In this document: positions 1-64,000 of the stretch, piece after piece
Position numbering within the stretch: position 1 is the stretch's first letter
Layout of the letters: every line of letters begins with the position of its first letter
Virus record (IMG/VR): IMGVR_UViG_3300032315_000774
Location: 62,001 to 126,000 of that record
DNA from: a virus
Length of the DNA stretch: 64,000 nucleotides
Direction: 5' to 3' (one strand)
Translations under genes and position numbers: made by a program
The notes under the pieces: model-generated
What the model was told of the DNA's origin: nothing
Seen by the model: only the letters and a program-made list of their open reading frames with translations
Database searches by the model: none

Positions 1-23
1 AACGCCCACGCTGGCTTGCTCAT
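1..23 (-). CDS. Start of an unidentified gene, cut by the window edge
   Basis: An ATG at 23-21 overlaps the TGA of the upstream gene as ATGA, the coupling used throughout this genome. Only seven codons (MSKPAWA) lie inside the window, so nothing can be said about function. Confidence 0.5.
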
Positions 24-631
24 CGCGTTCGAACTCCTGACGCCACGATCTCCTGCTTGTACAGCGTACTATACTCAACGTGCATCGCGCCTGATTGAAA
101 ATCAGTAAAGAGACCACAGGTGTGCACCAGCAGCCACCAGTTCTGGTCGCAGGCTTTGCTCCAGCGCTCTGTCATAGCTACCAGCTCTTCGTCGGTGAAG
201 ATCCGATCGTCAATACGCCGGACTGTCGTTTCTTCCCAGTGCGCAAGGTTCACAACGACTGCTTGTCCTGCGAAAGCAGAACTGGTGCTGATGTGCTTGT
301 ACCAAGGCTCGATCGTCTTCGTGACGTTGCGGACGTACGAAGTGTCGTTGTTGACCGTCGGATCGCGCATAGCCTCTAGCTTGCGTCGAGGAATCGGTGC
401 GCCTCCGTATCGGATCGTCCACCCGCCGTAGTAGTACGGACAGTTCAGCTTCGCGGTATCAGCAGGAAGAACTGGAACCGGCGAAGGCATCGCGAGGTCA
501 GGGATGTAGCGAGCGTACTCGTCGGCGAACGCTTGTGCGTTCGCCTGCAGCTCCAGCCACACACGGTGTGCCTCTTCTGCTCGGGCGAACACACCGAAGA
601 ACTTTGCGTCAGGATCGATCTTGATCTGCAT
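20..631 (-). CDS. Hypothetical protein, 203 aa
   Basis: A 203-residue soluble protein beginning MQIKIDPDAKFFGVF, with no signal peptide or membrane segment. It is rich in aromatic residues (YYYGGW, WWLLVHTCG) and has no motif I recognise. It is the first protein gene after the tRNA array and ends with an ATGA overlap into the next gene, so it opens a further operon. The start is preceded by a purine-rich stretch (GGTAAGGTAAAG) that may serve as ribosome binding site. Frame and codon use look coding; function unknown. Confidence 0.75.
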   Translation of the reverse strand: MQIKIDPDAKFFGVFARAEEAHRVWLELQANAQAFADEYARYIPDLAMPSPVPVLPADTAKLNCPYYYGGWTIRYGGAPIPRRKLEAMRDPTVNNDTSYVRNVTKTIEPWYKHISTSSAFAGQAVVVNLAHWEETTVRRIDDRIFTDEELVAMTERWSKACDQNWWLLVHTCGLFTDFQSGAMHVEYSTLYKQEIVASGVRTR

Positions 632-814
632 GATCCGACTTTACCTTACCGACGAGGAAAAGTCTCACGCACTCGGATCAACATGCGAAGGCAGTCACAG
701 CGTGCCACAAGAGAGACCCCTGCTCCTCGGAGCCGCACCCTGTGTCCATCAGTCTAGCCTTGTACACTCCTATGCTGGCTTCACAGGAGCAAGAACACGA
801 AGACGGTCATTCTA
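632..814 (-). other. Spacer between tRNA array and protein gene
   Basis: About 180 bases with no tRNA and no convincing gene in any frame. It must carry the leader of the downstream 203-residue gene. I see no convincing -35/-10 pair and no strong terminator. Confidence 0.4.
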
Positions 815-888
815 TGCTCGGAGAGGGATTCGAACCCCCAACAACTAGATCCTGAATCTAGCGCGACTACCAGTTGCGCCACCCGAGC
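815..888 (-). tRNA. tRNA-Leu (anticodon CAG)
   Basis: Acceptor GCTCGGG/TCCGAGC, Leu-type D arm (GGTAGTCGCG), anticodon stem CTAGA/TCTAG around loop TTCAGGA, T arm GGGGG-TTCGAAT-CCCTC. The variable region is only five bases (TTGTT), where bacterial tRNA-Leu normally has a long class II arm. CCA is not encoded. Reads CUG. Confidence 0.85.
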
Positions 889-892
889 GATG

Positions 893-966
893 TGCTCACG
901 AAGAGATTCGAACTCTTACAATGCGGTGTTTGAAGCCGCCACGTCTACCAGTTGCGTCACGTGAGC
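893..966 (-). tRNA. tRNA-Leu (anticodon CAA)
   Basis: Acceptor GCTCACG/CGTGAGC, anticodon stem GCGGC/ACCGC (one C-A mismatch) around loop TTCAAAC, T loop TTCGAAT. Reads UUG. As in its two neighbours, the variable region is short and the D arm is of Leu type. Confidence 0.8.
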
Positions 967-968
967 GA

Positions 969-1042
969 TGCCTAGGAGAGGATTCGAACCTCCACGTTAC
1001 AGACCCTCAGTCTGCTGCGTCTACCAGTTGCGCCACCTAGGC
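969..1042 (-). tRNA. tRNA-Leu (anticodon GAG)
   Basis: Acceptor GCCTAGG/CCTAGGC, anticodon stem GCAGA/TCTGT around loop CTGAGGG, five-base variable region AACGT, T arm GGAGG-TTCGAAT-CCTCT. Reads CUC/CUU. Third of three tandem Leu tRNAs that share a near-identical D arm. Confidence 0.82.
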
Positions 1043-1238
1043 AACCTCACAGCGAGCGCTCGCTGTGAGTGACCGTGTGTGCAGTGTGCACTGCTCAGCG
1101 GCCAGGCGGTCTCCCCTGGCCTTGATGACGCGTCTCGAAGTACAGAGCTGGCGGACTGGATACCGCTCGGGTGTACTTGATCAACGTCATCGGTAGACAC
1201 GATGTGTTTCGGCCTTCTGGCCATCTTCAGTACCGAGT
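1043..1238 (-). ncRNA. Structured spacer within the tRNA array, possible small RNA
   Basis: No tRNA or credible ORF. The spacer holds a perfect 24-bp palindrome at 1046-1069 (arm CTCACAGCGAGC), a GGCCAGG/CCTGGCC hairpin at 1100-1121, and a long nested helix at 1124-1191. The nested helix has GATGACG pairing CGTCATC, inside it AAGTACA pairing TGTACTT, then GAGC pairing GCTC. A small GGCC-TTCT-GGCC hairpin lies at 1211-1222. The density of pairing suggests a folded RNA or processing elements in the tRNA precursor. No family recognised. Confidence 0.4.
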
Positions 1239-1310
1239 GGAGGTGACAGGGATCGAACCTGCGACATTCGGCTTGCAAAGCCGACGCTCTCCCAGCTGAG
1301 CTACACCCCC
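1238..1310 (-). tRNA. tRNA-Ala (anticodon TGC)
   Basis: Acceptor GGGGGTG/CACCTCC, anticodon stem TCGGC/GCCGA around loop TTTGCAA, T loop TTCGATC. Canonical class I tRNA; CCA not encoded. Confidence 0.95.
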
Positions 1311-1315
1311 ATGTG

Positions 1316-1388
1316 TTACGAGGACAGGATTCGAACCTGCGACCCGAGTCTTGTAAGGACCCCGCTCTGCCAACTGAGCTACCCCGCA
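1316..1388 (-). tRNA. tRNA-Val (anticodon TAC)
   Basis: Acceptor TGCGGGG/CCTCGTA, anticodon stem GGGTC/GACTC around loop CTTACAA, T arm GCAGG-TTCGAAT-CCTGT. Abuts tRNA-Phe directly, implying processing from a shared precursor. Confidence 0.93.
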
Positions 1389-1461
1389 TGACGAGAGCAG
1401 GCATCGAACCTGCGACCTCCGGCTTTTCAGACCAGCGCTCTACCAACTGAGCTATCTCGTC
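1389..1461 (-). tRNA. tRNA-Phe (anticodon GAA)
   Basis: Acceptor GACGAGA/TCTCGTC, anticodon stem CTGGT/GCCGG (two G-U pairs) around loop CTGAAAA, T loop TTCGATG. No spacer to tRNA-Val. Confidence 0.93.
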
Positions 1462-1467
1462 GATCTT

Positions 1468-1552
1468 CGGAACCAGGAGGGATCGAACCTCCGCACGCTT
1501 TCGCGTGGCTACGGTTTAGCAAACCGCCCTGTTACCTCTCCAGCATGGTTCC
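1468..1552 (-). tRNA. tRNA-Ser (anticodon GCT)
   Basis: Class II tRNA with a long variable arm (hairpin CCACGC-GAAA-GCGTG), acceptor GGAACCA/TGGTTCC, anticodon loop TTGCTAA and discriminator G. Reads AGC/AGU. Confidence 0.93.
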
Positions 1553-1556
1553 ATGA

Positions 1557-1628
1557 CGCCGCGTAGGAGAATCGAACTCCTCTTAGTTCCGCAGACAACG
1601 GAGTGTACTCCCAGAGTACGAACGCGGC
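1557..1628 (-). tRNA. tRNA-Asp (anticodon GTC)
   Basis: Acceptor GCCGCGT/ACGCGGC, D stem GTAC/GTAC, anticodon stem CTCCG/CGGAA around loop TTGTCTG, T loop TTCGATT, discriminator G as expected for Asp. Confidence 0.9.
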
Positions 1629-1636
1629 AAGAGACA

Positions 1637-1712
1637 GGAGGTATGACGGGGCTCGAACCCGCTAAAGGCAGCTCCACAAGCTGCTGCTTCGACCGCTTCA
1701 GCTTCATACCTC
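1637..1712 (-). tRNA. tRNA-His (anticodon GTG)
   Basis: Acceptor GAGGTAT/ATACCTC, anticodon stem GCAGC/GCTGC around loop TTGTGGA, T arm GCGGG-TTCGAGC-CCCGT. The discriminator is C, the His identity base. The base before G1 is T rather than the usual encoded G-1. Confidence 0.9.
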
Positions 1713-1716
1713 ACAC

Positions 1717-1788
1717 AGACGCCGACTGGACTTGAACCAGCATATACAAGGACTGCAGCCTTGCGCCTCACCATTCGGCCACAGCGTC
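1717..1788 (-). tRNA. tRNA-Cys (anticodon GCA)
   Basis: Acceptor GACGCTG/CGGCGTC, anticodon stem CAAGG/CCTTG around loop CTGCAGT, T loop TTCAAGT, discriminator T, the Cys identity base. Confidence 0.93.
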
Positions 1789-1799
1789 ATGAACCCTGA

Positions 1800-1872
1800 T
1801 CGAGGCGAGAGGATTCGAACCTCCGACCCTCTGCTCCCAAAGCAGATGCGCTACCAACTGCGCTACACCTCG
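1800..1872 (-). tRNA. tRNA-Pro (anticodon TGG)
   Basis: Acceptor CGAGGTG/CGCCTCG, anticodon stem TCTGC/GCAGA around loop TTTGGGA, T arm GGAGG-TTCGAAT-CCTCT. Confidence 0.93.
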
Positions 1873-1875
1873 AAG

Positions 1876-1949
1876 AACTCCTGACGGGATTCGAACCCGC
1901 GATTGCCGCCGTGAGAAGGCGGTGGCTTGAGCCGCTTGCCAACAGGAGC
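1876..1949 (-). tRNA. tRNA-Glu (anticodon CTC)
   Basis: Acceptor GCTCCTG/CAGGAGT, anticodon stem CCGCC/GGCGG around loop TTCTCAC, T arm GCGGG-TTCGAAT-CCCGT. One of two Glu tRNAs; the other has TTC. Confidence 0.9.
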
Positions 1950-1957
1950 GAAGAACA

Positions 1958-2029
1958 CGGGCACATGAAGATTTGAACTCCAACTTCAGGGTTCGTAGCC
2001 CTGCGACCTATCCGTTAGTCGATGCGCCC
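1958..2029 (-). tRNA. tRNA-Arg (anticodon ACG)
   Basis: Acceptor GGGCGCA/TGTGCCC, anticodon stem CAGGG/CCCTG around loop CTACGAA, T loop TTCAAAT. A34 would need deamination to inosine by host TadA to read all CGN codons it normally serves. Confidence 0.92.
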
Positions 2030-2033
2030 CATG

Positions 2034-2107
2034 TGTGACAAGCAGGAGTTGAACCTGCGACCTCATGCTTATCAGGCATGCGCTCTGACCACCTGAGCTA
2101 CTGTCAC
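2034..2107 (-). tRNA. tRNA-Ile (anticodon GAT)
   Basis: Acceptor GTGACAG/TTGTCAC, anticodon stem CATGC/GCATG around loop CTGATAA, T loop TTCAACT. Confidence 0.93.
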
Positions 2108-2115
2108 GTGCGAAC

Positions 2116-2188
2116 AGCGTGTGGCGAGGTTCGAACTCGCGACCTACGACTTGGAAGGACGTCGCTCTGCCAACTGAGCTACACACGC
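2116..2188 (-). tRNA. tRNA-Gly (anticodon TCC)
   Basis: Acceptor GCGTGTG/CACACGC, anticodon loop CTTCCAA in a stem (ACGTC/GTCGT) with one T-T mismatch, T arm GCGAG-TTCGAAC-CTCGC, discriminator T as expected for Gly. Confidence 0.9.
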
Positions 2189-2192
2189 GAAG

Positions 2193-2395
2193 CGCCTCTG
2201 ACGGGACTTGAACCCGCAAACGACTAGATGAGAGCAACCGTGAAGCCTCTCTCTTCTCTGCACCGCCTTGGAGAATGGCCTTCCCTAAGCTGAGCATGGA
2301 GACCCAGTTCGGTGAGCAATCGCAACCGTAGGGCAGTGCAGTTATGTCTCCACCTTCCGTTTTAGGTGAGCCTGTTCCATTTCGGCTTCAGAGGC
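2193..2395 (-). tRNA. Interrupted or tRNA-like gene, about 200 nt
   Basis: The ends are those of a normal tRNA: a perfect 7-bp acceptor (GCCTCTG at 2395-2389 pairing CAGAGGC at 2200-2194), a T arm GCGGG-TTCAAGT-CCCGT just inside the 3' acceptor strand, and a D-arm-like GCC...GGC with GG in its loop after the 5' strand. Between them are about 130 extra bases containing several hairpins, including CACCT/AGGTG and GGAGAC/GTCTCC. A segment resembling a Trp anticodon arm (CTGGG-TCTCCATG-CTCAG, containing CCA) lies inside. I see no group I intron core motifs. It may be an intron-containing tRNA, possibly tRNA-Trp (the only amino acid missing from the set), a degenerate gene, or a tRNA-capped small RNA. 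Confidence 0.45.
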
Positions 2396-2397
2396 GA

Positions 2398-2464
2398 AAG
2401 CAGAGGATGGAATCGAACCATCGAGCAACGGCTTATGAGGCCGCGCAGCACCTTGCGCTCTGCT
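2398..2464 (-). tRNA. tRNA-Met-like (anticodon CAT), reduced D arm
   Basis: Acceptor AGCAGAG/CTCTGCT, anticodon stem GCGGC/GCCGT around loop CTCATAA, T arm GATGG-TTCGATT-CCATC. Only 13 bases separate acceptor and anticodon stem, so the D arm is shortened and the gene is about 67 nt. The CAT anticodon could be Met or, if C34 is lysidinylated, Ile. Confidence 0.7.
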
Positions 2465-2473
2465 ACGAGCACA

Positions 2474-2546
2474 CGCATGCGACAGGGATCGAACCTGCGA
2501 CCCTCGGCTTAGAAGGCCGACGCTCTTCCAGCTGAGCTACACATGC
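2474..2546 (-). tRNA. tRNA-Arg (anticodon TCT)
   Basis: Acceptor GCATGTG/CGCATGC, anticodon stem TCGGC/GCCGA around loop CTTCTAA, T loop TTCGATC. Reads AGA/AGG. Confidence 0.94.
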
Positions 2547-2549
2547 AAG

Positions 2550-2622
2550 AGCCTGCTACCGGAGTCGAACCGATGACCAGCTGTTTACAAAACAGCTGCT
2601 CTACCAACTGAGCTAAGCAGGC
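2550..2622 (-). tRNA. tRNA-Thr (anticodon TGT)
   Basis: Acceptor GCCTGCT/AGCAGGC, anticodon stem GCTGT/ACAGC around loop TTTGTAA, T loop TTCGACT. Confidence 0.94.
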
Positions 2623-2628
2623 GAGAAG

Positions 2629-2701
2629 TACCCCCAAGGAGATTCGAACTCCTGTCGCCGGGGTGAAAACCCAGCATCCTTGGCCACTAGAAGATGGGGG
2701 C
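2629..2701 (-). tRNA. tRNA-Glu (anticodon TTC)
   Basis: Acceptor GCCCCCA/TGGGGGT, anticodon stem CTGGG/CCCGG around loop TTTTCAC, T arm AGGAG-TTCGAAT-CTCCT. Confidence 0.93.
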
Positions 2702-2706
2702 GCGCA

Positions 2707-2779
2707 TTGTCACACCAGGAGTCGAACCTGGAACCCGCAGATTCAGAATCTGCTGCTCTACCAGTTGAGCTATGTGACA
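2707..2779 (-). tRNA. tRNA-Gln (anticodon CTG)
   Basis: Acceptor TGTCACA/TGTGACA, anticodon stem GCAGA/TCTGC around loop TTCTGAA, T arm CCAGG-TTCGACT-CCTGG. The only Gln tRNA, specific for CAG. Confidence 0.93.
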
Positions 2780-2782
2780 TCA

Positions 2783-2867
2783 CGGAAGGTAAAGGGATCG
2801 AACCTCTGCAGACTTTCGCCTGTCACCGATTTTCAAGACCGGAGCCTTACCACTCGGCCAACCTTCC
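2783..2867 (-). tRNA. tRNA-Ser (anticodon TGA)
   Basis: Class II tRNA: acceptor GGAAGGT/ACCTTCC, anticodon stem CCGGT/ATCGG around loop CTTGAAA, long variable arm with CAGGC-GAAA-GTCTG, discriminator G. Its 5' end lies three bases from a 51-nt hairpin. Confidence 0.93.
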
Positions 2868-3130
2868 AGAGCCGGAAAACGCACCGAGGCGTGAGCAAAA
2901 CGCTTCGATGCGTTTTCCGGCAGACACGAGAATCCTGTGAACACAACAGAGCTTTCAGCTGTCCACAATGATCCTCATCAACCGCTTCATGAAACGCGAA
3001 GTCTCGCTGTCGCACCACAACAGCGCCCAAGACACCAGTGGTGTCTTCTTGCTCCGTGCAGGAGCATGCTCCTTTGGGAGAGGAGCACGTTCAGAACTAC
3101 AACTATCTCGTTGCAGCCGTCAAGTTTGCA
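2868..3130 (-). other. Spacer in the tRNA array with strong hairpins
   Basis: No tRNA or credible gene in 263 bases. It contains a near-perfect 22-bp hairpin at 2871-2921 (outer arm GCCGGAAAACGCA, inner arm CGAGGCGT, seven-base loop), an 8-bp hairpin AAGACACC-AGT-GGTGTCTT at 3029-3047, and a 12-bp palindrome GGAGCATGCTCC at 3061-3072. None is followed by a T-run in the minus direction, so RNA processing or structural roles look more likely than termination. Confidence 0.45.
2871..2921 (-). repeat. Long inverted repeat (22-bp hairpin)
   Basis: A 13-bp perfect outer stem (GCCGGAAAACGCA pairing TGCGTTTTCCGGC) continues through one non-Watson-Crick position into an 8-bp inner stem (CGAGGCGT with ACGCTTCG) closed by seven bases. 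It ends three bases upstream of the tRNA-Ser(TGA) 5' end, so it would sit at the RNase P side of that tRNA in the precursor. Confidence 0.7.
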
Positions 3131-3203
3131 TGGGAGCGATAGGAGTCGAACCTACAACCCGCAGTGTAAAAATCTGCTTCTCTACCAGTTGAGTTACGCT
3201 CCC
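3131..3203 (-). tRNA. tRNA-Lys (anticodon TTT)
   Basis: Acceptor GGGAGCG/CGCTCCC, anticodon stem GCAGA/ACTGC (one A-A mismatch) around loop TTTTTAC, T arm TGTAG-TTCGACT-CTATC region intact. Confidence 0.92.
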
Positions 3204-3208
3204 GACAG

Positions 3209-3282
3209 TGGAGACGACAGGAATCGAACCTGCGTTTAGACGGGGTAAGAACCCGCTGCAACCCAGCTTTTGCTAAGTCTCC
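3209..3282 (-). tRNA. tRNA-Lys (anticodon CTT)
   Basis: Acceptor GGAGACT/CGTCTCC with a T-C mismatch at its base, D stem GCAA/TTGC, anticodon stem GCGGG/CCCGT around loop TTCTTAC, T loop TTCGATT. Distinct in body from the neighbouring tRNA-Lys(TTT). Confidence 0.9.
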
Positions 3283-3285
3283 GAA

Positions 3286-3358
3286 CGAGGCGCACAGGAA
3301 TCGAACCTGCAACCCGCAGACTAACAATCTGCCGCTCTACCAGTTGAGCTAACGCCTC
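3286..3358 (-). tRNA. tRNA-Asn (anticodon GTT)
   Basis: Acceptor GAGGCGT/GCGCCTC, anticodon stem GCAGA/TCTGC around loop TTGTTAG, T loop TTCGATT, discriminator G as expected for Asn. Confidence 0.94.
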
Positions 3359-3387
3359 AAGAATGACTCGTCTTCGATTGTCAGAGA

Positions 3388-3473
3388 TGGAGCAGGAGGG
3401 AGTCGAACCCCAGCCTCGAAAGGCGGCCCGGTTTACAGCCGGGTTGAGCTACCAATGCCGCGTACCTTGCTCC
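3388..3473 (-). tRNA. tRNA-Tyr (anticodon GTA)
   Basis: Class II tRNA with long variable arm, acceptor GGAGCAA/CTGCTCC, anticodon stem CCCGG/CCGGG around loop CTGTAAA. First tRNA in the direction of transcription, just downstream of the hairpin at 3482-3520. Confidence 0.94.
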
Positions 3474-3481
3474 AGAAACTC

Positions 3482-3520
3482 GAAGGGCCAGCCCACCGTC
3501 GTCCGGCGAGCTGGCCCTTC
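3482..3520 (-). terminator. Hairpin after the esterase gene, probable terminator
   Basis: A perfect 11-bp stem (GAAGGGCCAGC pairing GCTGGCCCTTC) with a 17-base loop, about 95 bases downstream of the esterase stop and just before tRNA-Tyr. In the minus direction it is followed by GAGTTTCT, a weak U-tract. It could end the esterase transcript or separate it from the tRNA precursor. Confidence 0.55.
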
Positions 3521-3614
3521 AAGGAAGGATCACACGCCGAACGCTACGACATCTGCTCGCCTGTGTCGCTCGCGTTCATGGGCCTGTTGTACCGAGGTCC
3601 GATGGCGCTGTCAA

Positions 3615-4577
3615 CTACTGCTGCATGAATCCGAAGATCTGCGGTCCGAAGCGGTCATTCGTCGGTGTGTGCGTCATGCTGGTCGCTGCACAGAACGTCA
3701 CGCCTCGCGGCGATGGACACGTCCACGTTCGACATCCTGCGTTCAGGCTTGGCGGTGTCACGACGCTTTCGCTCGCGCACCCGTACGCTGTGCGCAGCGA
3801 CTGCACGCGGCTCTCTGCCTGCGAGAACGACACCACCGTGTCCGCTGTCCCGTGGATCCATAGGACCGGCGTGTTGCATCCGCTCCATGTGCCGCTGCCA
3901 GGCACGTTCAAGACTGCTCCGCTCAAGATGCTCACGCTGCTGACATCAGCAGGCGCACCGCACGCATACCAGAGCGCAGCGCCTGCGCCACACGAACGCC
4001 CATACACAGCGATCGGCCCGGTCACGCACAGGTTGGTGCGAACGTCCGCGACGACCGCCGCCAAGAACGCCGTGTCCTCCGTCGACTGAGCCCAGCTCGT
4101 GGTCCCTGGACACGGTGTGCCACCAGAACGCGCGTCAGGGTAAACGAACACCCAGCTGTCGCTGACGCCTGCCGTGATCGACGCCTGCTCGACTTCAGGC
4201 GCGGCCCAGTCCTGCGGGCTGGACCAGGTCTGTGCGCGGAAGCTCGCGCCCGTCCAGCTGGCACCATGCAGGCCCAGTCCCACGCGTCGTGGGACGCTGT
4301 TCGTGGCGTCGTAGTCTGCGTCGACGCTGAGCACGTAGGAGCGCGTGACGCCACCGACCGTGAGCGATCGGCTGTAGGCGCGGCGGTCGCCTTCGAACGC
4401 GAACACCGTCCGTGGCGTGTAGCGTGGCGCCAGCGTGCGCCCACAGCCCGCTGGGAGCGTTCCAGCGTCGAGGGGCACCGTGGCGTCGAGAAGCGAACTT
4501 GTGGCGTCTGGACGCGGTACAGACGCGTCGCAGGGGCAGGTGCACAGCTGACCGAGGAGTAGGAGGGCGATGATCAT
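3615..4577 (-). CDS. Secreted alpha/beta-hydrolase esterase (PHB depolymerase / LpqC-like)
   Basis: A 320-residue protein with an N-terminal hydrophobic signal (IIALLLLGQL followed by Cys residues) and an Asp/Ala/Pro-rich linker to about residue 40. The fold is that of the polyhydroxybutyrate depolymerase/acetyl-xylan or feruloyl esterase family. The oxyanion-hole segment LHGASWTG lies near 103-110, the nucleophile elbow YGRSCG has Ser at about 195, the acid segment IHGTADTVVSF is near 240-250, and a C-terminal His sits in SMTHTP near 302. Many Cys residues suggest disulfides and export. The ATG at 4577 directly follows a hairpin with no clear Shine-Dalgarno. The gene is flanked by strong hairpins on both sides, like a moron cassette. 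Substrate unknown: a polyester, a capsule acetyl ester or a host metabolite ester are all possible. Confidence 0.75.
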   Translation of the reverse strand: MIIALLLLGQLCTCPCDASVPRPDATSSLLDATVPLDAGTLPAGCGRTLAPRYTPRTVFAFEGDRRAYSRSLTVGGVTRSYVLSVDADYDATNSVPRRVGLGLHGASWTGASFRAQTWSSPQDWAAPEVEQASITAGVSDSWVFVYPDARSGGTPCPGTTSWAQSTEDTAFLAAVVADVRTNLCVTGPIAVYGRSCGAGAALWYACGAPADVSSVSILSGAVLNVPGSGTWSGCNTPVLWIHGTADTVVSFSQAESRVQSLRTAYGCASESVVTPPSLNAGCRTWTCPSPRGVTFCAATSMTHTPTNDRFGPQIFGFMQQ

Positions 4578-4580
4578 GCC

Positions 4581-4653
4581 CGGACCCTATAGAGGGTCCG
4601 CAGTGCCGACAAGGGTGGTCTGCGTCGCGTACCGAAGCACCGCGACGCAGACC
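4581..4653 (-). promoter_or_regulatory. Two hairpins upstream of the esterase gene
   Basis: A perfect 13-bp stem at 4617-4629/4641-4653 (arm GGTCTGCGTCGCG, 11-base loop) is followed by an 8-bp stem at 4581-4600 (CGGACCCT-ATAG-AGGGTCCG) ending three bases before the esterase ATG. The first may terminate the upstream operon. The second occupies the position of a ribosome binding site and contains TATAGGG, so it could be a translational control element or overlap a promoter. No run of T follows either stem. Confidence 0.5.
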
Positions 4654-4701
4654 GTGGAGTTGCTAGCCCCAGAGCCAAGATGTGGCGTCTACGTGCTGAC
4701 G

Positions 4702-5298
4702 TCAAGCGTCCGCGACGAGGCGTGCAGTCCACATGAACGAGCCGCCTGCGACGAGGTAACGCGCAACAAGATCGATGTCCGATCCATGACCGTATATAGG
4801 TTCGCTCGCATACAGTATCTGTACAGCACTTAGAAGTCGCTGAAAGTTCGGTACAGACAGCTCGGCGATGTGAGCGCTTTGAGCTTCGATGCGCTTGATG
4901 ACGACGTCGCGGTCTTCGGAAGTGCGTGCGAGGATCTTCGTCGTCAAGCTCTTCACACGACGTGCCTTCTCGGCGTTCACGAGATCACGTAAACGCGGAA
5001 GCGCAGAGCGGTGCACGATCTTCGGCCCGCGTGGTGTCATATACACGTGCCCTCGACCTGCAAGTTGGTGGTACGACCACGTAAAGAGCTGTTTGACCTC
5101 TGCACGCGAGAAGACGACCAGCGCACCTGTGTCATCGGCCATCACTGCCGATTCGAGCTTGGTGATGTCCTCGCGCACACGGTGTTCGTGATGGTGAACA
5201 GAAGACACGAGTAAGCGTTGTTCGTAGTAGTCGCTGTTTTCGATCCAGTGCTTGAAGAGCTTGATACCGGGTCTGATTTCATCAGGTGTTGTGATCAC
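4702..5298 (-). CDS. Hypothetical protein, 198 aa, paralogue of upstream gene
   Basis: Starts at a GTG that overlaps the TGA of the preceding gene (GTGA). The N-terminal 90 residues parallel the upstream 107-residue protein: a PDEIRPGIKLFKHW start matches PNKLRAGHRLFRRF, and VKQLFTWSYH matches LKRLFTWSMY. The remainder (about 95-198) is a separate helical region ending in GGSFMWTARLV. No catalytic motif seen. Last gene of the 10.4-4.7 kb run; a strong hairpin follows its stop. Confidence 0.75.
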   Translation of the reverse strand: MITTPDEIRPGIKLFKHWIENSDYYEQRLLVSSVHHHEHRVREDITKLESAVMADDTGALVVFSRAEVKQLFTWSYHQLAGRGHVYMTPRGPKIVHRSALPRLRDLVNAEKARRVKSLTTKILARTSEDRDVVIKRIEAQSAHIAELSVPNFQRLLSAVQILYASEPIYGHGSDIDLVARYLVAGGSFMWTARLVADA

Positions 5299-5618
5299 AA
5301 GTCTTCCAAACGCGGGGCGCGAACGCCAGGCTTGAGCCTCACGTGGGAGATAGGCATCCCAGGCCGCAGACGTTCGACCTCGGCGAGGTTCGAGTCGTAC
5401 ATGGACCACGTGAACAGACGCTTGAGTCGATGCGTCGGCCATGTCTCCGTGCGACCGTTGAGACGCACCGTCGCCATCAGCATCGAGCCTTCGGTCCGCG
5501 TGATGTTCACGATCTCGACCACCGTCTCGTTCAGCGTCGTCATCCGTGTGTTGCCCATCTTCTGCTTGAAGCGACGGAAGAGACGGTGACCTGCGCGGAG
5601 CTTGTTGGGGTCGATCAT
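5295..5618 (-). CDS. Hypothetical protein, 107 aa, paralogue of downstream gene
   Basis: Small basic protein that shares its framework with the following gene (conserved LFTWS core, N-terminal P-x-x-hydrophobic-R-x-G-x-x-LF motif), pointing to a tandem duplication. ATG overlaps the preceding stop (ATGA). Function unknown; a DNA- or RNA-binding role is only a guess from charge and small size. Confidence 0.75.
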   Translation of the reverse strand: MIDPNKLRAGHRLFRRFKQKMGNTRMTTLNETVVEIVNITRTEGSMLMATVRLNGRTETWPTHRLKRLFTWSMYDSNLAEVERLRPGMPISHVRLKPGVRAPRLEDL

Positions 5619-6010
5619 GACTTCCTTCTCTGACGACGCAGGAGCTGCGCGTACAGCATACGCCAGCGCGTGACACCTTGCTCGTCGTTCTGACGTCTCC
5701 GGGCCAAGCGGTCCACCAGCGATGCAAACTCGACGTTGTGCGTGCCGTCGAAGCAGCTGCTCAACACTTCAGGCAACGCACCGAGGTCGAACGAACAGCC
5801 GTGTTCGGACGCGAACTCGGCCATCGCTTCCGCGCACGCAGCGCACCCGCGCTCGTACTGTGCGTCCTTGGCGTCGAGCCAGAAGCTATGCTTGTAGCGG
5901 TCGCCAGGCTTGATCTTGGTCCCGCACCCCGCACACGTGTACGTCTTCCGCGCGACCTGCCAGCGCTCGCGTACAAAGCTCGAAGGGTTGTCGACGTCGA
6001 TGCTACACAT
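5615..6010 (-). CDS. Small zinc-finger-like protein, 131 aa
   Basis: Contains CAGC near residues 26-29 and CAAC near 56-59, the spacing of a treble-clef or zinc-ribbon site, with GDRY between them as often seen in phage zinc-knuckle proteins. C-terminal part is basic (RRQRRKS). Overlaps the preceding HAD gene by a few bases. Probably nucleic-acid or protein binding; not identified further. Confidence 0.75.
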   Translation of the reverse strand: MCSIDVDNPSSFVRERWQVARKTYTCAGCGTKIKPGDRYKHSFWLDAKDAQYERGCAACAEAMAEFASEHGCSFDLGALPEVLSSCFDGTHNVEFASLVDRLARRRQNDEQGVTRWRMLYAQLLRRQRRKS

Positions 6011-6620
6011 CGCTGAGATACCTCACGGACCTCACGAGCGTTTCGTCGTCTGCATGAAAGATGTTTTCAAGATGCAGTTCGTCGGACTGAGCCATGTTCA
6101 GCGGGCGCATCGGCACCCAGACATTGGCGGAAGGCTGCGCGCGCTTGAAGCTCAGAGCGACATCGGCGTAGTCGTCGATGAAGACGTCCGCTCGAATGAG
6201 CGACTTGATCGGAAGACCGCCTCGACCGACGTGCGTCGTGAAGATGAGACCCACTTCCGCGCGGAAGCCTTGCGTGTGCAGCCACTGTCGCTTGGCGTCG
6301 ACACACGCTCCGATCTTGCCGTTGATCGACCATGGCGACGTCACGACGACGATGTTGAGCTTGTCCTGCTTCGCGACGAGTGCAGACGCCAGCGGCAGCG
6401 GGTGAAGCTGCGTCCACGTAGAGGATGTGTTCCACAACTTGCGGATGAACCTGACCACTGGATCTGGTGTCGTCGGGTCATGCAAGAAGCCGTGCGAGCG
6501 GATCTGATCGAAGTCGAACGCGCGCACCACAGCATCATCGCTCAGCGCTGCTTGGCCACGTGTGTAGCCCATCAGGTCGGCAAGAACGCCGTCCATGTCG
6601 ACGGCAACAGTGATCTTCAT
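6003..6620 (-). CDS. 5'(3')-deoxyribonucleotidase-like HAD phosphatase
   Basis: A 205-residue HAD-superfamily protein. Motif I is VDMDGVLAD (Asp 8 nucleophile, Asp 10), motif II is VVVTSPW, a Lys lies before motif IV, and motif IV is VFIDD with paired Asp near 160. This arrangement and size match the family of 5'(3')-deoxyribonucleotidases, which dephosphorylate deoxynucleoside monophosphates and are common in large phages for balancing nucleotide pools. I chose the ATG at 6620 because it puts motif I at the N terminus as in the family; the longer upstream extension is arginine-rich and lies over the neighbouring gene. Confidence 0.85.
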   Translation of the reverse strand: MKITVAVDMDGVLADLMGYTRGQAALSDDAVVRAFDFDQIRSHGFLHDPTTPDPVVRFIRKLWNTSSTWTQLHPLPLASALVAKQDKLNIVVVTSPWSINGKIGACVDAKRQWLHTQGFRAEVGLIFTTHVGRGGLPIKSLIRADVFIDDYADVALSFKRAQPSANVWVPMRPLNMAQSDELHLENIFHADDETLVRSVRYLSDV

Positions 6621-6634
6621 GCGCCAGCTACACC

Positions 6635-6880
6635 TCAACCGAGGGCGCTTGGCAAGCGAACGACGTTCGACCAACGCGCCATCATCGACCACTGATCAAC
6701 ATGTGCGATGGATAGTTCTGGAAACTTGGAAATAGGTGGGAACCTCTGTTCGAGGAACGCTCCCCGCAAGCGTCTGGGCATACGCTCTACGAGCCGGACG
6801 CATTCACGATCAGAGAACGTCACAAAGCCCCGAAGCGCGAGTTGCTTCAGCGCGGCGAAACACCTCTCTTCGTACGACAT
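6635..6880 (-). CDS. Hypothetical protein, 81 aa
   Basis: Small protein starting MSYEERCFAALKQLALRG. The N-terminal 40 residues look helical and could form a winged-helix-like unit (LALRGFVTFSDRECVRLV), but no family is certain. The start at 6880 lies just inside the end of the preceding gene, in keeping with coupled translation. Located in the regulatory-looking cluster. Confidence 0.65.
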   Translation of the reverse strand: MSYEERCFAALKQLALRGFVTFSDRECVRLVERMPRRLRGAFLEQRFPPISKFPELSIAHVDQWSMMARWSNVVRLPSALG

Positions 6881-6885
6881 GGCTC

Positions 6886-7227
6886 TTATTGTGGCTGACG
6901 TTCGAGGGCAGTCCAGCGGATGTTGCGGTGGCGCATGTTGCCGGAGAACACGTCGACCGAACCGTCGGTGTTGACGGCACGAACGAAGCCTTGGGCACCG
7001 TTGCGCAAGAAGTGGACGTGGTCGCCCACCTGCAGCGCCCGCTCGCTCGTGACGTCTGCATACTGCTGCTCCGTCAACAGCAAACCGCGTGCAGTGAGCT
7101 TCTGTGCCACTGCAGTCACCCACTTCGCACGTTGCGTCGGGTCCAAGGGACTGCTCGCGACGCGCTCCTGCAACGACTTCAAGGTCGTGTAGCCTTCTTC
7201 CAGAGTGCTTCCAAGATGGTCGGACAT
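6886..7227 (-). CDS. Hypothetical protein with C-terminal SH3/KOW-like segment, 113 aa
   Basis: The N-terminal half is helical (GSTLEEGYTTLKSLQERV). The C-terminal half, VGDHVHFLRNGAQGFVRAV followed by GSVDVFSG, has the small beta-barrel signature of KOW/SH3-like domains often found in phage nucleic-acid or translation-associated proteins. The MSD start at 7227 is preferred over a Met three codons upstream. Function unknown. Confidence 0.7.
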   Translation of the reverse strand: MSDHLGSTLEEGYTTLKSLQERVASSPLDPTQRAKWVTAVAQKLTARGLLLTEQQYADVTSERALQVGDHVHFLRNGAQGFVRAVNTDGSVDVFSGNMRHRNIRWTALERQPQ

Positions 7228-7340
7228 GCTTCGCACCAGGTCTCTCGTGTGAGGAGGTCTTCGTAGATCAGCCGCTCGATGGGGTGGAGCTTGCTGACGT
7301 TGGCTCCGACATCTCGAAGTCGCAGCGCGTGCAGTTCCAC
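7179..7340 (-). CDS. Small ORF bridging two genes (53 aa) or frameshifted tail of the upstream gene
   Basis: From a GTG at 7340 this frame encodes a protein-like sequence (VSKLHPIERLIYEDLLTRE, then WCEACPTILEALWKK) with a CxxC pair. It overlaps the C terminus of the 84-residue upstream protein by about 70 bases and the start of the downstream gene by about 50. The upstream protein's last 14 residues in its own frame are low-complexity (Ser/Thr/Pro), so a frameshift joining the two is an alternative to a separate gene. Confidence 0.5.
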   Translation of the reverse strand: MELHALRLRDVGANVSKLHPIERLIYEDLLTRETWCEACPTILEALWKKATRP

Positions 7341-7522
7341 CGATCGCGGGTCGGCGTGATCTTGTCGACCATCATCGGCACGACCTTGCCTAGATGTCCT
7401 CGGTTCGTGATGCCGTTCGCTGTCTTGATCGCGCATCGCGCACAGCCTTTGGCGTTGTCAGGGACGTCCAGCATCAGCGGGACGCCTGATGCGTCGACGA
7501 GAAACGGATGTGGTACTCTCAT
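7268..7522 (-). CDS. Small four-cysteine zinc-binding protein, 84 aa
   Basis: Contains CARC near residues 27-30 and CTRC near 64-67, a likely zinc ribbon spanning most of the protein. The end (MSEPTSASSTPSSG) looks like out-of-frame translation, because a neighbouring frame over the same bases reads as good protein. The true product may therefore end differently. Overlaps the preceding gene by about 65 bases. Confidence 0.6.
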   Translation of the reverse strand: MRVPHPFLVDASGVPLMLDVPDNAKGCARCAIKTANGITNRGHLGKVVPMMVDKITPTRDRWNCTRCDFEMSEPTSASSTPSSG

Positions 7523-7709
7523 TCTTCTCCTCTCGCCGGAGCAACATGTCGATGGCCCGGCGTGCTTCGTCCGTGGAGCGTCGTGCGGCGGTCAGCTCGT
7601 CGCTCGCCGTGAACACAGATCCCTGAAGGAACGGGTTCGCAGCGTCGAGACGCGCAAGCGCTTCACGTAGCGCGATCAAGGCGTCGATCGGCGATGACAC
7701 TCGTGACAT
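7458..7709 (-). CDS. Hypothetical protein, 83 aa
   Basis: Short, probably helical protein (IDALIALREALARLDAANPF, later DEARRAIDMLLRREEK) likely to form a coiled coil. Its basic C terminus overlaps the next gene. No recognised family. Confidence 0.6.
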   Translation of the reverse strand: MSRVSSPIDALIALREALARLDAANPFLQGSVFTASDELTAARRSTDEARRAIDMLLRREEKNESTTSVSRRRIRRPADAGRP

Positions 7710-8056
7710 TGTGGCAGTCCCTCAGAGATCCAGTAGCGAGTCGTGCGCCTTCCGCATGTGCAGGCCACGTACAGTGCGCTCTGTGCGTGACACTGACGGA
7801 TGAAGCTCAGCGCATCTCGCATCGGCTCTTGTAGCACGTCAGGCGCAAGCGGAGCCAGCTCTTCGAGCGGTTCGAGCTTGAGCGAGGCTTTCAGCTCGAC
7901 GGCGACAGCGACGCCACGCTCGGTCTTGATGCGCAGCTCCAGCACACGCCCTGTCGGCTCGTCGTAGTGCTCTTTGACGAAGTCGACCTCGCCCGGTCGC
8001 ACACGATCAGGCACGAAGCCACGTTCACGTAGACCTGCGAGGAGAACGGGCAGCAT
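7676..8056 (-). CDS. Hypothetical protein with C-terminal Cys cluster, 126 aa
   Basis: Starts MLPVLLAGLRERGF at 8056; an ATG ten codons upstream is also possible. It has a DFVKEHYDEPTGRVLELRI strand-rich region that resembles small nuclease or PD-(D/E)XK-like cores only loosely (D, later AVELKAS as a possible E-x-K). It ends with CTCG and CHEC, a zinc ribbon. The E-x-K after a D makes a Holliday-junction or restriction-like nuclease conceivable, but this is inference from very little. Confidence 0.65.
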   Translation of the reverse strand: MLPVLLAGLRERGFVPDRVRPGEVDFVKEHYDEPTGRVLELRIKTERGVAVAVELKASLKLEPLEELAPLAPDVLQEPMRDALSFIRQCHAQSALYVACTCGRRTTRYWISEGLPQCHECHRRSTP

Positions 8057-8912
8057 GCGCTTTTCTCTGCGCCGTTCGCATAGCATACACGCGACGTTCG
8101 GAGCAACCGAGCTGTTTGGCGACGTCAACAGCGCGCCCCTTGAAGATGTCGATGTTAGCGCGGGCAGCCGCAAGCGGCGTCCCTGCACGTGCTCTTGGCT
8201 TCGATCCGCGTTCCAAGCGTGCTCGTGCTGCCTTGATCTCCGACGGCTTCTTTCCCAGACGTACCGCCGCTTCTTCAGGCGTGCCTTCGAGGAGATCCGC
8301 GAGATACCGAGACTTGACGCTCGGATGATTCTGGATCTTCAGAAGTGCGCTCGCCACGAGCGTGTGTCCATCTTGACGTGTGATGGACATAGCCGCAGCA
8401 AGCTGCGCGTACGGAACCGTTCCGTAGAGCCACGCATACAGCATGCGAAACTCTCGTGATGTCAGAGTCACGCCATCATGCACGCGGCGCAACGCAGCTT
8501 CGACTTCTTGTTCTTTGAACTGGTCAGGGGCAGGTTCTGGCTCAGGGGCTGCTACGTCGTCTGCTTGGCTCAAAGGCACAAGGTTCTTTGCATATCTCTT
8601 TTCTGCGCGAATGTCGTTGGTGATGACTCCATTGTACCGAGAGAACAAGCGTGTCAGTGGGCTCATCTCATACGCAGGATCGAAGTCTCGAAGCGACTCG
8701 AAGATCAGCGAGTACAGGTGCTCTGGTGTCGTCGAGTTCGCACGCCGCTTCGTCAGCACCATTCGAATGATCATCTTCAGCTCAGGTAGAAGCACGCGCA
8801 AGATCTGCTCGACGTCCTCACCAAAGCGCACTCGACACGCAAGAAGATTCAGCTCGGTCCAGTTCGACCAGCATTGATTCTTGGCAGGACATGTCGAGCA
8901 ATCTTGTCTCAT
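8025..8912 (-). CDS. Sigma-70-like transcription factor, 295 aa
   Basis: The N terminus carries a Cys cluster (CSTCPAKNQC). Residues about 60-115 resemble sigma region 2 (LIFESLRDFDPAYEMSPLTR then LFSRYNGVITNDIRAEKR). Residues about 145-195 resemble region 4 (LTSREFRMLYAWLYGTVPY, AQLAAAMSITRQDGHTLV). A second helix-turn-helix-like segment sits near the C terminus (AVDVAKQLGCSERRVYAMR). It would redirect host RNA polymerase to phage promoters, probably late ones, and lies next to other regulatory genes and downstream of the tail operon. No promoter consensus could be derived from the window. Confidence 0.65.
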   Translation of the reverse strand: MRQDCSTCPAKNQCWSNWTELNLLACRVRFGEDVEQILRVLLPELKMIIRMVLTKRRANSTTPEHLYSLIFESLRDFDPAYEMSPLTRLFSRYNGVITNDIRAEKRYAKNLVPLSQADDVAAPEPEPAPDQFKEQEVEAALRRVHDGVTLTSREFRMLYAWLYGTVPYAQLAAAMSITRQDGHTLVASALLKIQNHPSVKSRYLADLLEGTPEEAAVRLGKKPSEIKAARARLERGSKPRARAGTPLAAARANIDIFKGRAVDVAKQLGCSERRVYAMRTAQRKAHAARSPRRST

Positions 8913-9322
8913 TCGGTCACTCCCAGGAGCTGGTACAACCGCACGACACCTTGCTCAAGGTCGTCGACAGGCAGGGTCGTCAACGAACACCCGACCGCCC
9001 GAAACGCAGCCTCGATCGCCTCCGAACTTGCCAGTCGGCGCCCTTCACGAACGACGTGCACACAGTGAGCGTCCGATCCGAGCAACCGCATGTCCGCGAG
9101 CCGCTGAACGTCTGCTACACTCGTCGGGTTCACATCGACGATTGTCGGCCTCGCCATCAGCACGACGAGTGCGGGCGATGTGATGACGTCGATAGGTGTA
9201 CGCGCACACTCTACACAGATCGACGCCAGCGTCGTCTTGCCGACTTTCGGTGCGCCGATGAGGACGGCACACTGCTCACCGCGTGTCCTCTTCGACTTCG
9301 GGAGCTTGCGAAGTGTGTACAT
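8909..9322 (-). CDS. P-loop NTPase, 137 aa
   Basis: Walker A motif GAPKVGKTT at residues 23-31, followed by a possible Walker B (VVLMARPTIVDVNP, near 60-70). The protein is short for an AAA or RecA-type ATPase and looks like a minimal P-loop domain of the kind used in phage nucleotide kinases or packaging/partition accessories. The ATG at 9322 overlaps the previous stop by one base (TGATG); the longer upstream extension is in shadow of that gene. Role unknown. Confidence 0.75.
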   Translation of the reverse strand: MYTLRKLPKSKRTRGEQCAVLIGAPKVGKTTLASICVECARTPIDVITSPALVVLMARPTIVDVNPTSVADVQRLADMRLLGSDAHCVHVVREGRRLASSEAIEAAFRAVGCSLTTLPVDDLEQGVVRLYQLLGVTE

Positions 9323-9711
9323 CAAGCGAAGCTCCCCACTTCGATTTGATACTTCGGCTCGAACGGCTTGTTCGTGAGCTGGATGTCCTTCACGCGATCG
9401 AACCTGAATGCTTCGATCGCGTTGTCCTTGCGGCAGTAAGCGTAGAGCAGCGGCACGCCGCCTTTGCCTCGGTAGCGGAGTGAGTAGCACTCCATCTCGC
9501 GCCACGTCGGCGTCGTCGCATCTTCTGCCTGGTAGAGGACACGCACTAGGCGAGGCGGATTCGCGCTGACTGCTGTGCGAATGCGGAGCTTCATCTCCGC
9601 TTCGGAGTTCGGTGGACCTTGTTGTGAAGGCACGAGCCCAAGCTCCTGCTTCACACGTTGCTTGACGCGATCGATGAGTCCTTGAGACAACCCGCGAGGA
9701 ATGAGAGGCAT
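9322..9711 (-). CDS. WYL-domain-like protein, 129 aa
   Basis: Residues about 55-125 (LVRVLYQAEDATTPTWREME, then PLLYAYCRKDNAIEAFRFDR and VKDIQLTNKPFEP) match the WYL domain pattern: a Y at the strand start, an aYC core and a R-x-F-x-x-D-R-I/V segment. WYL domains bind nucleic acid or nucleotides and act as regulators. No helix-turn-helix is attached; the N terminus is a short basic helix. Its place between a zinc-ribbon protein and a P-loop protein, near the sigma-like factor, suggests a regulatory role. Confidence 0.65.
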   Translation of the reverse strand: MPLIPRGLSQGLIDRVKQRVKQELGLVPSQQGPPNSEAEMKLRIRTAVSANPPRLVRVLYQAEDATTPTWREMECYSLRYRGKGGVPLLYAYCRKDNAIEAFRFDRVKDIQLTNKPFEPKYQIEVGSFA

Positions 9712-9712
9712 G

Positions 9713-9934
9713 CTATAGCTCCCGTCGTTTGACGACTTGACCCTGCTCTACGATGACGAGGCAAAGGTCGTTCAGCACCTTCCACTTCACGCGGAGCGCA
9801 AGAATGCTCAAGTCAGTAGAGTGCGAGTCGAGAGAGATGGCGCCGTCGAGGCGGACTTCCGCTCTGGGAGACCAGACGAAAGTGCCCTGATGCGCGATGC
9901 GCGAGAGCGAGCTGCGGTCGTGCACGGTCGACAT
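9713..9934 (-). CDS. Small hypothetical protein, 73 aa, overlapping the zinc-ribbon gene
   Basis: From an ATG at 9934 (MSTVHDRSSLSRIAHQGTF) this frame reads as convincing protein (VRLDGAISLDSHSTDLSILA). It overlaps the preceding gene by about 127 bases in a different frame, unusually long here. Either it is a separate overlapping gene or a frameshift fuses it to the zinc ribbon upstream. Confidence 0.5.
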   Translation of the reverse strand: MSTVHDRSSLSRIAHQGTFVWSPRAEVRLDGAISLDSHSTDLSILALRVKWKVLNDLCLVIVEQGQVVKRREL

Positions 9935-10356
9935 TGTACGACGCGATCCTTCTCGGAAGGTCGAACGTACCGTATCCGACCGCACGCACACGTCAACTGG
10001 CATGTGAACTCGGACGTGTCGACACGCCGGTACTCGGCTATGCCATCTCGCCGCACACGCCACACCTCTGTCTGCTCACCGCCTGGCGCGTCTGACCACG
10101 TACCTTGGCGCTGCGCAGACGCAGGCAACGGCAAGCGCACCTTGAAGTGAGGCTTCAGCTTGCGGCCGTGAAGACGTGTCACGAAGAACCAGATCTCCTT
10201 CGCCTTCACGAAGGCATGGCCCTCGACATCTGCAGAAAACGGAAGCTCTGGACAGATCAACCGGATCTGCGTCTTCGTCCACTGCACTTCTTCGAGTGCA
10301 GTGGTGACTTCGTCGGCATGTGCTTGCACAGCACGTGTGAGCACCAGCGGATTCAT
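9808..10356 (-). CDS. Zinc-ribbon protein, 182 aa
   Basis: Residues 1-110 form an unrecognised globular domain. A zinc ribbon follows (CQLTCACG near 118-125 and CRPC near 142-145). After CRPC the frame becomes Ser/Arg/Leu-rich and poorly protein-like, while the next frame looks coding, so the functional product may end or shift frame there. ATGA overlap with the endolysin gene upstream. Confidence 0.6.
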   Translation of the reverse strand: MNPLVLTRAVQAHADEVTTALEEVQWTKTQIRLICPELPFSADVEGHAFVKAKEIWFFVTRLHGRKLKPHFKVRLPLPASAQRQGTWSDAPGGEQTEVWRVRRDGIAEYRRVDTSEFTCQLTCACGRIRYVRPSEKDRVVQCRPCTTAARSRASRIRALSSGLPERKSASTAPSLSTRTLLT

Positions 10357-10991
10357 ACGTACACGATCTGTGCAGTCACGTACGCGAGCATGCGCCGCGC
10401 TTCACTGTCCGACGTCGCACCCCACGCACGGGCGAAGGCATCGAGCCCTGACTTCGAACGTGGCCCGAAGATGCCGTCGATCGCACCACCGTAGAAGCCG
10501 ACCTTCTGCAGCGCGATCTGCGTGTCCGTATCGTTCAGCTTCAGCTGGTCACCGTACAGACGTTGGATGACGTTCTCTGCAGAGCGCTGCCCGTGCTCGT
10601 TCGACCAGTTGAAGTGCCAGTCCTCGAACCCACGTGTCGCGCGGCTGCGAAAGCAGCTCCAACCGGCGTCTTTCAGACGCTGCCACAGCTGCTGATAGGT
10701 CCACTTGTGCCGCGCGAGCGTTGCGTCCACCGCAACGTCGACCGACACGCCGAAGTTGTGACCGCTGTAGCCCGGCTTCTGCACGCCTGTCTTCAGTCGA
10801 CGTGCTTCGCGCGACTGCTCTGCAGTCCGGTAGATGTCCGAGTACACGAGCGGCGTCGAGTCTTCGATGACCTTGAGCGCCGCCCATGCTTCGGGGTGCA
10901 TCCGCAGGAACGACTCCGGCAAGCTGTCACGAACTCCCTTGACGGTGTAGATGCCCGTGAGCGGTGGAATGTGAGTGAGCTTGAGGATCAT
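10353..10991 (-). CDS. Endolysin: M15 peptidase with peptidoglycan-binding tail
   Basis: A 212-residue protein. The metallopeptidase domain (about 1-130) carries the VanY/M15 zinc ligands: H78 and D85 in SGHNFGVSVD and H126 in DWHFNW. This family cleaves D-Ala-D-Ala or L-Ala-D-Glu bonds in the peptide stems of peptidoglycan. Residues 155-192 (LQKVGFYGGAIDGIFGPRSK) are a PG_binding_1-type wall-binding repeat. There is no signal peptide, so export would need a holin. The gene follows the tail-fibre genes directly (ATG overlaps the stop), well away from the holin/spanin-like group at 41.3-40.0 kb. A virion-associated lysin is an alternative. Confidence 0.88.
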   Translation of the reverse strand: MILKLTHIPPLTGIYTVKGVRDSLPESFLRMHPEAWAALKVIEDSTPLVYSDIYRTAEQSREARRLKTGVQKPGYSGHNFGVSVDVAVDATLARHKWTYQQLWQRLKDAGWSCFRSRATRGFEDWHFNWSNEHGQRSAENVIQRLYGDQLKLNDTDTQIALQKVGFYGGAIDGIFGPRSKSGLDAFARAWGATSDSEARRMLAYVTAQIVYV

Positions 10992-13129
10992 GTGTACTCC
11001 TGTACGGTGTAGTTAATGGTCAGCGAGTATGCTTCCCACGCTTGACCGCCACCTGAAGATGAGAGGACCACGATGTAGCCGTAGATCGGGCTGATGACGT
11101 TCCGACCTGGAACGAATCCACCGCCTGTCAGGTTGTTGTCGCCGTTCGCGAATGATGTGTACGTACCCGTAAGGATCGACTCGGCACCACCTGAGCCGAT
11201 CGTTCGGTTCGTGCGATGAATGTTTGCTTGGCTCGATGATCCGCTGACGTTGGCCAAGCTCAGGATGACGCTCGTCAGCACTGCGCCTTGCGGCAGCAAG
11301 ATTGGGATGACCCACGTTCCGCCGTTGGCGTTGTCCTTCTCCACGAAGCCAGCTACTGGATCGACGTGGAACGAAGACCCGCTGCTCGGTACACCCACAC
11401 AGCACGGAACGACCATCGTCTGCGAGCGTCCGACTGCAGAGGTGATGGCGGGTGCCGTCAGCGTTCCGGTCGCCGAGAACATCGTGTACCACGCAGAGTC
11501 TGAGAACGGTGTGATGACCGGGCCACCTGGTGACGGATACACTTCTGCGACGAAGCCTGTGGTCCCGAGCCGCTGGCGTGTAGCGATCAGCGCGATGTTG
11601 TCGAGCACCCACTGAGAACCGTTCCAGTCAGCGTTCGTGACCGTTTCGACGCCGCCATCCGCCCGCATGTACATGCGCGTGCGCATCCCGCCACCGGATG
11701 GCACGCTCGTGTAGATGAGTGATCGCTGGTTGGCTGAGTTGTACGCGAACGTGATGCCTGCGAAGATCGAGTTCAGCTGCGTCAGCGCGAGCTGTGGTGA
11801 GCGCAAGCCGTCGCTCGTCGTCTGCAAGCGATACGACCACGAAGACTGCGCGAACGGGCTCAAGCCTGTGTACGTGCCGACGCCGAACGTGTTGGAGGGG
11901 TTGCTCGACGTGTACACGTACGTTGACTCGTTGCCACCGACATCCGCCTGCCACTGTCCGGAGAGGAGCCACCGCGCATTCACCGTGGTCTCTTCGAAGA
12001 TCTCGCCGCTGATGAGTGCGACGTAGCGACGGATGTACATGTTCGGCGTCTCGGTCTCGGTGACGCTGATCAGCTCACGGACGCTTGCGGTGCTCGCCGC
12101 GCGATAGATGTAGAAACGTGGCGACAGCGAACCTGCGTCACCTTCGAGCGTGGTCCCGACTTCGATGGCGCCACGCGCTCGCACGACGTTCTGCATCGAG
12201 TACAGGTCCGCACCGTGCGGGTTCAGGTCATTCGGTACGCCTGCGACGTTGTTGCCGCTCCGCAGACGGTGCTCGCGATCGACAGACCCTGCGATGCTCG
12301 GCTCTTCACCGTAGACGTCGCTGATCTGCACCGTAATCGCGAGCGGTGCGGCGACCTGCGGCAGAACTTGAGGATTCACGTAGACGGTCATCGTCTGCGC
12401 AGCTGTTCCGGACGGGAGCACGTACGTCCCGCGTGTCGTGATCGTCTGCGCGACGCCTGGAGAGTCAGTGGGTGCTTCGTACGTGAGCGTGGTGCCGTTC
12501 CATGTCAGGGTCGCATCACCGGACAGCGTGTTGCTCGTGATGTTCAGAACGCTGAGACCTGGGAGCAGGGTCAAGTCGTCGAGGCGAACGCCCAACGTGC
12601 TCAGCGGCGGACCGATCGTCTGGATGTTGCTGCTCGTGATCGGTGCACCTTGCCCAGGAGCCGTCACCGTGCCGAGCAAGATCATGCGGTCACGTGCGGG
12701 CGCCGTCATGTCCGACGATGACGTCGGCAAGAACGTGTACTCGGTCAGCGTCATGATCGCGAGGACACTGACGCCGAGTGCACGCGTAGGCTCTGGGTTG
12801 CCACCGACAGCCGACGCCCGGGGCACGAAGTCTTGCTCCGTGTACACGGCGTACACGTAGTTCACGAACCCTTCGGCGTAGTTCACGAGCGCCTTACCGC
12901 TCTGCGCAGGCAGCTCGATCAGTTCACCGTTCGGCGTGCGTCCACGACACGCCGAGACGTTGATCAGAGTCGGGTTCGTTGCGGGTGTGATGATGCCACC
13001 CGAGATGATGCCCGCGCTACCGATGTCGACGTAGACATCTTTGATCGCTTGTGACTTCGAGTCTTCTGTGAAGGTCAGCGTCTGTTCATCGACGACGACG
13101 TTGTTCGGGTAGAGTGAACGATCGACCAT
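10988..13129 (-). CDS. Tail fibre / baseplate-appendage protein, 713 aa
   Basis: Beta-rich, low-charge protein starting MVDRSLYPNNVVVDEQTLTF. The N-terminal 250 residues resemble the baseplate-attachment region of contractile-tail fibres (ISGGIITPATNP, CRGRTPNGELIELPA). The rest is Ser/Thr/Gly-rich, as in receptor-binding fibres. It is the last structural gene before the endolysin. The ATG at 13129, two bases from the preceding stop, is chosen over an upstream Met that lies in shadow. Confidence 0.7.
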   Translation of the reverse strand: MVDRSLYPNNVVVDEQTLTFTEDSKSQAIKDVYVDIGSAGIISGGIITPATNPTLINVSACRGRTPNGELIELPAQSGKALVNYAEGFVNYVYAVYTEQDFVPRASAVGGNPEPTRALGVSVLAIMTLTEYTFLPTSSSDMTAPARDRMILLGTVTAPGQGAPITSSNIQTIGPPLSTLGVRLDDLTLLPGLSVLNITSNTLSGDATLTWNGTTLTYEAPTDSPGVAQTITTRGTYVLPSGTAAQTMTVYVNPQVLPQVAAPLAITVQISDVYGEEPSIAGSVDREHRLRSGNNVAGVPNDLNPHGADLYSMQNVVRARGAIEVGTTLEGDAGSLSPRFYIYRAASTASVRELISVTETETPNMYIRRYVALISGEIFEETTVNARWLLSGQWQADVGGNESTYVYTSSNPSNTFGVGTYTGLSPFAQSSWSYRLQTTSDGLRSPQLALTQLNSIFAGITFAYNSANQRSLIYTSVPSGGGMRTRMYMRADGGVETVTNADWNGSQWVLDNIALIATRQRLGTTGFVAEVYPSPGGPVITPFSDSAWYTMFSATGTLTAPAITSAVGRSQTMVVPCCVGVPSSGSSFHVDPVAGFVEKDNANGGTWVIPILLPQGAVLTSVILSLANVSGSSSQANIHRTNRTIGSGGAESILTGTYTSFANGDNNLTGGGFVPGRNVISPIYGYIVVLSSSGGGQAWEAYSLTINYTVQEYT

Positions 13130-13130
13130 T

Positions 13131-16100
13131 TCAAGCTCCTGGCAAGTTGTTGGGGTCGAAGCCCCGAAGACCGAGACCGTACACTGCAACGTCAAGAACG
13201 CGCTCGACGCCCCACAGCTGCAGCCGCATCTGGTGATAGCGATGCGCAGGGTTCGCGAACGCGTCCTGGTCGACGTCGCGCCACGCCGTCGTGACCGGCG
13301 AGACCGTATCCGATCTCACTTGCAAGCGCCACTGTACGGTTCGAGCGTACAGTGGATGACGCGCCGTGTACGACAGGGTGTACACCGCACCTGGAATCGG
13401 AGCGTCGATCTCCACGAACCCACTGGTCGCGAACCGCCACGTCCCCTGCAACACTTCACGCCGCTGCAGCCCGTCGTCTACATACAGCGTCGCAGGGCGC
13501 GTGACGTCTGCTGTCTGCGTCAGTGTCGCTCGGTTGCCAATGACCAGGAGCTGAGCCTCGGCTGCGTACGACCCCGCTTCAGGCGCGATACGCATCCACA
13601 TCGGCACATCGTACAGCCACACGTTCGACGCGAAGCTCACGCCCAAGTCGATGACCGGCGTCTCGATCTGCGTGAGCTGATCGTACGCGAAGACGTACGT
13701 GGCCGAAGGGTTGAAGATCGACTGGTTTGCTGGGTCACCTGCTGCTGTTGACGCCACCTGCAGCGTCGTCGCCGACAAGAAGCGGTACGGCAACACACCC
13801 CCTGGCACCGTCGGCGTCTGCGGCTGTGGCACCGTGTTCGCAGTCAAGATTTCGTCTGGGAACGCTTCTTCGAGCGGTCCTGTGTGGCGTGTCGGGAGTG
13901 CGAGGATCGCGTTCGACGGCGCACCGAACACCAAGGTCTGTACTACGCGAGAAGGCGACGCAGGGCGCGCGATGGACAACCTGTCTGGGACTTGAGGCTC
14001 GACCGAGATGTTCGTCAGCGTGCAGCTCAGGAGGTCTGTCGCCGTGAAGATGCCTGCGACAGGAGACAGCTGGTAGTCGTAGATCGGCGTGTGCGCCGCC
14101 GAGTAGCGATCAAGCCCAGACTCGATGAGCGCTTGCTCGTCTTCTTGCAGAGTCTCAGCGGCCCACCGATACAGCGTCGCGCCTGTCAGATACGCCGTGC
14201 CTTGACCGAGGTACATGCCCGAGTTCGGCACCGTGATCACGATCTGCTCGATGCTCGTTACGCCGAACGTCCCGCCTGTGAGTAGAAGACGAACAGTCAT
14301 CGTCGTGGCGTCGTACGGCACCAACACCTGCCCAAGCACCTGGCGCGGATCGAGCGTGCCGCCTGCACCAGGCGCGACGAGATGCGTGCCTGTGATGGCG
14401 ATCGGGTTCGTGAGCGGTGCGACCGCCGACATCGGTGCGAACGCTCCGCCGTCGAAGCTCACGTCGAGGCGATAGCTCGCAGTCGCGAAGTGCGGGCTCA
14501 CCCACATCGCTACACGCACAGGACGGGTCCTGTAGTCGCTCACGTCGACGTCCCGCTGCATGTACCACGCAGTGCCCGATGCCGTGCTCTGAAAGCGCGT
14601 AGGTGCCAGATACGCAGGCGAGTCGAATGTCGCCGCGCTCGCGCTGCTCACGATCCAGCCGTCGGGCAGCGTGGCAGGACCCGTTGTCACCGGGTCCGAG
14701 AACGGCCCCGCGCCCGGTGGAGCGTAGTCCGGGTTGACATCGACGACCAGCTCTGCAGGCCGACGTGGCGCTTCGTTCACGCGTTCGTCGACCTCCACCG
14801 CCGCGCCGATCGACCAGCTCCCCCGCAAGCCCGTCGGATACAGCCGCGCCACACCCGAACCTGCGTGGTCGATGACTCGAACGACCTCACCTGCCGACCA
14901 CACGTTCATCGCGACACCCGTCTCCGGGTAGAAGACCTTGTCCTCGTGCTGAATCACGAAGGCGATCCCAGGGAACGGAGGTGTCACACCTTGAAGTCTA
15001 TGCAGACCACGGTTCGCGTTGCTGGCGGCAGTGGCCGCTGCGATCGAGATGTAGTTGTCGAACAGGCCGACGTTCGCTGCACTCACGGCGGCGAACGCAG
15101 TCGAGTTCCCTGCAGTCGGCGTGTCCGTGAGCAAGTCCAGCGTCAACGCGCGTACGCTGTTCCGGCCAACACGCACCAAGAAGCCTTGCTGTTCGGCGCC
15201 TGTCACCATGACCGTCGCACGCACCGCACCTGCGACAGGCGCCAACCCTTGAACTGCGCTCGTCGTCGCGAACACACGGGTGCCTGTCACGACACGATCG
15301 CGACGAAGCTCCCACGTGTTACCGACCACCGTTGCGACTGTCGCTGTTAGGTCTGCATACGTCCCAAGCCCTGACGCAAATACATACCGAACGAAGGCGC
15401 CTGTGCCTGTCGTGACGTTGTAGAAGTAGTCACCGACTTGGATGTCGTTGACCACCTCGCCGAACAAGATCTCAGAGCCTGTGTTCGAAGCGCCTGCGCC
15501 TGTCGCGACTTCAGGGTCGGGGCGCGCGAAGTCTTCGGCGAGTGCGAGTCCGTTGACATCGGTGCCGACGACGCGGATGCCCCCTGCGAGCCAGTCAGCG
15601 GGAAAGAACACATCGAGCGTTGAAGCGTCATCGAGCGTCCAGACGACAGGCGTCGACGTGAAGCTCTGCTGCAGCTCGCCAAGCCACACACGGTTTGTCG
15701 TGACCGGAAGTCGGCCCGATGACACGAGCAGTGTTGACTGGTGGACGGCTCCAGACGCCGTAAGCGCGCCCGACAAGCGCGGTGTCCCGAGGATCGCCGT
15801 CTGCGCGTCTGCACCCACACCATACGTGTTGATGCGGTTGTCGTCGCTCGTGTACGGCACCTCCAAGAGGAGCGCGTTCCCGAACGTGCCCGACGACGCT
15901 GACGCTGGCGTCAGACCGCTGTTCGCGCCTCCGGTCATGTTCGTCGTCGTGAAGCCTGCCAACTGTGCGTTGGTTGTGAGCAAGATGCTCGTGTTGCCTT
16001 GTGTGCCGCCGTACTGGTTGCGCACGGTGACCACCGCACCGTTGGCCACGGCAGTCACGCGGATCGCGCCCGCTGATGCCGGTGCTGCGGTTCGCGCCGT

Positions 16101-17912
16101 GTTGTTCCATCCGTCGTTGATGGCAGCGGCAAGGTTCGTCGCGACCTGCGCTGCTGAATCACCTGCGGTGTATGGTACGAGGACGCGCCCCGCTGCTGCA
16201 GGCGAGCCTGTGTTCAGCTCGAAGATCAGCGGCGCGTTGACGCCATCGCTGATCTGCGCCGTCACGGAGCCGAGCGCGAACGCGTTGATCGCAGCGCCTG
16301 TGGGGCAGGTGATGGTGCCCGATGCGGCGACCGCGCCGAGGCCGATCGTGCGCTGTGCGTAGGTGTTGACCGACGAAACAACCTGCGCGAGTGACCTCGG
16401 GCTCGCGCCGCCGTTGAAGCCTGCGCCGCTGTAACGGTTGTTGCTGAGATCGACGAGCACCGTCTGGTCGTTGAAGCGGAGCGGCAAGTACCACGACGCA
16501 GAGGTCGTGAACGATGTGGCGTTCACGAGACCAAAGAAGCGTGTGCTCAGCGGTGCTGCGGTCAGCGTGTAGCGGTTCGGCGACGTCGTCTGGAGCAGGT
16601 TGCCTCCGTACGAGAGGCCGAACAAGCTGTAGGTCAGGTTGACGCCTGAAGCGCCCTGGCTCGACAGGGAGACGAGGTCGACGAAGAACGTGTTGAGGCC
16701 GATCGAGACAGTTGCTGCACCACCAGTCGCTGTCTTCTGGATGATGTCGAAGCTCCGCCACCGTGTCGTCGTGATGCGACGCTGAGCCGCTGGGCTCGCG
16801 GTGTATGCGACCGGTTCTGTCGTCGTGCGTCCGTTCTGGTCAACACCCGTGAAGATGATCGTTCCGCCGTTCCATCCCGCACCGAAGTTGACGACAGCTT
16901 CGAGCGGTCGCCACAAGATCACGTTTGCCGTGTCGGTCACGCCGTTCGCGTTGTCGACTTCCACAGTGAACGGCGACAGCACACGCACCACGCGGAACTC
17001 GCCGTTGTTCAGCCCTGATGAGCTGTTGATGCTCAGGACGCGGCCTACGTCCGACGGACCGAAGCGAGGGTCCGGGATCGTCACGCGCTGCACGCTCTCC
17101 AAGCTCACAGCGAGCGTCGCCGTCAGCGCGACGTGCACAGGCTGACCATACGGCGCCACGAACGTGTTCGGCCCGCTCGCAGCGGACGCTGCAAGCACCC
17201 ACGTGTCGTCGACGACGTTGAGCGTCGGGAGGTCACCGAACACACGGCTCGGAGGCGCCATGTTCGGCGAGTCGAGCAGCGTGCATCCGAGCGTCCAGCT
17301 CGCGCGCCATGCCATCGGCAAGATCCACGGCGTGACCGCTGCGATGCCGGTTATGAGCTGTCTGAACCCGGTCACGGTCGTCGCGAACGACCGCGCCACC
17401 TGACGCCACGCTTGAAGGAGCAAGCGGTACGCACCAAGGCTCCACACGCTCGGGCGTGGTGCTGCGACCTGGCGTCCGAAGGTCGCGTCGATGAGCGCGT
17501 CGTCGGCCGTCTCCAGAGCCAACGTGTCACGGATCGCCTGGATCTGCGCAGCGAGCGCATCGAGCGCTTCACCGTGTGCCCACAAGATCGACGCGCTTTG
17601 ACGGCACTCGATGTAGCTTGGGTAGCTCGGGTTGCCGTCGCCAATGTATGCCCGCGCCAACGGTGGTCGACGGTAGACAGCGGTCACGACGTGTGGACCC
17701 TGCGCAAGCTGCGCTTGTACTTCGAGTGAACCTTGCGCGTTGCTCGTGAACGACCCGACGTACACGTCGTTGTCGTAGACATCGAAGACTGCGCTCGTTT
17801 GCTGCACGCTCAGGACAAGCGTTGTCAGACCTGAGCGTACAGGCAACACCGTGCCTGACGCGCGGTAGAACGAGCCTTGAGGCATGAGAGCCAAGAGATC
17901 GAGGTACTTCAC
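13131..17912 (-). CDS. Very large tail/baseplate protein, 1593 aa
   Basis: The GTG at 17912 overlaps the preceding stop (GTGA). The N-terminal 210 residues are mixed alpha/beta and resemble a baseplate-anchoring region. The rest is almost entirely beta-rich with many Gly/Thr/Ala stretches, typical of tail spikes or side fibres. A recurring module at about 278-337 (VGRVLSINSSSGLNNGEFRV) is also found in the sheath and the 522-aa protein. Around 1080-1180 there is a ConA/LamG-like segment similar to the two neighbouring genes. Probably host recognition or baseplate periphery. Confidence 0.65.
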   Translation of the reverse strand: MKYLDLLALMPQGSFYRASGTVLPVRSGLTTLVLSVQQTSAVFDVYDNDVYVGSFTSNAQGSLEVQAQLAQGPHVVTAVYRRPPLARAYIGDGNPSYPSYIECRQSASILWAHGEALDALAAQIQAIRDTLALETADDALIDATFGRQVAAPRPSVWSLGAYRLLLQAWRQVARSFATTVTGFRQLITGIAAVTPWILPMAWRASWTLGCTLLDSPNMAPPSRVFGDLPTLNVVDDTWVLAASAASGPNTFVAPYGQPVHVALTATLAVSLESVQRVTIPDPRFGPSDVGRVLSINSSSGLNNGEFRVVRVLSPFTVEVDNANGVTDTANVILWRPLEAVVNFGAGWNGGTIIFTGVDQNGRTTTEPVAYTASPAAQRRITTTRWRSFDIIQKTATGGAATVSIGLNTFFVDLVSLSSQGASGVNLTYSLFGLSYGGNLLQTTSPNRYTLTAAPLSTRFFGLVNATSFTTSASWYLPLRFNDQTVLVDLSNNRYSGAGFNGGASPRSLAQVVSSVNTYAQRTIGLGAVAASGTITCPTGAAINAFALGSVTAQISDGVNAPLIFELNTGSPAAAGRVLVPYTAGDSAAQVATNLAAAINDGWNNTARTAAPASAGAIRVTAVANGAVVTVRNQYGGTQGNTSILLTTNAQLAGFTTTNMTGGANSGLTPASASSGTFGNALLLEVPYTSDDNRINTYGVGADAQTAILGTPRLSGALTASGAVHQSTLLVSSGRLPVTTNRVWLGELQQSFTSTPVVWTLDDASTLDVFFPADWLAGGIRVVGTDVNGLALAEDFARPDPEVATGAGASNTGSEILFGEVVNDIQVGDYFYNVTTGTGAFVRYVFASGLGTYADLTATVATVVGNTWELRRDRVVTGTRVFATTSAVQGLAPVAGAVRATVMVTGAEQQGFLVRVGRNSVRALTLDLLTDTPTAGNSTAFAAVSAANVGLFDNYISIAAATAASNANRGLHRLQGVTPPFPGIAFVIQHEDKVFYPETGVAMNVWSAGEVVRVIDHAGSGVARLYPTGLRGSWSIGAAVEVDERVNEAPRRPAELVVDVNPDYAPPGAGPFSDPVTTGPATLPDGWIVSSASAATFDSPAYLAPTRFQSTASGTAWYMQRDVDVSDYRTRPVRVAMWVSPHFATASYRLDVSFDGGAFAPMSAVAPLTNPIAITGTHLVAPGAGGTLDPRQVLGQVLVPYDATTMTVRLLLTGGTFGVTSIEQIVITVPNSGMYLGQGTAYLTGATLYRWAAETLQEDEQALIESGLDRYSAAHTPIYDYQLSPVAGIFTATDLLSCTLTNISVEPQVPDRLSIARPASPSRVVQTLVFGAPSNAILALPTRHTGPLEEAFPDEILTANTVPQPQTPTVPGGVLPYRFLSATTLQVASTAAGDPANQSIFNPSATYVFAYDQLTQIETPVIDLGVSFASNVWLYDVPMWMRIAPEAGSYAAEAQLLVIGNRATLTQTADVTRPATLYVDDGLQRREVLQGTWRFATSGFVEIDAPIPGAVYTLSYTARHPLYARTVQWRLQVRSDTVSPVTTAWRDVDQDAFANPAHRYHQMRLQLWGVERVLDVAVYGLGLRGFDPNNLPGA

Positions 17913-18517
17913 TGCGCAGTTCCTCCGCGAATGTCGACGCCTGTGGGCTCGAAGTAGAACGTGCCGAGAACGGCGCTGCCGCTGCAACCGTATCCTGTCA
18001 CCGTGACGGTTCCTGGCAGCTCGCTTGGCGGTGCGACGACCACAGCCGAACCTTGGTGCATCGTGACAAGACCAGGCACGTCACCGAACAAGATGATCGG
18101 ATGTCGCTCGACGCTGAAGACCTTGCCTTCTCCTGCGAGAGAGTAAGCTGAAGTCACGTCAGCGACATCGATCAAAGCGATGAGTCGCTGGTCCACGTAC
18201 ACATGCAGCATCGTGCCCCACTTCAAGAAGCGAAGTCGATGACGCGGACCTGGAATCGCTCGGCTCGCGTAGAAGATTCCATTCACCAACAAACCGTCGA
18301 GGTCGAGCACCAAACCGTTCCACCGAAGCTGAACCCCTTCCGAGCACACGACATCGACGTCGAAGTTCGCCACGGGTGTCGGCCACGTGAGGCTGCCACC
18401 TGGAAGGATGACCGCACCCTGTTCCCAGACAGCGTTGCTGACCGTCCACGCGGACAAGTTCGACGTGAAGAAGTCGCTGCACGCTGTCGTGTCGAGGATG
18501 GCGTTGCCGTAGATCAT
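17909..18517 (-). CDS. Tail-associated LamG/ConA-like protein, 202 aa
   Basis: Beta-rich protein with the layout of a concanavalin-like sandwich: LSAWTVSNAVWEQGAVILPG, then FDVDVV, RHRLRFLKWGTMLHVYVDQR and a closing strand set. It shares this layout with the C-terminal half of the preceding gene, suggesting carbohydrate-binding paralogues. ATGA overlap upstream, GTGA overlap downstream. Likely part of the receptor-binding apparatus. Confidence 0.6.
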   Translation of the reverse strand: MIYGNAILDTTACSDFFTSNLSAWTVSNAVWEQGAVILPGGSLTWPTPVANFDVDVVCSEGVQLRWNGLVLDLDGLLVNGIFYASRAIPGPRHRLRFLKWGTMLHVYVDQRLIALIDVADVTSAYSLAGEGKVFSVERHPIILFGDVPGLVTMHQGSAVVVAPPSELPGTVTVTGYGCSGSAVLGTFYFEPTGVDIRGGTAQ

Positions 18518-19608
18518 ACTGCTTCTCCGGATCGAATGAGGACACCGTCAGGCGCGAAGAGGTCGAACGTGTTCGTCGCGATGCCGCCGCTCCCGAACGC
18601 ACGAATCTCCCGCTCGCCGCGCTGCGAGACCGCCAGCGCAGGCAGCTCCGCCAAGAGCGCAGTCGGTCGTGCCCCTGTCACTGTCAGTGGTGCACCATCG
18701 AGCATGGCACCTGCGCGCAGCTCGAACCGCTTCACTTTGCCTTGCATGCGCTGTCCTTCGTTCCGAACACGCGCGAAGATGACAGCGGGTCCCTCGATGA
18801 AGGAGCTGGTCGACACCACGAGATCTCCATCGACGAACACGTGAACGAAGTTCGCAGATCTCTGGATGCGAAGTTGCCTCGCGCTGTCGAAACCAGGCGC
18901 ACGCGTGCGCGATGCGGAGTACGCGCGGATCGTCGAGCTGCCGACGACACACACGAACTCGACCGCGTCGCCTTCGACCTCCAGAGTCGCGTCGAAGTGC
19001 TCGTACGTCCCTGGGGCGCTGAGCGTCGCTTCACCACCGAGCGTGAGCCCAGAGTCGAGCACGACACCATCGTCTTCCACGCGCGTGACGCCCGTAGGTG
19101 TCCAGCCGTTGTACTGACCCGCGAACGAGACCGGCGTGCTCGGCTCGAAGACGAAGTCGCTGGCCAAGCGCACGAGCGTGTAGCCGAACGTCGAGGCGGA
19201 AGCCGGTTCGACGACAAGAAGCGCGCCGCTTCCTGGACCCGACGACAAGATCTGGATCGAGAACGGGTCTGCGTCGACGGCACCGAACGCGTCCGTGGCT
19301 TGAATGGTGACGGGGAACGTACCGACTGCCGTCGGTGTACCTGAGATGACCGCAGTCGGTGTCCCTTGTGTAAGCGCAAGTCCCGGAGGCAGCGCGCCTG
19401 CGATCACCGACCACACGTAGCTCGGTACGCCACCGGCAGCAGACACGTTTGCTGTGTACGGCTGGCCTACGACGCCGCTTGGCAGCGACAACGTCACGAT
19501 CCGGAAGATCGAGTTCAAGTCGATGAAGACGTTGACGTTGCGGATGACCGCCTGAACGAACGGTGTGACCGAAACGTTGCCGTTGATCGTGAAGCCGATG
19601 TCAGGCAC
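18514..19608 (-). CDS. Tail protein with putative Ig and LamG-like domains, 364 aa
   Basis: After a short N-terminal region, residues about 35-115 form a putative-Ig (He_PIG-type) domain: LPSGVVGQPYTANVSAAGG, PSYVWSVIAGALPPGLAL, GTPTAVGTFPVTIQATDAFG. Residues about 125-310 form a beta-sandwich with LRIQRSANFVHVFVDGDLVV, the LamG/ConA pattern. Such domains decorate phage tails and often bind polysaccharide on the cell surface. Confidence 0.7.
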   Translation of the reverse strand: MPDIGFTINGNVSVTPFVQAVIRNVNVFIDLNSIFRIVTLSLPSGVVGQPYTANVSAAGGVPSYVWSVIAGALPPGLALTQGTPTAVISGTPTAVGTFPVTIQATDAFGAVDADPFSIQILSSGPGSGALLVVEPASASTFGYTLVRLASDFVFEPSTPVSFAGQYNGWTPTGVTRVEDDGVVLDSGLTLGGEATLSAPGTYEHFDATLEVEGDAVEFVCVVGSSTIRAYSASRTRAPGFDSARQLRIQRSANFVHVFVDGDLVVSTSSFIEGPAVIFARVRNEGQRMQGKVKRFELRAGAMLDGAPLTVTGARPTALLAELPALAVSQRGEREIRAFGSGGIATNTFDLFAPDGVLIRSGEAV

Positions 19609-19611
19609 AGC

Positions 19612-20577
19612 TCACTCCAGCACCGTGCCGACAGGGCAAGGAAGCATGAGGCTGCCCATCGTCCGATAGCGCATCGTGCCTGTTTCTGCAGGGTCACCGT
19701 AGTTGAAGTTGGTAGGGTTGTTGCCGCCGATCGCGAGCACGTCCGTCAACGTGCCCAAAGGACGGCCACCAGAAACAGTTGCGACGTTGTTCGTGAAAGA
19801 GATCGGAAAGCCAGGCATCCGAGCTGTGTTGTCGATACCGTTCGTCAGCTGCGTCAAGCCTGTCGCGACAGAGATCAACGTTGTAGACGCCAACGAAGTC
19901 ATCGTCGTCGCCGTGTTTGCGACGAGTGGAGTCCAGCTGGTGATGTTGTTCGGTGTCGAGCTGCTGTTGAGGATGATGAAGCGGTTCGTCTGTGTCGACG
20001 TCGTCAGGTCGAACAAGCAGAAGCCACCCTGGTTGTTGGTGTCGACCAACAGCTTGTCCATCACGAAGATGTCGCCTGTCGCGTTCTTCCAGATGTTCAA
20101 ACGGAACGCACCGACTGTAGAGTTCGACCGCAAGGTGATCGAGACGCTACCGCTCTGACCCGTTGCTGTGGGCAGCACCGTCGTCGAACCACCTGTGAAC
20201 TGGTTCGGCGCGACGAAGATGACGAAGCCAAGTGGGTTCAGTGGTGTTGTCGACTCGGCGACCATCAGCCAGTAGAGGCGTCCTCCGCCGAACACGTTGC
20301 CGAAGCCTGCGGGCGCTGTCCCTGTGGCCCATGAACGCGCGTTGCCTGTCGAGTTGAAGACGACGGCACCCGCACCGACACCCGTGATGAGATCGCTGTC
20401 AGCGAAGCTGGTGCCGTTCGACGAGCGTGTGATGACCGATGCCCCTGAGCCTCCGACGTTCTGCACCATCCAATAGAGGATGCGGTAGAAGGTGTACTGC
20501 ATCGTGCCGAGGCCCGTTGTTGCGCCTCCACAGTCGTTGTTCAGATCGGTGTCGAAAGCGACGCTAGGAGTGACCAC
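19612..20577 (-). CDS. Baseplate/tail protein, 321 aa
   Basis: Beta-rich, Asn/Thr/Gly-rich protein (TQTNRFIILNSSSTPNN, TTMTSLASTTLISVATGLTQ) with no recognised catalytic motif. It lies directly after baseplate J and before the Ig/LamG protein, so a baseplate wedge tip or short fibre is likely. Function inferred only from position and composition. Confidence 0.6.
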   Translation of the reverse strand: MVTPSVAFDTDLNNDCGGATTGLGTMQYTFYRILYWMVQNVGGSGASVITRSSNGTSFADSDLITGVGAGAVVFNSTGNARSWATGTAPAGFGNVFGGGRLYWLMVAESTTPLNPLGFVIFVAPNQFTGGSTTVLPTATGQSGSVSITLRSNSTVGAFRLNIWKNATGDIFVMDKLLVDTNNQGGFCLFDLTTSTQTNRFIILNSSSTPNNITSWTPLVANTATTMTSLASTTLISVATGLTQLTNGIDNTARMPGFPISFTNNVATVSGGRPLGTLTDVLAIGGNNPTNFNYGDPAETGTMRYRTMGSLMLPCPVGTVLE

Positions 20578-20580
20578 TGC

Positions 20581-21969
20581 TCACCTCGGAGTCACGACGA
20601 GCACACCGCCGTCGAAGGTTGGATGCTGATTCGGCGCGAAGGCGATGTCGGCGACACCTGCATCGACCGCGCGTGAAAACTGAATGAACGTCAGGTTGTT
20701 GACAGCCGAGACCGCATTCCGCACGGCATTGTTCACGTCGCTGACTTCCAACGGTTCGCCCTGTGGTGACGCGAGCACGAACGCCTGGATCGCCGCGAGA
20801 ACCGCTTGCTGTGTCGCGACCGGCGAGAAGCCTGAGCGTGTCGTGAAGTCAGCAACGACCGCGATTGGCACACCGACACCACGTCTGTAGAGGAGATCTT
20901 GTCCTACGACTGTGTCGTCTGGACTGGCGTTCGTAGCCTGCATCTGTCGAATGAGTGCGTCGTAGTCGTAGTCGATCGTCACGAGCCCACCGGGCGCAAG
21001 AGGAGCTGCAGGCGTCCGAAGGAAGCGGATGCCGTCGAGCGCGCGTGTCGAGCCCGACAGTGGACCGTCGTCGAACACGACCTCGTAGTCGGTCCCCTCG
21101 ACGTATGTCGTCGCGCCTGCGGTGACGCCGTTGACGCGAAGCATGGGTGGCAAGCTGACGCGAATGAGCTGTCCGACGCCGTAGTATACGTTCTGCTCGG
21201 TGCGCTGCACGCTCTGCCCGTTGCGCACGAAGACGTCCACAGCTCCAGGCTGTGCACGCTCTGGAAAGCGCTCCACGTACACAGAACCGGCTGCGTTGAA
21301 TCCTGTGAGCGCGTTACGCTTGATCCCTGATGGTGTCGCCAGCTGGCGCCCTTGCACAGACAGGAAGAACAAGTCCACCAGCTGTGCGTTCGAGGTCTCG
21401 CCGTCACCGCCGATCGCAGCTGCAGGGTTGGTCACGGCCGAGAAGCCATTCAGCGGGATCAACGGACGCGTGAGCCTGTTCGGGCCGACGCGACTCTCGA
21501 CGCCTGGGCTGACGGCAACAGCTTGCACGCGAAGACGCCACAAGCCGTTCTCCAGGGGAGCGCCGAACGGAAGTGACGCTGCTTCTGTCGTCACGAAGAC
21601 GATCGTCGAGGTCGCGTCACGGACGCCGATAGGCGTGCCACGTGCGACAGGCAGTCCTGCAAGCGGTGGCGCGACCGAGCTTTGGAACTCCAGCGTGACC
21701 GTCGCGTTGGTCCCCGGGCTTGCGATGATGCCCTCGTTCGAGACGATGGCACGGATCTCTTCCGTTGCATCGAGGTCGAGTGCTTCGACCAAGCTCTGGA
21801 CCTGCGAAAGGTCTGCGACGTCAGCACTGAGCTGACCAAGGACGATGGATTGAGGAAAGAGCGACGAGTCGTAGATGGGTCCGTACGTCGTGTCGAGCTG
21901 GTTGTTCGGAACGGTGGCTTGCATTCGAGCAAGCCACTGCGCAGCGGGTACGGCTTCGAATGGCATCAC
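20581..21969 (-). CDS. Baseplate J-like protein, 462 aa
   Basis: Matches the baseplate J/gp47/gp6-like family by order and motifs. There is an N-terminal helix, a GLPVARGTPIGVRDATSTIV presentation strand region, then AAIGGDGETSNAQLVDLFFL in the place of the conserved GG-x-D-x-E-S segment. These proteins form the wedge ring of contractile-tail baseplates. The start overlaps the gp25-like gene by ATGA. Confidence 0.85.
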   Translation of the reverse strand: MMPFEAVPAAQWLARMQATVPNNQLDTTYGPIYDSSLFPQSIVLGQLSADVADLSQVQSLVEALDLDATEEIRAIVSNEGIIASPGTNATVTLEFQSSVAPPLAGLPVARGTPIGVRDATSTIVFVTTEAASLPFGAPLENGLWRLRVQAVAVSPGVESRVGPNRLTRPLIPLNGFSAVTNPAAAIGGDGETSNAQLVDLFFLSVQGRQLATPSGIKRNALTGFNAAGSVYVERFPERAQPGAVDVFVRNGQSVQRTEQNVYYGVGQLIRVSLPPMLRVNGVTAGATTYVEGTDYEVVFDDGPLSGSTRALDGIRFLRTPAAPLAPGGLVTIDYDYDALIRQMQATNASPDDTVVGQDLLYRRGVGVPIAVVADFTTRSGFSPVATQQAVLAAIQAFVLASPQGEPLEVSDVNNAVRNAVSAVNNLTFIQFSRAVDAGVADIAFAPNQHPTFDGGVLVVTPR

Positions 21970-22376
21970 ACGCTCCCACTTCGCGTGACGGTCGCACGCG
22001 GGTCTTCACTGTTGATGGCGACCGAGAATGCGTAGTTCACCTTCTCGACCGGAGGTTGCACACGCAGCGTAGCGATGCCTGCGACACGTTCTCGAAGAGA
22101 CCGCACTGCACGTTGACGTTGCTGCAGAACTTGCCACCGTTGGATCGCAGAACGAATGCGGCTGTCGAGTGCTGCAGCGATCGTGGTCGGTACACCAACC
22201 GTTCCGATGACGCTCTCCAGCCCTGCTCCGAATCCGTTCGGCATCGGATTGATCGTCAGAAGTTCACTGAAGTCTTGACCGAGCTTCGGCAAGTCAGACA
22301 CCAGCTCGGTCGTGCCTGCCGGAGAGATGACCCAGTCACCGTTCACGATACGGAACGTCTGGCTCATGTTCGACAC
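21966..22376 (-). CDS. Baseplate wedge protein, gp25/W-like, 136 aa
   Basis: A small protein with the gp25-like layout: GDWVISPAGTTELVSDLPKL then GQDFSELLTI, a Gly-rich turn (NGFGAGL) and a central helix with an Arg-rich stretch. It sits immediately upstream of baseplate J, the usual order in T4, Mu and P2-type tails. gp25-like proteins bridge sheath and baseplate and help trigger contraction. Confidence 0.8.
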   Translation of the reverse strand: MSNMSQTFRIVNGDWVISPAGTTELVSDLPKLGQDFSELLTINPMPNGFGAGLESVIGTVGVPTTIAAALDSRIRSAIQRWQVLQQRQRAVRSLRERVAGIATLRVQPPVEKVNYAFSVAINSEDPRATVTRSGSV

Positions 22377-22810
22377 TCCTGGAGAACGGTCTTCGCTCGT
22401 CGGATGCCAGATAGGCCGAGATCGAGTTCGAGGATGTCAGCTTGGAGCTTGTCTCGCCACGCGAGCTGTCGACGCAGACGTGTCTGCAGAGCTTGTAGAG
22501 CTTGCAGTGGTTCTGAGAACGACAGCGCCGTCTGTACGGCTTTCGAGAAGTCGCCCAGCTCTACGCAGCTGCGCGCGACGGACGAGTCGAACGGGACGAG
22601 GTTGCTGAACTGCGCGAGGCCGCCTGCGACTGCCGCCAAGGCAGACTCGGACACCTGAAGCGGGATCAACACGACATCCACGACCGCGAGCTGTGCCGCG
22701 ACCTGTGCGCGTGCGACTTCGATCGCACCTTCGAGTGTTGTCAGCACGCCGACGATCGCCGCCCGAACAGGGGCTGACAGCGCACAGAGTACGATCTGCG
22801 AACAATCCAT
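22364..22810 (-). CDS. Hypothetical baseplate-region protein, 148 aa
   Basis: Highly helical, Ala/Leu/Val-rich protein with a likely C-terminal coiled coil (LQALQTRLRRQLAWRDKLQA). The MDCSQ start at 22810 is close to the end of the preceding gene. Overlaps the gp25-like gene by 13 bases. Position between the spike and wedge genes suggests a baseplate component or assembly factor. Confidence 0.65.
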   Translation of the reverse strand: MDCSQIVLCALSAPVRAAIVGVLTTLEGAIEVARAQVAAQLAVVDVVLIPLQVSESALAAVAGGLAQFSNLVPFDSSVARSCVELGDFSKAVQTALSFSEPLQALQALQTRLRRQLAWRDKLQADILELDLGLSGIRRAKTVLQECRT

Positions 22811-22812
22811 GC

Positions 22813-23268
22813 TCAGCTCCAGGGAAGTTGGATTGGCGCACCGAACAACCCGGTGCGCATCCAGGGATCGACAACAGCTGCTATCGTCTGAGCGACGACT
22901 CGCGGATCGACCTGCGGTACGACTAGACCTAGCACGAGCGGACCCGCTGGCGGAAGCGCTGTCGGTGTCGCAGCCGCGAACGCCGCGACACCTGCCACGA
23001 TCGCAGGTTCCAGCGATGGGACAACCCCTGTTCCTACGAAGGCCCCTCGAAACGCGCTCAGAGCCGCTGGCGTCGCAGGGGGTAGGGCCGCCTGGCCCAA
23101 GTAGCGTTCGAAGGCTGTGGCCCAGTTCTGCGCTGCCAGGATGCGTGAGCTGATCGGGTCCACGACCCCATTGATCGACAAGATCGGCCACCCCACGAAG
23201 TCTGGCCGCGAGCTGTCGATGACCGCGAGCACCGCCTCGAACAAGGTCGCAGGGGTCAGCGGCATCAC
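22813..23268 (-). CDS. Hypothetical baseplate-region protein, 151 aa
   Basis: Ala/Pro/Val-rich small protein (LPPATPAALSAFRGAFVGTG) with no recognised motif. Overlaps the spike gene by ATGA and is followed by the next gene within three bases. Inferred from context to be a baseplate or spike accessory component. Confidence 0.65.
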   Translation of the reverse strand: MMPLTPATLFEAVLAVIDSSRPDFVGWPILSINGVVDPISSRILAAQNWATAFERYLGQAALPPATPAALSAFRGAFVGTGVVPSLEPAIVAGVAAFAAATPTALPPAGPLVLGLVVPQVDPRVVAQTIAAVVDPWMRTGLFGAPIQLPWS

Positions 23269-24278
23269 CGGATCTCCAACGTCGCGGACAGCTCGACACC
23301 TTCACGCAGCGGCATCAGCGCAGGCCCACTCGGACCGAACGCCGTCGCGACGGACAACTGCGTGGTCAGCCACAAGCTCAGCGCGCGCCCTCGCACCGCC
23401 ACGTCGTCGGCAGGCCCACCGGCGTTGAGGATGATCCTCGGCGCGGTGTAGCTCTGTGACAAGATCGCGCTCTGCTCGAACGCGCCCGTGGTGTCGACCT
23501 GACGCGTGAAGACCTCGGCTCCAGCTGCGTTCCACGCTTGTTCACGCATGCGCGTGAAGCCTGCACCAGGACCTACGAGAGATGAGCCAAGCGCATCACG
23601 CAAGTCGCCTGCTTCGATCTTGTAAGCATCCTGTACGACGCCGGTCGGGAGCTGAGCACCAACACGCACGACCACGCGCTCAGGTGTGGACATCGACCCC
23701 ACGTTCGGGACGACGCCGCTTCGGTCGACACCGATCGCGCTCCCGTAGGTCTCGATCCGCACGACTTCAGCGCTCTCGACGACCACGCTCTGCGTGTTCG
23801 CGTCAAGCGTCACGGAGAGGTTCTGAGCTTCGATGATGCCTCGACCGTCGCGTGTGAAGTAGTAGCCTGCGCCGCCACTGCTTCGGAGGTCATGCTCTCC
23901 AAGCTGAAGCGGACGGAACGCGCGCAGCTTGCCTTCTGCCGCAAGCTGGTTCTTGAGCTGGTAGCCTCCGTCGAACACAGAGCGGTCGCTCGAACCTGGC
24001 AGCTCAAAGCCTACGACTTTGGGTCGGTTGTTCGGGTCGAACGCGACCTTCACGTACGTGAACGCTTCTGGCATGTACCGCGCCCACGACGACCGAACAC
24101 CGTTCGCCGAAAACTTGATCGGTACAGTGACCTCTACAGCCAGCGGGATGTCGTTCAACTGAACATTGAGCAGACCTGTGTTCGGGTCGACGTTCAGAAC
24201 CTGGCCGACCATGACGCGCGAGAACGCGTCGTAGCGGTCGACGTTGTTGCTGTGCTCGTTCGGGCTACGCCTTCTCAT
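23265..24278 (-). CDS. Baseplate spike protein, gpV/gp5-like, 337 aa
   Basis: The N-terminal region holds an OB-fold typical of the gp5/gpV spike family: VMVGQVLNVDPNTGLLNVQL, WARYMPEAFTYVKVAFDPNN and RPKVVGF. The C-terminal two thirds are beta-rich and would form the trimeric puncturing spike. It overlaps the hub gene by ATGA, the expected hub-spike order. No lysozyme domain is present. Confidence 0.75.
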   Translation of the reverse strand: MRRRSPNEHSNNVDRYDAFSRVMVGQVLNVDPNTGLLNVQLNDIPLAVEVTVPIKFSANGVRSSWARYMPEAFTYVKVAFDPNNRPKVVGFELPGSSDRSVFDGGYQLKNQLAAEGKLRAFRPLQLGEHDLRSSGGAGYYFTRDGRGIIEAQNLSVTLDANTQSVVVESAEVVRIETYGSAIGVDRSGVVPNVGSMSTPERVVVRVGAQLPTGVVQDAYKIEAGDLRDALGSSLVGPGAGFTRMREQAWNAAGAEVFTRQVDTTGAFEQSAILSQSYTAPRIILNAGGPADDVAVRGRALSLWLTTQLSVATAFGPSGPALMPLREGVELSATLEIR

Positions 24279-26356
24279 CGCGGTCTCCAGATGCCTTCGG
24301 CCAGCAGACCAATGCTTCCGTACACGGCTGACGTTCGACCTGGAACTTCTGCCTGCTCCAAGCGGCGAACGTAGTTCACGCCAACGGACATGCTCATCGC
24401 CTTGGCGTTCCAGTCGACCCGAAGTGTCGAGCTGCGAACCGTCGCCATGAAGTCTTCATCTTGAACGTGAATCGGACGGTTTGGCCCGATCGACAGCTCC
24501 GGCAGATACGTCACCTGCACGCTATCTGCGTCGGCGTTCGCTTGGTTCAAGCGTACGTTCAGGAACAGTTCTGCGGTCTCCGGAGAAGAGATCCATCCGA
24601 AAGGCTCAACAGCTTGATAGCGAACACCGTACATCAGAAACGACGAAGGTCGCGACAAGCTGATCGTGTTGACTTCATGCTTTCCGCTCTCTGCTAGACC
24701 GTCGATCCAGTAGAACTGAGTGGCGACTTGATTGACTACTTTGGAGTCGTCGATCGACGACTCGGTCGTGATCAATGCGTCTGTCGTAATCTCCCATGGC
24801 GCTCCGTAGTCGCCAAAGTCCGAAGGCTTCGTGTCATAGAACGGGAACTCGACACAGATGTCGCCTCGCCCGGTCGCGAAGATCGTGAAGTCCACGCGCT
24901 TCAAGATGTCGAAGAGGTAGTCGAGCCGAGTCGAGTATGCGCCGCCGAGTGCGAACGACTTGATGAGGTCTTTGAGCAGAATGCCCTGCTCGACTTGCGA
25001 CTGCGCGAAGAATGGAATCGTCAGGTACACACCACCGAAGTCGACAGGATACTTGTCGGGTCGAGAACCGATCGCTGTGATGACGTCGTCGATTGACACC
25101 AGGTCGAAAGCACCGAATCTTGTCGGATCGTCAGCGAAGTCGGGGTCCGTGTCCGGCAAGCGCATGTTCACGAGGTCACTGGTTTTGACCGCTGTGTCGA
25201 CGGTGCGCTGGTACGAGACCAAGTCTGTGTTCACGCGTGCAGGCACACCTTGCGCGCGACTAGGGATGTCGTTGAACGACGTCGGACCGAAGAAGAACTG
25301 CTCGGACTTCTTCGGGTCGAAGCTCCCGAGCACTGCTCCTACGTCCGCACGTTGCGTCGTGTCGCCGTTCACCGAGAATCGGCGGTATGCAGACGAGGTG
25401 CCCGTGATCGTCGAGATCGGCAAGATGGCTTGGTCTTGACTCCGAATCTGTACACCTGCTTGTGCTTGCCCGAAGAAGACGGTGTAGACGAGCTGCTCCA
25501 ACGACAAGTCGCTGAGCCCATCTTGCATCGCGCTCAGAACGGCCGCGTCGATCTGTGTCTGGAGCTGCACCTGGTTGAAGATACCAGGCGCGAAGCTCAT
25601 ACGTGCGCGTGCAGGAATGCGAAGCACGTCCTCGCAGAGGATCGTGACCGTCTGTTGATTGTTCTCGTCCGTTCGCTGCGTCGCACGTGTTACGAACCCT
25701 GAGAAGTCCCAGTACCACTCCTGCGTTGCCGGGTCTCGCACCGCTACACGCACGGGATCTTGAGCTGCCCACGTACACTGCCCGGGCTTCGGCTGATAGA
25801 TCGTGCTGTCGACGCTGTTCCCACCCGACTGTTGAATGTACGCACGCTGTCGGCGGCGCAGCGCCAGCACCGCCTCCTTCACAGGATCGCTCGCAGGCTC
25901 TGGTACTACTGTCGAGGAGTACAGACCTGTCGACGACTGACTCCACAGTTCTTCTTTCAAAGCATCTGTTGCTGCTTGAAGTTGTGCACGCTGCTCCGCA
26001 GACAGAGAAGATGGAACTGCTACAAGTTCTCCACGACGCGGAGCTGGACGTGGCTTACCAGCTTTTGCATCTTGTTGTGTTCGAGCTACTTGCTGAATCT
26101 GCTCACGTCGTACAGCAAAGAAGGACTGCGTTTCTGCAAACTCCGTGTTCAGCTCTTGATCAGCGAGACGAGCTTCGGTGAAGCGACGGAGGTCGTCGAC
26201 GGTGTAGACGTAGCGGTTGTTCGGGCTGGTGAGCGTCAGCTCGGCTGTCGACGGCGCGCGAGCGTCGTTACGGTTGCGCGTGTACGTCACGAAGTCGGGC
26301 GTCACCTCTTGCCCGAGCCAGAACACACGGATGCCTGGAAAGTAGTGCGTCTTCAT
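24275..26356 (-). CDS. Baseplate hub protein, gp27/gpD-like, 693 aa
   Basis: Begins with VFWLGQEVTPDFVTYTRNRN and APSTAELTLTSPNNRY, the strand pattern of hub proteins (T4 gp27/P2 gpD type). A charged helical insertion follows at about 75-170. Large size and position between the tape-measure region and the spike support a hub role. The single-base overlap with the preceding gene (stop/start sharing 26356) indicates coupled translation. Confidence 0.65.
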   Translation of the reverse strand: MKTHYFPGIRVFWLGQEVTPDFVTYTRNRNDARAPSTAELTLTSPNNRYVYTVDDLRRFTEARLADQELNTEFAETQSFFAVRREQIQQVARTQQDAKAGKPRPAPRRGELVAVPSSLSAEQRAQLQAATDALKEELWSQSSTGLYSSTVVPEPASDPVKEAVLALRRRQRAYIQQSGGNSVDSTIYQPKPGQCTWAAQDPVRVAVRDPATQEWYWDFSGFVTRATQRTDENNQQTVTILCEDVLRIPARARMSFAPGIFNQVQLQTQIDAAVLSAMQDGLSDLSLEQLVYTVFFGQAQAGVQIRSQDQAILPISTITGTSSAYRRFSVNGDTTQRADVGAVLGSFDPKKSEQFFFGPTSFNDIPSRAQGVPARVNTDLVSYQRTVDTAVKTSDLVNMRLPDTDPDFADDPTRFGAFDLVSIDDVITAIGSRPDKYPVDFGGVYLTIPFFAQSQVEQGILLKDLIKSFALGGAYSTRLDYLFDILKRVDFTIFATGRGDICVEFPFYDTKPSDFGDYGAPWEITTDALITTESSIDDSKVVNQVATQFYWIDGLAESGKHEVNTISLSRPSSFLMYGVRYQAVEPFGWISSPETAELFLNVRLNQANADADSVQVTYLPELSIGPNRPIHVQDEDFMATVRSSTLRVDWNAKAMSMSVGVNYVRRLEQAEVPGRTSAVYGSIGLLAEGIWRPR

Positions 26357-26982
26357 CAGCGCGCCTGTTGAAGAAGTGTGAGCAGCTGGTCGACTTGGCT
26401 CGCTTCAGTTTCAGGTGCCACGACGAACGAGAAGGAGTACCGAGCCCGACTCGCGTCCTGTGCGTCTTCTGAGAACTCCATGACTGCTTCGTAGTGTCCT
26501 TGTACGCGGATCATAGAAGGGACTGTCAGTGACGTGAACTGGATGTACTGCCAGTTGAACGTGCCGTCAGGCAAACGCACAGGTTCACGCGTGAGCTGAT
26601 ACAAGTTCGTCCACAGCAACAGGCGCGCGTAGTTGTCGGGCGGCATCAACGGCTCGCTGGCCTGTACAGCAGGCGGACGGTCGAAGCCCAGGATCATCTC
26701 GCTGATCTTGCGCGAGATGTTGCCGGTCGACCCTTCGAAGCGCAGCGTGAGGATGTCTTGGTTGCGTCCTGCGCTGTCGGTCCAGTGAAAGAACTTCGCG
26801 CCTCCGCGTGTGTATACGGTCGTGATACGCTTCGGCTGTTGCCAGCTTACAGACCTCGGGTTCAACGACATCGAGACGACGGGCAGCAACGTCACGCCAG
26901 GCGTAGCGCCTGGATAGACGACAGGCAGAAGACTTGGCGTCTCGCGCAGCGTCGACGAGAACATGCACGGGATGCGGTCCAT
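26356..26982 (-). CDS. Tail/baseplate hub-associated protein, 208 aa
   Basis: Lies between tape measure and hub genes, where contractile-tailed phages encode gp53/gp48-type or LysM-bearing proteins that connect tube to baseplate. No LysM motif is visible. Contains ISREKISEM-like helix and FNWQYIQFTSLTVPSMIRVQ strand regions. Role inferred from order only. Confidence 0.6.
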   Translation of the reverse strand: MDRIPCMFSSTLRETPSLLPVVYPGATPGVTLLPVVSMSLNPRSVSWQQPKRITTVYTRGGAKFFHWTDSAGRNQDILTLRFEGSTGNISRKISEMILGFDRPPAVQASEPLMPPDNYARLLLWTNLYQLTREPVRLPDGTFNWQYIQFTSLTVPSMIRVQGHYEAVMEFSEDAQDASRARYSFSFVVAPETEASQVDQLLTLLQQAR

Positions 26983-28997
26983 CAGTTACCTCGCGTAGCA
27001 GGCGCCTTCGAGCCACTCGGAGACTTCGACACAGGCACAATCTCCACCTTGATGCCGAAAGCTGTACCTTCGTCGTCGACCACTTCGTACATCTGGCCCC
27101 ACGGTCCGGAGACCTGCTGACCGCGAAGTGCTTGTTTGATCTTACCTGTGTCGGTCACACCTTGCGAAAGTTGCCGCTCAATGAGCTGCTTGATCGAATC
27201 TTCTACTCCTCTTTGGTTGAACTCGCGCGAGCGCTGCGCGACCAGCGCTCGGTACACTTCGTCCGTGTGAGGTGTGCTGCTAGGATCTGCGACGTCATCC
27301 ATGAGCCCAGAGAACGGTTTGAGCGTGTCGCTTCCAAAGTTCGCAAGGCTCCTGCCAAGTTCGTCAACGCTTTTGATCCTCTTCATCGCGCGTTGTCCCG
27401 CGCGTTCTCGTGTCGCAGCGTTGGTCGAGAAAAGATCAGGAAGATCGACGAGAGTTCGGAAGCCGTCGACCATGACCTTGAGCGTCAGCGCGCCGATCTT
27501 CACGATGTCCTGTTGCAGGTTTAGCATCGCGCGCTCGTACTTGCCCGTCTCGTCTGCGCGACGCTCGGATGCAGTCTGGAAGTCGAGCAGCGCCTTGCCT
27601 GAGACGTCCGTGCGCCCAGACATGAAGTCCCGATCGCGCATCAGCTTGACCGCTTGCCCTGATCCTTCGAGACCGAAACCAAGCGTTGACTCCAAGAACT
27701 TGCGAATGCGGCTCTCGTCTCCGCCGATGCGTGTCTGTGCGTCGTTCAAGATCTGGCGGAGGTTGGTGCTGAAGTTCTTGCCGTCGCGTGTGTTGAGACC
27801 GTCGCGCATCATGTATGCAGCGGCCAGCGGGTCCATGTTCGGATTCAGCTGACGCCCCAACACGCTGGCGTAGCCTTCGGGGAGGTTCGCGAGGCCACCT
27901 GCGATGCCTGCCATACCACGCAGCGCGAGCTGCGAGTTGGCTTCCGTCGAACCGCCACGTTCGCGCTGGTTGACGTCACGAAGACGCTCGTACACAGCGG
28001 TCAAGTCTTCGACGCTCTGACGCTGGATCTTCATCGTTGACGTCATCGACATCAGCGACCCCATCGTCGCGACTGTGTTGACGCCTGTGCCTTCGAGTGC
28101 ACGTGCGACTTTGTAGACACTGTTCGCTGCAGAGTCTGCAGCACGACCTGTTGTCGCGAACTCCTGTGCGATGAGGTCGCCGAACTGACCGGAACCCGCC
28201 TTGAAGTACGTGTCGAGCGCGACGCCCATGTCGGCGACGTTGGCGCCAGGCATCATCGTTGCGAGACCTGCACCTTCACCACTGATGCCGACCTTGGCCA
28301 ACGCAGAAAACGTCGGCACCAGCTCGCGAATCGCTGTAGGCACATCGACGCCCCATGTTCGCGCGAGGTTCTGCCCGCGCGCGTTCACGCGGTCGATGGT
28401 GGCTTGGCTCGTCTGCGCGACAGCATCGAACGTACGTGCAGCTTCGAACGCACGCGCGCGCCATGTCTCTTCGCCGCCCACGCCGTGCAGGAACAAGCCC
28501 AGCAACCCGCCTGCAGGAAGCACGCTGGTCAGCGAAGACGCTTGGCGTGCGAGGAACGCGCCCACGCCTTGATTGCCTGTAAGGCCAAGGACGTCGTTGC
28601 CGAGGAAGCGCTGCTTGGTGGTGTCGGTCAGGACACCGCCTTCGACATACGCGTCTCGGATGCCGCGCTTGATCGACGCGATACGCGCATCGAGCTTGGT
28701 GAAGTGAAGACCCATCGTGTCGAAGGTCTTCGAGACTTGACTGAGGTAGCGGTCGAGGTCCGTCAGAATCGGACCTGATGAGCGAAGCTCTCGGTTCAGG
28801 TCGACGGCTGTCTTGACGATAGCTCGTCCTTTGCTCGCCGCACGATCGAACTTCTGATCCATGTCCGTCACGCGGCGCGCGACGTCTGTCGCTCCCGCCA
28901 CGAACTTCGCACGCAACGCGTCGACGTTCTCAGCCATCATCTTGACGGCTTCGACCGCTTCCCGGATCTCGTCCGGTCGGATCATCTCATTCGCCAT
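26982..28997 (-). CDS. Tail tape measure-like protein, 671 aa
   Basis: Long, mostly helical protein starting MANEMIRPDEIREAVEAVKM, with a central hydrophobic Gly-rich stretch (SVLPAGGLLGLFLHGVGG near 160-178) and later Ala/Gly-rich helices. Position after two chaperone-like genes and before the hub fits the tape measure, which sets tail length and is ejected with DNA. The length predicts a tail of roughly 100 nm by the usual per-residue rule. The ATG at 28997 is chosen because the 11 upstream residues overlap the preceding gene. Confidence 0.75.
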   Translation of the reverse strand: MANEMIRPDEIREAVEAVKMMAENVDALRAKFVAGATDVARRVTDMDQKFDRAASKGRAIVKTAVDLNRELRSSGPILTDLDRYLSQVSKTFDTMGLHFTKLDARIASIKRGIRDAYVEGGVLTDTTKQRFLGNDVLGLTGNQGVGAFLARQASSLTSVLPAGGLLGLFLHGVGGEETWRARAFEAARTFDAVAQTSQATIDRVNARGQNLARTWGVDVPTAIRELVPTFSALAKVGISGEGAGLATMMPGANVADMGVALDTYFKAGSGQFGDLIAQEFATTGRAADSAANSVYKVARALEGTGVNTVATMGSLMSMTSTMKIQRQSVEDLTAVYERLRDVNQRERGGSTEANSQLALRGMAGIAGGLANLPEGYASVLGRQLNPNMDPLAAAYMMRDGLNTRDGKNFSTNLRQILNDAQTRIGGDESRIRKFLESTLGFGLEGSGQAVKLMRDRDFMSGRTDVSGKALLDFQTASERRADETGKYERAMLNLQQDIVKIGALTLKVMVDGFRTLVDLPDLFSTNAATRERAGQRAMKRIKSVDELGRSLANFGSDTLKPFSGLMDDVADPSSTPHTDEVYRALVAQRSREFNQRGVEDSIKQLIERQLSQGVTDTGKIKQALRGQQVSGPWGQMYEVVDDEGTAFGIKVEIVPVSKSPSGSKAPATRGN

Positions 28998-29460
28998 CGA
29001 GCTTGACCTCTCGGACCGGGAAAAGCGCAAGCGCCTCTTCGTGCTTGCGCTGAGCTTCGGTGATCAAGGGCTGCATGTCGTCGCGATCGTCGTCGCTCGC
29101 GAGTTCTGCGCCTTCCGCCAACATCTTCGACATCTTCTCGAAGCTGTCTTCCTCTTCGATCGACCTCGCGACGACTGCCGTGTCGTTCCAGCGCTGCATG
29201 AGCTTCAACGTCTCGGGTTGCGCGAGCAAGATGCTCAGCGGAACGAACGGCACGTTGTCATCCGGACGGATGTTGAGCCCAAGGACTTTGATCAGCGTCT
29301 GCTCTAGCGTCTTCTGATCTTGTTCTTCGCGCATGCGCAGCGCGTGGTACTCGACATGCCACTGCTCTTCGGTCATGCGCCGAGCACTGGGGTCTGACAT
29401 GAGCACGCCCTTTCGAGCGAGGACATACGCGACGACGCCCCAGTGATCGTCGCTCGTCAA
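28987..29460 (-). CDS. Tail assembly chaperone-like protein, second ORF, 157 aa
   Basis: Acidic helical protein ending just inside the tape-measure start. Its frame opens at a TTG (29460) that overlaps the TGA of the first chaperone gene (TTGA), in the -1 frame. Phages commonly produce the second chaperone as a -1 frameshift extension of the first, and the bases here read CTTTTTGA, a slippery run at a stop codon. Both a frameshift fusion (about 300 aa) and reinitiation at TTG or a downstream ATG (MSDPSARRM) are possible. Confidence 0.65.
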   Translation of the reverse strand: MTSDDHWGVVAYVLARKGVLMSDPSARRMTEEQWHVEYHALRMREEQDQKTLEQTLIKVLGLNIRPDDNVPFVPLSILLAQPETLKLMQRWNDTAVVARSIEEEDSFEKMSKMLAEGAELASDDDRDDMQPLITEAQRKHEEALALFPVREVKLDGE

Positions 29461-29897
29461 AAAGACTTGATGTCTCTGAGCGCGACCTTCTTCTCGTTCA
29501 CGAGCGCCTTGTAGCTCTCGTACATCGCCGTCACGACTTCCGTGTCCTGTTCACCGAGCCACACGAACAGCTCGCGACGCGCCCAGCGCTCACGCGTCTT
29601 CGAGTCCGAGAGTGCGGTCGCCTCCATCGAGTTGGTGTCCGACGGCTCGAACAGCTCTGTCACCTTCTTCTCGTCCATCTCGACGATCGACATCGCCAAG
29701 CGCCCGCGCACCAGACGCTCGCTTGACTCCATCATCGACTCGGCGACGCCGACCATCGCGTTCGCTTCGTCTTCGTCAGCTTGGCTTAGCGTACGAAGAA
29801 GGATCTTCATCCCGAAGATCGTGCTCTCTCGCGTGAGAGCACCTGCGCTCATGACCTTCGAAAACTGCTTCAGTCTGTCGTGGACGATCGTCTTCAT
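29457..29897 (-). CDS. Tail assembly chaperone-like protein, first ORF, 146 aa
   Basis: Small helical protein with clusters of acidic residues (QADEDEANAMVGVAESMMES), immediately between the tail-tube genes and the tape measure, the conserved place for the tape-measure chaperone. ATGA overlap with the preceding tube-like gene. Confidence 0.65.
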   Translation of the reverse strand: MKTIVHDRLKQFSKVMSAGALTRESTIFGMKILLRTLSQADEDEANAMVGVAESMMESSERLVRGRLAMSIVEMDEKKVTELFEPSDTNSMEATALSDSKTRERWARRELFVWLGEQDTEVVTAMYESYKALVNEKKVALRDIKSF

Positions 29898-30475
29898 AGT
29901 TCGATCCTGTCTGTATACCGAATCGATACCTCTGCGCTAGACACACGGTCGGTCACCGACAACGAGCGGTTGATGCTCGTGATCCAGCACCCCGTGTACA
30001 TGTACCGCTTCGGCTGATTTCCTAGCGATTCGAGCGAAGTCAACACGTCCGTTGGCGACGGCAGACGAGCAGGCGCGCGACCTGTAACTGTGTCACCCAG
30101 CGACACGCCGACGACCGAAGCTCCGAACAGGTTCGCCAGAGCTTGTGGTGGAATCCAGAACTCCTGAAGGGAGAACGGGATGCGCTGATCGCTGAGCTGC
30201 ACGATCGAATCGGTGCCGAGAACTTCTTCCGCGATGCTGCGCCACAGGTCGAAGCGTCCGAGACGAAGCTCTCGGCCTGTCGTGTTGCCTGGGACGATGT
30301 GATTCGGCATGCCCTGCGCGCCTGCGAGTTCGAACTCGTCGGAGACGTCCATGCTCTGCGAGGGTGCGAACGAGAAGGCCGCGCCTACTGTCCGACCGCG
30401 CGCTCGGATGCGAAGCCCGAAGGTGGTGCGGACTTTTGTAGCAGGCGGCCCGAAGTTCAGGCCGATGCTTGTCAT
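29894..30475 (-). CDS. Second tail-tube-like protein, 193 aa
   Basis: Paralogue of the preceding tube gene. Both carry a T-K-V-x-T-x-x-x-L-x-I-R start followed by G-x-x-x-GA and a P-x-Q-S segment, and both close with a Y-x-GCW-x-T motif followed by an S-x-x-x-x-x-x-Y strand. This copy has an extra 30-residue insertion near 120-150 (FGASVVGVSLGDTVTGRAPA). It may form a tube terminator, a baseplate-proximal ring or a second tube type. The start shares base 30475 with the preceding stop. Confidence 0.7.
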   Translation of the reverse strand: MTSIGLNFGPPATKVRTTFGLRIRARGRTVGAAFSFAPSQSMDVSDEFELAGAQGMPNHIVPGNTTGRELRLGRFDLWRSIAEEVLGTDSIVQLSDQRIPFSLQEFWIPPQALANLFGASVVGVSLGDTVTGRAPARLPSPTDVLTSLESLGNQPKRYMYTGCWITSINRSLSVTDRVSSAEVSIRYTDRIEL

Positions 30476-30960
30476 CAGCCACTGACCTCTTCGACGTACA
30501 GGTACATGAGCGTCGCGCTGGTCATCACTGTGCGGTTCTGATCAGCGGAGAAGGTCTGTCCCATCTGCGTGAACCAGCATCCCTTGTAGACGCGCCTGTA
30601 GTTGTTCTGACCGTCTGGCGACTTCCACACTTCTTCTACGTCGAAGGGCTCGTTCTGGTTGCAGAGCATGGTGAGGTCTGCTGTCCCGAACGCGGTCTTC
30701 ATGCGATTGGTGTAGAGATCGTACCGCGTGATCTGAACCTGTTGACCGCTCTGGTTTTGCGGCACGAGGTCGAAGGGGGCGCCGTTGCCTCCTTGACCGC
30801 CTGTCGACTCGCCAGGACCGCCTTGGAACTCGTACACGAACTGCGCATCGCGGCTCTGTGTCGGGTTCCAGCCGTTGATCGCACCGATGACCGCTCCGTT
30901 GCGACGGATGGTCAGCGCATGCGAGGTTTGGACTTTGGTGACGGGAGGTGTGAGTGCCAT
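30475..30960 (-). CDS. Tail tube protein, 161 aa
   Basis: Directly follows the sheath, the invariant position of the tube gene in contractile tails. The size (161 aa) and beta-rich pattern fit a gp19-like tube subunit (VTKVQTSHALTIRRNGAVIG, CWFTQMGQTF, TSATLMYLYVEE). It has a Gly-rich loop near 48-60. Confidence 0.75.
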   Translation of the reverse strand: MALTPPVTKVQTSHALTIRRNGAVIGAINGWNPTQSRDAQFVYEFQGGPGESTGGQGGNGAPFDLVPQNQSGQQVQITRYDLYTNRMKTAFGTADLTMLCNQNEPFDVEEVWKSPDGQNNYRRVYKGCWFTQMGQTFSADQNRTVMTSATLMYLYVEEVSG

Positions 30961-30968
30961 GTGTCAGA

Positions 30969-33932
30969 TCACCCCTGGAAGAACGGGTTGTCGACCGAGT
31001 ACCGCCCGGAGAGGCGCAGCGCTGGGTATCGGAGGTTGTACCAGTAGTCGAAGAGGAACTGCGTCGGGTCGTTCGGGTCGCGCGACGTCTGAATGTCTTC
31101 GCTGATGTTCAGCGCGCGTGTGACGCCGTTGCGGTCCGTGTACGGTCCGATCGTGCCGCTGGAGATCTCCGCGTTCAGCACGCTCGCGATGACGATCTTG
31201 ATGTCGAGCAGGAAGTCTGCAGGCGACACCGGTACGATACCGACGAGCGATGCATCGAGCGCTAGCTCGACCTTGCGCGTGATGTTGTCCTTCTGCGTGC
31301 TCGTCGACTCGTACTTGAACGCGGGTGCACCTGCGCCACCTGCCTCTGTCGTCACTGGATCGAGCACGCGGAACAGGCCCGCGTCGAACGACGTCACGAA
31401 CGTGCCCTGCGACGCCAAGAGGTTGCTCTCGGTCTGCGTCCAGACCAAGGCGTCGTTGATGTCGTCGAGGTTGAAGCCTGCGACCGTACGTCGCGCGAGC
31501 GACAACGCTGGGTTCGTCAGCGACGAGCGCAGCGCAGCCCACGCCACGGCGAGGTACGTGCTGTCGAGGTTGACGGGGATCGACTCGCCCGACACCCCAT
31601 CCACGTAGCTGTAGCTCACGCCTGTCAGCTGTGGAGGCGCGACCAAGATCGCGCGCCCGCGTGCAGGGCTTGTCGGCGCGAACGCCAACGTACGCGTCGC
31701 CATGTACACGTACGAGCCTGCATCGTCGCGGCTGCCGACGGGTGTCGAGCGCGCCATGCCGAACCAGCCGCGACGGTAGCGCTTCGTGGTCGAGCTGTTC
31801 GCCGTCTCCAGAAGCGCGCGGAAGTCCGTCTGAACCGCGAGCGATGTCGACAGCACGACGAGGTCTGTGATGACGTCCGTCTTCAGCGTGGCGTTCATCG
31901 CCGCTGCGAACTCGGCACGCGTCGGTGACCCAGGCAGCGAGGTGTCGTCGACCTGCACGACCACCACCGAAGGCGGGCGCTGCAGGAAGGCAATCTCCAC
32001 CGCCAGCATCAGCGTGTTCGACGCGGACGTCGGGCCGAGGTCTGCGCGCGCAGCTTCGACCGAGAAGAAGCGCTTCTGCGCGTTGTACTCGTTCGCTGGG
32101 CGCGTGATCGTGAACGTCGCGTAGTAGACGCTCGCCACCGTCGGACGACGCCCTGCACCTGTCACCGTCAGCGGAAGCACCAGCGCTCCGAACAGCGCAG
32201 TCGCCGTCGCCGAAGCGCTCACGGTGATCGATGCGCTCTCGCCTTCCGTTGGCGACGTTAGCACGATCTGGTTGACGCCCGACGGCACGCTGGCCACCGC
32301 ACGGAACGACGGACCGAGCTGCGCTGCGAGCACCGCGTTGATGTTCGCGACGATGTCTGCGAGCGATGCCGTCGCAGGCGTGAACGTGCGGTAGTTCAGC
32401 GGAGGGCTCGCGAGCGCTGACACCTGCACGCTGACCGTCGTGCCGTTGATCGTCATCGAGAACGTGTTGTTCACGCTGACGTCCACCGTGCTCGATCCAA
32501 GCACCGCACCTGCGAACACAGCGGGCGTGTCGGGCGGTGCTGATGGACCGCCCCACGCGATCGAGTTGCCGCTGAGCAAGCAGTCGACGCCGACCGTGAA
32601 GTTGTCCGCGCTCGGCTGGCTCCCGACGCTCGACAGCTCGGTCACGCCCGTGAAGCCTGTCGCGTCGCTGTCCGTCGAGACCGACACGTACGACGCGAGG
32701 TAGACAGCGGTCGTCGAGTACACAGAGCGCGCGACCTGGATGACCGTGCGAGCCAGACGGTTGTCTGCGCCCGCTGCACCGAGCAAGAGCACGGCACCGT
32801 CGTTCGCGATGGCTGTTCCCACCTCGATGTCGCTCGTCGGTGTCGTCGACGGCGAGCGGAGGATGAGACCCGCTGTCGCTGCGTACGCGAAGGCGCTGTA
32901 CGCAGCGCCGAAGCCGAGGCTGCTTGCGCCTGCCAGCGCTGTGTTGATCGCGGTCGCGATTTCACCTCGCGTCGCAGCGGTCGGCGTGCCGTACGTCGTC
33001 GCCACGCGGATCTCGCGACCCAAGATCTGCACCGTACCTGCCGCGACGCCGGTCCCGCTCGTGTGCTGCAGACGCAGCGTCACGGGCGCGATGCCGTCGA
33101 TCGTGAGCGCCAGAGCTGTGCCGTTCACGCTGTACGTGAAGCCTGCACCCGCGTCCGCTGCGCCTGCCGCGTTCACGTACGTCAACGTGGTCGCGCTCGG
33201 CACGCTCGTAATGCGGAACGTGCCGTTGTTCCCAGGCGTCGCCGAACCGGAGACGACGACGAGCGCGCCGACGAGTGCCGCCGTGAACGATGCACCGGCA
33301 TCGGTCAGCGTCTGAACTTGCGAAACAGGCGCAGACACCGAGCCTGCACCCGCGCCCGACTCGACGGCCAGCTGCAAGTTGTAGGGTCCTGCTGCGTTGC
33401 CGATGATGATGCCTGGCACGTAGCGCAGGTACTGGTCAGGAATCGGGGCTCCGTTGCGCAGGTAGTCGCTGTCCTGCAAGCGACGGTTGCCTCGGTTCAC
33501 GAGCACGGCGTTCGGCACGACCTGCCAGGTGAACGCGCTGGTCTCCGTCACGCCTGCTGCGTTCGCGAAGATCACGCTGGTGGCGCTGACGACCTCGACG
33601 ATCGTGAACGTGCCGTTGTTCGCGGGGTTGGTCGCGCCGCTGATGGAGATCTGCGCGCCGACTCGCGTCGCTCCGAACACAGCGCCCGCATCGAGCAGCG
33701 TCACGAGGCCGCCCGCGAACGTGAGCGAGTCGCCTGTGCCTGTCGGAGCCACCAGCGTCAGCGTCTCGTCTTCCACGAGCCCACGTTGCAGCTGCAGGTT
33801 GGTGACCGTTCGTGTCCGGTCCGCCACACCGATGACGCCGATCTGCAGCGGCACGCCCGTGACGCCAGCGGCGTTCGGGACGACGACTTCCTCGATCGTG
33901 ACTCCAGGCGGCGTGTATCCGGTCATGCTCAA
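30969..33932 (-). CDS. Tail sheath protein, 987 aa
   Basis: Begins MSMTGYTPPGVTIEEVVVPN, the PGV-x-x-E signature at the N terminus of sheath proteins. The C-terminal domain (about 800-987) has the sheath fold: LDDINDALVWTQTESNLLAS, FRVLDPVTTE, DNITRKVELALDASLVGIVP. At 987 residues it is larger than most sheaths, because the N-terminal half carries two copies (about 80-140 and 208-270) of a VG-x-x-x-x-I-x-G...NNGTF module plus further beta domains, probably surface decorations. It contracts to drive the tube through the cell envelope. Confidence 0.92.
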   Translation of the reverse strand: MSMTGYTPPGVTIEEVVVPNAAGVTGVPLQIGVIGVADRTRTVTNLQLQRGLVEDETLTLVAPTGTGDSLTFAGGLVTLLDAGAVFGATRVGAQISISGATNPANNGTFTIVEVVSATSVIFANAAGVTETSAFTWQVVPNAVLVNRGNRRLQDSDYLRNGAPIPDQYLRYVPGIIIGNAAGPYNLQLAVESGAGAGSVSAPVSQVQTLTDAGASFTAALVGALVVVSGSATPGNNGTFRITSVPSATTLTYVNAAGAADAGAGFTYSVNGTALALTIDGIAPVTLRLQHTSGTGVAAGTVQILGREIRVATTYGTPTAATRGEIATAINTALAGASSLGFGAAYSAFAYAATAGLILRSPSTTPTSDIEVGTAIANDGAVLLLGAAGADNRLARTVIQVARSVYSTTAVYLASYVSVSTDSDATGFTGVTELSSVGSQPSADNFTVGVDCLLSGNSIAWGGPSAPPDTPAVFAGAVLGSSTVDVSVNNTFSMTINGTTVSVQVSALASPPLNYRTFTPATASLADIVANINAVLAAQLGPSFRAVASVPSGVNQIVLTSPTEGESASITVSASATATALFGALVLPLTVTGAGRRPTVASVYYATFTITRPANEYNAQKRFFSVEAARADLGPTSASNTLMLAVEIAFLQRPPSVVVVQVDDTSLPGSPTRAEFAAAMNATLKTDVITDLVVLSTSLAVQTDFRALLETANSSTTKRYRRGWFGMARSTPVGSRDDAGSYVYMATRTLAFAPTSPARGRAILVAPPQLTGVSYSYVDGVSGESIPVNLDSTYLAVAWAALRSSLTNPALSLARRTVAGFNLDDINDALVWTQTESNLLASQGTFVTSFDAGLFRVLDPVTTEAGGAGAPAFKYESTSTQKDNITRKVELALDASLVGIVPVSPADFLLDIKIVIASVLNAEISSGTIGPYTDRNGVTRALNISEDIQTSRDPNDPTQFLFDYWYNLRYPALRLSGRYSVDNPFFQG

Positions 33933-33963
33933 GACTCACAAGCCAGGCCAGTTGTCAGTGTCG

Positions 33964-35532
33964 TTAGGAAGGACGCGGAAGCGGTGAGCGGTTCGCGAAT
34001 CCTGGACGCAGCGCGAAGCTCTGGCCCGCACGTGGTCCGAAGGGTACTCGCACTTCGCGATCCACGTAGTAGCGCACCGTCCCCTGCAAGCTCACACGGC
34101 ACATGAACACCTTCTTCTTCAGGTCTTTCGTGCCTCGATCGCTCTCGGTTCCAGGACTGACCGTCGCTTCGACTTGAGCCTGCCACATCTCTTCGGGGTA
34201 GTTCTCGTCGAACACGCCGCGTCCGAAGAAGGTGTAGAACTGCTCGGCGAGGTACATCGACAAGTACGCGACGACGAGGTCCGTGATCTCTTGGCGCTCG
34301 GTCGGATGCTCCGCGAAGATGTCGATGTTGTACGTGACCTTCGAACCGTAGTTGTAGCGGTTCATGACCGGGCGAATGGGATTCAGCCACGTGTCCCTCT
34401 GACCGAAGAACCACTCAGCACCACTCACGCTGGCCGCCGTCCCGTTCTCGTTCGTGAACGTCACCGTGCTGTCCGTGATGCTCGTGATGATGAAGCTCCC
34501 GTCGTTTGCACCCGCTCCTGTGAGCGTGAGCTTGCGGTCGATCCATGCAGGATCGAAGGGCGCTGCAGGGTCGAAGAGCGTCATGTTGGGCGCGGTGCCT
34601 GTGATCGTCGCGCCTGCGCTCAGCGTCCCGAACGCCGCGAGCCCTGTCACCAGCATCGCGTTCCGCGTACTCGCTGCCGTCACCTCGATCTCCGCTGGCG
34701 TCGGCGTCACCAGCAACTGCAGACGCCCGTCGACGACGCGAGGCCGCGCGTAGAGCGCTTGCATCTGCGCCACCGTGAGCACGTCTTCTGCCGTCGCAGC
34801 GGTGACAGGAGCGTTCGCTGGGAACAGCGACGGCACGAGATCGATGTGTGACTCGAAGGCGATGCCGTGGATCGAACCCGCGTACGCGATCACGTCCATC
34901 GCTGTCGACACTGCGTTCTGTGTCGTCGTGATGCTGACGCCAACACCAGACACGGCGAACGCCTGAAGGTCAGGTCGCGACAGCGTGAGCACGCTACCGT
35001 CGAAGCTGATCGAGAAGATGAGGTCGAGCGCTTCTTGAACAGCACGCGCCACTTCGCTGAGCAGCGCGCCCTCGAACAGCTGCCCGTCGATCTGCAGCTG
35101 GATCGGTGTCGCCGTCTGCTCCACGAGCGTCACCTGCGGCTGCGGCCCCGAGAACGCGAACGGACCCTCGACCGTCTCCACACGCGGCGGGAGCTGCGTC
35201 GTACCGATGAACGGTGTACCGATCGTCAGACGCTCTTCGCTCCCGCTTGACGCCGTCAGCGCGATGTGTGGCATCCGCTCGTAGATGTCTGGGTTGTCTT
35301 GAGTGATCTGCACGAACGTCGCATAGCTGTCGCGCGAGTCCGCAGGCGTCGCGTACTTCTCGATGCTCGGCAGTTCCTGTCGACGCGCCTCTGTGTACGT
35401 GCGCGCGAACTCGCGCAAGCCAAGAACGATCGCGTCCTTCGTCGTCTCCAAGAGCTGACCGAAGTGCGGAACGTCCGACTGATCGTCAGGGATCGTCGGA
35501 ACGAAGCGGTATGGAATCGGATCTTCAGACAT
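33964..35532 (-). CDS. Virion structural protein, 522 aa
   Basis: Located immediately before the sheath. The N-terminal 100 residues are helical (LETTKDAIVLGLREFARTYT); a beta-rich centre carries one copy of the NNG-type module (about 318-377, KLTLTGAGANDGSFIITSIT). The C-terminal 110 residues look globular with an EMWQAQVEATVSP segment. Probably a tail-terminator or neck protein; no family certain. Confidence 0.65.
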   Translation of the reverse strand: MSEDPIPYRFVPTIPDDQSDVPHFGQLLETTKDAIVLGLREFARTYTEARRQELPSIEKYATPADSRDSYATFVQITQDNPDIYERMPHIALTASSGSEERLTIGTPFIGTTQLPPRVETVEGPFAFSGPQPQVTLVEQTATPIQLQIDGQLFEGALLSEVARAVQEALDLIFSISFDGSVLTLSRPDLQAFAVSGVGVSITTTQNAVSTAMDVIAYAGSIHGIAFESHIDLVPSLFPANAPVTAATAEDVLTVAQMQALYARPRVVDGRLQLLVTPTPAEIEVTAASTRNAMLVTGLAAFGTLSAGATITGTAPNMTLFDPAAPFDPAWIDRKLTLTGAGANDGSFIITSITDSTVTFTNENGTAASVSGAEWFFGQRDTWLNPIRPVMNRYNYGSKVTYNIDIFAEHPTERQEITDLVVAYLSMYLAEQFYTFFGRGVFDENYPEEMWQAQVEATVSPGTESDRGTKDLKKKVFMCRVSLQGTVRYYVDREVRVPFGPRAGQSFALRPGFANRSPLPRPS

Positions 35533-35539
35533 GGTGACC

Positions 35540-36607
35540 TCAAAAGACGAGATGATACACGTCGCCAGGCTGCGTCAGGTTCTCCGCGAACTGCTGATGC
35601 GTCAGCGTTCCTGCGATCGTCGCGTCCATCGTGACGTTCGTGACCGCGTAACGCTGACCCTGACGCACACCTGTCGAGTACACGTAGAACGCTGAGAAGC
35701 CTTGCTCTCGATTGTCCAGCACCACGCTCGGTGTGTTCGCGACGAGCGACTGGTCGAAGAACGACAACGGCGCCGTGAACGATTGATCGGCCTCGTGAAC
35801 GGTCTGACGCCCCAGCACCGTGTCGAGCACCGTCTGCTCACGCATGCCTGTCTTCGCGACGAGGATGTCGCCAGGCGTCCATCCACGAAGTCCGAGCGGG
35901 TTCATGTCCAGTCGTCGAAGGTGCCGCACACGAAGCGCTTCGAACGCAGGCGGCTCAGACGAAACGACAGCCCTTGTCAAGGTGATTCGTGCTCGAAGTG
36001 TTCCAACGCCGATCGGGCGCAGCGGTCCGTCCAACACACCTCTGTAAACCCGCATAGGTCCAGAAGGCGTCTCAGGCCCCACCTGGACCTCGGTGACGGT
36101 CACCGGCTGCCACCCACCACCCGAGTCGACTTCGAGCGCCAGCGCGTCGCCTGCAGCGCGACGGAACGCGACCAGCTCCAGCTCCCACGGCTCGGACGTC
36201 ATGTTGCTGAAGGCAGCCACGGCCGTCGTCCACTGCCCCGTCAGCGCGGTTGGCGCCAGCACCAGGCGGTTCGGCTGCCTCCGCTGGTCCAGCACGAGCG
36301 TCCCCGAGCCCGGTGTCGTCGAGCCGAAGAACAACGTCTCGTAGAGGAAGCGCTGGTAGCCGCCGAGGCGCCCCGTGCCGTAGCAGCTCATGCACTTCGC
36401 GTCGGCGTTCGCCGTCGCGCTCTTCCGGCAGCTGCAAGCCGCGCCCGTGAGCAGCGGCTGGTAGAGCGTCACCGACGATCCGTTGGCGCGAAGCTGGTCC
36501 TGGATCATCGCCTGGACCTTGGCCGCCGTCTGGTCGGTCAACACCCGACACTGTGGGTTGCGCCCCCAGTACCCGACAGCCTTAGCGAAACCCCTTACTT
36601 TTTGCAT
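35540..36607 (-). CDS. Virion/neck protein with Cys cluster, 355 aa
   Basis: Contains CSCRKSATANADAKCMSCYG near residues 58-77, a four-cysteine zinc-knuckle-like site unusual for a structural protein, followed by a beta-rich body. It is the first gene after the AT-rich repeat spacer and heads the tail operon. Position suggests a neck or tail-completion protein. Confidence 0.6.
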   Translation of the reverse strand: MQKVRGFAKAVGYWGRNPQCRVLTDQTAAKVQAMIQDQLRANGSSVTLYQPLLTGAACSCRKSATANADAKCMSCYGTGRLGGYQRFLYETLFFGSTTPGSGTLVLDQRRQPNRLVLAPTALTGQWTTAVAAFSNMTSEPWELELVAFRRAAGDALALEVDSGGGWQPVTVTEVQVGPETPSGPMRVYRGVLDGPLRPIGVGTLRARITLTRAVVSSEPPAFEALRVRHLRRLDMNPLGLRGWTPGDILVAKTGMREQTVLDTVLGRQTVHEADQSFTAPLSFFDQSLVANTPSVVLDNREQGFSAFYVYSTGVRQGQRYAVTNVTMDATIAGTLTHQQFAENLTQPGDVYHLVF

Positions 36608-36878
36608 CTCACTGACTCCTCACTAGAGCTAAGCTCTTGAAATCAAAGGCTAAAGTGAGCAAAGTGAGCAAAGTGAGGTCCCGATCCAGCTCTATAAGAA
36701 GGCTCATGGAGAAAAGGTCTCTCGCTCTTCTGCAGAAAAGCAGGGTTTCTCTTTTCCACTAGGCTCTCCTCACGCTAAATACTCCTCACTTTCCTCACTT
36801 CCTCACTAGACTAGCTTTTTCTCTAAAGAAAACAAAGACATAGAACAAGTGAGCAAAAAGTGAGGAACAGTGAGGAGA
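36608..36878 (-). promoter_or_regulatory. AT-rich spacer with 12 CTCAC/GTGAG repeats
   Basis: The longest protein-gene spacer in the window, visibly richer in A/T than its surroundings. CTCACT occurs at 36608, 36619, 36785, 36794 and 36802 (plus CTCAC at 36769); AGTGAG at 36654, 36663, 36672, 36848, 36859 and 36869. Runs are spaced 8-11 bp, including three copies at exact 9-bp period (AGTGAGCAA). The four clusters alternate in orientation. A 6-bp inverted repeat AGAGCT-A-AGCTCT lies at 36625-36637. This resembles an iteron or operator array and may be an origin, a promoter region for the tail operon or an enhancer. No standard promoter identified. Confidence 0.6.
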
Positions 36879-39011
36879 TCAAGCACGAGCCCAGAGGTTG
36901 CGGAACAGAGCCCCGGAAGGCGCGCTGCTGACGAGCTGAGTGAACCGATAGTTGGCCTGCATCTGTACGTGAGCGGCGCCGTAGATGATGAGCTTCTTCT
37001 TGGCTTCGGGGATGAGCTTGTCGAGGCGCTGCGAGATGCGGCCGATGATCGCGTTCAAAGCGGGCTGGTGTTGGATGACGAAGCTCGTTCCCTGCGCACT
37101 GTTGTACGTGGCGATGTTGTCTACCAAGTACGAATGGTCTCCACTTACGGTCAGGTTGAATACTGGCTTGGAGTTAGAGACGCGCTTGACGCTCTTGACA
37201 GGAAGATACACGAAGTCGTCATCGACCATACAAGCTGACGATACTGGACGGTGTCCTGGACGACCGTACGGATAGTCGGACGCTTTTGATTGGTCACCCC
37301 ATACAAGCTGAGCAAGTTCAGCTGCGAAAGGCATAGGAACGACCATCCGATAGTGTTCGACTGAAGTAGTTTCAACTCCTCGAATCAAACTTCTACGTTC
37401 AGGCTGAACGTTCAGTCTCGTCGGAAATCCGAGCTGAGCTAGAATCAACTGAACTTGTCCAAACAACGTTTTCGACGAGGTCGAGTACGTAACGTTGAAG
37501 GAACGACATGTCTTTCCGTTCTTTGTTTGGATCATCCAGTTCTGGCTTCCGTCCCCGCGGAACAGACCTCGAATGAACTCGATCTTGTGTGGCAGTGGCC
37601 AAGCCATCACTTGAGCTGACAGTGCTTTGTCGCAAGAGCCTTCACCGACGTGGCGAAGAGCAAGGTCTACCCAACGCGCAACGGTTCGGTTCTTTCCGTA
37701 GTTGTTTCTGCTACGAAGCTGGAAAGCGCACGCAGAAGGATGGTCTTGCATGTGAAACTTGACATCCGAACACATGGAAATGATGTCAGACGCCCATGTA
37801 TCACGCTCTGCTTCATTGAACGTGAAGCAAATGTTGGTTGGTCTTCCGCTCTCCTTGTCGGTCAAGTTACCTTCGGCAGCGTAGTAACCAAGCATCCGAG
37901 CCTCATCAAGACATACATTCGGTTCTACTTGGTCAAACTTTCGAGGAACGAGCAAGAAGTCGTGCTTGTGGATCTGGTCTGCTCGGAGCTTGCGCAGAGG
38001 TTCATAGTCGTTGAACAACTTCTTTGCTCCGTGAACAGAACAGTACGCAGGAAGCTCTTGATGCTTGTGTCTTGGATTAGCAAGACGAGTGTGATGTCCT
38101 TGCTTGAACATCTGACCGGGCTTGACTTTGTTCTCACAGCCACACCGGCATGTGCGCGGCCATGCCCACACTGGGAAGTTGTGGCCTTCTGTTACTTCGA
38201 ACTTTCGACCGCCCCATGTGGCGATCTCAATCACTGTATCAGGTGTTCCTTCGTTCCAAGCAGCTTCTACGGTTTGTGTGCGTCCAGTTCGGTCAAGAAC
38301 AAGATCGCCAACTTTCACTGATTCGATCGGAGTCGTCTTGCCGTCTGCAGTGACAACAGGTGTACCTTCGACGAAGCAGTAGTTCGGGATGTCGGTGTCG
38401 ACAGCGAACAGCTCTTGGCTCGTGAGACCGACGTAGAGCGCAGCCTCAATGAGACCGTAGCGGTACATCTGCGGGAAGTTGTCGAGAGTGACGAACGTCG
38501 GAAACGGCTCGTACATGTTCCAGATCGACAGCCCGTTGAAGAGGTACGTGAAGAGCTGTGCTTCGGTGTAGCCGAGGAAGCACGGGTTCGCTGGATCGGT
38601 GTCGACGTCTTTGGCCGCCTTGTCGATGACCTCGCGGAGGTCGCTCGACAGCGACAGCGCGTACGCTGAGACGATCCAGATCTTCTGTACCTGTGCGCTG
38701 ATGGGGACGTTGTCGACGGCCACGTTCCAGATCAACAGCATCTCGCCGCCGATGCCTGTCTCGGGGTTCGAGGGTGTTGTGTAGACGACGTCGCCGATCG
38801 AGAAGGAGTAGCGTCCCGTCGCAGGGTTCGTGATGCGCGTGCCTGAGCCGAACGCGCCCTGGAACACGACTGTGTTGTCGAGACGCAGGACGGTGAGGCT
38901 CACGCTCGATGCCTCGACAGGCGTGCCTTGACTGTCGCAGACGAGGATGTCGAGACGTGTGACTGCGTTGATCAAGCCGACGTTGATCGGCGTGGCGACG
39001 ACGACAGGCAT
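36879..39011 (-). CDS. Virion protein interrupted by an intein, 710 aa precursor
   Basis: The extein parts are residues 1-211 and 638-710 (284 aa after splicing). They encode a structural-type protein with an N-terminal beta domain (INVGLINAVTRLDILVCDSQ) and a helical C-terminal part (LFTYLFNGLSIWNMYEPFPT, IGRISQRLDKLIPEAKKKLI). The intein occupies 212-637 and would be removed by self-splicing between Tyr 211 and Ser 638. Position between head/lysis genes and the neck/tail genes suggests a neck or tail-completion protein. The ATG at 39011 follows the previous gene by one base. Confidence 0.8.
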   Translation of the reverse strand: MPVVVATPINVGLINAVTRLDILVCDSQGTPVEASSVSLTVLRLDNTVVFQGAFGSGTRITNPATGRYSFSIGDVVYTTPSNPETGIGGEMLLIWNVAVDNVPISAQVQKIWIVSAYALSLSSDLREVIDKAAKDVDTDPANPCFLGYTEAQLFTYLFNGLSIWNMYEPFPTFVTLDNFPQMYRYGLIEAALYVGLTSQELFAVDTDIPNYCFVEGTPVVTADGKTTPIESVKVGDLVLDRTGRTQTVEAAWNEGTPDTVIEIATWGGRKFEVTEGHNFPVWAWPRTCRCGCENKVKPGQMFKQGHHTRLANPRHKHQELPAYCSVHGAKKLFNDYEPLRKLRADQIHKHDFLLVPRKFDQVEPNVCLDEARMLGYYAAEGNLTDKESGRPTNICFTFNEAERDTWASDIISMCSDVKFHMQDHPSACAFQLRSRNNYGKNRTVARWVDLALRHVGEGSCDKALSAQVMAWPLPHKIEFIRGLFRGDGSQNWMIQTKNGKTCRSFNVTYSTSSKTLFGQVQLILAQLGFPTRLNVQPERRSLIRGVETTSVEHYRMVVPMPFAAELAQLVWGDQSKASDYPYGRPGHRPVSSACMVDDDFVYLPVKSVKRVSNSKPVFNLTVSGDHSYLVDNIATYNSAQGTSFVIQHQPALNAIIGRISQRLDKLIPEAKKKLIIYGAAHVQMQANYRFTQLVSSAPSGALFRNLWARA
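37101..38378 (-). mobile_element. Intein with LAGLIDADG homing endonuclease (426 aa)
   Basis: Block A starts at Cys 1 (CFVEGTPVVTADGKTTPIES, then VKVGDLVL). Block B is EVTEGHNFPVW with the T-x-x-H motif. Two DOD motifs of a LAGLIDADG endonuclease follow (LGYYAAEGN and FIRGLFRGDGS). Block F/G is NLTVSGDHSYLVDN then IATYN, with terminal Asn and +1 Ser. The penultimate residue is Tyr where His is usual. A Cys-rich stretch (CRCGCENKVKPG) follows block B. Codon use is more A/T-rich than the exteins, consistent with horizontal arrival. Splices itself out and could home into intein-free relatives. Confidence 0.93.
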
Positions 39012-39012
39012 A

Positions 39013-39258
39013 TCAGAACCTCATGACATAGGCAGAACCGACCCATGTGAACGACGGTGTGTTGAGAACAGGCCACGCTTCGAGACGATGTGCGTCGGCG
39101 ACATGTGGCCTTGGGTCATCGATCGGTTCGGCAGGAAGCGGAACCGTGATGTCTCCTGGCTTGAGTGGTGTGATGATGTAGCGCGGTCGAAACGTCGAAG
39201 GCGGCTGCGCCAGAAGCACGCGTCGACGTTGGTGCACGCCGCTCTGGAACGCAGGCAT
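39013..39258 (-). CDS. Hypothetical protein, 81 aa
   Basis: Short protein (MPAFQSGVHQRRRVLLAQPP) with a Pro-rich centre (PLPAEPIDDPRPHVADAHRL). The ATG overlaps the preceding TGA by one base (TGATG). Positioned among neck/connector genes; function unknown. Confidence 0.6.
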   Translation of the reverse strand: MPAFQSGVHQRRRVLLAQPPSTFRPRYIITPLKPGDITVPLPAEPIDDPRPHVADAHRLEAWPVLNTPSFTWVGSAYVMRF

Positions 39259-39833
39259 CAGCTTGCCCTCGCGAGGGTCAAGCCCACGACACTCCGATAC
39301 GTTCGAGTCCCTTGCGTGATCGCGACGGTCAGGTACGCAGCGTTCTCGCCGATCGCGATGGATGGTGCGGCGAAGGAGATCGCGATGACACCGTTGGCGT
39401 CGACGACGGTCGACGTCGCAGAGGGTGCCAGAGCTGCACCTGCGGCGTTGTACAGGCGCACCGTCGCTTCGTCCACGTTCGGGTCGACTTGACCTGGTCG
39501 CTGAAGCCACACATCGACGACGATCTGACCCGTCTGCGATGCCCACGTCACGCTGCCCTGCGGCTGCGGAAGCGGGTCCTCGACGTCGATCTGCTCCGAC
39601 AGCGCGACGGTCGCTCCGTTCAGCACGCGCGTGTAGTAGCTGCCTGGACCTTCGAGCACCCAGAACGAACTCGGCACGTCGAAGTAGTACGTTCCAGGTG
39701 TCGATGTCTCCGCGACTGCAAGAGTCAGCGTGACGGCGCTGGGTGAGAAGACCAACGCATCGAACGCCCCAGGCAGCTGGCCAGCGGTCGCTTGGAAGAA
39801 GACGCGAAGCGGTGAGAGGAAGTCAGCCCTCAT
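39258..39833 (-). CDS. Virion protein with Ig-like strands, 191 aa
   Basis: Beta-rich protein (TLTLAVAETSTPGTYYFDVP, ISFAAPSIAIGENAAYLTVA) resembling Ig-like head-tail connector or decoration proteins. Overlaps the small upstream gene by 11 bases. Confidence 0.65.
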   Translation of the reverse strand: MRADFLSPLRVFFQATAGQLPGAFDALVFSPSAVTLTLAVAETSTPGTYYFDVPSSFWVLEGPGSYYTRVLNGATVALSEQIDVEDPLPQPQGSVTWASQTGQIVVDVWLQRPGQVDPNVDEATVRLYNAAGAALAPSATSTVVDANGVIAISFAAPSIAIGENAAYLTVAITQGTRTYRSVVGLTLARAS

Positions 39834-40020
39834 CGGTGATCAGCCCCTCGACTACGTCCTGCAGTCGAGCGTATCCTTCGAGACGCTTGCGCTTCGCGTC
39901 TTCCAGCTCGGCGAGCACACCCGAGAGCGGTGAGTCCATCGGCGGGACGAACACAGCGGCAGCGGCGAGTGACGCGGTCGTGTCGAGAGACATGACGGCG
40001 TCGATCAACTCCTTCTTCAT
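39823..40020 (-). CDS. Small helical protein, 65 aa
   Basis: Starts MKKELIDAVMSLDTTASLAA and has a C-terminal amphipathic helix (LAELEDAKRKRLEGYARLQD). ATGA overlap with the preceding membrane protein. No membrane segment of its own. Unknown function. Confidence 0.6.
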   Translation of the reverse strand: MKKELIDAVMSLDTTASLAAAAVFVPPMDSPLSGVLAELEDAKRKRLEGYARLQDVVEGLITDEG

Positions 40021-40244
40021 GGCTTCTTCCTCCCAAGGACGTCAGCCAGCTTCTTGAGAGCGTCCGCGTTCGAGTTTTCAGACTGCGTCAGGTCGATGAG
40101 AACCTTGAGCAGCAAACGCTCCATCCGCGCTGACCGACGCAACGTATAGACGCCGAGGGCGCCAAGCGCAACGAACTGAACGGCACACACGACCGCCAAC
40201 GGACCATGAGCAACGATTGCCGCTGTCAAGTCACTGACGTTCAC
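40017..40244 (-). CDS. Small single-pass membrane protein, 75 aa
   Basis: GTG start at 40244 overlaps the preceding TGA (GTGA). One transmembrane helix near residues 13-35 (GPLAVVCAVQFVALGALGVY), followed by a basic and then charged helical cytoplasmic tail ending GRKKP. Member of a run of four overlapping small membrane proteins that looks like a lysis cassette; could be a second holin, pinholin or antiholin. Confidence 0.65.
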   Translation of the reverse strand: MNVSDLTAAIVAHGPLAVVCAVQFVALGALGVYTLRRSARMERLLLKVLIDLTQSENSNADALKKLADVLGRKKP

Positions 40245-40684
40245 TGTGCACCTCCTAGCGCTGAAATGAGCGCAGCTGTCCCTAGCGTCGTAGCTGCGAC
40301 TCCAATCGCAAACCACAGGACAGGGCTAGACCAGACGCTATCGCGTTGCGCGCGAAGCTCAAGCGTCTCAGTTCGGTAAAGTTCCAGCATTTGTTGCTGG
40401 TTCTGCACGGTTACGGAACTCAGTGCAAGAGCCTTTGAGGAAGACTCCACGAGCGCAAGGGCATCCTTGCGTAGGTCTTCTGCGGCTGCGACAGCGCGTC
40501 GCGCCTGCGGCAGGCAGGTCTGCGTCACGAACAGCAGGCGCTCAGCTTGCTCGGTGGGGAAGAAGACGCCCTGTGCACCTTGGATGGTCGTCGCACGCGG
40601 CGTGAGCGTCACGGACGGCGTGAGGCAGTCGTCGGCGAACGCAGCGCTACAAGCGCATGCCAGAGAAACGACGCTCGATCTCAT
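40241..40684 (-). CDS. Exported membrane protein, possible spanin component, 147 aa
   Basis: N-terminal signal sequence (SSVVSLACACSAAFADD) compatible with export, a long central coiled coil (about 60-120), and a C-terminal transmembrane helix (SPVLWFAIGVAATTLGTAAL). It overlaps the upstream coiled-coil membrane protein by 38 bases, as two-component spanins often do. The C-terminal anchor makes a unimolecular or inverted arrangement possible. Start at 40684 chosen by the signal peptide. Confidence 0.6.
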   Translation of the reverse strand: MRSSVVSLACACSAAFADDCLTPSVTLTPRATTIQGAQGVFFPTEQAERLLFVTQTCLPQARRAVAAAEDLRKDALALVESSSKALALSSVTVQNQQQMLELYRTETLELRAQRDSVWSSPVLWFAIGVAATTLGTAALISALGGAQ

Positions 40685-40970
40685 CAGCCGAAAGACCCAG
40701 ACGTTCGTACGATGACTGCAGCTTCGCGCGCTCAGCTTCGAAGCGAGCTGCGCTCTCATGAAGTTGAGCAGAATCCACACGTGCGTCGGCAGCGGCACGC
40801 TCGTACTCGGCTCGGAGCTTGTCGAGGCGTTGCTTCGCCATGCCCTCGAAGCCGTCTGCAAGCACGCGACGAGAGTCGTCACCACGACCCCGCGCAGCCA
40901 GCCACACGGCCACGACGATGGCGAGAACGAGCGCGCCGCCTGCGACAACAAAGCGCCAGGCATCACGCAT
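40647..40970 (-). CDS. i-spanin-like membrane protein, 107 aa
   Basis: One N-terminal transmembrane helix (VVAGGALVLAIVVAVWLAAR) followed by a long periplasmic-type coiled coil (AKQRLDKLRAEYERAAADAR on to the end). This is the topology of inner-membrane spanins, which help disrupt the outer membrane at lysis and would imply a Gram-negative host. ATG at 40970 lies eight bases inside the preceding holin-like gene. Confidence 0.65.
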   Translation of the reverse strand: MRDAWRFVVAGGALVLAIVVAVWLAARGRGDDSRRVLADGFEGMAKQRLDKLRAEYERAAADARVDSAQLHESAARFEAERAKLQSSYERLGLSADEIERRFSGMRL

Positions 40971-41313
40971 GGTCCTGACCGCGCAGCTTCCGCCACGCGC
41001 CTCGCACGAGCTTGCCCAGCGTCTCCCAGCCGCCGACCGCAACGACACCGACCGAGAACCCCGTCACGAGCATCGTCGACCACGACTCACCGCGCTGAAG
41101 CCCGAGCCCGATGGAGGTGAGCATCGACATGCCGATCGTCGCCCACGGCACGTACTCCGCAGGCAGCTTCGGCGCGAGCTGACGCGCGAACACCATGACC
41201 AGCGTGAGCGCGAGCCCGCTGACCATACGCCAGTCTCCGTCACGGAAGGCGTTGCTCAGCGTGCTCAGGATCGTTGGAAGTAGAGCGGGGTCCAAGAGCG
41301 CTGTCTCGTCCAT
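40963..41313 (-). CDS. Holin-like membrane protein, 116 aa
   Basis: Three to four hydrophobic segments: MVSGLALTLVMVFARQL, VPWATIGMSMLTSIGL, MLVTGFSVGVVAVGGW, then a basic tail (RGAWRKLRGQDHA). Size and topology fit a class I holin, which permeabilises the inner membrane to release the endolysin. First of four overlapping small membrane-protein genes downstream of capsid genes. Confidence 0.65.
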   Translation of the reverse strand: MDETALLDPALLPTILSTLSNAFRDGDWRMVSGLALTLVMVFARQLAPKLPAEYVPWATIGMSMLTSIGLGLQRGESWSTMLVTGFSVGVVAVGGWETLGKLVRGAWRKLRGQDHA

Positions 41314-41322
41314 GACGTCTCC

Positions 41323-41697
41323 TCACGCGCCTGGGTGCGCGATGCCGGTGAACACGAGACGAACGGTGGCGGCAGCACCACCACCGTTCGACACGAGCAC
41401 ACCGAACTGCGGTTGCGGAACTGGAAGAGCTGCAGGGTTCGAGGGCACCGTCTGCGGAACGCTTGGAAAGACGACCGCATCGTTGCTGTAGACGAGGTCA
41501 GCGGCCAGGCGTCCGGTCACCGTCGTCGATGAACCGAGCGCCTGGCCGTTGATCTGCGGAGCGAAGGTCGCGGTGACAGGCTGCTGCGATACGGCGAACA
41601 CGGACATCTTCTCGACGCCTGCGCGAAGAGGAGGTTGCACGAGCTGGCTTGCGCTTGCAGCCAACGTCACGGTCGCTTCGTATCGGTAGCCTTCCAT
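41323..41697 (-). CDS. Small head-region protein, 124 aa
   Basis: Beta-rich protein with a typical decoration-protein composition (VTLAASASQLVQPPLRAGVE, VLVSNGGGAAATVRLVFTGI). Lies between a capsid-region gene and the holin-like gene. Possible head decoration or completion protein; no family certain. Confidence 0.55.
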   Translation of the reverse strand: MEGYRYEATVTLAASASQLVQPPLRAGVEKMSVFAVSQQPVTATFAPQINGQALGSSTTVTGRLAADLVYSNDAVVFPSVPQTVPSNPAALPVPQPQFGVLVSNGGGAAATVRLVFTGIAHPGA

Positions 41698-41700
41698 GAC

Positions 41701-42636
41701 TCACTCCTTCGACTGCAGCTTCTTGTTCGCCCACGCCTTCACGGCGGCGTAGGAAGCGGTGTTGCGGATCTCTTCGAGCGACCGCGTCGACAGGTCGCCC
41801 AGCAGCTCGAACTTGCGCAGCGTGTCCTCTGCGCTCAGACGGTCGGGCACGCCCACGGCGGACTCCGCCAAGATCGTGGCCACGCGCGGGTGGATCGGCA
41901 GCGGCTGGATCTTCTCGTTCTTGACGTCACGAACCGTCGGGTCGCTCTGCGCGGCCTGACGACCGTCCGTCGACACGCCTGCGAGTTCGAGCGCGCTCTT
42001 CGGTGGAGAGAACACCACGTTGCCGTTCGCGTCGCGCTCGATCGGGCTCGTGCCTGCAGACTGCAGACGATCGCGACGACGCCGGTTCTCGGCGTCCTCG
42101 ATCGCGGCCTCGATGTCGGGCGTGCCGTCGACGGTGACGAGCCCCTTCGAGACGGCACGATCACGATAGAAGTCGGCGACTTCTGATTGCGTCATCATCT
42201 TCAGGATGCTGGGGCGACGACGCATCACGCGTGTGAAGTCGGTGCTCGCGACGAGCGCGTCGTATGGGATGCGGTCCGTGAGACACACGGGCTCGGGGCC
42301 AGGTGGAACGGACTCGTACTCGAACTCTCCGCCTGGAAGGCGGACGGACAGCGACACGATCGTCTCTCCGAGGTTCATCACCCAGATGGTGCGCGTTGAC
42401 TTGTGCTCTTCGGTGAGAAGTCCGCTGAACGGAGTGCGGATGGTGTCGCTGGTCATGTGCTCGGTCATTTTATCTTCTCCAGGGCGGAACGACGGCAGCT
42501 CGTTGACACCCTCGGGCATGTACAACACACCGTCGATCAACTTCGCGCGCTGATGCTTCAACGCGCGGCGTACGATCGCGGCGTGGACCGTCCCGAGTGT
42601 CACGCCTTCTGCGCTTCTGACCTCGACGTCGTTCAC
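41701..42636 (-). CDS. Head-region protein, 311 aa
   Basis: N-terminal beta part (VEVRSAEGVTLGTVHAAIVR) and long charged C-terminal helical part (ALELAGVSTDGRQAAQSDPT onward). First gene after the capsid protein and a strong hairpin, in a place often taken by neck or head-completion proteins. Not identified further. Confidence 0.6.
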   Translation of the reverse strand: MNDVEVRSAEGVTLGTVHAAIVRRALKHQRAKLIDGVLYMPEGVNELPSFRPGEDKMTEHMTSDTIRTPFSGLLTEEHKSTRTIWVMNLGETIVSLSVRLPGGEFEYESVPPGPEPVCLTDRIPYDALVASTDFTRVMRRRPSILKMMTQSEVADFYRDRAVSKGLVTVDGTPDIEAAIEDAENRRRRDRLQSAGTSPIERDANGNVVFSPPKSALELAGVSTDGRQAAQSDPTVRDVKNEKIQPLPIHPRVATILAESAVGVPDRLSAEDTLRKFELLGDLSTRSLEEIRNTASYAAVKAWANKKLQSKE

Positions 42637-42677
42637 GTTCGCCTCGGCTTTGCCGGTGAGGGGTGCATGTTACGAGG

Positions 42678-42712
42678 GAGCGGGCTGCCGTATGCACACC
42701 GGCAGCCCGCTC
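42678..42712 (-). terminator. Strong stem-loop after the capsid protein gene
   Basis: A perfect 13-bp stem (GAGCGGGCTGCCG pairing CGGCAGCCCGCTC) with a nine-base loop, eight bases after the capsid gene stop. No T-run follows in the minus direction, so it may stabilise the 3' end of the abundant capsid mRNA or attenuate read-through rather than terminate fully. Confidence 0.6.
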
Positions 42713-42719
42713 ATCAGGA

Positions 42720-44012
42720 TCAGAGCTTCACGCCGCGTGCGACGCTGCGCGGGTTCCCGATGCCGAAGCCGACCATCTCCGCGAACGCCCAGCCCTTCTT
42801 GGTCTGGAAGTTGACGAACATGTTGAAGGGTTCGCTGAACAGCTCGATGCGGATGCCCATCTCGCCGAGGTACTCGGGAGCGGTCACCGCGTAGAAGGTC
42901 CCTGCCGGGATCACTTCTTCGACGCCCGTACCCGCTGCCGTCACGATCATCGCGTTGAGGAAGCTACCGAAGTAGCCCGACACGATGAGTTCGCGCTCGG
43001 TGACCGGGTCGACCTGCGCCGACATCGTCTTGATGACGTCCGACAGCTCGAAGCGGCTGATGAGGAACTTCTCGACCACGAGGCGGTGACGCTCGACCTG
43101 CAGACGCACGTCTTCGAGCGGACCGACACCGAGGGTGCCGTAGCTGATCGTCGTGTTGACCGCCTGCGCTGCGGTGTCGAGGAGCGCCACGCCGCGCTTG
43201 TCTTCCTGCAGCTGGATCTCCTGCCGAGCCGTGTCCTGGCCGCGCGCCAGGATGTCGTAGTTCGACTGGTAGATGTCCGTGATGTCGGCCGTGACGTAGC
43301 TGGTGATCTTGCCCTCGGGCGGCACGATCCAGCGACCCGTGACCTGCGACTCCAGACCCTGGCCGTCCTGACCCACGAAGAACGCCGCTGCGCGAACGTC
43401 CTTCTGGATGCGGAACTGCTCGTTCTGGCCGAGCGGACGGACACGCATGACCTTGCGGATCCAGCCCTCGTAGTCGATCAGGTCCTTGATCGGCTCCAGA
43501 AGCTCCTGACCGAGCACCTGGAACCCTTCGGTGTCACGCATCGCCTGCGCGACGATCTGCATGCGAGCTTCGGCGGTGCGCGCCATCTGCTCACGCGTCG
43601 CGCGACGCTTCAGCGTGTTGACGGCGTCGCCCTGCAGGAGCTGCGCTGCCTTCTGCAACGCCTCCTTCTGCGACGAGGCGTTGATCTGGCCACGTGCGTC
43701 GAACACGCGCTCGCGTGAGTCGAACGCTGCACGTGGGTTGAACGAGCCGCCCTGGTCGAAGTTCTGCTCGTCGGATGCCGAGCGGAAGTTCTGGATGACG
43801 TTCGCGGTGCGCTGACGCGCCTCCGCGAGCGCACGATCCTTCGGCGCGAGTCCCTTCGCCGCCGAGACGTTCAGCTGCTTGTCGCGCTGTGCCGCAGCGG
43901 CCTGCGACATGCCGCGCTGCTTCACGTCCATGTTCGGCTCGGGCATCGATGCAGGTGCGCTGCCTGCGCCCTTGTTCGCCATCAGCTGGCGGTAGCGGGT
44001 GAGTGTCGTCAT
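42720..44012 (-). CDS. Major capsid protein (probable), 430 aa
   Basis: Position after portal, protease/scaffold and a decoration-type gene is the standard place. The first 130 residues are charged and helical with many Gln/Arg (GMSQAAAAQRDKQLNVSAAK), the pattern of a delta-domain or N-arm removed by the protease. The rest is mixed alpha/beta as in HK97-fold capsids (ITSYVTADITDIYQSNYDIL, VIPAGTFYAVTAPEYLGEMG). A strong hairpin follows the stop, as often for highly expressed capsid messages. Confidence 0.75.
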   Translation of the reverse strand: MTTLTRYRQLMANKGAGSAPASMPEPNMDVKQRGMSQAAAAQRDKQLNVSAAKGLAPKDRALAEARQRTANVIQNFRSASDEQNFDQGGSFNPRAAFDSRERVFDARGQINASSQKEALQKAAQLLQGDAVNTLKRRATREQMARTAEARMQIVAQAMRDTEGFQVLGQELLEPIKDLIDYEGWIRKVMRVRPLGQNEQFRIQKDVRAAAFFVGQDGQGLESQVTGRWIVPPEGKITSYVTADITDIYQSNYDILARGQDTARQEIQLQEDKRGVALLDTAAQAVNTTISYGTLGVGPLEDVRLQVERHRLVVEKFLISRFELSDVIKTMSAQVDPVTERELIVSGYFGSFLNAMIVTAAGTGVEEVIPAGTFYAVTAPEYLGEMGIRIELFSEPFNMFVNFQTKKGWAFAEMVGFGIGNPRSVARGVKL

Positions 44013-44047
44013 GTTCTTCTGTCTCCTGTACGTCCGTCAGTTGCTCA

Positions 44048-44815
44048 TCAGATGGTCGGGTTGCCGCCCATGACGATGCCCATCCACGAGAAGCTCGCGG
44101 TCGGCAGCTGCGTCACGCGACCCACGAACTCGGCACCACCACCGCTGATGTTCGAGAACTGACCTTCCGCGTTGCAGTACAGCGCCTGGTTCATCGTGTA
44201 CGTCAGGCCGCCCGTCGCGATGGCTTGGCCGGTCGCGTACTCGATCGTGAAGATCTTCGCCCAGTCCACGATCACGTTGATCTGACCGAACGCGAACGCC
44301 GCGTAGTCGGCAGGCTGCTGCTGGAACAGACGCCCGTCGAAGAGGAAGTCGGCCTCGGTCAGCTGGAAGGTGAACGTCACGTACACCGTTGCGCCGTCGG
44401 GGATCGACGAGCCACCCGCGCGAGCGATCGTGCCGTTCGTCGCGTTGATGGTGTAGTCCGCCGCTGCGTACAGCGTGCCGCCGTAGTTCGGCAGCGAGCG
44501 CACGCTGACGTTCGACACGAGCGGACGCGGAAGCGACGACGCCGTGGTGCCGACGAGCACGACGGGCGCGTCGACGCGCACGCTGTTGCCGTACAGCACC
44601 TTGCCGTACTTCGCGACGCCGTAGACACCGTTGAGGTTCGCCGGGATGAGGTAGTTCGATGCGTTCTTCGACACGAGCTGGCCGGGGCGGATCACTGCGG
44701 CGGGGTCCGCCACGCAGGTGCCGTCGGTGCGCGTGATCGAGCACTGCTCCAGCTTCAGACCCTTCGGGAAGATCTGACCCTGGAAGCTCAGCAGTGTTGG
44801 GTTCAAAGTCGTCAT
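44048..44815 (-). CDS. Head decoration/structural protein (probable), 255 aa
   Basis: Beta-rich, low-charge protein (LLSFQGQIFPKGLKLEQCSI, YVTFTFQLTEADFLFDGRLF) just upstream of the capsid gene. Similar-sized proteins here in other large phages are head-stabilising or decoration proteins. The C terminus SWMGIVMGGNPTI is strand-like. Inference from context. Confidence 0.6.
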   Translation of the reverse strand: MTTLNPTLLSFQGQIFPKGLKLEQCSITRTDGTCVADPAAVIRPGQLVSKNASNYLIPANLNGVYGVAKYGKVLYGNSVRVDAPVVLVGTTASSLPRPLVSNVSVRSLPNYGGTLYAAADYTINATNGTIARAGGSSIPDGATVYVTFTFQLTEADFLFDGRLFQQQPADYAAFAFGQINVIVDWAKIFTIEYATGQAIATGGLTYTMNQALYCNAEGQFSNISGGGAEFVGRVTQLPTASFSWMGIVMGGNPTI

Positions 44816-44836
44816 GCTCTGCTCTCCTTCGATGCG

Positions 44837-47242
44837 TCAGCGGACGAGCTGATCTCGCAGCTTCGCTGTCCGCGTGTTGGTGACCGCCGCTCTGAGAGAG
44901 CCGCCGCGATCGAATGTCGACGCCGGTGTCGGCGCGAACATCAGGTTGCCTTCGACAGCTGCCTGACGCAGCGCCAAGTTCGCCGGGGTCGAGAACTCAC
45001 CGAGCGACGCCGCCATCACGATCGGAGCCGCGACGCGTTCCGCACGGCGGCCCATGTCCTTCTCCAGATCGTTGATGTACTCGGCGCTTCGGCTCGCGAG
45101 GTGCCGCGTCTCGGTTTCGAGCTGCGCGACGAAGTCGGTGAGACCCACGTCGACCGCTTCGTGTGCGAGGCGTGCAGCCAGCTGCTCGTTCATGCCGCGA
45201 TACGACACCGGCTCGGCGGTGATCGGATCGTCGTTCAGCACGCGTGCTTCGATGAGCGATGCCATGACCGCTGACTGCAACGTCTCGTTCGAGACGCGCT
45301 TCGCGGCGATGCGGAGCAGGCGGAAGCACGACGCCAGAGCGTCCTTCTCAGCTGCCACCTTCGCCCGCTGCAGCTCGACTTCGGCCTTGCGTGCGCGCTC
45401 TTCGGCTGCGGCGATCTTCGCCTCCGCCAGCTTCTCGATGCGTGCTGCCGCACGGTCCGTTACGCCGCCGTCGTTCACGCGGTCCTTCACCGTGCGCTTC
45501 TCGGGGCGCTCCGTCTGCGCCATGTCGCCGCCGTCGAGCACGCTCTTCGGTGGAGGCTGACGCTCTGCGAAGTCGTGCGCGCCGCCATCGGCGACGTCCT
45601 TCGTCGGCTTGTCGCGCATCGGCCCGTCGGTCTCTCCACCGTCGGCCACGCTCTTCGCCTTCTCGGGCTTCCGCGCAGGACCATCGGTCTGCACGTCGTC
45701 GAGGACCGAGTTCACGCGCTCGTGGTCGTCGTGACCGACCATGTCGTTGAGGCCGCCGCTCGACACCTGCGCGAGGCGTGGCGACCAGAGACCCTTGAAC
45801 TTCGCAGCTGTGGCCACGAGTCCGTCCGCGAACACCGAAGCGAGGACTTCGCGAGCGTACTCGCGAGGCTGCTTCGTCGCGTGCGCCTTGATGAGCAAGA
45901 TCGGTGTGCTGTTCCGATCGAGCACGCGAAGGTTCCCGTGCGTGGAGCCCTGGACCGCGAAGCCCTTGTAGGTCTCCTTCCATGCGGCCTGCTTGCTCGC
46001 GCCTGGTGGCGACGGCATCAGGCCCATGTTGTCGAGCTGCATCTGCTCGGGCGGAACACCAGGTGCAGGTGTGGGTGCAGGTGCAGGCGGTTCACCGGGT
46101 GCAGGCGGAGCACCTGCCGGTGCTTCCGGCACCTGGGACGTGGGTGCGCTCGGTGTCTCGTTCGGTGAGGGCACGATCGTGATCGGTGGGTCGCCAGGCG
46201 ACACCTGAAGGTCGACCGCCTCCTTGGCCTTGGGCGCGGCGGTGCGCGACTTGACGCTGTTCAAAAGAGCCTCCGTCTCTGCAGCGAGTTCCGCTGCTGT
46301 CGGTGTGTGAGAGGCGATGACTTCGATCGATCTCGCCTTCGGATCTGCGGGCACATCCACACGCGACAGCTCTTCGAACGTCACGTTGTTGCAGGACTCG
46401 AACGCCTTGCGAACTTCGAAGCCGTCTTCAGCACGCACACGCATGAAGTCCTGCGCGACGTACTTCAGCCCGCGACTCTCCAGCTCGTGCTGGACAGCGG
46501 CCTCGTTGATGCGCGCCCACTGACCGTTCTTCGATGTCCAGTACGAGCCCTTCGCGCTGCGGATGTGAGGACAGAACTCAGCGCGCGTATACGCGACGTG
46601 GTCGCAGACGTTGCACGTCGTCGACTCGCAGTTACAGCCCATCGACGCTGTGACCAGGATGCCCTGCTCGACAGCTTCGGCGAACCGCTTGTCCTTCTTC
46701 TTGTCGATGCCGACGAGCGCTTCGACGAACTCGTCTTTGACCAGCGTTCCGCACTTCTTGCAGTGCAGGCCCGTGCGATCACGATCTGCACGATCACCAG
46801 TCGGTGACTGGCACGTCGGACACTCTGCCATCGCAGGCGTCTCGGCGTTGTAGTGCACGGCGAGGATGACGCCACGTGCCGCACGCGGGTTGCTCGCGCG
46901 ATGCTGGATATGGTGTGGCTTCTCTTCGTACGTGCGGTAGACCGGCTTGCCGATCAACGTCGAGAACTTCAGCAGCTCATCGACGTGGAACGCGTCGTTG
47001 TTGTCATTCGGAGCGTTCGTCGTGTTCGCACGGATCGCCTCGAAGAAGTAGTCGCTCGGCTCGGCGCTGATCGCGTAGGTCTCGGCGACCTTCGACAAAA
47101 TCGCCTGCACGTCGATGACGCGAGCACCATCCGTCAAGAAGTGGCTGGCGGACTTCGTCTGCTTCGACGCGACGCGAAGCTGACCTTCCTGCGTCTCGGC
47201 CGTCGCCAAGACCGACACACGCGCTTGGCGGTAGAAGGTCAT
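44837..47242 (-). CDS. Prohead protease fused to a scaffold-like tail, zinc-binding, 801 aa
   Basis: Residues 1-230 resemble a family of phage head-maturation proteases. YFFEAIRANTTNAPND and an IGKPVYRTYEEKPHHIQHRA segment carrying candidate catalytic His precede a strand RGVILAVHY, and candidate Ser 200 lies in VTASMGC. Two zinc sites are suggested by C141/C144/C161/C164 and by C203/C205/C210/C213/C224. Residues about 330-400 are Pro-rich. From about 480 to 640 there are repeated short motifs with DGG (e.g. SVADGGETDGP, DVADGGAHD, SVLDGGDM), then a long coiled coil to 740. This suggests protease, linker and scaffold in one precursor, consistent with its place between portal and capsid genes. 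Confidence 0.7.
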   Translation of the reverse strand: MTFYRQARVSVLATAETQEGQLRVASKQTKSASHFLTDGARVIDVQAILSKVAETYAISAEPSDYFFEAIRANTTNAPNDNNDAFHVDELLKFSTLIGKPVYRTYEEKPHHIQHRASNPRAARGVILAVHYNAETPAMAECPTCQSPTGDRADRDRTGLHCKKCGTLVKDEFVEALVGIDKKKDKRFAEAVEQGILVTASMGCNCESTTCNVCDHVAYTRAEFCPHIRSAKGSYWTSKNGQWARINEAAVQHELESRGLKYVAQDFMRVRAEDGFEVRKAFESCNNVTFEELSRVDVPADPKARSIEVIASHTPTAAELAAETEALLNSVKSRTAAPKAKEAVDLQVSPGDPPITIVPSPNETPSAPTSQVPEAPAGAPPAPGEPPAPAPTPAPGVPPEQMQLDNMGLMPSPPGASKQAAWKETYKGFAVQGSTHGNLRVLDRNSTPILLIKAHATKQPREYAREVLASVFADGLVATAAKFKGLWSPRLAQVSSGGLNDMVGHDDHERVNSVLDDVQTDGPARKPEKAKSVADGGETDGPMRDKPTKDVADGGAHDFAERQPPPKSVLDGGDMAQTERPEKRTVKDRVNDGGVTDRAAARIEKLAEAKIAAAEERARKAEVELQRAKVAAEKDALASCFRLLRIAAKRVSNETLQSAVMASLIEARVLNDDPITAEPVSYRGMNEQLAARLAHEAVDVGLTDFVAQLETETRHLASRSAEYINDLEKDMGRRAERVAAPIVMAASLGEFSTPANLALRQAAVEGNLMFAPTPASTFDRGGSLRAAVTNTRTAKLRDQLVR

Positions 47243-47352
47243 GCGACCCTCTTCGGCGACGCGGGCGGCTGCGGCGCAGGAGCAGGTGACGGCGATGGAG
47301 GCAGCTGTACGCTACCGAGCGGTGTCGCCTTGCCGTTCTTCGAAAAGCCCAC
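47239..47352 (-). CDS. Possible tiny Pro-rich protein, 37 aa
   Basis: A GTG at 47352 opens a frame reading VGFSKNGKATPLGSVQLPPS and then a Pro/Ala-rich end, closing with an ATGA overlap to the protease/scaffold ATG. Its start lies inside the terminator stem and no ribosome binding site is clear, so it could equally be leader sequence. Confidence 0.3.
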   Translation of the reverse strand: MGFSKNGKATPLGSVQLPPSPSPAPAPQPPASPKRVA

Positions 47353-47372
47353 GCTCTAGTGTGAGCGCGGGC
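47343..47372 (-). terminator. Rho-independent terminator after the portal gene
   Basis: A 10-bp GC-rich stem (GCCCGCGCTC pairing GAGCGTGGGC, one G-U) with a six-base loop ACACTA, followed in the minus direction by TTTT. It lies eight bases after the portal stop and upstream of the protease/scaffold gene, so packaging genes and head genes may be separately transcribed. Confidence 0.75.
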
Positions 47373-47379
47373 GTGCAGT

Positions 47380-49599
47380 TCATCCCCGCACCCAGTCGTC
47401 GTCGCGGTCAGACCCTAGGTTTTCGGGAACTTGCTGCGATTGCGCGGGCTTAGCTTGTTCGTTTTTCAGCGTGCGCTGAAGTTGTCGCACATCTCGTGGT
47501 GGCATCCCACGCAGCAAGAGCCAGTCGGTGACCTCTTCGGTCGCAGCGTCAGCATCACCGAGCGCACGGAGGGCACGGAGCGCGTGCTTCGAGCCCTTCT
47601 TCGCGTCTCGCTGCCATTCGGCCACCATGTCGCTCCAGATCGGCGTGGACGGCTTGTAGCCCTCCAGGACGCGCCGTAGGTCGTCGACGGTCTCGGCAGG
47701 CCACGAGGGTGGGGTCGAGCCGCCGTGAGGCGCTGACGCCCCTTCTGCCGCTTCTGGTGGCGGCCCGGGTGGCGCCTCTTCGGGAGGCGGTCCGCCTTCA
47801 TCGGGCATAGGCACCTCGCCACCGCCACCACCGTCCGTGAGGTTCGACGGAAGCGGTGGAAGCATGCCCATGCCACCGCCACCACCGCCACCGCCTTCGC
47901 CTCCACCGCTGAGCATGGCCGCGAGCTGTGGGTTGGCCTGCAGCACCTGTTGGAGCTTCTTCGAGTCCTGCGCGGCCTGTGCGAGTTCCTTCTCGAAGGA
48001 GCGGTTCGCGAGCGACATCTTGGTGGTCGGCGAGAACTTGATCGGCAAGTTGCGCTCCAGAGTCTCGACTGCGTTGATCGTCGACGCATCGATGCTCGGG
48101 TCGAGCGGGTCTTTCCACTCGATGCGCGGCACGATGTAGCGACGGCTCTCGTCGAGTTCACGCTGCGAGCGCTTCACGCGCACGCCATGCGCCAGCTCGG
48201 CCTCGGTCGGCTTGATGAAGCCACGGAGCTGCGAGATCTGCCGAAAGAACTTCGGGAGCAGCCACTGATTCTCGAACATCGAACGCAGCGTGCGCAGCTT
48301 CTTCAAGAACACCTGAAGGCCAGACTGCGCGCTCGCGTACGTGACTTCGCCCCACAGAAACGCCTTCGAAATGCCCATCGCCATCAGCTTCCGCTGGAGC
48401 AGGTACTCGGCGCTCTGGTCGACCTTCCACGCACGCTCTTGTGAGCCGACGAGGTCGAAGTTGATCGCGTAGTGGAAGACGAACCACGAGACCGGGTCCA
48501 TCTCCGTGTTGACGAGCATGTCGAGGACACGCTCTTCTTGTTCGGGTCCAGGAATCCAACCCGTCGCCGCGTCACCGAGCTTCGCGACCTTGACAGGGGC
48601 ACCTGCTCGACGAGACACAGCGATGCTGGTCGTGTACTGCGAGTCCTCGTACATGAAGTCACGCCACATGCGCGACATGATCGACGTGCCGCGTGTGTCG
48701 TTCGGCTGCATACGCCGCGCGATGAACGAGCAGTTGATCGGGCTCAGCGGGATGTTCTGGCCTGACGACAGCGCTTGCTGAACGACCGCAGGGATCATCT
48801 CGCGTGCCCGCTGTGCGTACGGGTTCGTCGACGTCATGATCTGACGGATCTTGTCGTCGGGACGGAACTCGATGATGGGCTCCATCTGGAGGAACGGCGA
48901 GTACACCACCTCCAGCTGGTTTGGGTTGTGGAGCGCGAGATGCGTCCAGATGCCCAGATTGTCGTCCCAGAACGTGTGAGGCGCGACCTCGCCGACGACC
49001 ATGTACTCCTTCGGCATGTACGGCAGGTGCACCAGGAGCTGCGTCGCCTCGACCGAGTCCTCGAACGCTTGCTTGACTTCTCCGTCTACACCTTCACCCG
49101 TCAGCTGGAACTCGCTGAAGACGAGGTCAGCGATCGTGTCGATGCCTGCACCGACGATCGGGTCGAGCTTGTAGAACATGCGCCAGTAGATGTTGGCGAG
49201 GTTGTGGTGCACCGGATAGTTCTGACGGTCCGGTGAGTCGAACTCGGGCATGTACGGGCGCTGCGGTGAAGTCGCTGTACCGAGGCTCGCCATGCCTGAG
49301 TTCGTGGCGAGCGGGTTCGCTGTGCGTGCCTTGAAGTCCGTGGCCTGCTTCGCCTGTGCGAATCCTGAACCTGCACCAGGTCCCAGCGACATGTTCGGCG
49401 GCATGATGCCGTCGAAGAACTTGTCGACGCGTGTGACAGGCGTGCCGACACGTCGTGCGCCCCACGAGTCGAAGCGCTGATGCATCATCTCGATCTGTTG
49501 AGGATACAAGCTGTGCGGCATCGACTCGGATACAGCGCGTGCACGAGATGCTGCTTCGCGCGGGTTCATGTACTTGGGGCCAGGTCCGAAGATCGTCAT
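47380..49599 (-). CDS. Portal protein, 739 aa
   Basis: A large portal-type protein: the crown/stem region is mixed alpha/beta with YWRMFYKLDPIVGAGIDTIA (wing helix typical of portals), then PVSWFVFHYAINFDLVGSQE and a clip/stem helix region LQVFLKKLRTLRSMFENQWL. The C-terminal 150 residues are Gly/Pro-rich (a run of eight Gly near 580) and end with a helical, charged domain. It forms the dodecameric DNA gate at one head vertex and docks the terminase encoded just upstream. Confidence 0.8.
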   Translation of the reverse strand: MTIFGPGPKYMNPREAASRARAVSESMPHSLYPQQIEMMHQRFDSWGARRVGTPVTRVDKFFDGIMPPNMSLGPGAGSGFAQAKQATDFKARTANPLATNSGMASLGTATSPQRPYMPEFDSPDRQNYPVHHNLANIYWRMFYKLDPIVGAGIDTIADLVFSEFQLTGEGVDGEVKQAFEDSVEATQLLVHLPYMPKEYMVVGEVAPHTFWDDNLGIWTHLALHNPNQLEVVYSPFLQMEPIIEFRPDDKIRQIMTSTNPYAQRAREMIPAVVQQALSSGQNIPLSPINCSFIARRMQPNDTRGTSIMSRMWRDFMYEDSQYTTSIAVSRRAGAPVKVAKLGDAATGWIPGPEQEERVLDMLVNTEMDPVSWFVFHYAINFDLVGSQERAWKVDQSAEYLLQRKLMAMGISKAFLWGEVTYASAQSGLQVFLKKLRTLRSMFENQWLLPKFFRQISQLRGFIKPTEAELAHGVRVKRSQRELDESRRYIVPRIEWKDPLDPSIDASTINAVETLERNLPIKFSPTTKMSLANRSFEKELAQAAQDSKKLQQVLQANPQLAAMLSGGGEGGGGGGGGMGMLPPLPSNLTDGGGGGEVPMPDEGGPPPEEAPPGPPPEAAEGASAPHGGSTPPSWPAETVDDLRRVLEGYKPSTPIWSDMVAEWQRDAKKGSKHALRALRALGDADAATEEVTDWLLLRGMPPRDVRQLQRTLKNEQAKPAQSQQVPENLGSDRDDDWVRG

Positions 49600-49602
49600 C
49601 TG

Positions 49603-51342
49603 CTACCTCTGGATCGAGCGATCCGTGCGGACGGACGGCACCAGGTCACTCCACTCTTCCGTCAGCCCACCATCTTGCGTGTCAGGAAGCGCCCAGGCCC
49701 GCTTGCCTGCGGGATTCACAGCGAGCTGCTGCAAGATGGTAGACCAGTCACCCTCGAACCGCAACGCGCGGTCGTCGACGAAGGCGTCGGCTTGTGGCTT
49801 GTGGCCGATCCAGATGTCGCTGAACGGCACACCTACCGAAGTCAAGTAGTCGCTCAGTGCGGCTTCGAGTTCCGCCGTCGAGGTCTCATCGAGCCCAGAG
49901 AATCGCGCCGTGTAGATCGAGACACGCCACCCGAGCTGCATCAGCTCGTTCAGCGCCTCGATCGCGCCCGGAAGAGGGTCACCGAACTTGCCTTCTTCGC
50001 CCCAGCCAGACTCGTACGAGAGGATCGTTCCGTCGAGGTCGACCGCGACCCAAGGCTGACGTTGCGCGCGCATGCCCATGTGCATGCCGTCCGGATACGA
50101 GTTCGCCCAGTCCGTCGCCCAGGACGTAGGCTCACCAGGCTCGTCCGTCGGCTCTGGATGCTCCCAGTCCTTGAACGTCGTCGGGAAGCGTGCGCGAACG
50201 AGGAACGCGCGACGCAAGAACATCTGCGACGCGCGCCATGCAGCCCACGCAGCCGCTTGTGCTTCCTGTGCGGTGAGACCGAACTTCGCTCCCGCGATGC
50301 CGTAGTCACGCGTGACTTGGTCACGGAGAAGGTCTGGGATGCTCTTGTCGAGCGGACGTCCGAGCCAGATGCCGATCGCGTGCTTGTCCACGACGACTTC
50401 GTCTTGGTAGCGGACCGGATCGAAGATCGACAGGAAGAAGGGGAAGACTTTCGGCCCGAGGATCGCCGAGAAGTCGCCCTTCATGATGAGCGCGTAGGCG
50501 CGTTGCATCGACGTGTCGAGGTGGTAGACGCGATCGAACTGACCTGACAGCACAATGTCTGCGCGACGGATGTTCTCGACCCAGTCCGTCTGCGGTGACA
50601 TGATCGCGATGACGCCTGCGACGGTCATCAGGTCTTTGTTGTACTTGCGCGCGAGCTGGACAGCGGTGTCGTGCGCGTACCGATACCACTTGCGCCAGTA
50701 TTCCAGCTCTTCGGGCGTAAGCGTGCTGAGTACGTACTCGATGTTCGCAACGCCCTTCTTCGAGCTGCGCTCGGTGTAGTCCGTCGGGCTCAGACGGCTT
50801 TCGTCGAGGATGTTCTGACGGAACGGGATCATCTCCCGCTTCGACTCGGGTAGGATGTCCAGCTCTTCTTGGATGTACTGCTCGTACTCTTCGTCCGAAA
50901 CAGGCGTGACTTTGAACCTGTGACGGAAGCGCTCGGGGTCTGTGATCGCGTCACGGATCGGCGCGACTTCCTGCGACTTCGGATCGAAGATCCGCATGTC
51001 GAGGAGCTTGTTCTTCGAGCCAGGCGGGAGGGCAGTGACCTCCGACGGCAGCGCGAAGTTCTCGATCGTCGGCATGTGCTTCGTGTACTGCTCCTGCACG
51101 ACGGGAGCGTCCGGCGACACGCGCGGCCACTCGTTCGGATCTTCGAAGCGTCTGACGTGACGGCGCTGCGCTTCCTTGATCCAGTCGCCTTCCCACGCGG
51201 ACTGCAGCGACAGACCGCGAGGCTCGTCAGGCGGCGTCGTGAAGCCTTCGGTCGCTGGATAGGTCCACGGATCGTTGTCGGGCGCGAGCGAGCTGAAGCC
51301 CTCGTCGACTGCAGGTGAATAGTGGAAGGCGTTCTTGGTCAT
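49603..51342 (-). CDS. DUF7178-like domain fused to HAD phosphatase, 579 aa
   Basis: Residues about 195-375 carry VAGVIAIMSPQTDWVENIRR, PKVFPFFLSIFDP, VVDKHAIGIWLG and AQAAAWAAWRAS, the pattern of the helical DUF7178-type family seen in phages and perhaps related to HhH DNA-glycosylase folds (inference). Residues about 430-545 are a HAD domain with VAVDLDGTI (Asp 435, 437), VSIYTARFSG and AFVDDRALRF. The first 190 residues resemble a virion-type N terminus. Lies between terminase and portal with ATGA coupling. It may act on packaged DNA, nucleotides or DNA ends; unknown. Confidence 0.7.
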   Translation of the reverse strand: MTKNAFHYSPAVDEGFSSLAPDNDPWTYPATEGFTTPPDEPRGLSLQSAWEGDWIKEAQRRHVRRFEDPNEWPRVSPDAPVVQEQYTKHMPTIENFALPSEVTALPPGSKNKLLDMRIFDPKSQEVAPIRDAITDPERFRHRFKVTPVSDEEYEQYIQEELDILPESKREMIPFRQNILDESRLSPTDYTERSSKKGVANIEYVLSTLTPEELEYWRKWYRYAHDTAVQLARKYNKDLMTVAGVIAIMSPQTDWVENIRRADIVLSGQFDRVYHLDTSMQRAYALIMKGDFSAILGPKVFPFFLSIFDPVRYQDEVVVDKHAIGIWLGRPLDKSIPDLLRDQVTRDYGIAGAKFGLTAQEAQAAAWAAWRASQMFLRRAFLVRARFPTTFKDWEHPEPTDEPGEPTSWATDWANSYPDGMHMGMRAQRQPWVAVDLDGTILSYESGWGEEGKFGDPLPGAIEALNELMQLGWRVSIYTARFSGLDETSTAELEAALSDYLTSVGVPFSDIWIGHKPQADAFVDDRALRFEGDWSTILQQLAVNPAGKRAWALPDTQDGGLTEEWSDLVPSVRTDRSIQR

Positions 51343-53363
51343 CGTGTTCTCCGTGGCATGAGCGGACGTACGACACCACCACGTGTGCTCCAGTCGCGCC
51401 CGCTCTGTTCGACGCGTTCACGTCGAGTGCGCTTCGAGTTATCGGTCTGAACGTCGCTGATGCCGGACGCTTGGATGATGCGGTTGGCATGGAACACCGT
51501 TCGAATGACGTCGTCGGAGTGTTCTCCGCGTCGGCCTTTGTTCTTGAGCGGGTTCGACACTACGCGTGTGTCTGGGTCCTCTTGCAGCTCGAACAGTTCG
51601 GCGAGCGCGATGCTCTCCATGTGCATGTCGAGGTGAGAGATCTTGGTGAAGTTTGTGCCGTCGAAGTCGTCTGCGTGTGGACGTGGCATGCGGACACGTC
51701 CTTCCATCGCGTTGGCGCGGAACATCGCCACGTCGTCCTTCGACAGTGACCGCTTCTCAGCACGGATGCCCATGTTACGGATCTGCTGGATCATCGAAGT
51801 CGACTGCCAGCGGTCGAACTCGACGGACGCGATCGAGATCTTGTCCTTGAGTTCTTCGATGAGGCGTACGACCGAATCGAACCACACAGGCTTGTTCAGC
51901 TCGGGGACGATACGAAACGTCATCACGACGACCGTGACCTTGTACGGGCCGTCTGTACCTTCCACGATGTCTTCTCGCGAGATGGTCATGGCGAAGCTGT
52001 CGAAGCTCTCACCTGCGTCGAGCGTGATGATGTGCGGTCGGCGAGAGAAGTCGTAGGCCGCGCTCATCACGTACGCGCCCACGTACGTGTTCTTCAGTTC
52101 ATCTTCGAACGTCCGCGTTCCCAGCTGAATGAGCGTAGGCACATCCGCGAGTACGGTCTGACAGAATCGTGGCTGGTTGATGATGAACGGGAACGCCGAA
52201 CCGGGAGGGTTGGCGCCGTAGTCGCGCTCGGCGCCGACAGGATCCTTCATGAACTCGTCGGCCAGCGACTCGCGTGACTCGAACGGTGTGAACTCCCAGG
52301 TCGGCCGATGTTGGAAGTACATGCGCTTCAGCTTGGGTGCTGTGCGAAGAAGCTCCCACGTGTAGTCGGACCGAGACAGCGGCGAGGTCACGCTGAAGAT
52401 CGATCCGATCCACGACGGACCGCCGTACAGCTTGGTGCGTGAACGCAGCGTGCGAAGCGAGCGCTCCATCGCTCGGTACGCTTCACGTGCGGAGAGACGC
52501 GAGTCCTGACCTGTGAAGTACGCCAGCTCGTCGATGAAGGCAGCAGGCCGCGTGCGTCCACGGTTCGCACCCGAGTTTGCAGACAGCGAGACCATGTTGA
52601 GCTTGATTGCAGGATGACCGATGGTGATCTTCTTCTTGCTGACCGTGTACTTCCACGGCGTCGAGTCTGCAGACTCCTGGTTCTTCTCCGCTTGCTGAAT
52701 CCATGTCGTGAAGCGACGAAACCACGGAGCTTCTTCACGAAGGCCGATGTACTTCGCCCAGACGGTGTCTTCAGCCTGCACCGCTGACGACGCCAAGAAC
52801 GCGACCTCGAACGGGTCACGCTTCGCCGTGCCAAAGAACTGAAACAGCCCGCCTGGTGTCGCGAGACCTGTGACGATGAGCCAGTGCTCGATGTAGGTCG
52901 CGATGATTGCTGCCGTCACCGACTTCCCAGCGCGCTGACCGATAACCAAGTGCATCTGGTTGAAGCCGCGAAAGAAGCCCTCTTCTTCGAGCTGTCCACG
53001 CGTGATGTGGCAGCTCGGGCATTCGTCTTCTTGAAGTCTCGGGTTGAACTCCAGAAGAACTTCAGCTGCCAGCTGTTCGCGTGTCTTTCCCCAGCAATCG
53101 CCGTAGTCGCCGTCCTTCGTCGTTCCCGGGTTGCAGATCGGGCAGCGCAGCTCGAAGTAATCGCGCAAGATCTGATACTGCCGCCAGACATCCGCGACCG
53201 AACCGAAGTTCAAGAAGTCGGGGTCCATCACCCAGCGGATGATGTTCGGAGCGACCTGCGTGACCCAGCCGTCTGCAGACGCACCTGTAGCAGTCAGCGG
53301 CGTTGTCTTCGCCGCTTCGTACGATCGCTTCAGCTCCTGTAGGAAGTCGACTTCGCGTGCCAT
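51339..53363 (-). CDS. Terminase large subunit, 674 aa
   Basis: DNA-packaging motor with an ATPase and a nuclease domain. Walker A is GQRAGKS (142-148), Walker B is AFIDE (275-279), and the coupling motif is SVTSPLS (324-330). The RNase H-like nuclease acidic residues are seen in IITLDAGESFDS (D449), VEFDRW (D517) and GEHSDDVIR (D617/618). Before the Walker A region there is an inserted Cys cluster (C74, C77, C90, C115, C118) that may bind zinc. No small subunit was recognised nearby. Confidence 0.92.
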   Translation of the reverse strand: MAREVDFLQELKRSYEAAKTTPLTATGASADGWVTQVAPNIIRWVMDPDFLNFGSVADVWRQYQILRDYFELRCPICNPGTTKDGDYGDCWGKTREQLAAEVLLEFNPRLQEDECPSCHITRGQLEEEGFFRGFNQMHLVIGQRAGKSVTAAIIATYIEHWLIVTGLATPGGLFQFFGTAKRDPFEVAFLASSAVQAEDTVWAKYIGLREEAPWFRRFTTWIQQAEKNQESADSTPWKYTVSKKKITIGHPAIKLNMVSLSANSGANRGRTRPAAFIDELAYFTGQDSRLSAREAYRAMERSLRTLRSRTKLYGGPSWIGSIFSVTSPLSRSDYTWELLRTAPKLKRMYFQHRPTWEFTPFESRESLADEFMKDPVGAERDYGANPPGSAFPFIINQPRFCQTVLADVPTLIQLGTRTFEDELKNTYVGAYVMSAAYDFSRRPHIITLDAGESFDSFAMTISREDIVEGTDGPYKVTVVVMTFRIVPELNKPVWFDSVVRLIEELKDKISIASVEFDRWQSTSMIQQIRNMGIRAEKRSLSKDDVAMFRANAMEGRVRMPRPHADDFDGTNFTKISHLDMHMESIALAELFELQEDPDTRVVSNPLKNKGRRGEHSDDVIRTVFHANRIIQASGISDVQTDNSKRTRRERVEQSGRDWSTRGGVVRPLMPRRTR

Positions 53364-53366
53364 GAT

Positions 53367-54146
53367 TCAGCTCAGAGCATCAGCGGGCACCTGCACTGTG
53401 AACGAGTCATCGAACGCGACCAGCACGCCCTCGGTCGTCACACGCACCACCGTGCCCTTCATCCCCTTGTCCATGTGAAAGCGCTGCCCACCGCGACCGA
53501 TGTACACGAACTCGCGCGTGAGCTTCACACGACTCGTCGGCGCGAACTCCCGCATGACCTCTTCACGCGACGGCAGCACTTCTGCTTCGCCGCCACCTTC
53601 GGTATCGGCGTCTGCGTCGGCCGACGCGCGGATGCCGCGCTGCCAGCGGTAGACTTCACCTTCGACCTTGCCGTTCGGGAGCGAGTACATGTTGGATCGA
53701 TCGGGGATCTTCTCCTTGAACTCGGCCGCCTCGATGATCCGGTTGAAGCTGCTCTGCGCGATGATCATCGGCTGGTTGCCGTAGTACATGATGCTCGGCG
53801 TCTCGACCTGACCTGCACGCACGACAAGCGGGATGTCGATGAAGTGCTGCGCGCCTGAACGGCTCCGCAGCTTCAGCTGGTACTGAAGCTCACCATCTTC
53901 GATGCCGTGACCGCCGAGACCTGAGCTACGATGCGTGCCCTTGTAGAACACCTCGTAGCCGCGAGGCAGGCTCATCGTGTCGAGCAAGTTCGCGATGGCC
54001 ATGCGGCCTGCGAGCTGTGGCGAGTGCTGGACGCCCAAGCGGTCGTCCTTGTTCCAGCCGCCCTGGAACTGACCAAGCACGCGTTGGAAGAACGCACGCT
54101 TCGTCTGCTTGTACTCCGGACGCAGGTTCAGCTCAGGCAGTCTCAT
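53367..54146 (-). CDS. Hypothetical protein with C-terminal SH3-like segment, 259 aa
   Basis: Precedes the terminase by three bases. The C-terminal 70 residues (FVYIGRGGQRFHMDKGMKGT, VVRVTTEGVLVAFDDSF) look like a small KOW/SH3-like barrel. A disordered acidic/Gly linker occurs near 175-190 (ADADADTEGGGEAE). Could be a small-terminase or packaging accessory, but no motif proves it. Confidence 0.6.
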   Translation of the reverse strand: MRLPELNLRPEYKQTKRAFFQRVLGQFQGGWNKDDRLGVQHSPQLAGRMAIANLLDTMSLPRGYEVFYKGTHRSSGLGGHGIEDGELQYQLKLRSRSGAQHFIDIPLVVRAGQVETPSIMYYGNQPMIIAQSSFNRIIEAAEFKEKIPDRSNMYSLPNGKVEGEVYRWQRGIRASADADADTEGGGEAEVLPSREEVMREFAPTSRVKLTREFVYIGRGGQRFHMDKGMKGTVVRVTTEGVLVAFDDSFTVQVPADALS

Positions 54147-55039
54147 GTTTTCCTCGCGATCAGTTCGAGCCAGGTGTTGGGGCCGACACGGACCAGACGC
54201 GCGATGTCCGCGAGGTCTGCGGCGATGAATGCTTGTCCAATCGTGTCCATGCCTTCGGGAGTCGTTGCTGCCGCGTACGCTGTCGCGAAGTCACCGTCGC
54301 TCAGGTTCATGCTTCTGAGCCAACGTCCGATGATCTCCGGCGAGACCACTGCACGCTTCAGCTGCTGGTTCAGTGCTACAGGAGCCCACGCAACACCGCC
54401 ACCACGAAACGCAGCTTCGAGCATCGCCACGGCGAAGTCGGCGACGTCGAGGCTGATGTCGAGCTGTGCGCGAACAGGCCACACAGGGAATGCGTAGCCG
54501 TCGACAGGTGACACCGGCATCGCAGGCAGCGGGTTCTCTTGCGCCTCGCTGAAGGCTTGGTCTGGCAGCATGCGGTCCTGCCAGCGGTTCGGAGCTTTCG
54601 GCGGCATCGAGCGCGGATGCGGCAGCGACTCCGGCTTCATGGTGTAGTAGCCGTCGCTGAGAGGCGCTGCTTCGGTGATCGTGCGCAGTAGGTTGTAGGT
54701 CTGCTGCGCGACGCGCGCACCTTCCTGAAGGCGACCTTGCGCTGTCTCCAGCACGCCCGTTCCTACGTGACTCCACGTCTCGCGAGAGCCTGGCATCGCA
54801 CGCACGACACGCGCGATGCGGTCGCCGTCGACGAAGCCGATGTCGATCGGAAACGCCACGCGCCCCATGTGAAAGGAGAGACGACGCCGCTCGCGGCTTG
54901 GAAACCACAGGGCTTCTTGAGCCGCGAGCGGGTCGTGTTCCTGCAGCCCGAGCTGTTGCTCGGCAGCGGTCATCGCGACCGACGCGACGTATCGCGACGC
55001 AGCGACGTTGATGCCGACCTTGAGCCCAGGACGCAGCAT
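54143..55039 (-). CDS. DUF192-like protein with unknown C-terminal domain, 298 aa
   Basis: Residues about 25-105 (ERRRLSFHMGRVAFPIDIGF then VDGDRIARVVRAMPGS) follow the DUF192 pattern, in which a W/F-x-M-x-x-T-x-x-P-L-D-I-x-F-I-D core is conserved. DUF192 proteins are small beta-barrel proteins of unknown biochemical role. The remaining residues are helical and not recognised. ATGA overlap into the next gene. Confidence 0.65.
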   Translation of the reverse strand: MLRPGLKVGINVAASRYVASVAMTAAEQQLGLQEHDPLAAQEALWFPSRERRRLSFHMGRVAFPIDIGFVDGDRIARVVRAMPGSRETWSHVGTGVLETAQGRLQEGARVAQQTYNLLRTITEAAPLSDGYYTMKPESLPHPRSMPPKAPNRWQDRMLPDQAFSEAQENPLPAMPVSPVDGYAFPVWPVRAQLDISLDVADFAVAMLEAAFRGGGVAWAPVALNQQLKRAVVSPEIIGRWLRSMNLSDGDFATAYAAATTPEGMDTIGQAFIAADLADIARLVRVGPNTWLELIARKT

Positions 55040-55042
55040 CGT

Positions 55043-55693
55043 TCAGCTCGTGCGGAGGAACTGAGCGATGGCGGTGCCCGCTGCGGTGCCGTCGGTCATG
55101 CGGAGGACCAGCGGGCTGCCACGCGCGACCGAAGGGAGCACGCCCGAGCCTGCGGTCTGGCCGGTGCCGTTGTCGCGCACGCGACCTGCGGCGGCCGTCG
55201 ACATCGCCTGCGTGAGCTGCGCGCCTGCGCCTGCCAGCGCGGTGCGCATGTTGGCGGTGCTGCCGCCACCGCCTGCGGTCTGGATCATCAGCTGCGAGTC
55301 CATGAGGTCGCCTGCGAACGGCATCGACGAGAGCATGGTGACGTCACGCGCACCTGCACCGCCTGCAGCGAACGTCGTGCGCACGAAGATCGAGCCGTCG
55401 GCGATGCCGCCTGCGCTGATCGTCGTGCTGATGTCGGCGCCCAGGATCGAGCCTGGCCCCTGGATGACGCGGAGGCGGATGATGCCCGCTCCGAGCCACG
55501 TGATGATCTGCGGCTGCAGGTTCAGCTCGTCGAGCGTCGCGGCGTCACCGACGTCGACGCTGGCCGTCGCTGTGCCTGCAGGCCCCAGCTGCGCACGGAT
55601 GATGCGGTTCGAGGTCTTGTCGATCGTGAGGTCGATCGCCAACGTGTTGGCGGTGAGGTTGTCGATCCAGAGGCGTCCGTTGACTGCACCCAT
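55043..55693 (-). CDS. Gly/Ala-rich structural-type protein, 216 aa
   Basis: Starts MGAVNGRLWIDNLTANTLAI. The N-terminal 130 residues are beta-rich; the C-terminal part is Gly/Ala/Thr-rich (LMIQTAGGGGSTANMRTALA, AGAGAQLTQAMSTAAAGRVR). Composition is that of a virion protein, possibly a head decoration protein encoded upstream of the packaging genes. The earlier start at 55720 is in shadow of the small preceding gene. Confidence 0.6.
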   Translation of the reverse strand: MGAVNGRLWIDNLTANTLAIDLTIDKTSNRIIRAQLGPAGTATASVDVGDAATLDELNLQPQIITWLGAGIIRLRVIQGPGSILGADISTTISAGGIADGSIFVRTTFAAGGAGARDVTMLSSMPFAGDLMDSQLMIQTAGGGGSTANMRTALAGAGAQLTQAMSTAAAGRVRDNGTGQTAGSGVLPSVARGSPLVLRMTDGTAAGTAIAQFLRTS

Positions 55694-55694
55694 G

Positions 55695-55946
55695 TTACTC
55701 TCGCTCCTTGAACTGATCACCGACCAGTTCGTAGTTGCCTGGCTCCGTGCAGAAGGTCGCGCCGAGAGTTTCGATCGTCTGCTTGAGTCGATCTTCAGCC
55801 ACTCGAATCGCTTCGATCTGCTGCTGTTTCTTGGTCTCGAAGTCGGCCATCAGCTGACCGAGCACTCGGTGCTTCTCGTGTAGCTCGGCACGCAGCGCCT
55901 GCAATCGCAGGTACGCGCTCGAACTAATGGTGAAGGTTTTGCTCAC
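55695..55946 (-). CDS. Small coiled-coil protein, 83 aa
   Basis: GTG start at 55946. The central part is a clear coiled coil (LRAELHEKHRVLGQLMADFE, KKQQQIEAIRVAEDRLKQTI). Overlaps the preceding gene by 23 bases and lies one base before the next. Possibly a small assembly or host-takeover factor; unknown. Confidence 0.6.
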   Translation of the reverse strand: MSKTFTISSSAYLRLQALRAELHEKHRVLGQLMADFETKKQQQIEAIRVAEDRLKQTIETLGATFCTEPGNYELVGDQFKERE

Positions 55947-56379
55947 GTGCGACCTCTTGGACAGCCTCCGAAGAGACGACTTGCAAGATGTCGAGGAGCC
56001 TCTTGTCGATCAAGTCTTGCAGCTGTCGTGCAGCTTCGTGGTGCTTGCCTGCGCCGTGAAGAGCGCTGATCTGCCGAAGCTCGTGGAGCAACGGCTTGGT
56101 CAGATGTGTCATCACGCGTCCAGTCATCGTGCGAAGACGCGCGCGTTCGCCTGCTTCTGCCTTGCGCAAGTCGGCGATGGCTCGCATGCACTGACGGAAC
56201 TCGCCGACGATCGGCGCCAGAGTCTTCACGAACTGCGCATGCTGTGCTCGCCGCTCAGCTGGCGTGACGAGAGGACTCTCGTCTTTGTCTTCTGCCGCGT
56301 CGAACAGGTCATCGAGACACTTCTGAAGTCGCTGTGAGAACTTCAGAAGATCTTGGATGTTCTCAGTTGAGTTGCTCAT
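55924..56379 (-). CDS. Hypothetical helical protein, 151 aa
   Basis: Starts MSNSTENIQDLLKFSQRLQK at 56379, overlapping the previous TGA (ATGA). Strongly helical and charged, with likely coiled coils (EFRQCMRAIADLRKAEAGER). No motif recognised. Confidence 0.6.
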   Translation of the reverse strand: MSNSTENIQDLLKFSQRLQKCLDDLFDAAEDKDESPLVTPAERRAQHAQFVKTLAPIVGEFRQCMRAIADLRKAEAGERARLRTMTGRVMTHLTKPLLHELRQISALHGAGKHHEAARQLQDLIDKRLLDILQVVSSEAVQEVAREQNLHH

Positions 56380-56924
56380 GCTTGCCTCAACGCGCGTACG
56401 AGCTGTGTCTTCGACAGACCTTCCGTCGCGATGCCGCGAGCTGTGGCTTGCACGCGCAGCTTCTCGATCGTCCAATCCATCGTCGGCACGTCACGAGAGA
56501 TCTTCTTGTCGATCTCTTCGTCGTCGTCCGCCTTCTTCTTGACCGCGACACTTGCAGGTGTCGATGCAGTCGCCTGTGCAGCTGGAGCCTTGACTTCTTC
56601 GGTCTTTACCGCTCCCAAGAGGTCATCGAGCGACACGATCGTCGACAGGACAGCTTGCTTGTCGACGACCTCTTGTGCAGGAGCTTGCGGCTCGGCGTCG
56701 CTCAGATGAACGAAGCGACCGTCACGGAGATGACGCTGGAAGTCAGGAGACCTGTCCAGAATCAGCTGAGCCTCCGCGCTCGACGTGCCGAGCTTGACGT
56801 CCAGCTCCGTGACGCCGGGAAGCAACAAGATCGACGTGTGGCGCACGCCTTTGCGCATCGACTGTGCCGACGCCAAGACGAACGTCACGCTGATCGCGTG
56901 CATGGTGTTGTTCAGAACTCTCAT
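56376..56924 (-). CDS. Hypothetical protein with SAP-like C terminus, 182 aa
   Basis: N-terminal half has a beta part (VSTFVLASAQ-like strands, then LLPGVTELDVKLGTSSAEA), a disordered Lys/Asp-rich linker (VKKKADDDEEIDKKISRDVP), and a C-terminal 30 residues (WTIEKLRVQATARGIATEGL, SKTQLVRALRQA) with the SAP/LEM-type helix-hairpin pattern used in DNA-binding proteins. ATGA overlaps at both ends. Confidence 0.6.
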   Translation of the reverse strand: MRVLNNTMHAISVTFVLASAQSMRKGVRHTSILLLPGVTELDVKLGTSSAEAQLILDRSPDFQRHLRDGRFVHLSDAEPQAPAQEVVDKQAVLSTIVSLDDLLGAVKTEEVKAPAAQATASTPASVAVKKKADDDEEIDKKISRDVPTMDWTIEKLRVQATARGIATEGLSKTQLVRALRQA

Positions 56925-59176
56925 CGCACTCCTACGGTCGGGATGCCTGTGGCAGGCTGATTCGACCTGTAGCGCAGTGTAGCGATTCCTGCCTCCGGGT
57001 CCAGAGACATCACGCGCACTGCGCTCACCCAGCCCCAGTCGACCTTGAGCTGCGTTGCTTGTGCACGGAACGCCGACTCGACGAAGTTGCTCAGGTTGTG
57101 GCCTGCCGCTGCGTCCGCATCGAAGATGACGTCGACGAAGTTGTACGCGCCTTCTGTACGTGGGTTCACGACCTCGAACGGGATGTCGCCGAACGCGCGT
57201 GGGCGTACTGGACCCGAGCCATGCGTATCCTCGAACAGCTCGTTCCCCGGAACTTCCTTCTGCGCACGTCGAGCAGCTTCAGGGGTGCGAACCTTACGAG
57301 GCTCCATGTCGCGCCGCTTGACTTTGCGAGGAGCAGGCACGTTCGGTGTCACCTCTGCAGGCGCTGCAGGCGCTGCAGGCGCTTCTTGCTCAGGCTCGGA
57401 CGTGTCGATGCCGTATGGCGACTTCTCCTTCTGAACACGCCACGGGTTCCAGTACGAAGGTGTCTCTGACTCCGTCATGCGCGGACGAAGAACGCTGCGA
57501 GGACCAGAACGCGTGCTGGGCTGCATCACGTTGCCTTCGGAGTCGTAGCGCTTCGGATCGAGAAGATACTCGCCGATCGAGGGGTTCGATCGAATGACCG
57601 CAGCCAGCTGTTCTGGCTTCGACTTCGACAGCATGTCTGGCTTGCTGCGCAGGTACTGAGCCAGCACTGTGTCCACGTACTGTGAGTACGTGTTCGGTCG
57701 ACTGAGCACGGCGTCCGCGATGTCTTCCGGTGTCACCAGCTTCTTCGACTGATCGACCGCACGTACCTCGAACCCGCGCGCCAGCGAAGCCACGACCTGC
57801 ATGTGGAGCAGCTTGTCGTCGAACATCGACGCCGTCCGCTCCGCGAGCTGCTTGACCATCTCGTCGCCGTACTCGTCGTAGTACCGCTTCCAGTAGTCGG
57901 ACGCCGTGCTGTCGACAGCGGCCTTGTCCTCGGCTGTGTGGCCTGACGGTTCGAGCCAGTCTGGCAGCTCCGAAGGCGCCATCGTGCGGTACGAGTCGTC
58001 TTCCCGCTGACGCAAGCGGCGCTGCTTGCGCTTCGCCTCTTCGCGCGCGATCTCTTCTTGTGCTTGGTCGGCACGACCCATGTCTGCTGGGCTCATGCGC
58101 TGGACCATCGTCTTCTGACGATCCGACTCCAGACGCAGCGGCACGCGCTTGTTGTCGACGTGGTCGTAGTCGATCTTGGCGTCGTCGAACTCCTTCAGCA
58201 CGTCGTCGAGCGCTGCACGCGGCACGTAGACGTAGCTGTCGAGGTAGACGTCTGAGTTGTCTTCGGTCTCTCGCTGGACCAGACGGCCACTGAAGCGCTC
58301 GATGATGCTCTTGGCGCGCTCCGCGTTCGTCACTGCACGGTCCCATGCCTCGGTGCGGTCTGTCTCCGGCTTGAAGGGTGCCATGAGGTCGCCGCTTTCG
58401 ATGTACCCGCACAACAGCTCGATCTGAACCTCGTCGCCTTCGCTCGCGTGGTGCAGCATCTGCTCGTTGCTGTCGTTGTGCGACAGCGGCCCGACGAACA
58501 TGGACTCGTAGGCGTCGTCCGACGTCGAGATGCCTTCGTTCGTCGGCTGACGATCGATGCCAGTCGTCGTCTCGAACGCACGCTTCGCCAGCTCCTTCGT
58601 CGCGAAACGAAGACGCAGGTGAAGACGTCCTGGCTGCCGGTCATCACCGTCGATGACGCGCGCGCCTGGATACGCTCGACGTACGAACTCGGCGACGTCT
58701 GACTCGCTCGGCTTGAAGCCTGCGTCGAGCTGCAGCGTCGCTGTGTACTCGAAGCCCTCTGCGTCTGCAGGCGTGAGCGAGCGTGTGCTCGCGAAGCGCT
58801 CCTGCCGCACAGCTGTGCGACGGAACTCTTCGGCGAGCTTCGCCCGCTTCAACGCGCCACTGAGCGGTCGCACCTTGCTCGCAGGCAAGATGAACCGACT
58901 GGCGCTCTCGTCGGCGAGGATGTGGACCATCCCATCGCTCGTCGCACGCACGACGATGCCTGCTTGCACCGAGCCGTCGGTGTGGTCGAACTCGACCTGT
59001 GCATCCTTCTTCCAGCGGCCGTCGTCGAGCTTGCCTGCGGCCCACAGTGCGTCACCTGCAGCACGCAGATGACGGTCACCGACACCCGCGAGTGCTGCAT
59101 CCCAGTTGATGCGAGCCTGCGGTGTCGGTGCCGCCGCGACCTTGGGGTTCTTGAATGGGTCTCGCTCCAGAACCAC
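56921..59176 (-). CDS. Large hypothetical protein, 751 aa
   Basis: Modular protein. An SH3/KOW-like segment lies near 55-110 (KKDAQVEFDHTDGSVQAGIV). A mixed region to 370 is followed by a basic linker. A segment near 420-450 (ASDYWKRYYDEYGDEMVKQL) is shared with the 101-aa gene upstream. A Pro/Ala linker lies near 600, and there is a C-terminal domain of 100 residues. No enzymatic motif seen. Its size, linkers and head-operon position suggest a virion or internal protein. Confidence 0.6.
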   Translation of the reverse strand: MVLERDPFKNPKVAAAPTPQARINWDAALAGVGDRHLRAAGDALWAAGKLDDGRWKKDAQVEFDHTDGSVQAGIVVRATSDGMVHILADESASRFILPASKVRPLSGALKRAKLAEEFRRTAVRQERFASTRSLTPADAEGFEYTATLQLDAGFKPSESDVAEFVRRAYPGARVIDGDDRQPGRLHLRLRFATKELAKRAFETTTGIDRQPTNEGISTSDDAYESMFVGPLSHNDSNEQMLHHASEGDEVQIELLCGYIESGDLMAPFKPETDRTEAWDRAVTNAERAKSIIERFSGRLVQRETEDNSDVYLDSYVYVPRAALDDVLKEFDDAKIDYDHVDNKRVPLRLESDRQKTMVQRMSPADMGRADQAQEEIAREEAKRKQRRLRQREDDSYRTMAPSELPDWLEPSGHTAEDKAAVDSTASDYWKRYYDEYGDEMVKQLAERTASMFDDKLLHMQVVASLARGFEVRAVDQSKKLVTPEDIADAVLSRPNTYSQYVDTVLAQYLRSKPDMLSKSKPEQLAAVIRSNPSIGEYLLDPKRYDSEGNVMQPSTRSGPRSVLRPRMTESETPSYWNPWRVQKEKSPYGIDTSEPEQEAPAAPAAPAEVTPNVPAPRKVKRRDMEPRKVRTPEAARRAQKEVPGNELFEDTHGSGPVRPRAFGDIPFEVVNPRTEGAYNFVDVIFDADAAAGHNLSNFVESAFRAQATQLKVDWGWVSAVRVMSLDPEAGIATLRYRSNQPATGIPTVGVR

Positions 59177-59179
59177 GGT

Positions 59180-62100
59180 TCACCCCTTGCTCGGCGTCGG
59201 CAGGTCGCCCTGCGGGAACGTGAGCGTCTTCCGCTTCTTCGGCTTCGGGGCCTGACGCGTCGGCATCGGCAGGTCACCTTCTGGCTCGAAGTGCGGCTTC
59301 ATCGTCGACGGCTTCGGACGCTTGTAGCTGACGTCGAAGGCTGAAGCCTCCGGATCGCCACCTTCGAGCACCTTGCCTGGCTTCGGCCCCTTCGGAGGCT
59401 TCGGCACGCTCTTGTGATCGAAGACCTTCTGCGCGTAGCGGTCGCGCGGCTTCTCTTCACGATCGCGCTCGTCCTCGTACGACTCACGCGAGCGGTCTTC
59501 CTTCCGCTCACGATCGCGGACGAACTCGTTCCACTCGTCCTCGTCGTACTCCTCGGGATCGAGGTCGTCGATGATCGTGAACGTCATGTTCGTCGGAGCC
59601 GCGTCCTTCTTCTTGTCCTTGGGCTTGTCTTCGGGCTTCGGCTTCGGCTGCCATGGCCCATCACCGCCCCAGCCCGTCGGACGCTTCTGCGCGACCTGGG
59701 AGAGCAGTGCAGGACGTGACCACGCGCGCTGTGCGGCGGCCACGATCTCTCCGCCGACGATCTGACGCGCGGACGTCTGGTCCTCGCCCTTCGTCTGCAG
59801 GAAGTGCTTGAAGCTCGACCGGAACTCGGCGACCGCTTCGTCGATCGTCATGCCCTGGTTTCGATACGTGCGCATCGCCGACTCGATCTCGCTGCGCTCT
59901 TCCTCCGTCAGAGGCGCCATCTCCATCGAGCCGCCGCTCAGCTCGGGTGGTGCGTCGGCCGCTCCACCTTCGTCGATCATCATCTGCAGCTCTTCGGGCG
60001 CGATCTGCGCGCGGCGCATCTGCACGACCTTGCCGTGCTTCGAAGCGATGCGCAGCGCATCCGCCAGGCGAGATGCGTTGATCGCGATGTCGCGGGTCTT
60101 CGACCCTTGCGTCACGGTCGCCACGAAGCTGTTCGTCGACAGCGCGTCGATCACAGCGTCGACCGCGTCGCGTGCCTCGACCAGCTTGTGCTCGGCCTCT
60201 TGCGACTTCTTGACGCGATCGACACCTTTACCCGGCTCAGCGATCGGCGCGAACGACGGGATGACCGCGCTGACTGCGTCTGCGAGCGGCGTCATCTTGT
60301 CGCCTGCCATCACGAGCGAGTCGACGAGATCCTGCATGCTGTTCGTGACGATCATCAGCGCGTTGTTCGCCTCGTCGAGGTTGTCGGCGAACAGCGGAAA
60401 GACGTCCAGCGCGGTCTGGATCGCTGTCTTCGCCGTCTCCGCCTGGAGCATCGCGTCCTGGTTGTCCATCGACTGCGCGCGCTTTGCTGTCTTCGACTCC
60501 AGCTGATGGAGGCGTTCCTTGAGCTTCTCTTGCGTGTTCTCCAGCTCCTCGACGAGCTTCTTGTTGCCGCTCTCGTACGCCTGATCGAGCTGGCGGTCGA
60601 CGCGGACTTCTTCCGCGAACAAGAAGTCGTAGAGCACCTTCTCCGGCACGGAGAGATGCGCGGGCGACTCCTTCCAGTACCCTTTCTCGATGGCGTCTCG
60701 GATGTCTTCGTCCGACATCGTGTTCTCGAAGTAGCTCACGCCGGTGTTGAACAGAGGCTCTGACTTCACCAGCTTGATGATCTCGTCGTGGACGATCTCG
60801 GCCTGTGCGCTCTTCGACTCGCGGGCCTGTGGAGCAGGCTGCGTCATCGGGGCGAGCTGCGGCGAAGGCTGCGGAGGCTGCTGCGCGGGCGGCTGCGGCG
60901 TCTGAGGCTCGGGCGCGCGTGGAGGCGGCTGATACGTCGGCTGTGGTGCCGTCGAGATGATCTGCGCCTCCACACCGAACCGCGACGCCAGCACGCGCTG
61001 CACGGCGTTGGCTTCGTCCTTCGACGCTGCTGCTTCCAGCCGCAGGTTCTTTCCTGCGACCGTGTACACGGCGTTCGGGAGCACTTCGCGTGCGGCGAGG
61101 TACATGCGACGCGCGTTGAGCACGTCACCGTTCGGCAGCGCGGCTTCCAGCACGATCCGCTTCTTCGCCGGGACTTCGTACGCAGCCGAGCGGAAGAAGC
61201 CGATGAGCGAGTCGAGCTTGTCCAAGCTCGCGCGCTTCACTTCCTTCTCGCCTCGACGCACGACCGCCTCGACACCTTCCGTGCCGATCGACCAGTCACG
61301 AGCAGTGACCGTGTTCGCGGCCAGCACCTTCGTCTCGATCGCCTCGGCCGACAGCACCTCGATGGGTGCGCTCGCGCGACGACGCACGAACAGCGCCTCG
61401 GCTGGGCTCAGCGCCACGACCGCTTCGTTCGCGAACGCGACGACCGAGCCCATGACCCGCGCCTGCGACGTGTCGAGCTGGTGCTGACGCATGTCGCTTG
61501 CGAGGCGTGACAACGCCACCGGCATGCTCGACGCTTCGATCGTCTGGATCGGCATGTCGGCCAGCTCGTCGCCCTCGACGGCGTACACGTCGTACGGCTC
61601 GTCCATGAGCGGCGGCTCGTCCCCGACCACGACGACCGCATCGTCTGTCGGCGTCAGCGTAACTTCGAGGTTCTCGCCGGGCGCGCTCGGGTCCTCGACC
61701 ACTGCGCTTGGTGCGACGAACTCGTCGAGCATCCCCATCTCGACGACCTCGTCCTGATCGGCGAGCGCGACTTCGACCACGAGCGGGTCACCTGTGTTCG
61801 GCGACGCCACCGGCACGACCTCCTCGGTCAGCTCCTCGTGCGGCACCGCTTCTTCCTTCGCCTCGTGCTCTGCAGGTGTGTCGAGCCCTTCGACGGGAAC
61901 GTCCTCTGGCACCATCTCCAGCTCCTGTGCTCGACGGAGGAACACGTCCTCGCTCGCGGCCATCACCGACCATGCCGCCTCGAATGGATCACTGTGCGTG
62001 CGCTGTGCGTGCACGAGACGCAGCTGACCTCGGAGATACGACCGCGCGCGCTCGCTCTGGAAGTCCGAGCCACCAAGCCCTGCTTCACGGCAGTTCTCGA

Positions 62101-62659
62101 CGAACGCTTCCTCGATCTCTTCCGACGTCTTGCCTTCGCACTGAGCGTCGATCTTCGCTGCGATGGCGTTCAGCTTGGTGATGGGCAGCGTGCTGAAGCC
62201 GCTGGTCTTCAGCGACGCGTCGATCGCTTCCGCAGTCTTCGACTTCGGGTACTGACGCGTGTAGAACGTGTTGAAGCGCGCGACGTCACCGATCGACAGC
62301 ACTCCGTCCATCGACGCCTGGTACAGCTTGAGCCCGTGCGCTGCGGCGCGACGAAGACCGGCGTCCTTGCCGTTCTTTTCGGACGCAGCCTTGAGCCCGC
62401 GCCAGAAGTCGCCACGCGTGATCGCGGGACGCGCGTCGTCGAACATCGACGCATGAGCCGCGAGTGCGCGCTCTTGCTGTGCCAGCTTCACGCTCGGGAG
62501 AAGAGCTGTCGCGAGCGTCCGCTGCTCCTGACGAACCGCGCGAGTCGACTCACGCGCTTCGGCGTCCGCATGCAGGCGTTCGGCGATCCGCGACAGAGGC
62601 CCGTCACCGAGTTCGACGACAGGCACACCCGCGATGGTGGCGACCTTCGATGTCTTCAT
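59180..62659 (-). CDS. Very large hypothetical protein, 1159 aa
   Basis: Starts MKTSKVATIAGVPVVELGDG at 62659 with an ATGA overlap; a longer frame extends upstream but lies in shadow of other genes. The N-terminal 250 residues are helical, followed by a long acidic region (250-380), a beta-type core (to 640), a Pro/Gln-rich linker near 650-690 (QPPAQQPPQPSPQLAP) and a helical/coiled-coil part (730-960). The C-terminal 150 residues are Lys/Pro-rich and disordered (KPKPEDKPKDKKKDAAPTN). Possibly an internal head or ejection protein; no family recognised. Confidence 0.6.
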   Translation of the reverse strand: MKTSKVATIAGVPVVELGDGPLSRIAERLHADAEARESTRAVRQEQRTLATALLPSVKLAQQERALAAHASMFDDARPAITRGDFWRGLKAASEKNGKDAGLRRAAAHGLKLYQASMDGVLSIGDVARFNTFYTRQYPKSKTAEAIDASLKTSGFSTLPITKLNAIAAKIDAQCEGKTSEEIEEAFVENCREAGLGGSDFQSERARSYLRGQLRLVHAQRTHSDPFEAAWSVMAASEDVFLRRAQELEMVPEDVPVEGLDTPAEHEAKEEAVPHEELTEEVVPVASPNTGDPLVVEVALADQDEVVEMGMLDEFVAPSAVVEDPSAPGENLEVTLTPTDDAVVVVGDEPPLMDEPYDVYAVEGDELADMPIQTIEASSMPVALSRLASDMRQHQLDTSQARVMGSVVAFANEAVVALSPAEALFVRRRASAPIEVLSAEAIETKVLAANTVTARDWSIGTEGVEAVVRRGEKEVKRASLDKLDSLIGFFRSAAYEVPAKKRIVLEAALPNGDVLNARRMYLAAREVLPNAVYTVAGKNLRLEAAASKDEANAVQRVLASRFGVEAQIISTAPQPTYQPPPRAPEPQTPQPPAQQPPQPSPQLAPMTQPAPQARESKSAQAEIVHDEIIKLVKSEPLFNTGVSYFENTMSDEDIRDAIEKGYWKESPAHLSVPEKVLYDFLFAEEVRVDRQLDQAYESGNKKLVEELENTQEKLKERLHQLESKTAKRAQSMDNQDAMLQAETAKTAIQTALDVFPLFADNLDEANNALMIVTNSMQDLVDSLVMAGDKMTPLADAVSAVIPSFAPIAEPGKGVDRVKKSQEAEHKLVEARDAVDAVIDALSTNSFVATVTQGSKTRDIAINASRLADALRIASKHGKVVQMRRAQIAPEELQMMIDEGGAADAPPELSGGSMEMAPLTEEERSEIESAMRTYRNQGMTIDEAVAEFRSSFKHFLQTKGEDQTSARQIVGGEIVAAAQRAWSRPALLSQVAQKRPTGWGGDGPWQPKPKPEDKPKDKKKDAAPTNMTFTIIDDLDPEEYDEDEWNEFVRDRERKEDRSRESYEDERDREEKPRDRYAQKVFDHKSVPKPPKGPKPGKVLEGGDPEASAFDVSYKRPKPSTMKPHFEPEGDLPMPTRQAPKPKKRKTLTFPQGDLPTPSKG

Positions 62660-62961
62660 GCTGCACCCCGTGCGAACTGCACGAGCGTGCCTTCCGCATC
62701 GAACGTGGCGACGACAGGCACGACCTTCGTCGCGACACGCGCGACCGCCTCGACGATCACACCGCCCGCTTCGGTCTTCCGCACACCAAGAGGCTGCAGT
62801 GCGAAAGCGACACGTGGGGGCTTGCTTGCGTCTGCTTGACGCGTCTGAGGCTCGGAAGCGAGGACGGCCGCCTGGATCTTGCGGGGGATGTCTTTGACCC
62901 AGACCTTGCCGTAGTCCCCGAAATACTTCTGCCAGTAGTCGCGCGTGACGGAGTCGGTCAT
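62656..62961 (-). CDS. Small hypothetical protein, 101 aa
   Basis: Begins MTDSVTRDYWQKYFGDYGKV, a segment that recurs in the 751-aa protein downstream (ASDYWKRYYDEYGDEMVKQL), then a beta-rich half (VVPVVATFDAEGTLVQFARG). Its own TGA overlaps the ATG of the 1159-aa gene. Function unknown. Confidence 0.65.
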   Translation of the reverse strand: MTDSVTRDYWQKYFGDYGKVWVKDIPRKIQAAVLASEPQTRQADASKPPRVAFALQPLGVRKTEAGGVIVEAVARVATKVVPVVATFDAEGTLVQFARGAA

Positions 62962-62997
62962 GCACGAGCGTGCGTGACCGGCTGTCTGTCAGTGTCG

Positions 62998-63999
62998 TTA
63001 GACGTCCGTGATCAAAACGCCCGTCGCGCGAGGTCCGACCTGCACCTGATGCACGAACGGAGGCAGCTCGTGACCTCGGGTGGTCGACAGGAACACGTTC
63101 GTCAGCACGCCTGCCTCCAGCTGCTCCTGGAGCTGCACGCACAGCTTCTCGATATTGCTGGGGCTGTAGGGGGCCAGCTGCGCGTCGTCGAGGTACAGGA
63201 CGCGTACAGGCGTGTCTTCCGTCCACGCGAGGACGAGACCGAGCATCAGGCTCGTCTGCTCTGCGCCCGACCACGCACCTCGCCCTCGGCGCCCGCCTCG
63301 CGCGTCGATCGACCAGAGACCCGTGTCAGAGTCGCAGCGCGCGACGAAGCCTTCGGGGAGGTAGGGATTCACGGCAGCCTCTGCCGTCGTCACGACCGTG
63401 CGCAGCTCCGTTTGGAGCTGTCGCGTCACGAGGTCTTCGAGCACCTTCGCGACCGACTGACGCTCGGTCGTGATCGCCGCTTGCCGCTCCAGCTCGCTCA
63501 CCACGTTCAGACTCGCACGCTTGCTCGTCGCCGACTCGATCTGCGCCTGGAGCACGTCCGAACTCGGCCCTTCGTACACCACGAAGTTCCCGCGCACAGG
63601 ACGCGTAGCGCTCTCAGCATCCGCGATCTTCTTGCGAAGGTCGGTCAGTTCTGCGTCGACTTCTGCAAGCTGCGCGGCTGTGTTATGGCTCAGCACGACC
63701 GCAGCGAGCTTCGCTTCCGCCTCCGCGAGCTGCTTGCGTCGAATCTCTAGCAGCTCTCGGTACTCGACGGCTTTCCCGCTCAAGTCGACGCGAGATGCAC
63801 ACAGCGGACACTGCTTGCTGTTACCTTCACAGGTCTTGATCAGCCACTCGATGCGGTCGATCTTCGCTGTCAGTGCAGTAATCTCTGCACGCGATTCTTG
63901 TGTCTGGTCGTCGGCCCGCTTCTTCTGGTCTTCGAGCGCAGCGCGTCGCTCTTCGAGCGTCTGCACACGCTCACGCCAAGGACGTAGCTGCTTCTGCAT
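62998..63999 (-). CDS. Rad50/SbcC-like ATPase, partial (N terminus outside window)
   Basis: C-terminal 333 residues of an SMC/Rad50-type protein. Coiled coil at about 1-60, zinc hook CPLC near residues 66-69, returning coiled coil to about 150, then the C-terminal ATPase half. That half has signature motif WSGAEQTSLMLGLVLAW, Walker B VRVLYLDDAQLA and switch region STTRGHELPP. The Walker A half must lie upstream beyond the window edge. Such proteins pair with an Mre11/SbcD-type nuclease (T4 gp46/gp47) in recombination, replication and DNA-end processing. Confidence 0.85.
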   Translation of the reverse strand: MQKQLRPWRERVQTLEERRAALEDQKKRADDQTQESRAEITALTAKIDRIEWLIKTCEGNSKQCPLCASRVDLSGKAVEYRELLEIRRKQLAEAEAKLAAVVLSHNTAAQLAEVDAELTDLRKKIADAESATRPVRGNFVVYEGPSSDVLQAQIESATSKRASLNVVSELERQAAITTERQSVAKVLEDLVTRQLQTELRTVVTTAEAAVNPYLPEGFVARCDSDTGLWSIDARGGRRGRGAWSGAEQTSLMLGLVLAWTEDTPVRVLYLDDAQLAPYSPSNIEKLCVQLQEQLEAGVLTNVFLSTTRGHELPPFVHQVQVGPRATGVLITDV

Positions 64000-64000
64000 T

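What the first reader, a model, noticed from the sequence alone, without database searches (positions are those of the whole stretch)
37101..38378. Full intein with LAGLIDADG endonuclease in a phage virion gene
All splicing blocks are present (Cys1, T-x-x-H, terminal Asn, Ser+1) together with two DOD endonuclease motifs, inserted after Tyr 211 of an unrecognised virion protein. The penultimate Tyr instead of His is atypical and may make splicing slow or conditional. Inteins in phages are usually in replication or terminase genes; one in a structural protein is less common. The intein is more A/T-rich than its host gene.
Basis: partly seen in the sequence, partly recalled or inferred. Interest (0 to 1): 0.75.

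Follow-up and report, generated by a model that had tools for sequence, protein, structure and literature searches.

The report
Intein inside phage head–tail connector gene
A gene for what is probably the ring joining head to tail in a large uncultured phage carries an apparently intact self-splicing 'protein intron' (intein) with its own DNA-cutting enzyme; this is an ordinary kind of mobile element found in a host protein where I found no earlier report of one.

Summary
ORF 36879-39011 (-) encodes 710 aa. Residues 212-637 (window 37101-38378) are a 426-aa class-1 intein with a LAGLIDADG (DOD) homing endonuclease. Three lines support this. (1) Curated profiles match: TIGR01445 intein_Nterm and LAGLIDADG_3 above their cut-offs, Pfam Intein_splicing significant but below its cut-off. 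(2) The AlphaFold2 model (pTM 0.83) matches PI-SceI, TliVMA and PI-PfuI inteins in the PDB. (3) Six orthologues of the host gene lack the insert exactly at Tyr211|Ser; the closest is Rctr197k_060 in a syntenic virion module. The intein's third-position G+C (52%) lies below every equal-length stretch of 27 other genes of the window (minimum 62%), as expected for a recent arrival. The host protein matches a PHROG family called 'head-tail connector' and lies between major capsid and baseplate genes; its structural model was too poor to confirm the assignment. Inteins in virion-assembly genes are already known (portal, head-maturation protease). A new member of a known kind with, as far as I could find, a new host protein and insertion site.

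The parts
36879..39011 (-). precursor ORF, 710 aa: head-tail connector-like protein with in-frame intein
   Evidence: phrog_17327 head-tail connector E=1.7e-8 over residues 105-200
38379..39011 (-). N-extein, 211 aa, ending ...DTDIPNY
   Evidence: aligns contiguously with C-extein to intein-free Rctr197k_060 (44% identity)
37101..38378 (-). intein, 426 aa, class 1, Cys1...Asn426
38172..38378 (-). N-terminal splicing half of the Hint domain, blocks A and B (C1; T63-E-G-H66)
   Evidence: TIGR01445 intein_Nterm 25.9 bits, over cut-off, residues 1-69 of the intein
38004..38153 (-). Cys/His-rich insert between block B and the endonuclease (CRCGC...GHH...CSVHG); possible metal-binding DNA-recognition insert (inference)
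   Evidence: sequence; similar CxCGC...GH motif in L006; low pLDDT over most of intein residues 81-125
37404..37901 (-). LAGLIDADG/DOD homing endonuclease domain (approximate limits): motif 1 LGYYAAEGN (E169), K251, motif 2 FIRGLFRGDGS (D276)
   Evidence: LAGLIDADG_3 E=1.1e-9, 38.9 bits over cut-off, residues 265-325; D276 invariant and K251 nearly invariant in 10 inteins; fold match to I-DmoI and I-Tsp061I
37101..37166 (-). C-terminal splicing blocks F and G: VFNLTVSGDHSYLVDNIATYN, block F His415, penultimate Tyr425, Asn426
   Evidence: Intein_splicing E=6.8e-7, 29.7 bits (cut-off 35.8), best stretch ends at residue 424; alignment of 10 inteins
36879..37100 (-). C-extein, 73 aa plus stop, starting Ser+1 (SAQGTSFVI...)

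Best explanation
It is a full-length, class-1, mobile intein with a LAGLIDADG homing endonuclease, inserted into a head-tail connector-like gene of a large tailed phage related to virus Rctr197k. The 710-aa precursor is translated whole. Cys1 starts an N-to-S acyl shift, the thioester passes to Ser+1 of the C-extein, Asn426 cyclises to release the intein, and the 284-aa connector is joined Tyr211-Ser212 (inferred from intact catalytic residues and the Hint fold; splicing itself not shown here). The endonuclease probably cuts the intein-free allele in the conserved DNA around the junction, and repair of the cut copies the intein into co-infecting phages (inferred). The intein's low third-position G+C suggests it arrived recently from another genome (composition shown; recency inferred). 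No special regulatory role needs to be supposed.
For: All class-1 splicing residues except the penultimate His, and both DOD acids, present. Profile matches. AF2 model pTM 0.83; top PDB matches are whole inteins, PI-SceI E=2.7e-18, TliVMA 2.0e-16, PI-PfuI 1.8e-13. Profile against PDB: PI-PkoII 6.6e-29. Six intein-free orthologues collinear across the exact insertion point (Rctr197k_060, L005, L051, L060, L061, L064), three of them with Ser at +1. Synteny with Rctr197k over the virion module. Foreign GC3: 0.519 against minimum 0.624 in 514 overlapping equal-length windows of 27 other coding stretches. No other copy in the 137-kb record.
Against: No splicing or cleavage assay. Pfam Intein_splicing is below its curated cut-off (29.7 against 35.8 bits), as is TIGR01443 C-terminal (13.9 against 15.6). 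Penultimate His is missing. No close relative of the intein (best 25-28% identity), so selection on the endonuclease could not be measured. The AF2 model of a connector homologue was poor (pLDDT 41), so the connector assignment rests on one PHROG match and gene position.
Confidence: 0.93

Rival explanations
1. Slow or conditional intein: penultimate Tyr makes splicing a rate-limiting or stress-sensitive step, so the intein times head-tail joining.
For: Penultimate His absent; insertion lies in a highly conserved segment of the protein, so the precursor is probably inactive; conditional splicing by other inteins is published (papers listed).
Against: A penultimate-Gly phage intein splices to completion and is slowed by His (PMC5050341); the block F His is present; all six orthologues do without the intein, so there is no conserved regulatory role.
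Confidence: 0.06
2. Splicing-dead or decaying insert that inactivates the connector, the phage record being a defective genome.
For: Below-cut-off match to Pfam Intein_splicing; penultimate residue unusual.
Against: Open frame with no stops in intein or exteins, all nucleophiles intact, exteins well conserved (44-54% identity) in an intact-looking virion module. A dead intein in an essential gene would be lethal.
Confidence: 0.03
3. Non-splicing Hint protein (BIL-type or hedgehog-like) that cleaves without ligating, leaving two connector pieces.
For: Hint_2 and Hint profiles also match weakly; BIL and hedgehog chains appear in the PDB list.
Against: Terminal Asn plus Ser+1 and an endonuclease domain are full-intein features; intein-free orthologues are one continuous protein across the junction.
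Confidence: 0.02

Closest known systems
Eggerthella phage LE2-3 LE23_71 intein (head maturation protease; record labels it 'tRNA synthetase')
   Same: 388-aa intein, Hint + DOD endonuclease, C1...N, in a virion-assembly gene; covers the whole query in tblastn (E 6e-14)
   Different: 24-28% identity; different host protein; penultimate His; +1 Cys
IMG/VR L006 intein (head maturation protease-like ORF)
   Same: 425 aa, whole-length alignment (25% identity, E 3e-23), similar CxCGC...GH insert, +1 Ser
   Different: different host protein and site; penultimate His
Mycobacteriophage subcluster C1 portal-protein inteins (Kelley et al. 2016, PMC5050341)
   Same: inteins in a head/neck structural gene of mycobacteriophages; class-1 phage inteins often lacking penultimate His
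   Different: portal rather than connector; sequences not compared here
PI-SceI (yeast VMA intein) and TliVMA intein
   Same: same two-domain architecture by fold and profile
   Different: about 13-15% identity; cellular ATPase hosts
Virus Rctr197k_060 (KX853510)
   Same: syntenic orthologue of the host protein, 44% identity, ...DSDIPNYSAQG...
   Different: no intein: the empty site

Membership tests
Class-1 full-length intein | Nucleophile (Cys/Ser) at position 1 and block A | tested here: met
   Cys1; TIGR01445 over cut-off
Class-1 full-length intein | Block B T-x-x-H | tested here: met
   T63-E-G-H66; His invariant in 10 inteins
Class-1 full-length intein | Terminal Asn and Ser/Thr/Cys at +1 | tested here: met
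   Asn426, Ser+1
Class-1 full-length intein | Penultimate His (usual, not obligatory, so not a defining residue) | tested here: not met
   Tyr425; absent from many class-1 phage inteins, one of which is shown to splice completely (PMC5050341), and from 4 of the 13 inteins compared here
Class-1 full-length intein | Hint fold | tested here: met
   AF2 pTM 0.83, pLDDT above 90 for most of the splicing halves; best PDB matches are inteins
Class-1 full-length intein | In-frame insertion absent from orthologues at the exact junction | tested here: met
   six intein-free orthologues
Class-1 full-length intein | Protein splicing activity | not testable with these tools
   needs expression
LAGLIDADG (DOD) homing endonuclease | Two LAGLIDADG motifs with acidic catalytic residues | tested here: met
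   E169 and D276; LAGLIDADG_3 E=1.1e-9 over cut-off; fold match to I-DmoI
LAGLIDADG (DOD) homing endonuclease | Cleavage of the intein-free allele | not testable with these tools
   likely site located, no assay
Head-tail connector protein (PHROG 17327) | Profile match | tested here: met
   E=1.7e-8, residues 105-200; but orthologues P0002 and P0005 give no match at 0.001
Head-tail connector protein (PHROG 17327) | Connector fold | tested here: inconclusive
   AF2 of a homologue pLDDT 41; no PDB sequence match
Head-tail connector protein (PHROG 17327) | Position between capsid and tail genes | tested here: met
   portal 47380-49599, protease 44837-47242, capsid 42720-44012, this gene 36879-39011, baseplate wedge 20581-21969

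The most novel reading that the evidence does not exclude
The intein has been domesticated as a timer: unspliced connector subunits cannot form the neck ring, so a slow (penultimate-Tyr) or stress-responsive splicing step delays head completion or tail joining until packaging is done.
Probability: 0.05. Interest if true: 0.6.

Novelty: new member of a known kind. Interest (0 to 1): 0.25.

Why it matters
It adds a host protein to the list of phage assembly proteins invaded by inteins (terminase, portal, head-maturation protease, now a head-tail connector-like protein), with a documented empty site in orthologues. It also shows that a missing penultimate His should not by itself be read as evidence for slow splicing in phages. 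Beyond that it is ordinary mobile-element biology.

Tried and rejected
Close relatives of the precursor in viral and genome contigs: none. Orthologue search in genome contigs: two weak matches whose translation looks like an unrelated membrane protein resembling a chloride channel. A tree of 13 inteins to find the donor: unresolved, only the LE2-3/L009 protease pair is supported, so no claim of a jump from the neighbouring protease gene. Structure of a connector homologue: too poor to search. Other inteins or DOD endonucleases in the 137-kb record: none; three separate HNH matches. Which phages underlie PHROG 17327: the Finch and HyRo proteins tested belong to other PHROGs. Papers naming both an intein and a head-tail connector: three hits, of which I opened only one, the cluster J mycobacteriophage paper, whose inteins are in terminase.

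Full report
Check of the observation. The window is bases 62001-126000 of a 137,165-base virus record. The minus-strand ORF 36879-39011 encodes 710 aa. The stretch 38378-37101 encodes 426 aa from Cys212 to Asn637, followed by Ser, and leaves a 284-aa joined product.

Is it an intein? TIGR01445 (intein_Nterm, 25.9 bits, cut-off 24.5) and LAGLIDADG_3 (38.9 bits, cut-off 22.5) pass curated thresholds. Pfam Intein_splicing (E 6.8e-7) and TIGR01443 (intein_Cterm) fall below theirs. A profile of ten inteins, including this one, finds solved inteins such as PI-PkoII, TliVMA, PI-SceI and PI-PfuI. The AlphaFold2 model built with ten sequences has pTM 0.83 and mean pLDDT 79. Its best PDB matches are whole inteins, led by PI-SceI at 2.7e-18, then intron-encoded LAGLIDADG enzymes. 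The poorly modelled part is mainly the Cys/His-rich insert between block B and the endonuclease.

Empty sites. The strongest evidence is comparative. Rctr197k_060 (KX853510) aligns over the whole extein at about 44% identity and reads ...DSDIPNYSAQGAAFVI... where the window has DTDIPNY-[intein]-SAQGTSFVI. Five IMG/VR contigs carry further intein-free orthologues: L005 (PNY|NDQG), L051 (PNW|SDQG), L060 (PSF|NDQG), L061 (PQY|SDQG) and L064 (PNW|NDQG). Ser at +1, which the splicing chemistry can use, occurs in three of six. The insertion sits in a highly conserved part of the protein, the usual habit of inteins. Near the junction, window and Rctr197k DNA are nearly identical (GACATCCCGAACTAC|AG[T/C]GCGCAGGG), a plausible homing site.

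The host gene. Residues 105-200 match PHROG 17327, head-tail connector (E 1.7e-8). In the direction of transcription the gene follows terminase (51339-53363), portal (47380-49599), head-maturation protease (44837-47242) and major head protein (42720-44012), and precedes a baseplate wedge gene (20581-21969). Most of this module is collinear with Rctr197k, which is also the best match for the major head protein (59%). The literature places Rctr197k near PaBG and Mieseafarmvirus phages (PMC7412058). I could not confirm the connector fold: the model of the L005 homologue is poor (pLDDT 41), and two orthologues give no PHROG match at 0.001. 'Connector' is likely, not proven; 'virion or assembly protein' is well supported by position.

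Origin. The intein's G+C is 50.7% against about 60.7% in the exteins; its GC3 of 51.9% is below the lowest of 514 overlapping windows of equal length from 27 coding stretches (62.4%). That fits arrival from a genome of lower G+C. Its nearest relatives found are only 25-28% identical: L006 and LE2-3, both in head-maturation protease genes. A tree does not resolve its place.

Mechanism. With every class-1 residue except the penultimate His present, ordinary splicing is the best reading (inferred). Published data argue otherwise: class-1 mycobacteriophage inteins often lack this His, one with Gly splices to completion, putting His there slows it, and an upstream block F His can take the role; the same paper notes that other inteins respond differently (PMC5050341). 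The block F His is present here. Among 13 inteins compared here, four lack the penultimate His (Tyr, Ser, Ser, Gly).

Place among known things. Inteins in phage assembly genes are established: terminase (PMC5050341, PMC3556154, PMC7156551, PMC3706429), portal of subcluster C1 mycobacteriophages (PMC5050341), and, in sequences read here, head-maturation proteases (LE2-3, L006, L009) and a portal (L017). My literature search, limited to open papers and to three hits of which one was opened, gave no report of one in a head-tail connector. This is therefore a new member of a known kind with a probably new host protein and insertion site, of modest interest.

Noticed in passing
window 815-3473: Cluster of 25 tRNA genes on the minus strand, covering most amino acids.
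   Followed up: no
window 38004-38153: Cys/His-rich insert (CRCGC...GHH...CSVHG) inside the intein between block B and the endonuclease; L006 has a similar CxCGC...GH stretch and LE2-3 another Cys/His-rich stretch in the corresponding part. Possibly metal-binding DNA recognition.
   Followed up: partly
L003 (Eggerthella phage LE2-3) 5587-8700: LE23_71, labelled 'tRNA synthetase', looks like a head-maturation protease interrupted by a 388-aa intein before the Cys of SMGLN|CETTTC; L009 has an intein at or next to the same site.
   Followed up: partly
L011 3851-7867: ORF of about 1339 aa with two apparent inteins (penultimate Ser and Gly); by eye a portal-like host protein, but no PHROG match to portal.
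   Followed up: partly
window 49603-51342: 579-aa protein between terminase and portal joins a DUF7178 domain to a region matching phosphoheptose isomerase and polynucleotide kinase PHROGs.
   Followed up: no
G000:C1:50752-50889, 30952-31089, 22861-22986 (outside the window): Three HNH nuclease matches over the family cut-off elsewhere in the same virus record.
   Followed up: no
window 13131-17987 and 59180-63274: Very large minus-strand ORFs (1618 and 1364 aa) with no PHROG match at 0.001.
   Followed up: no
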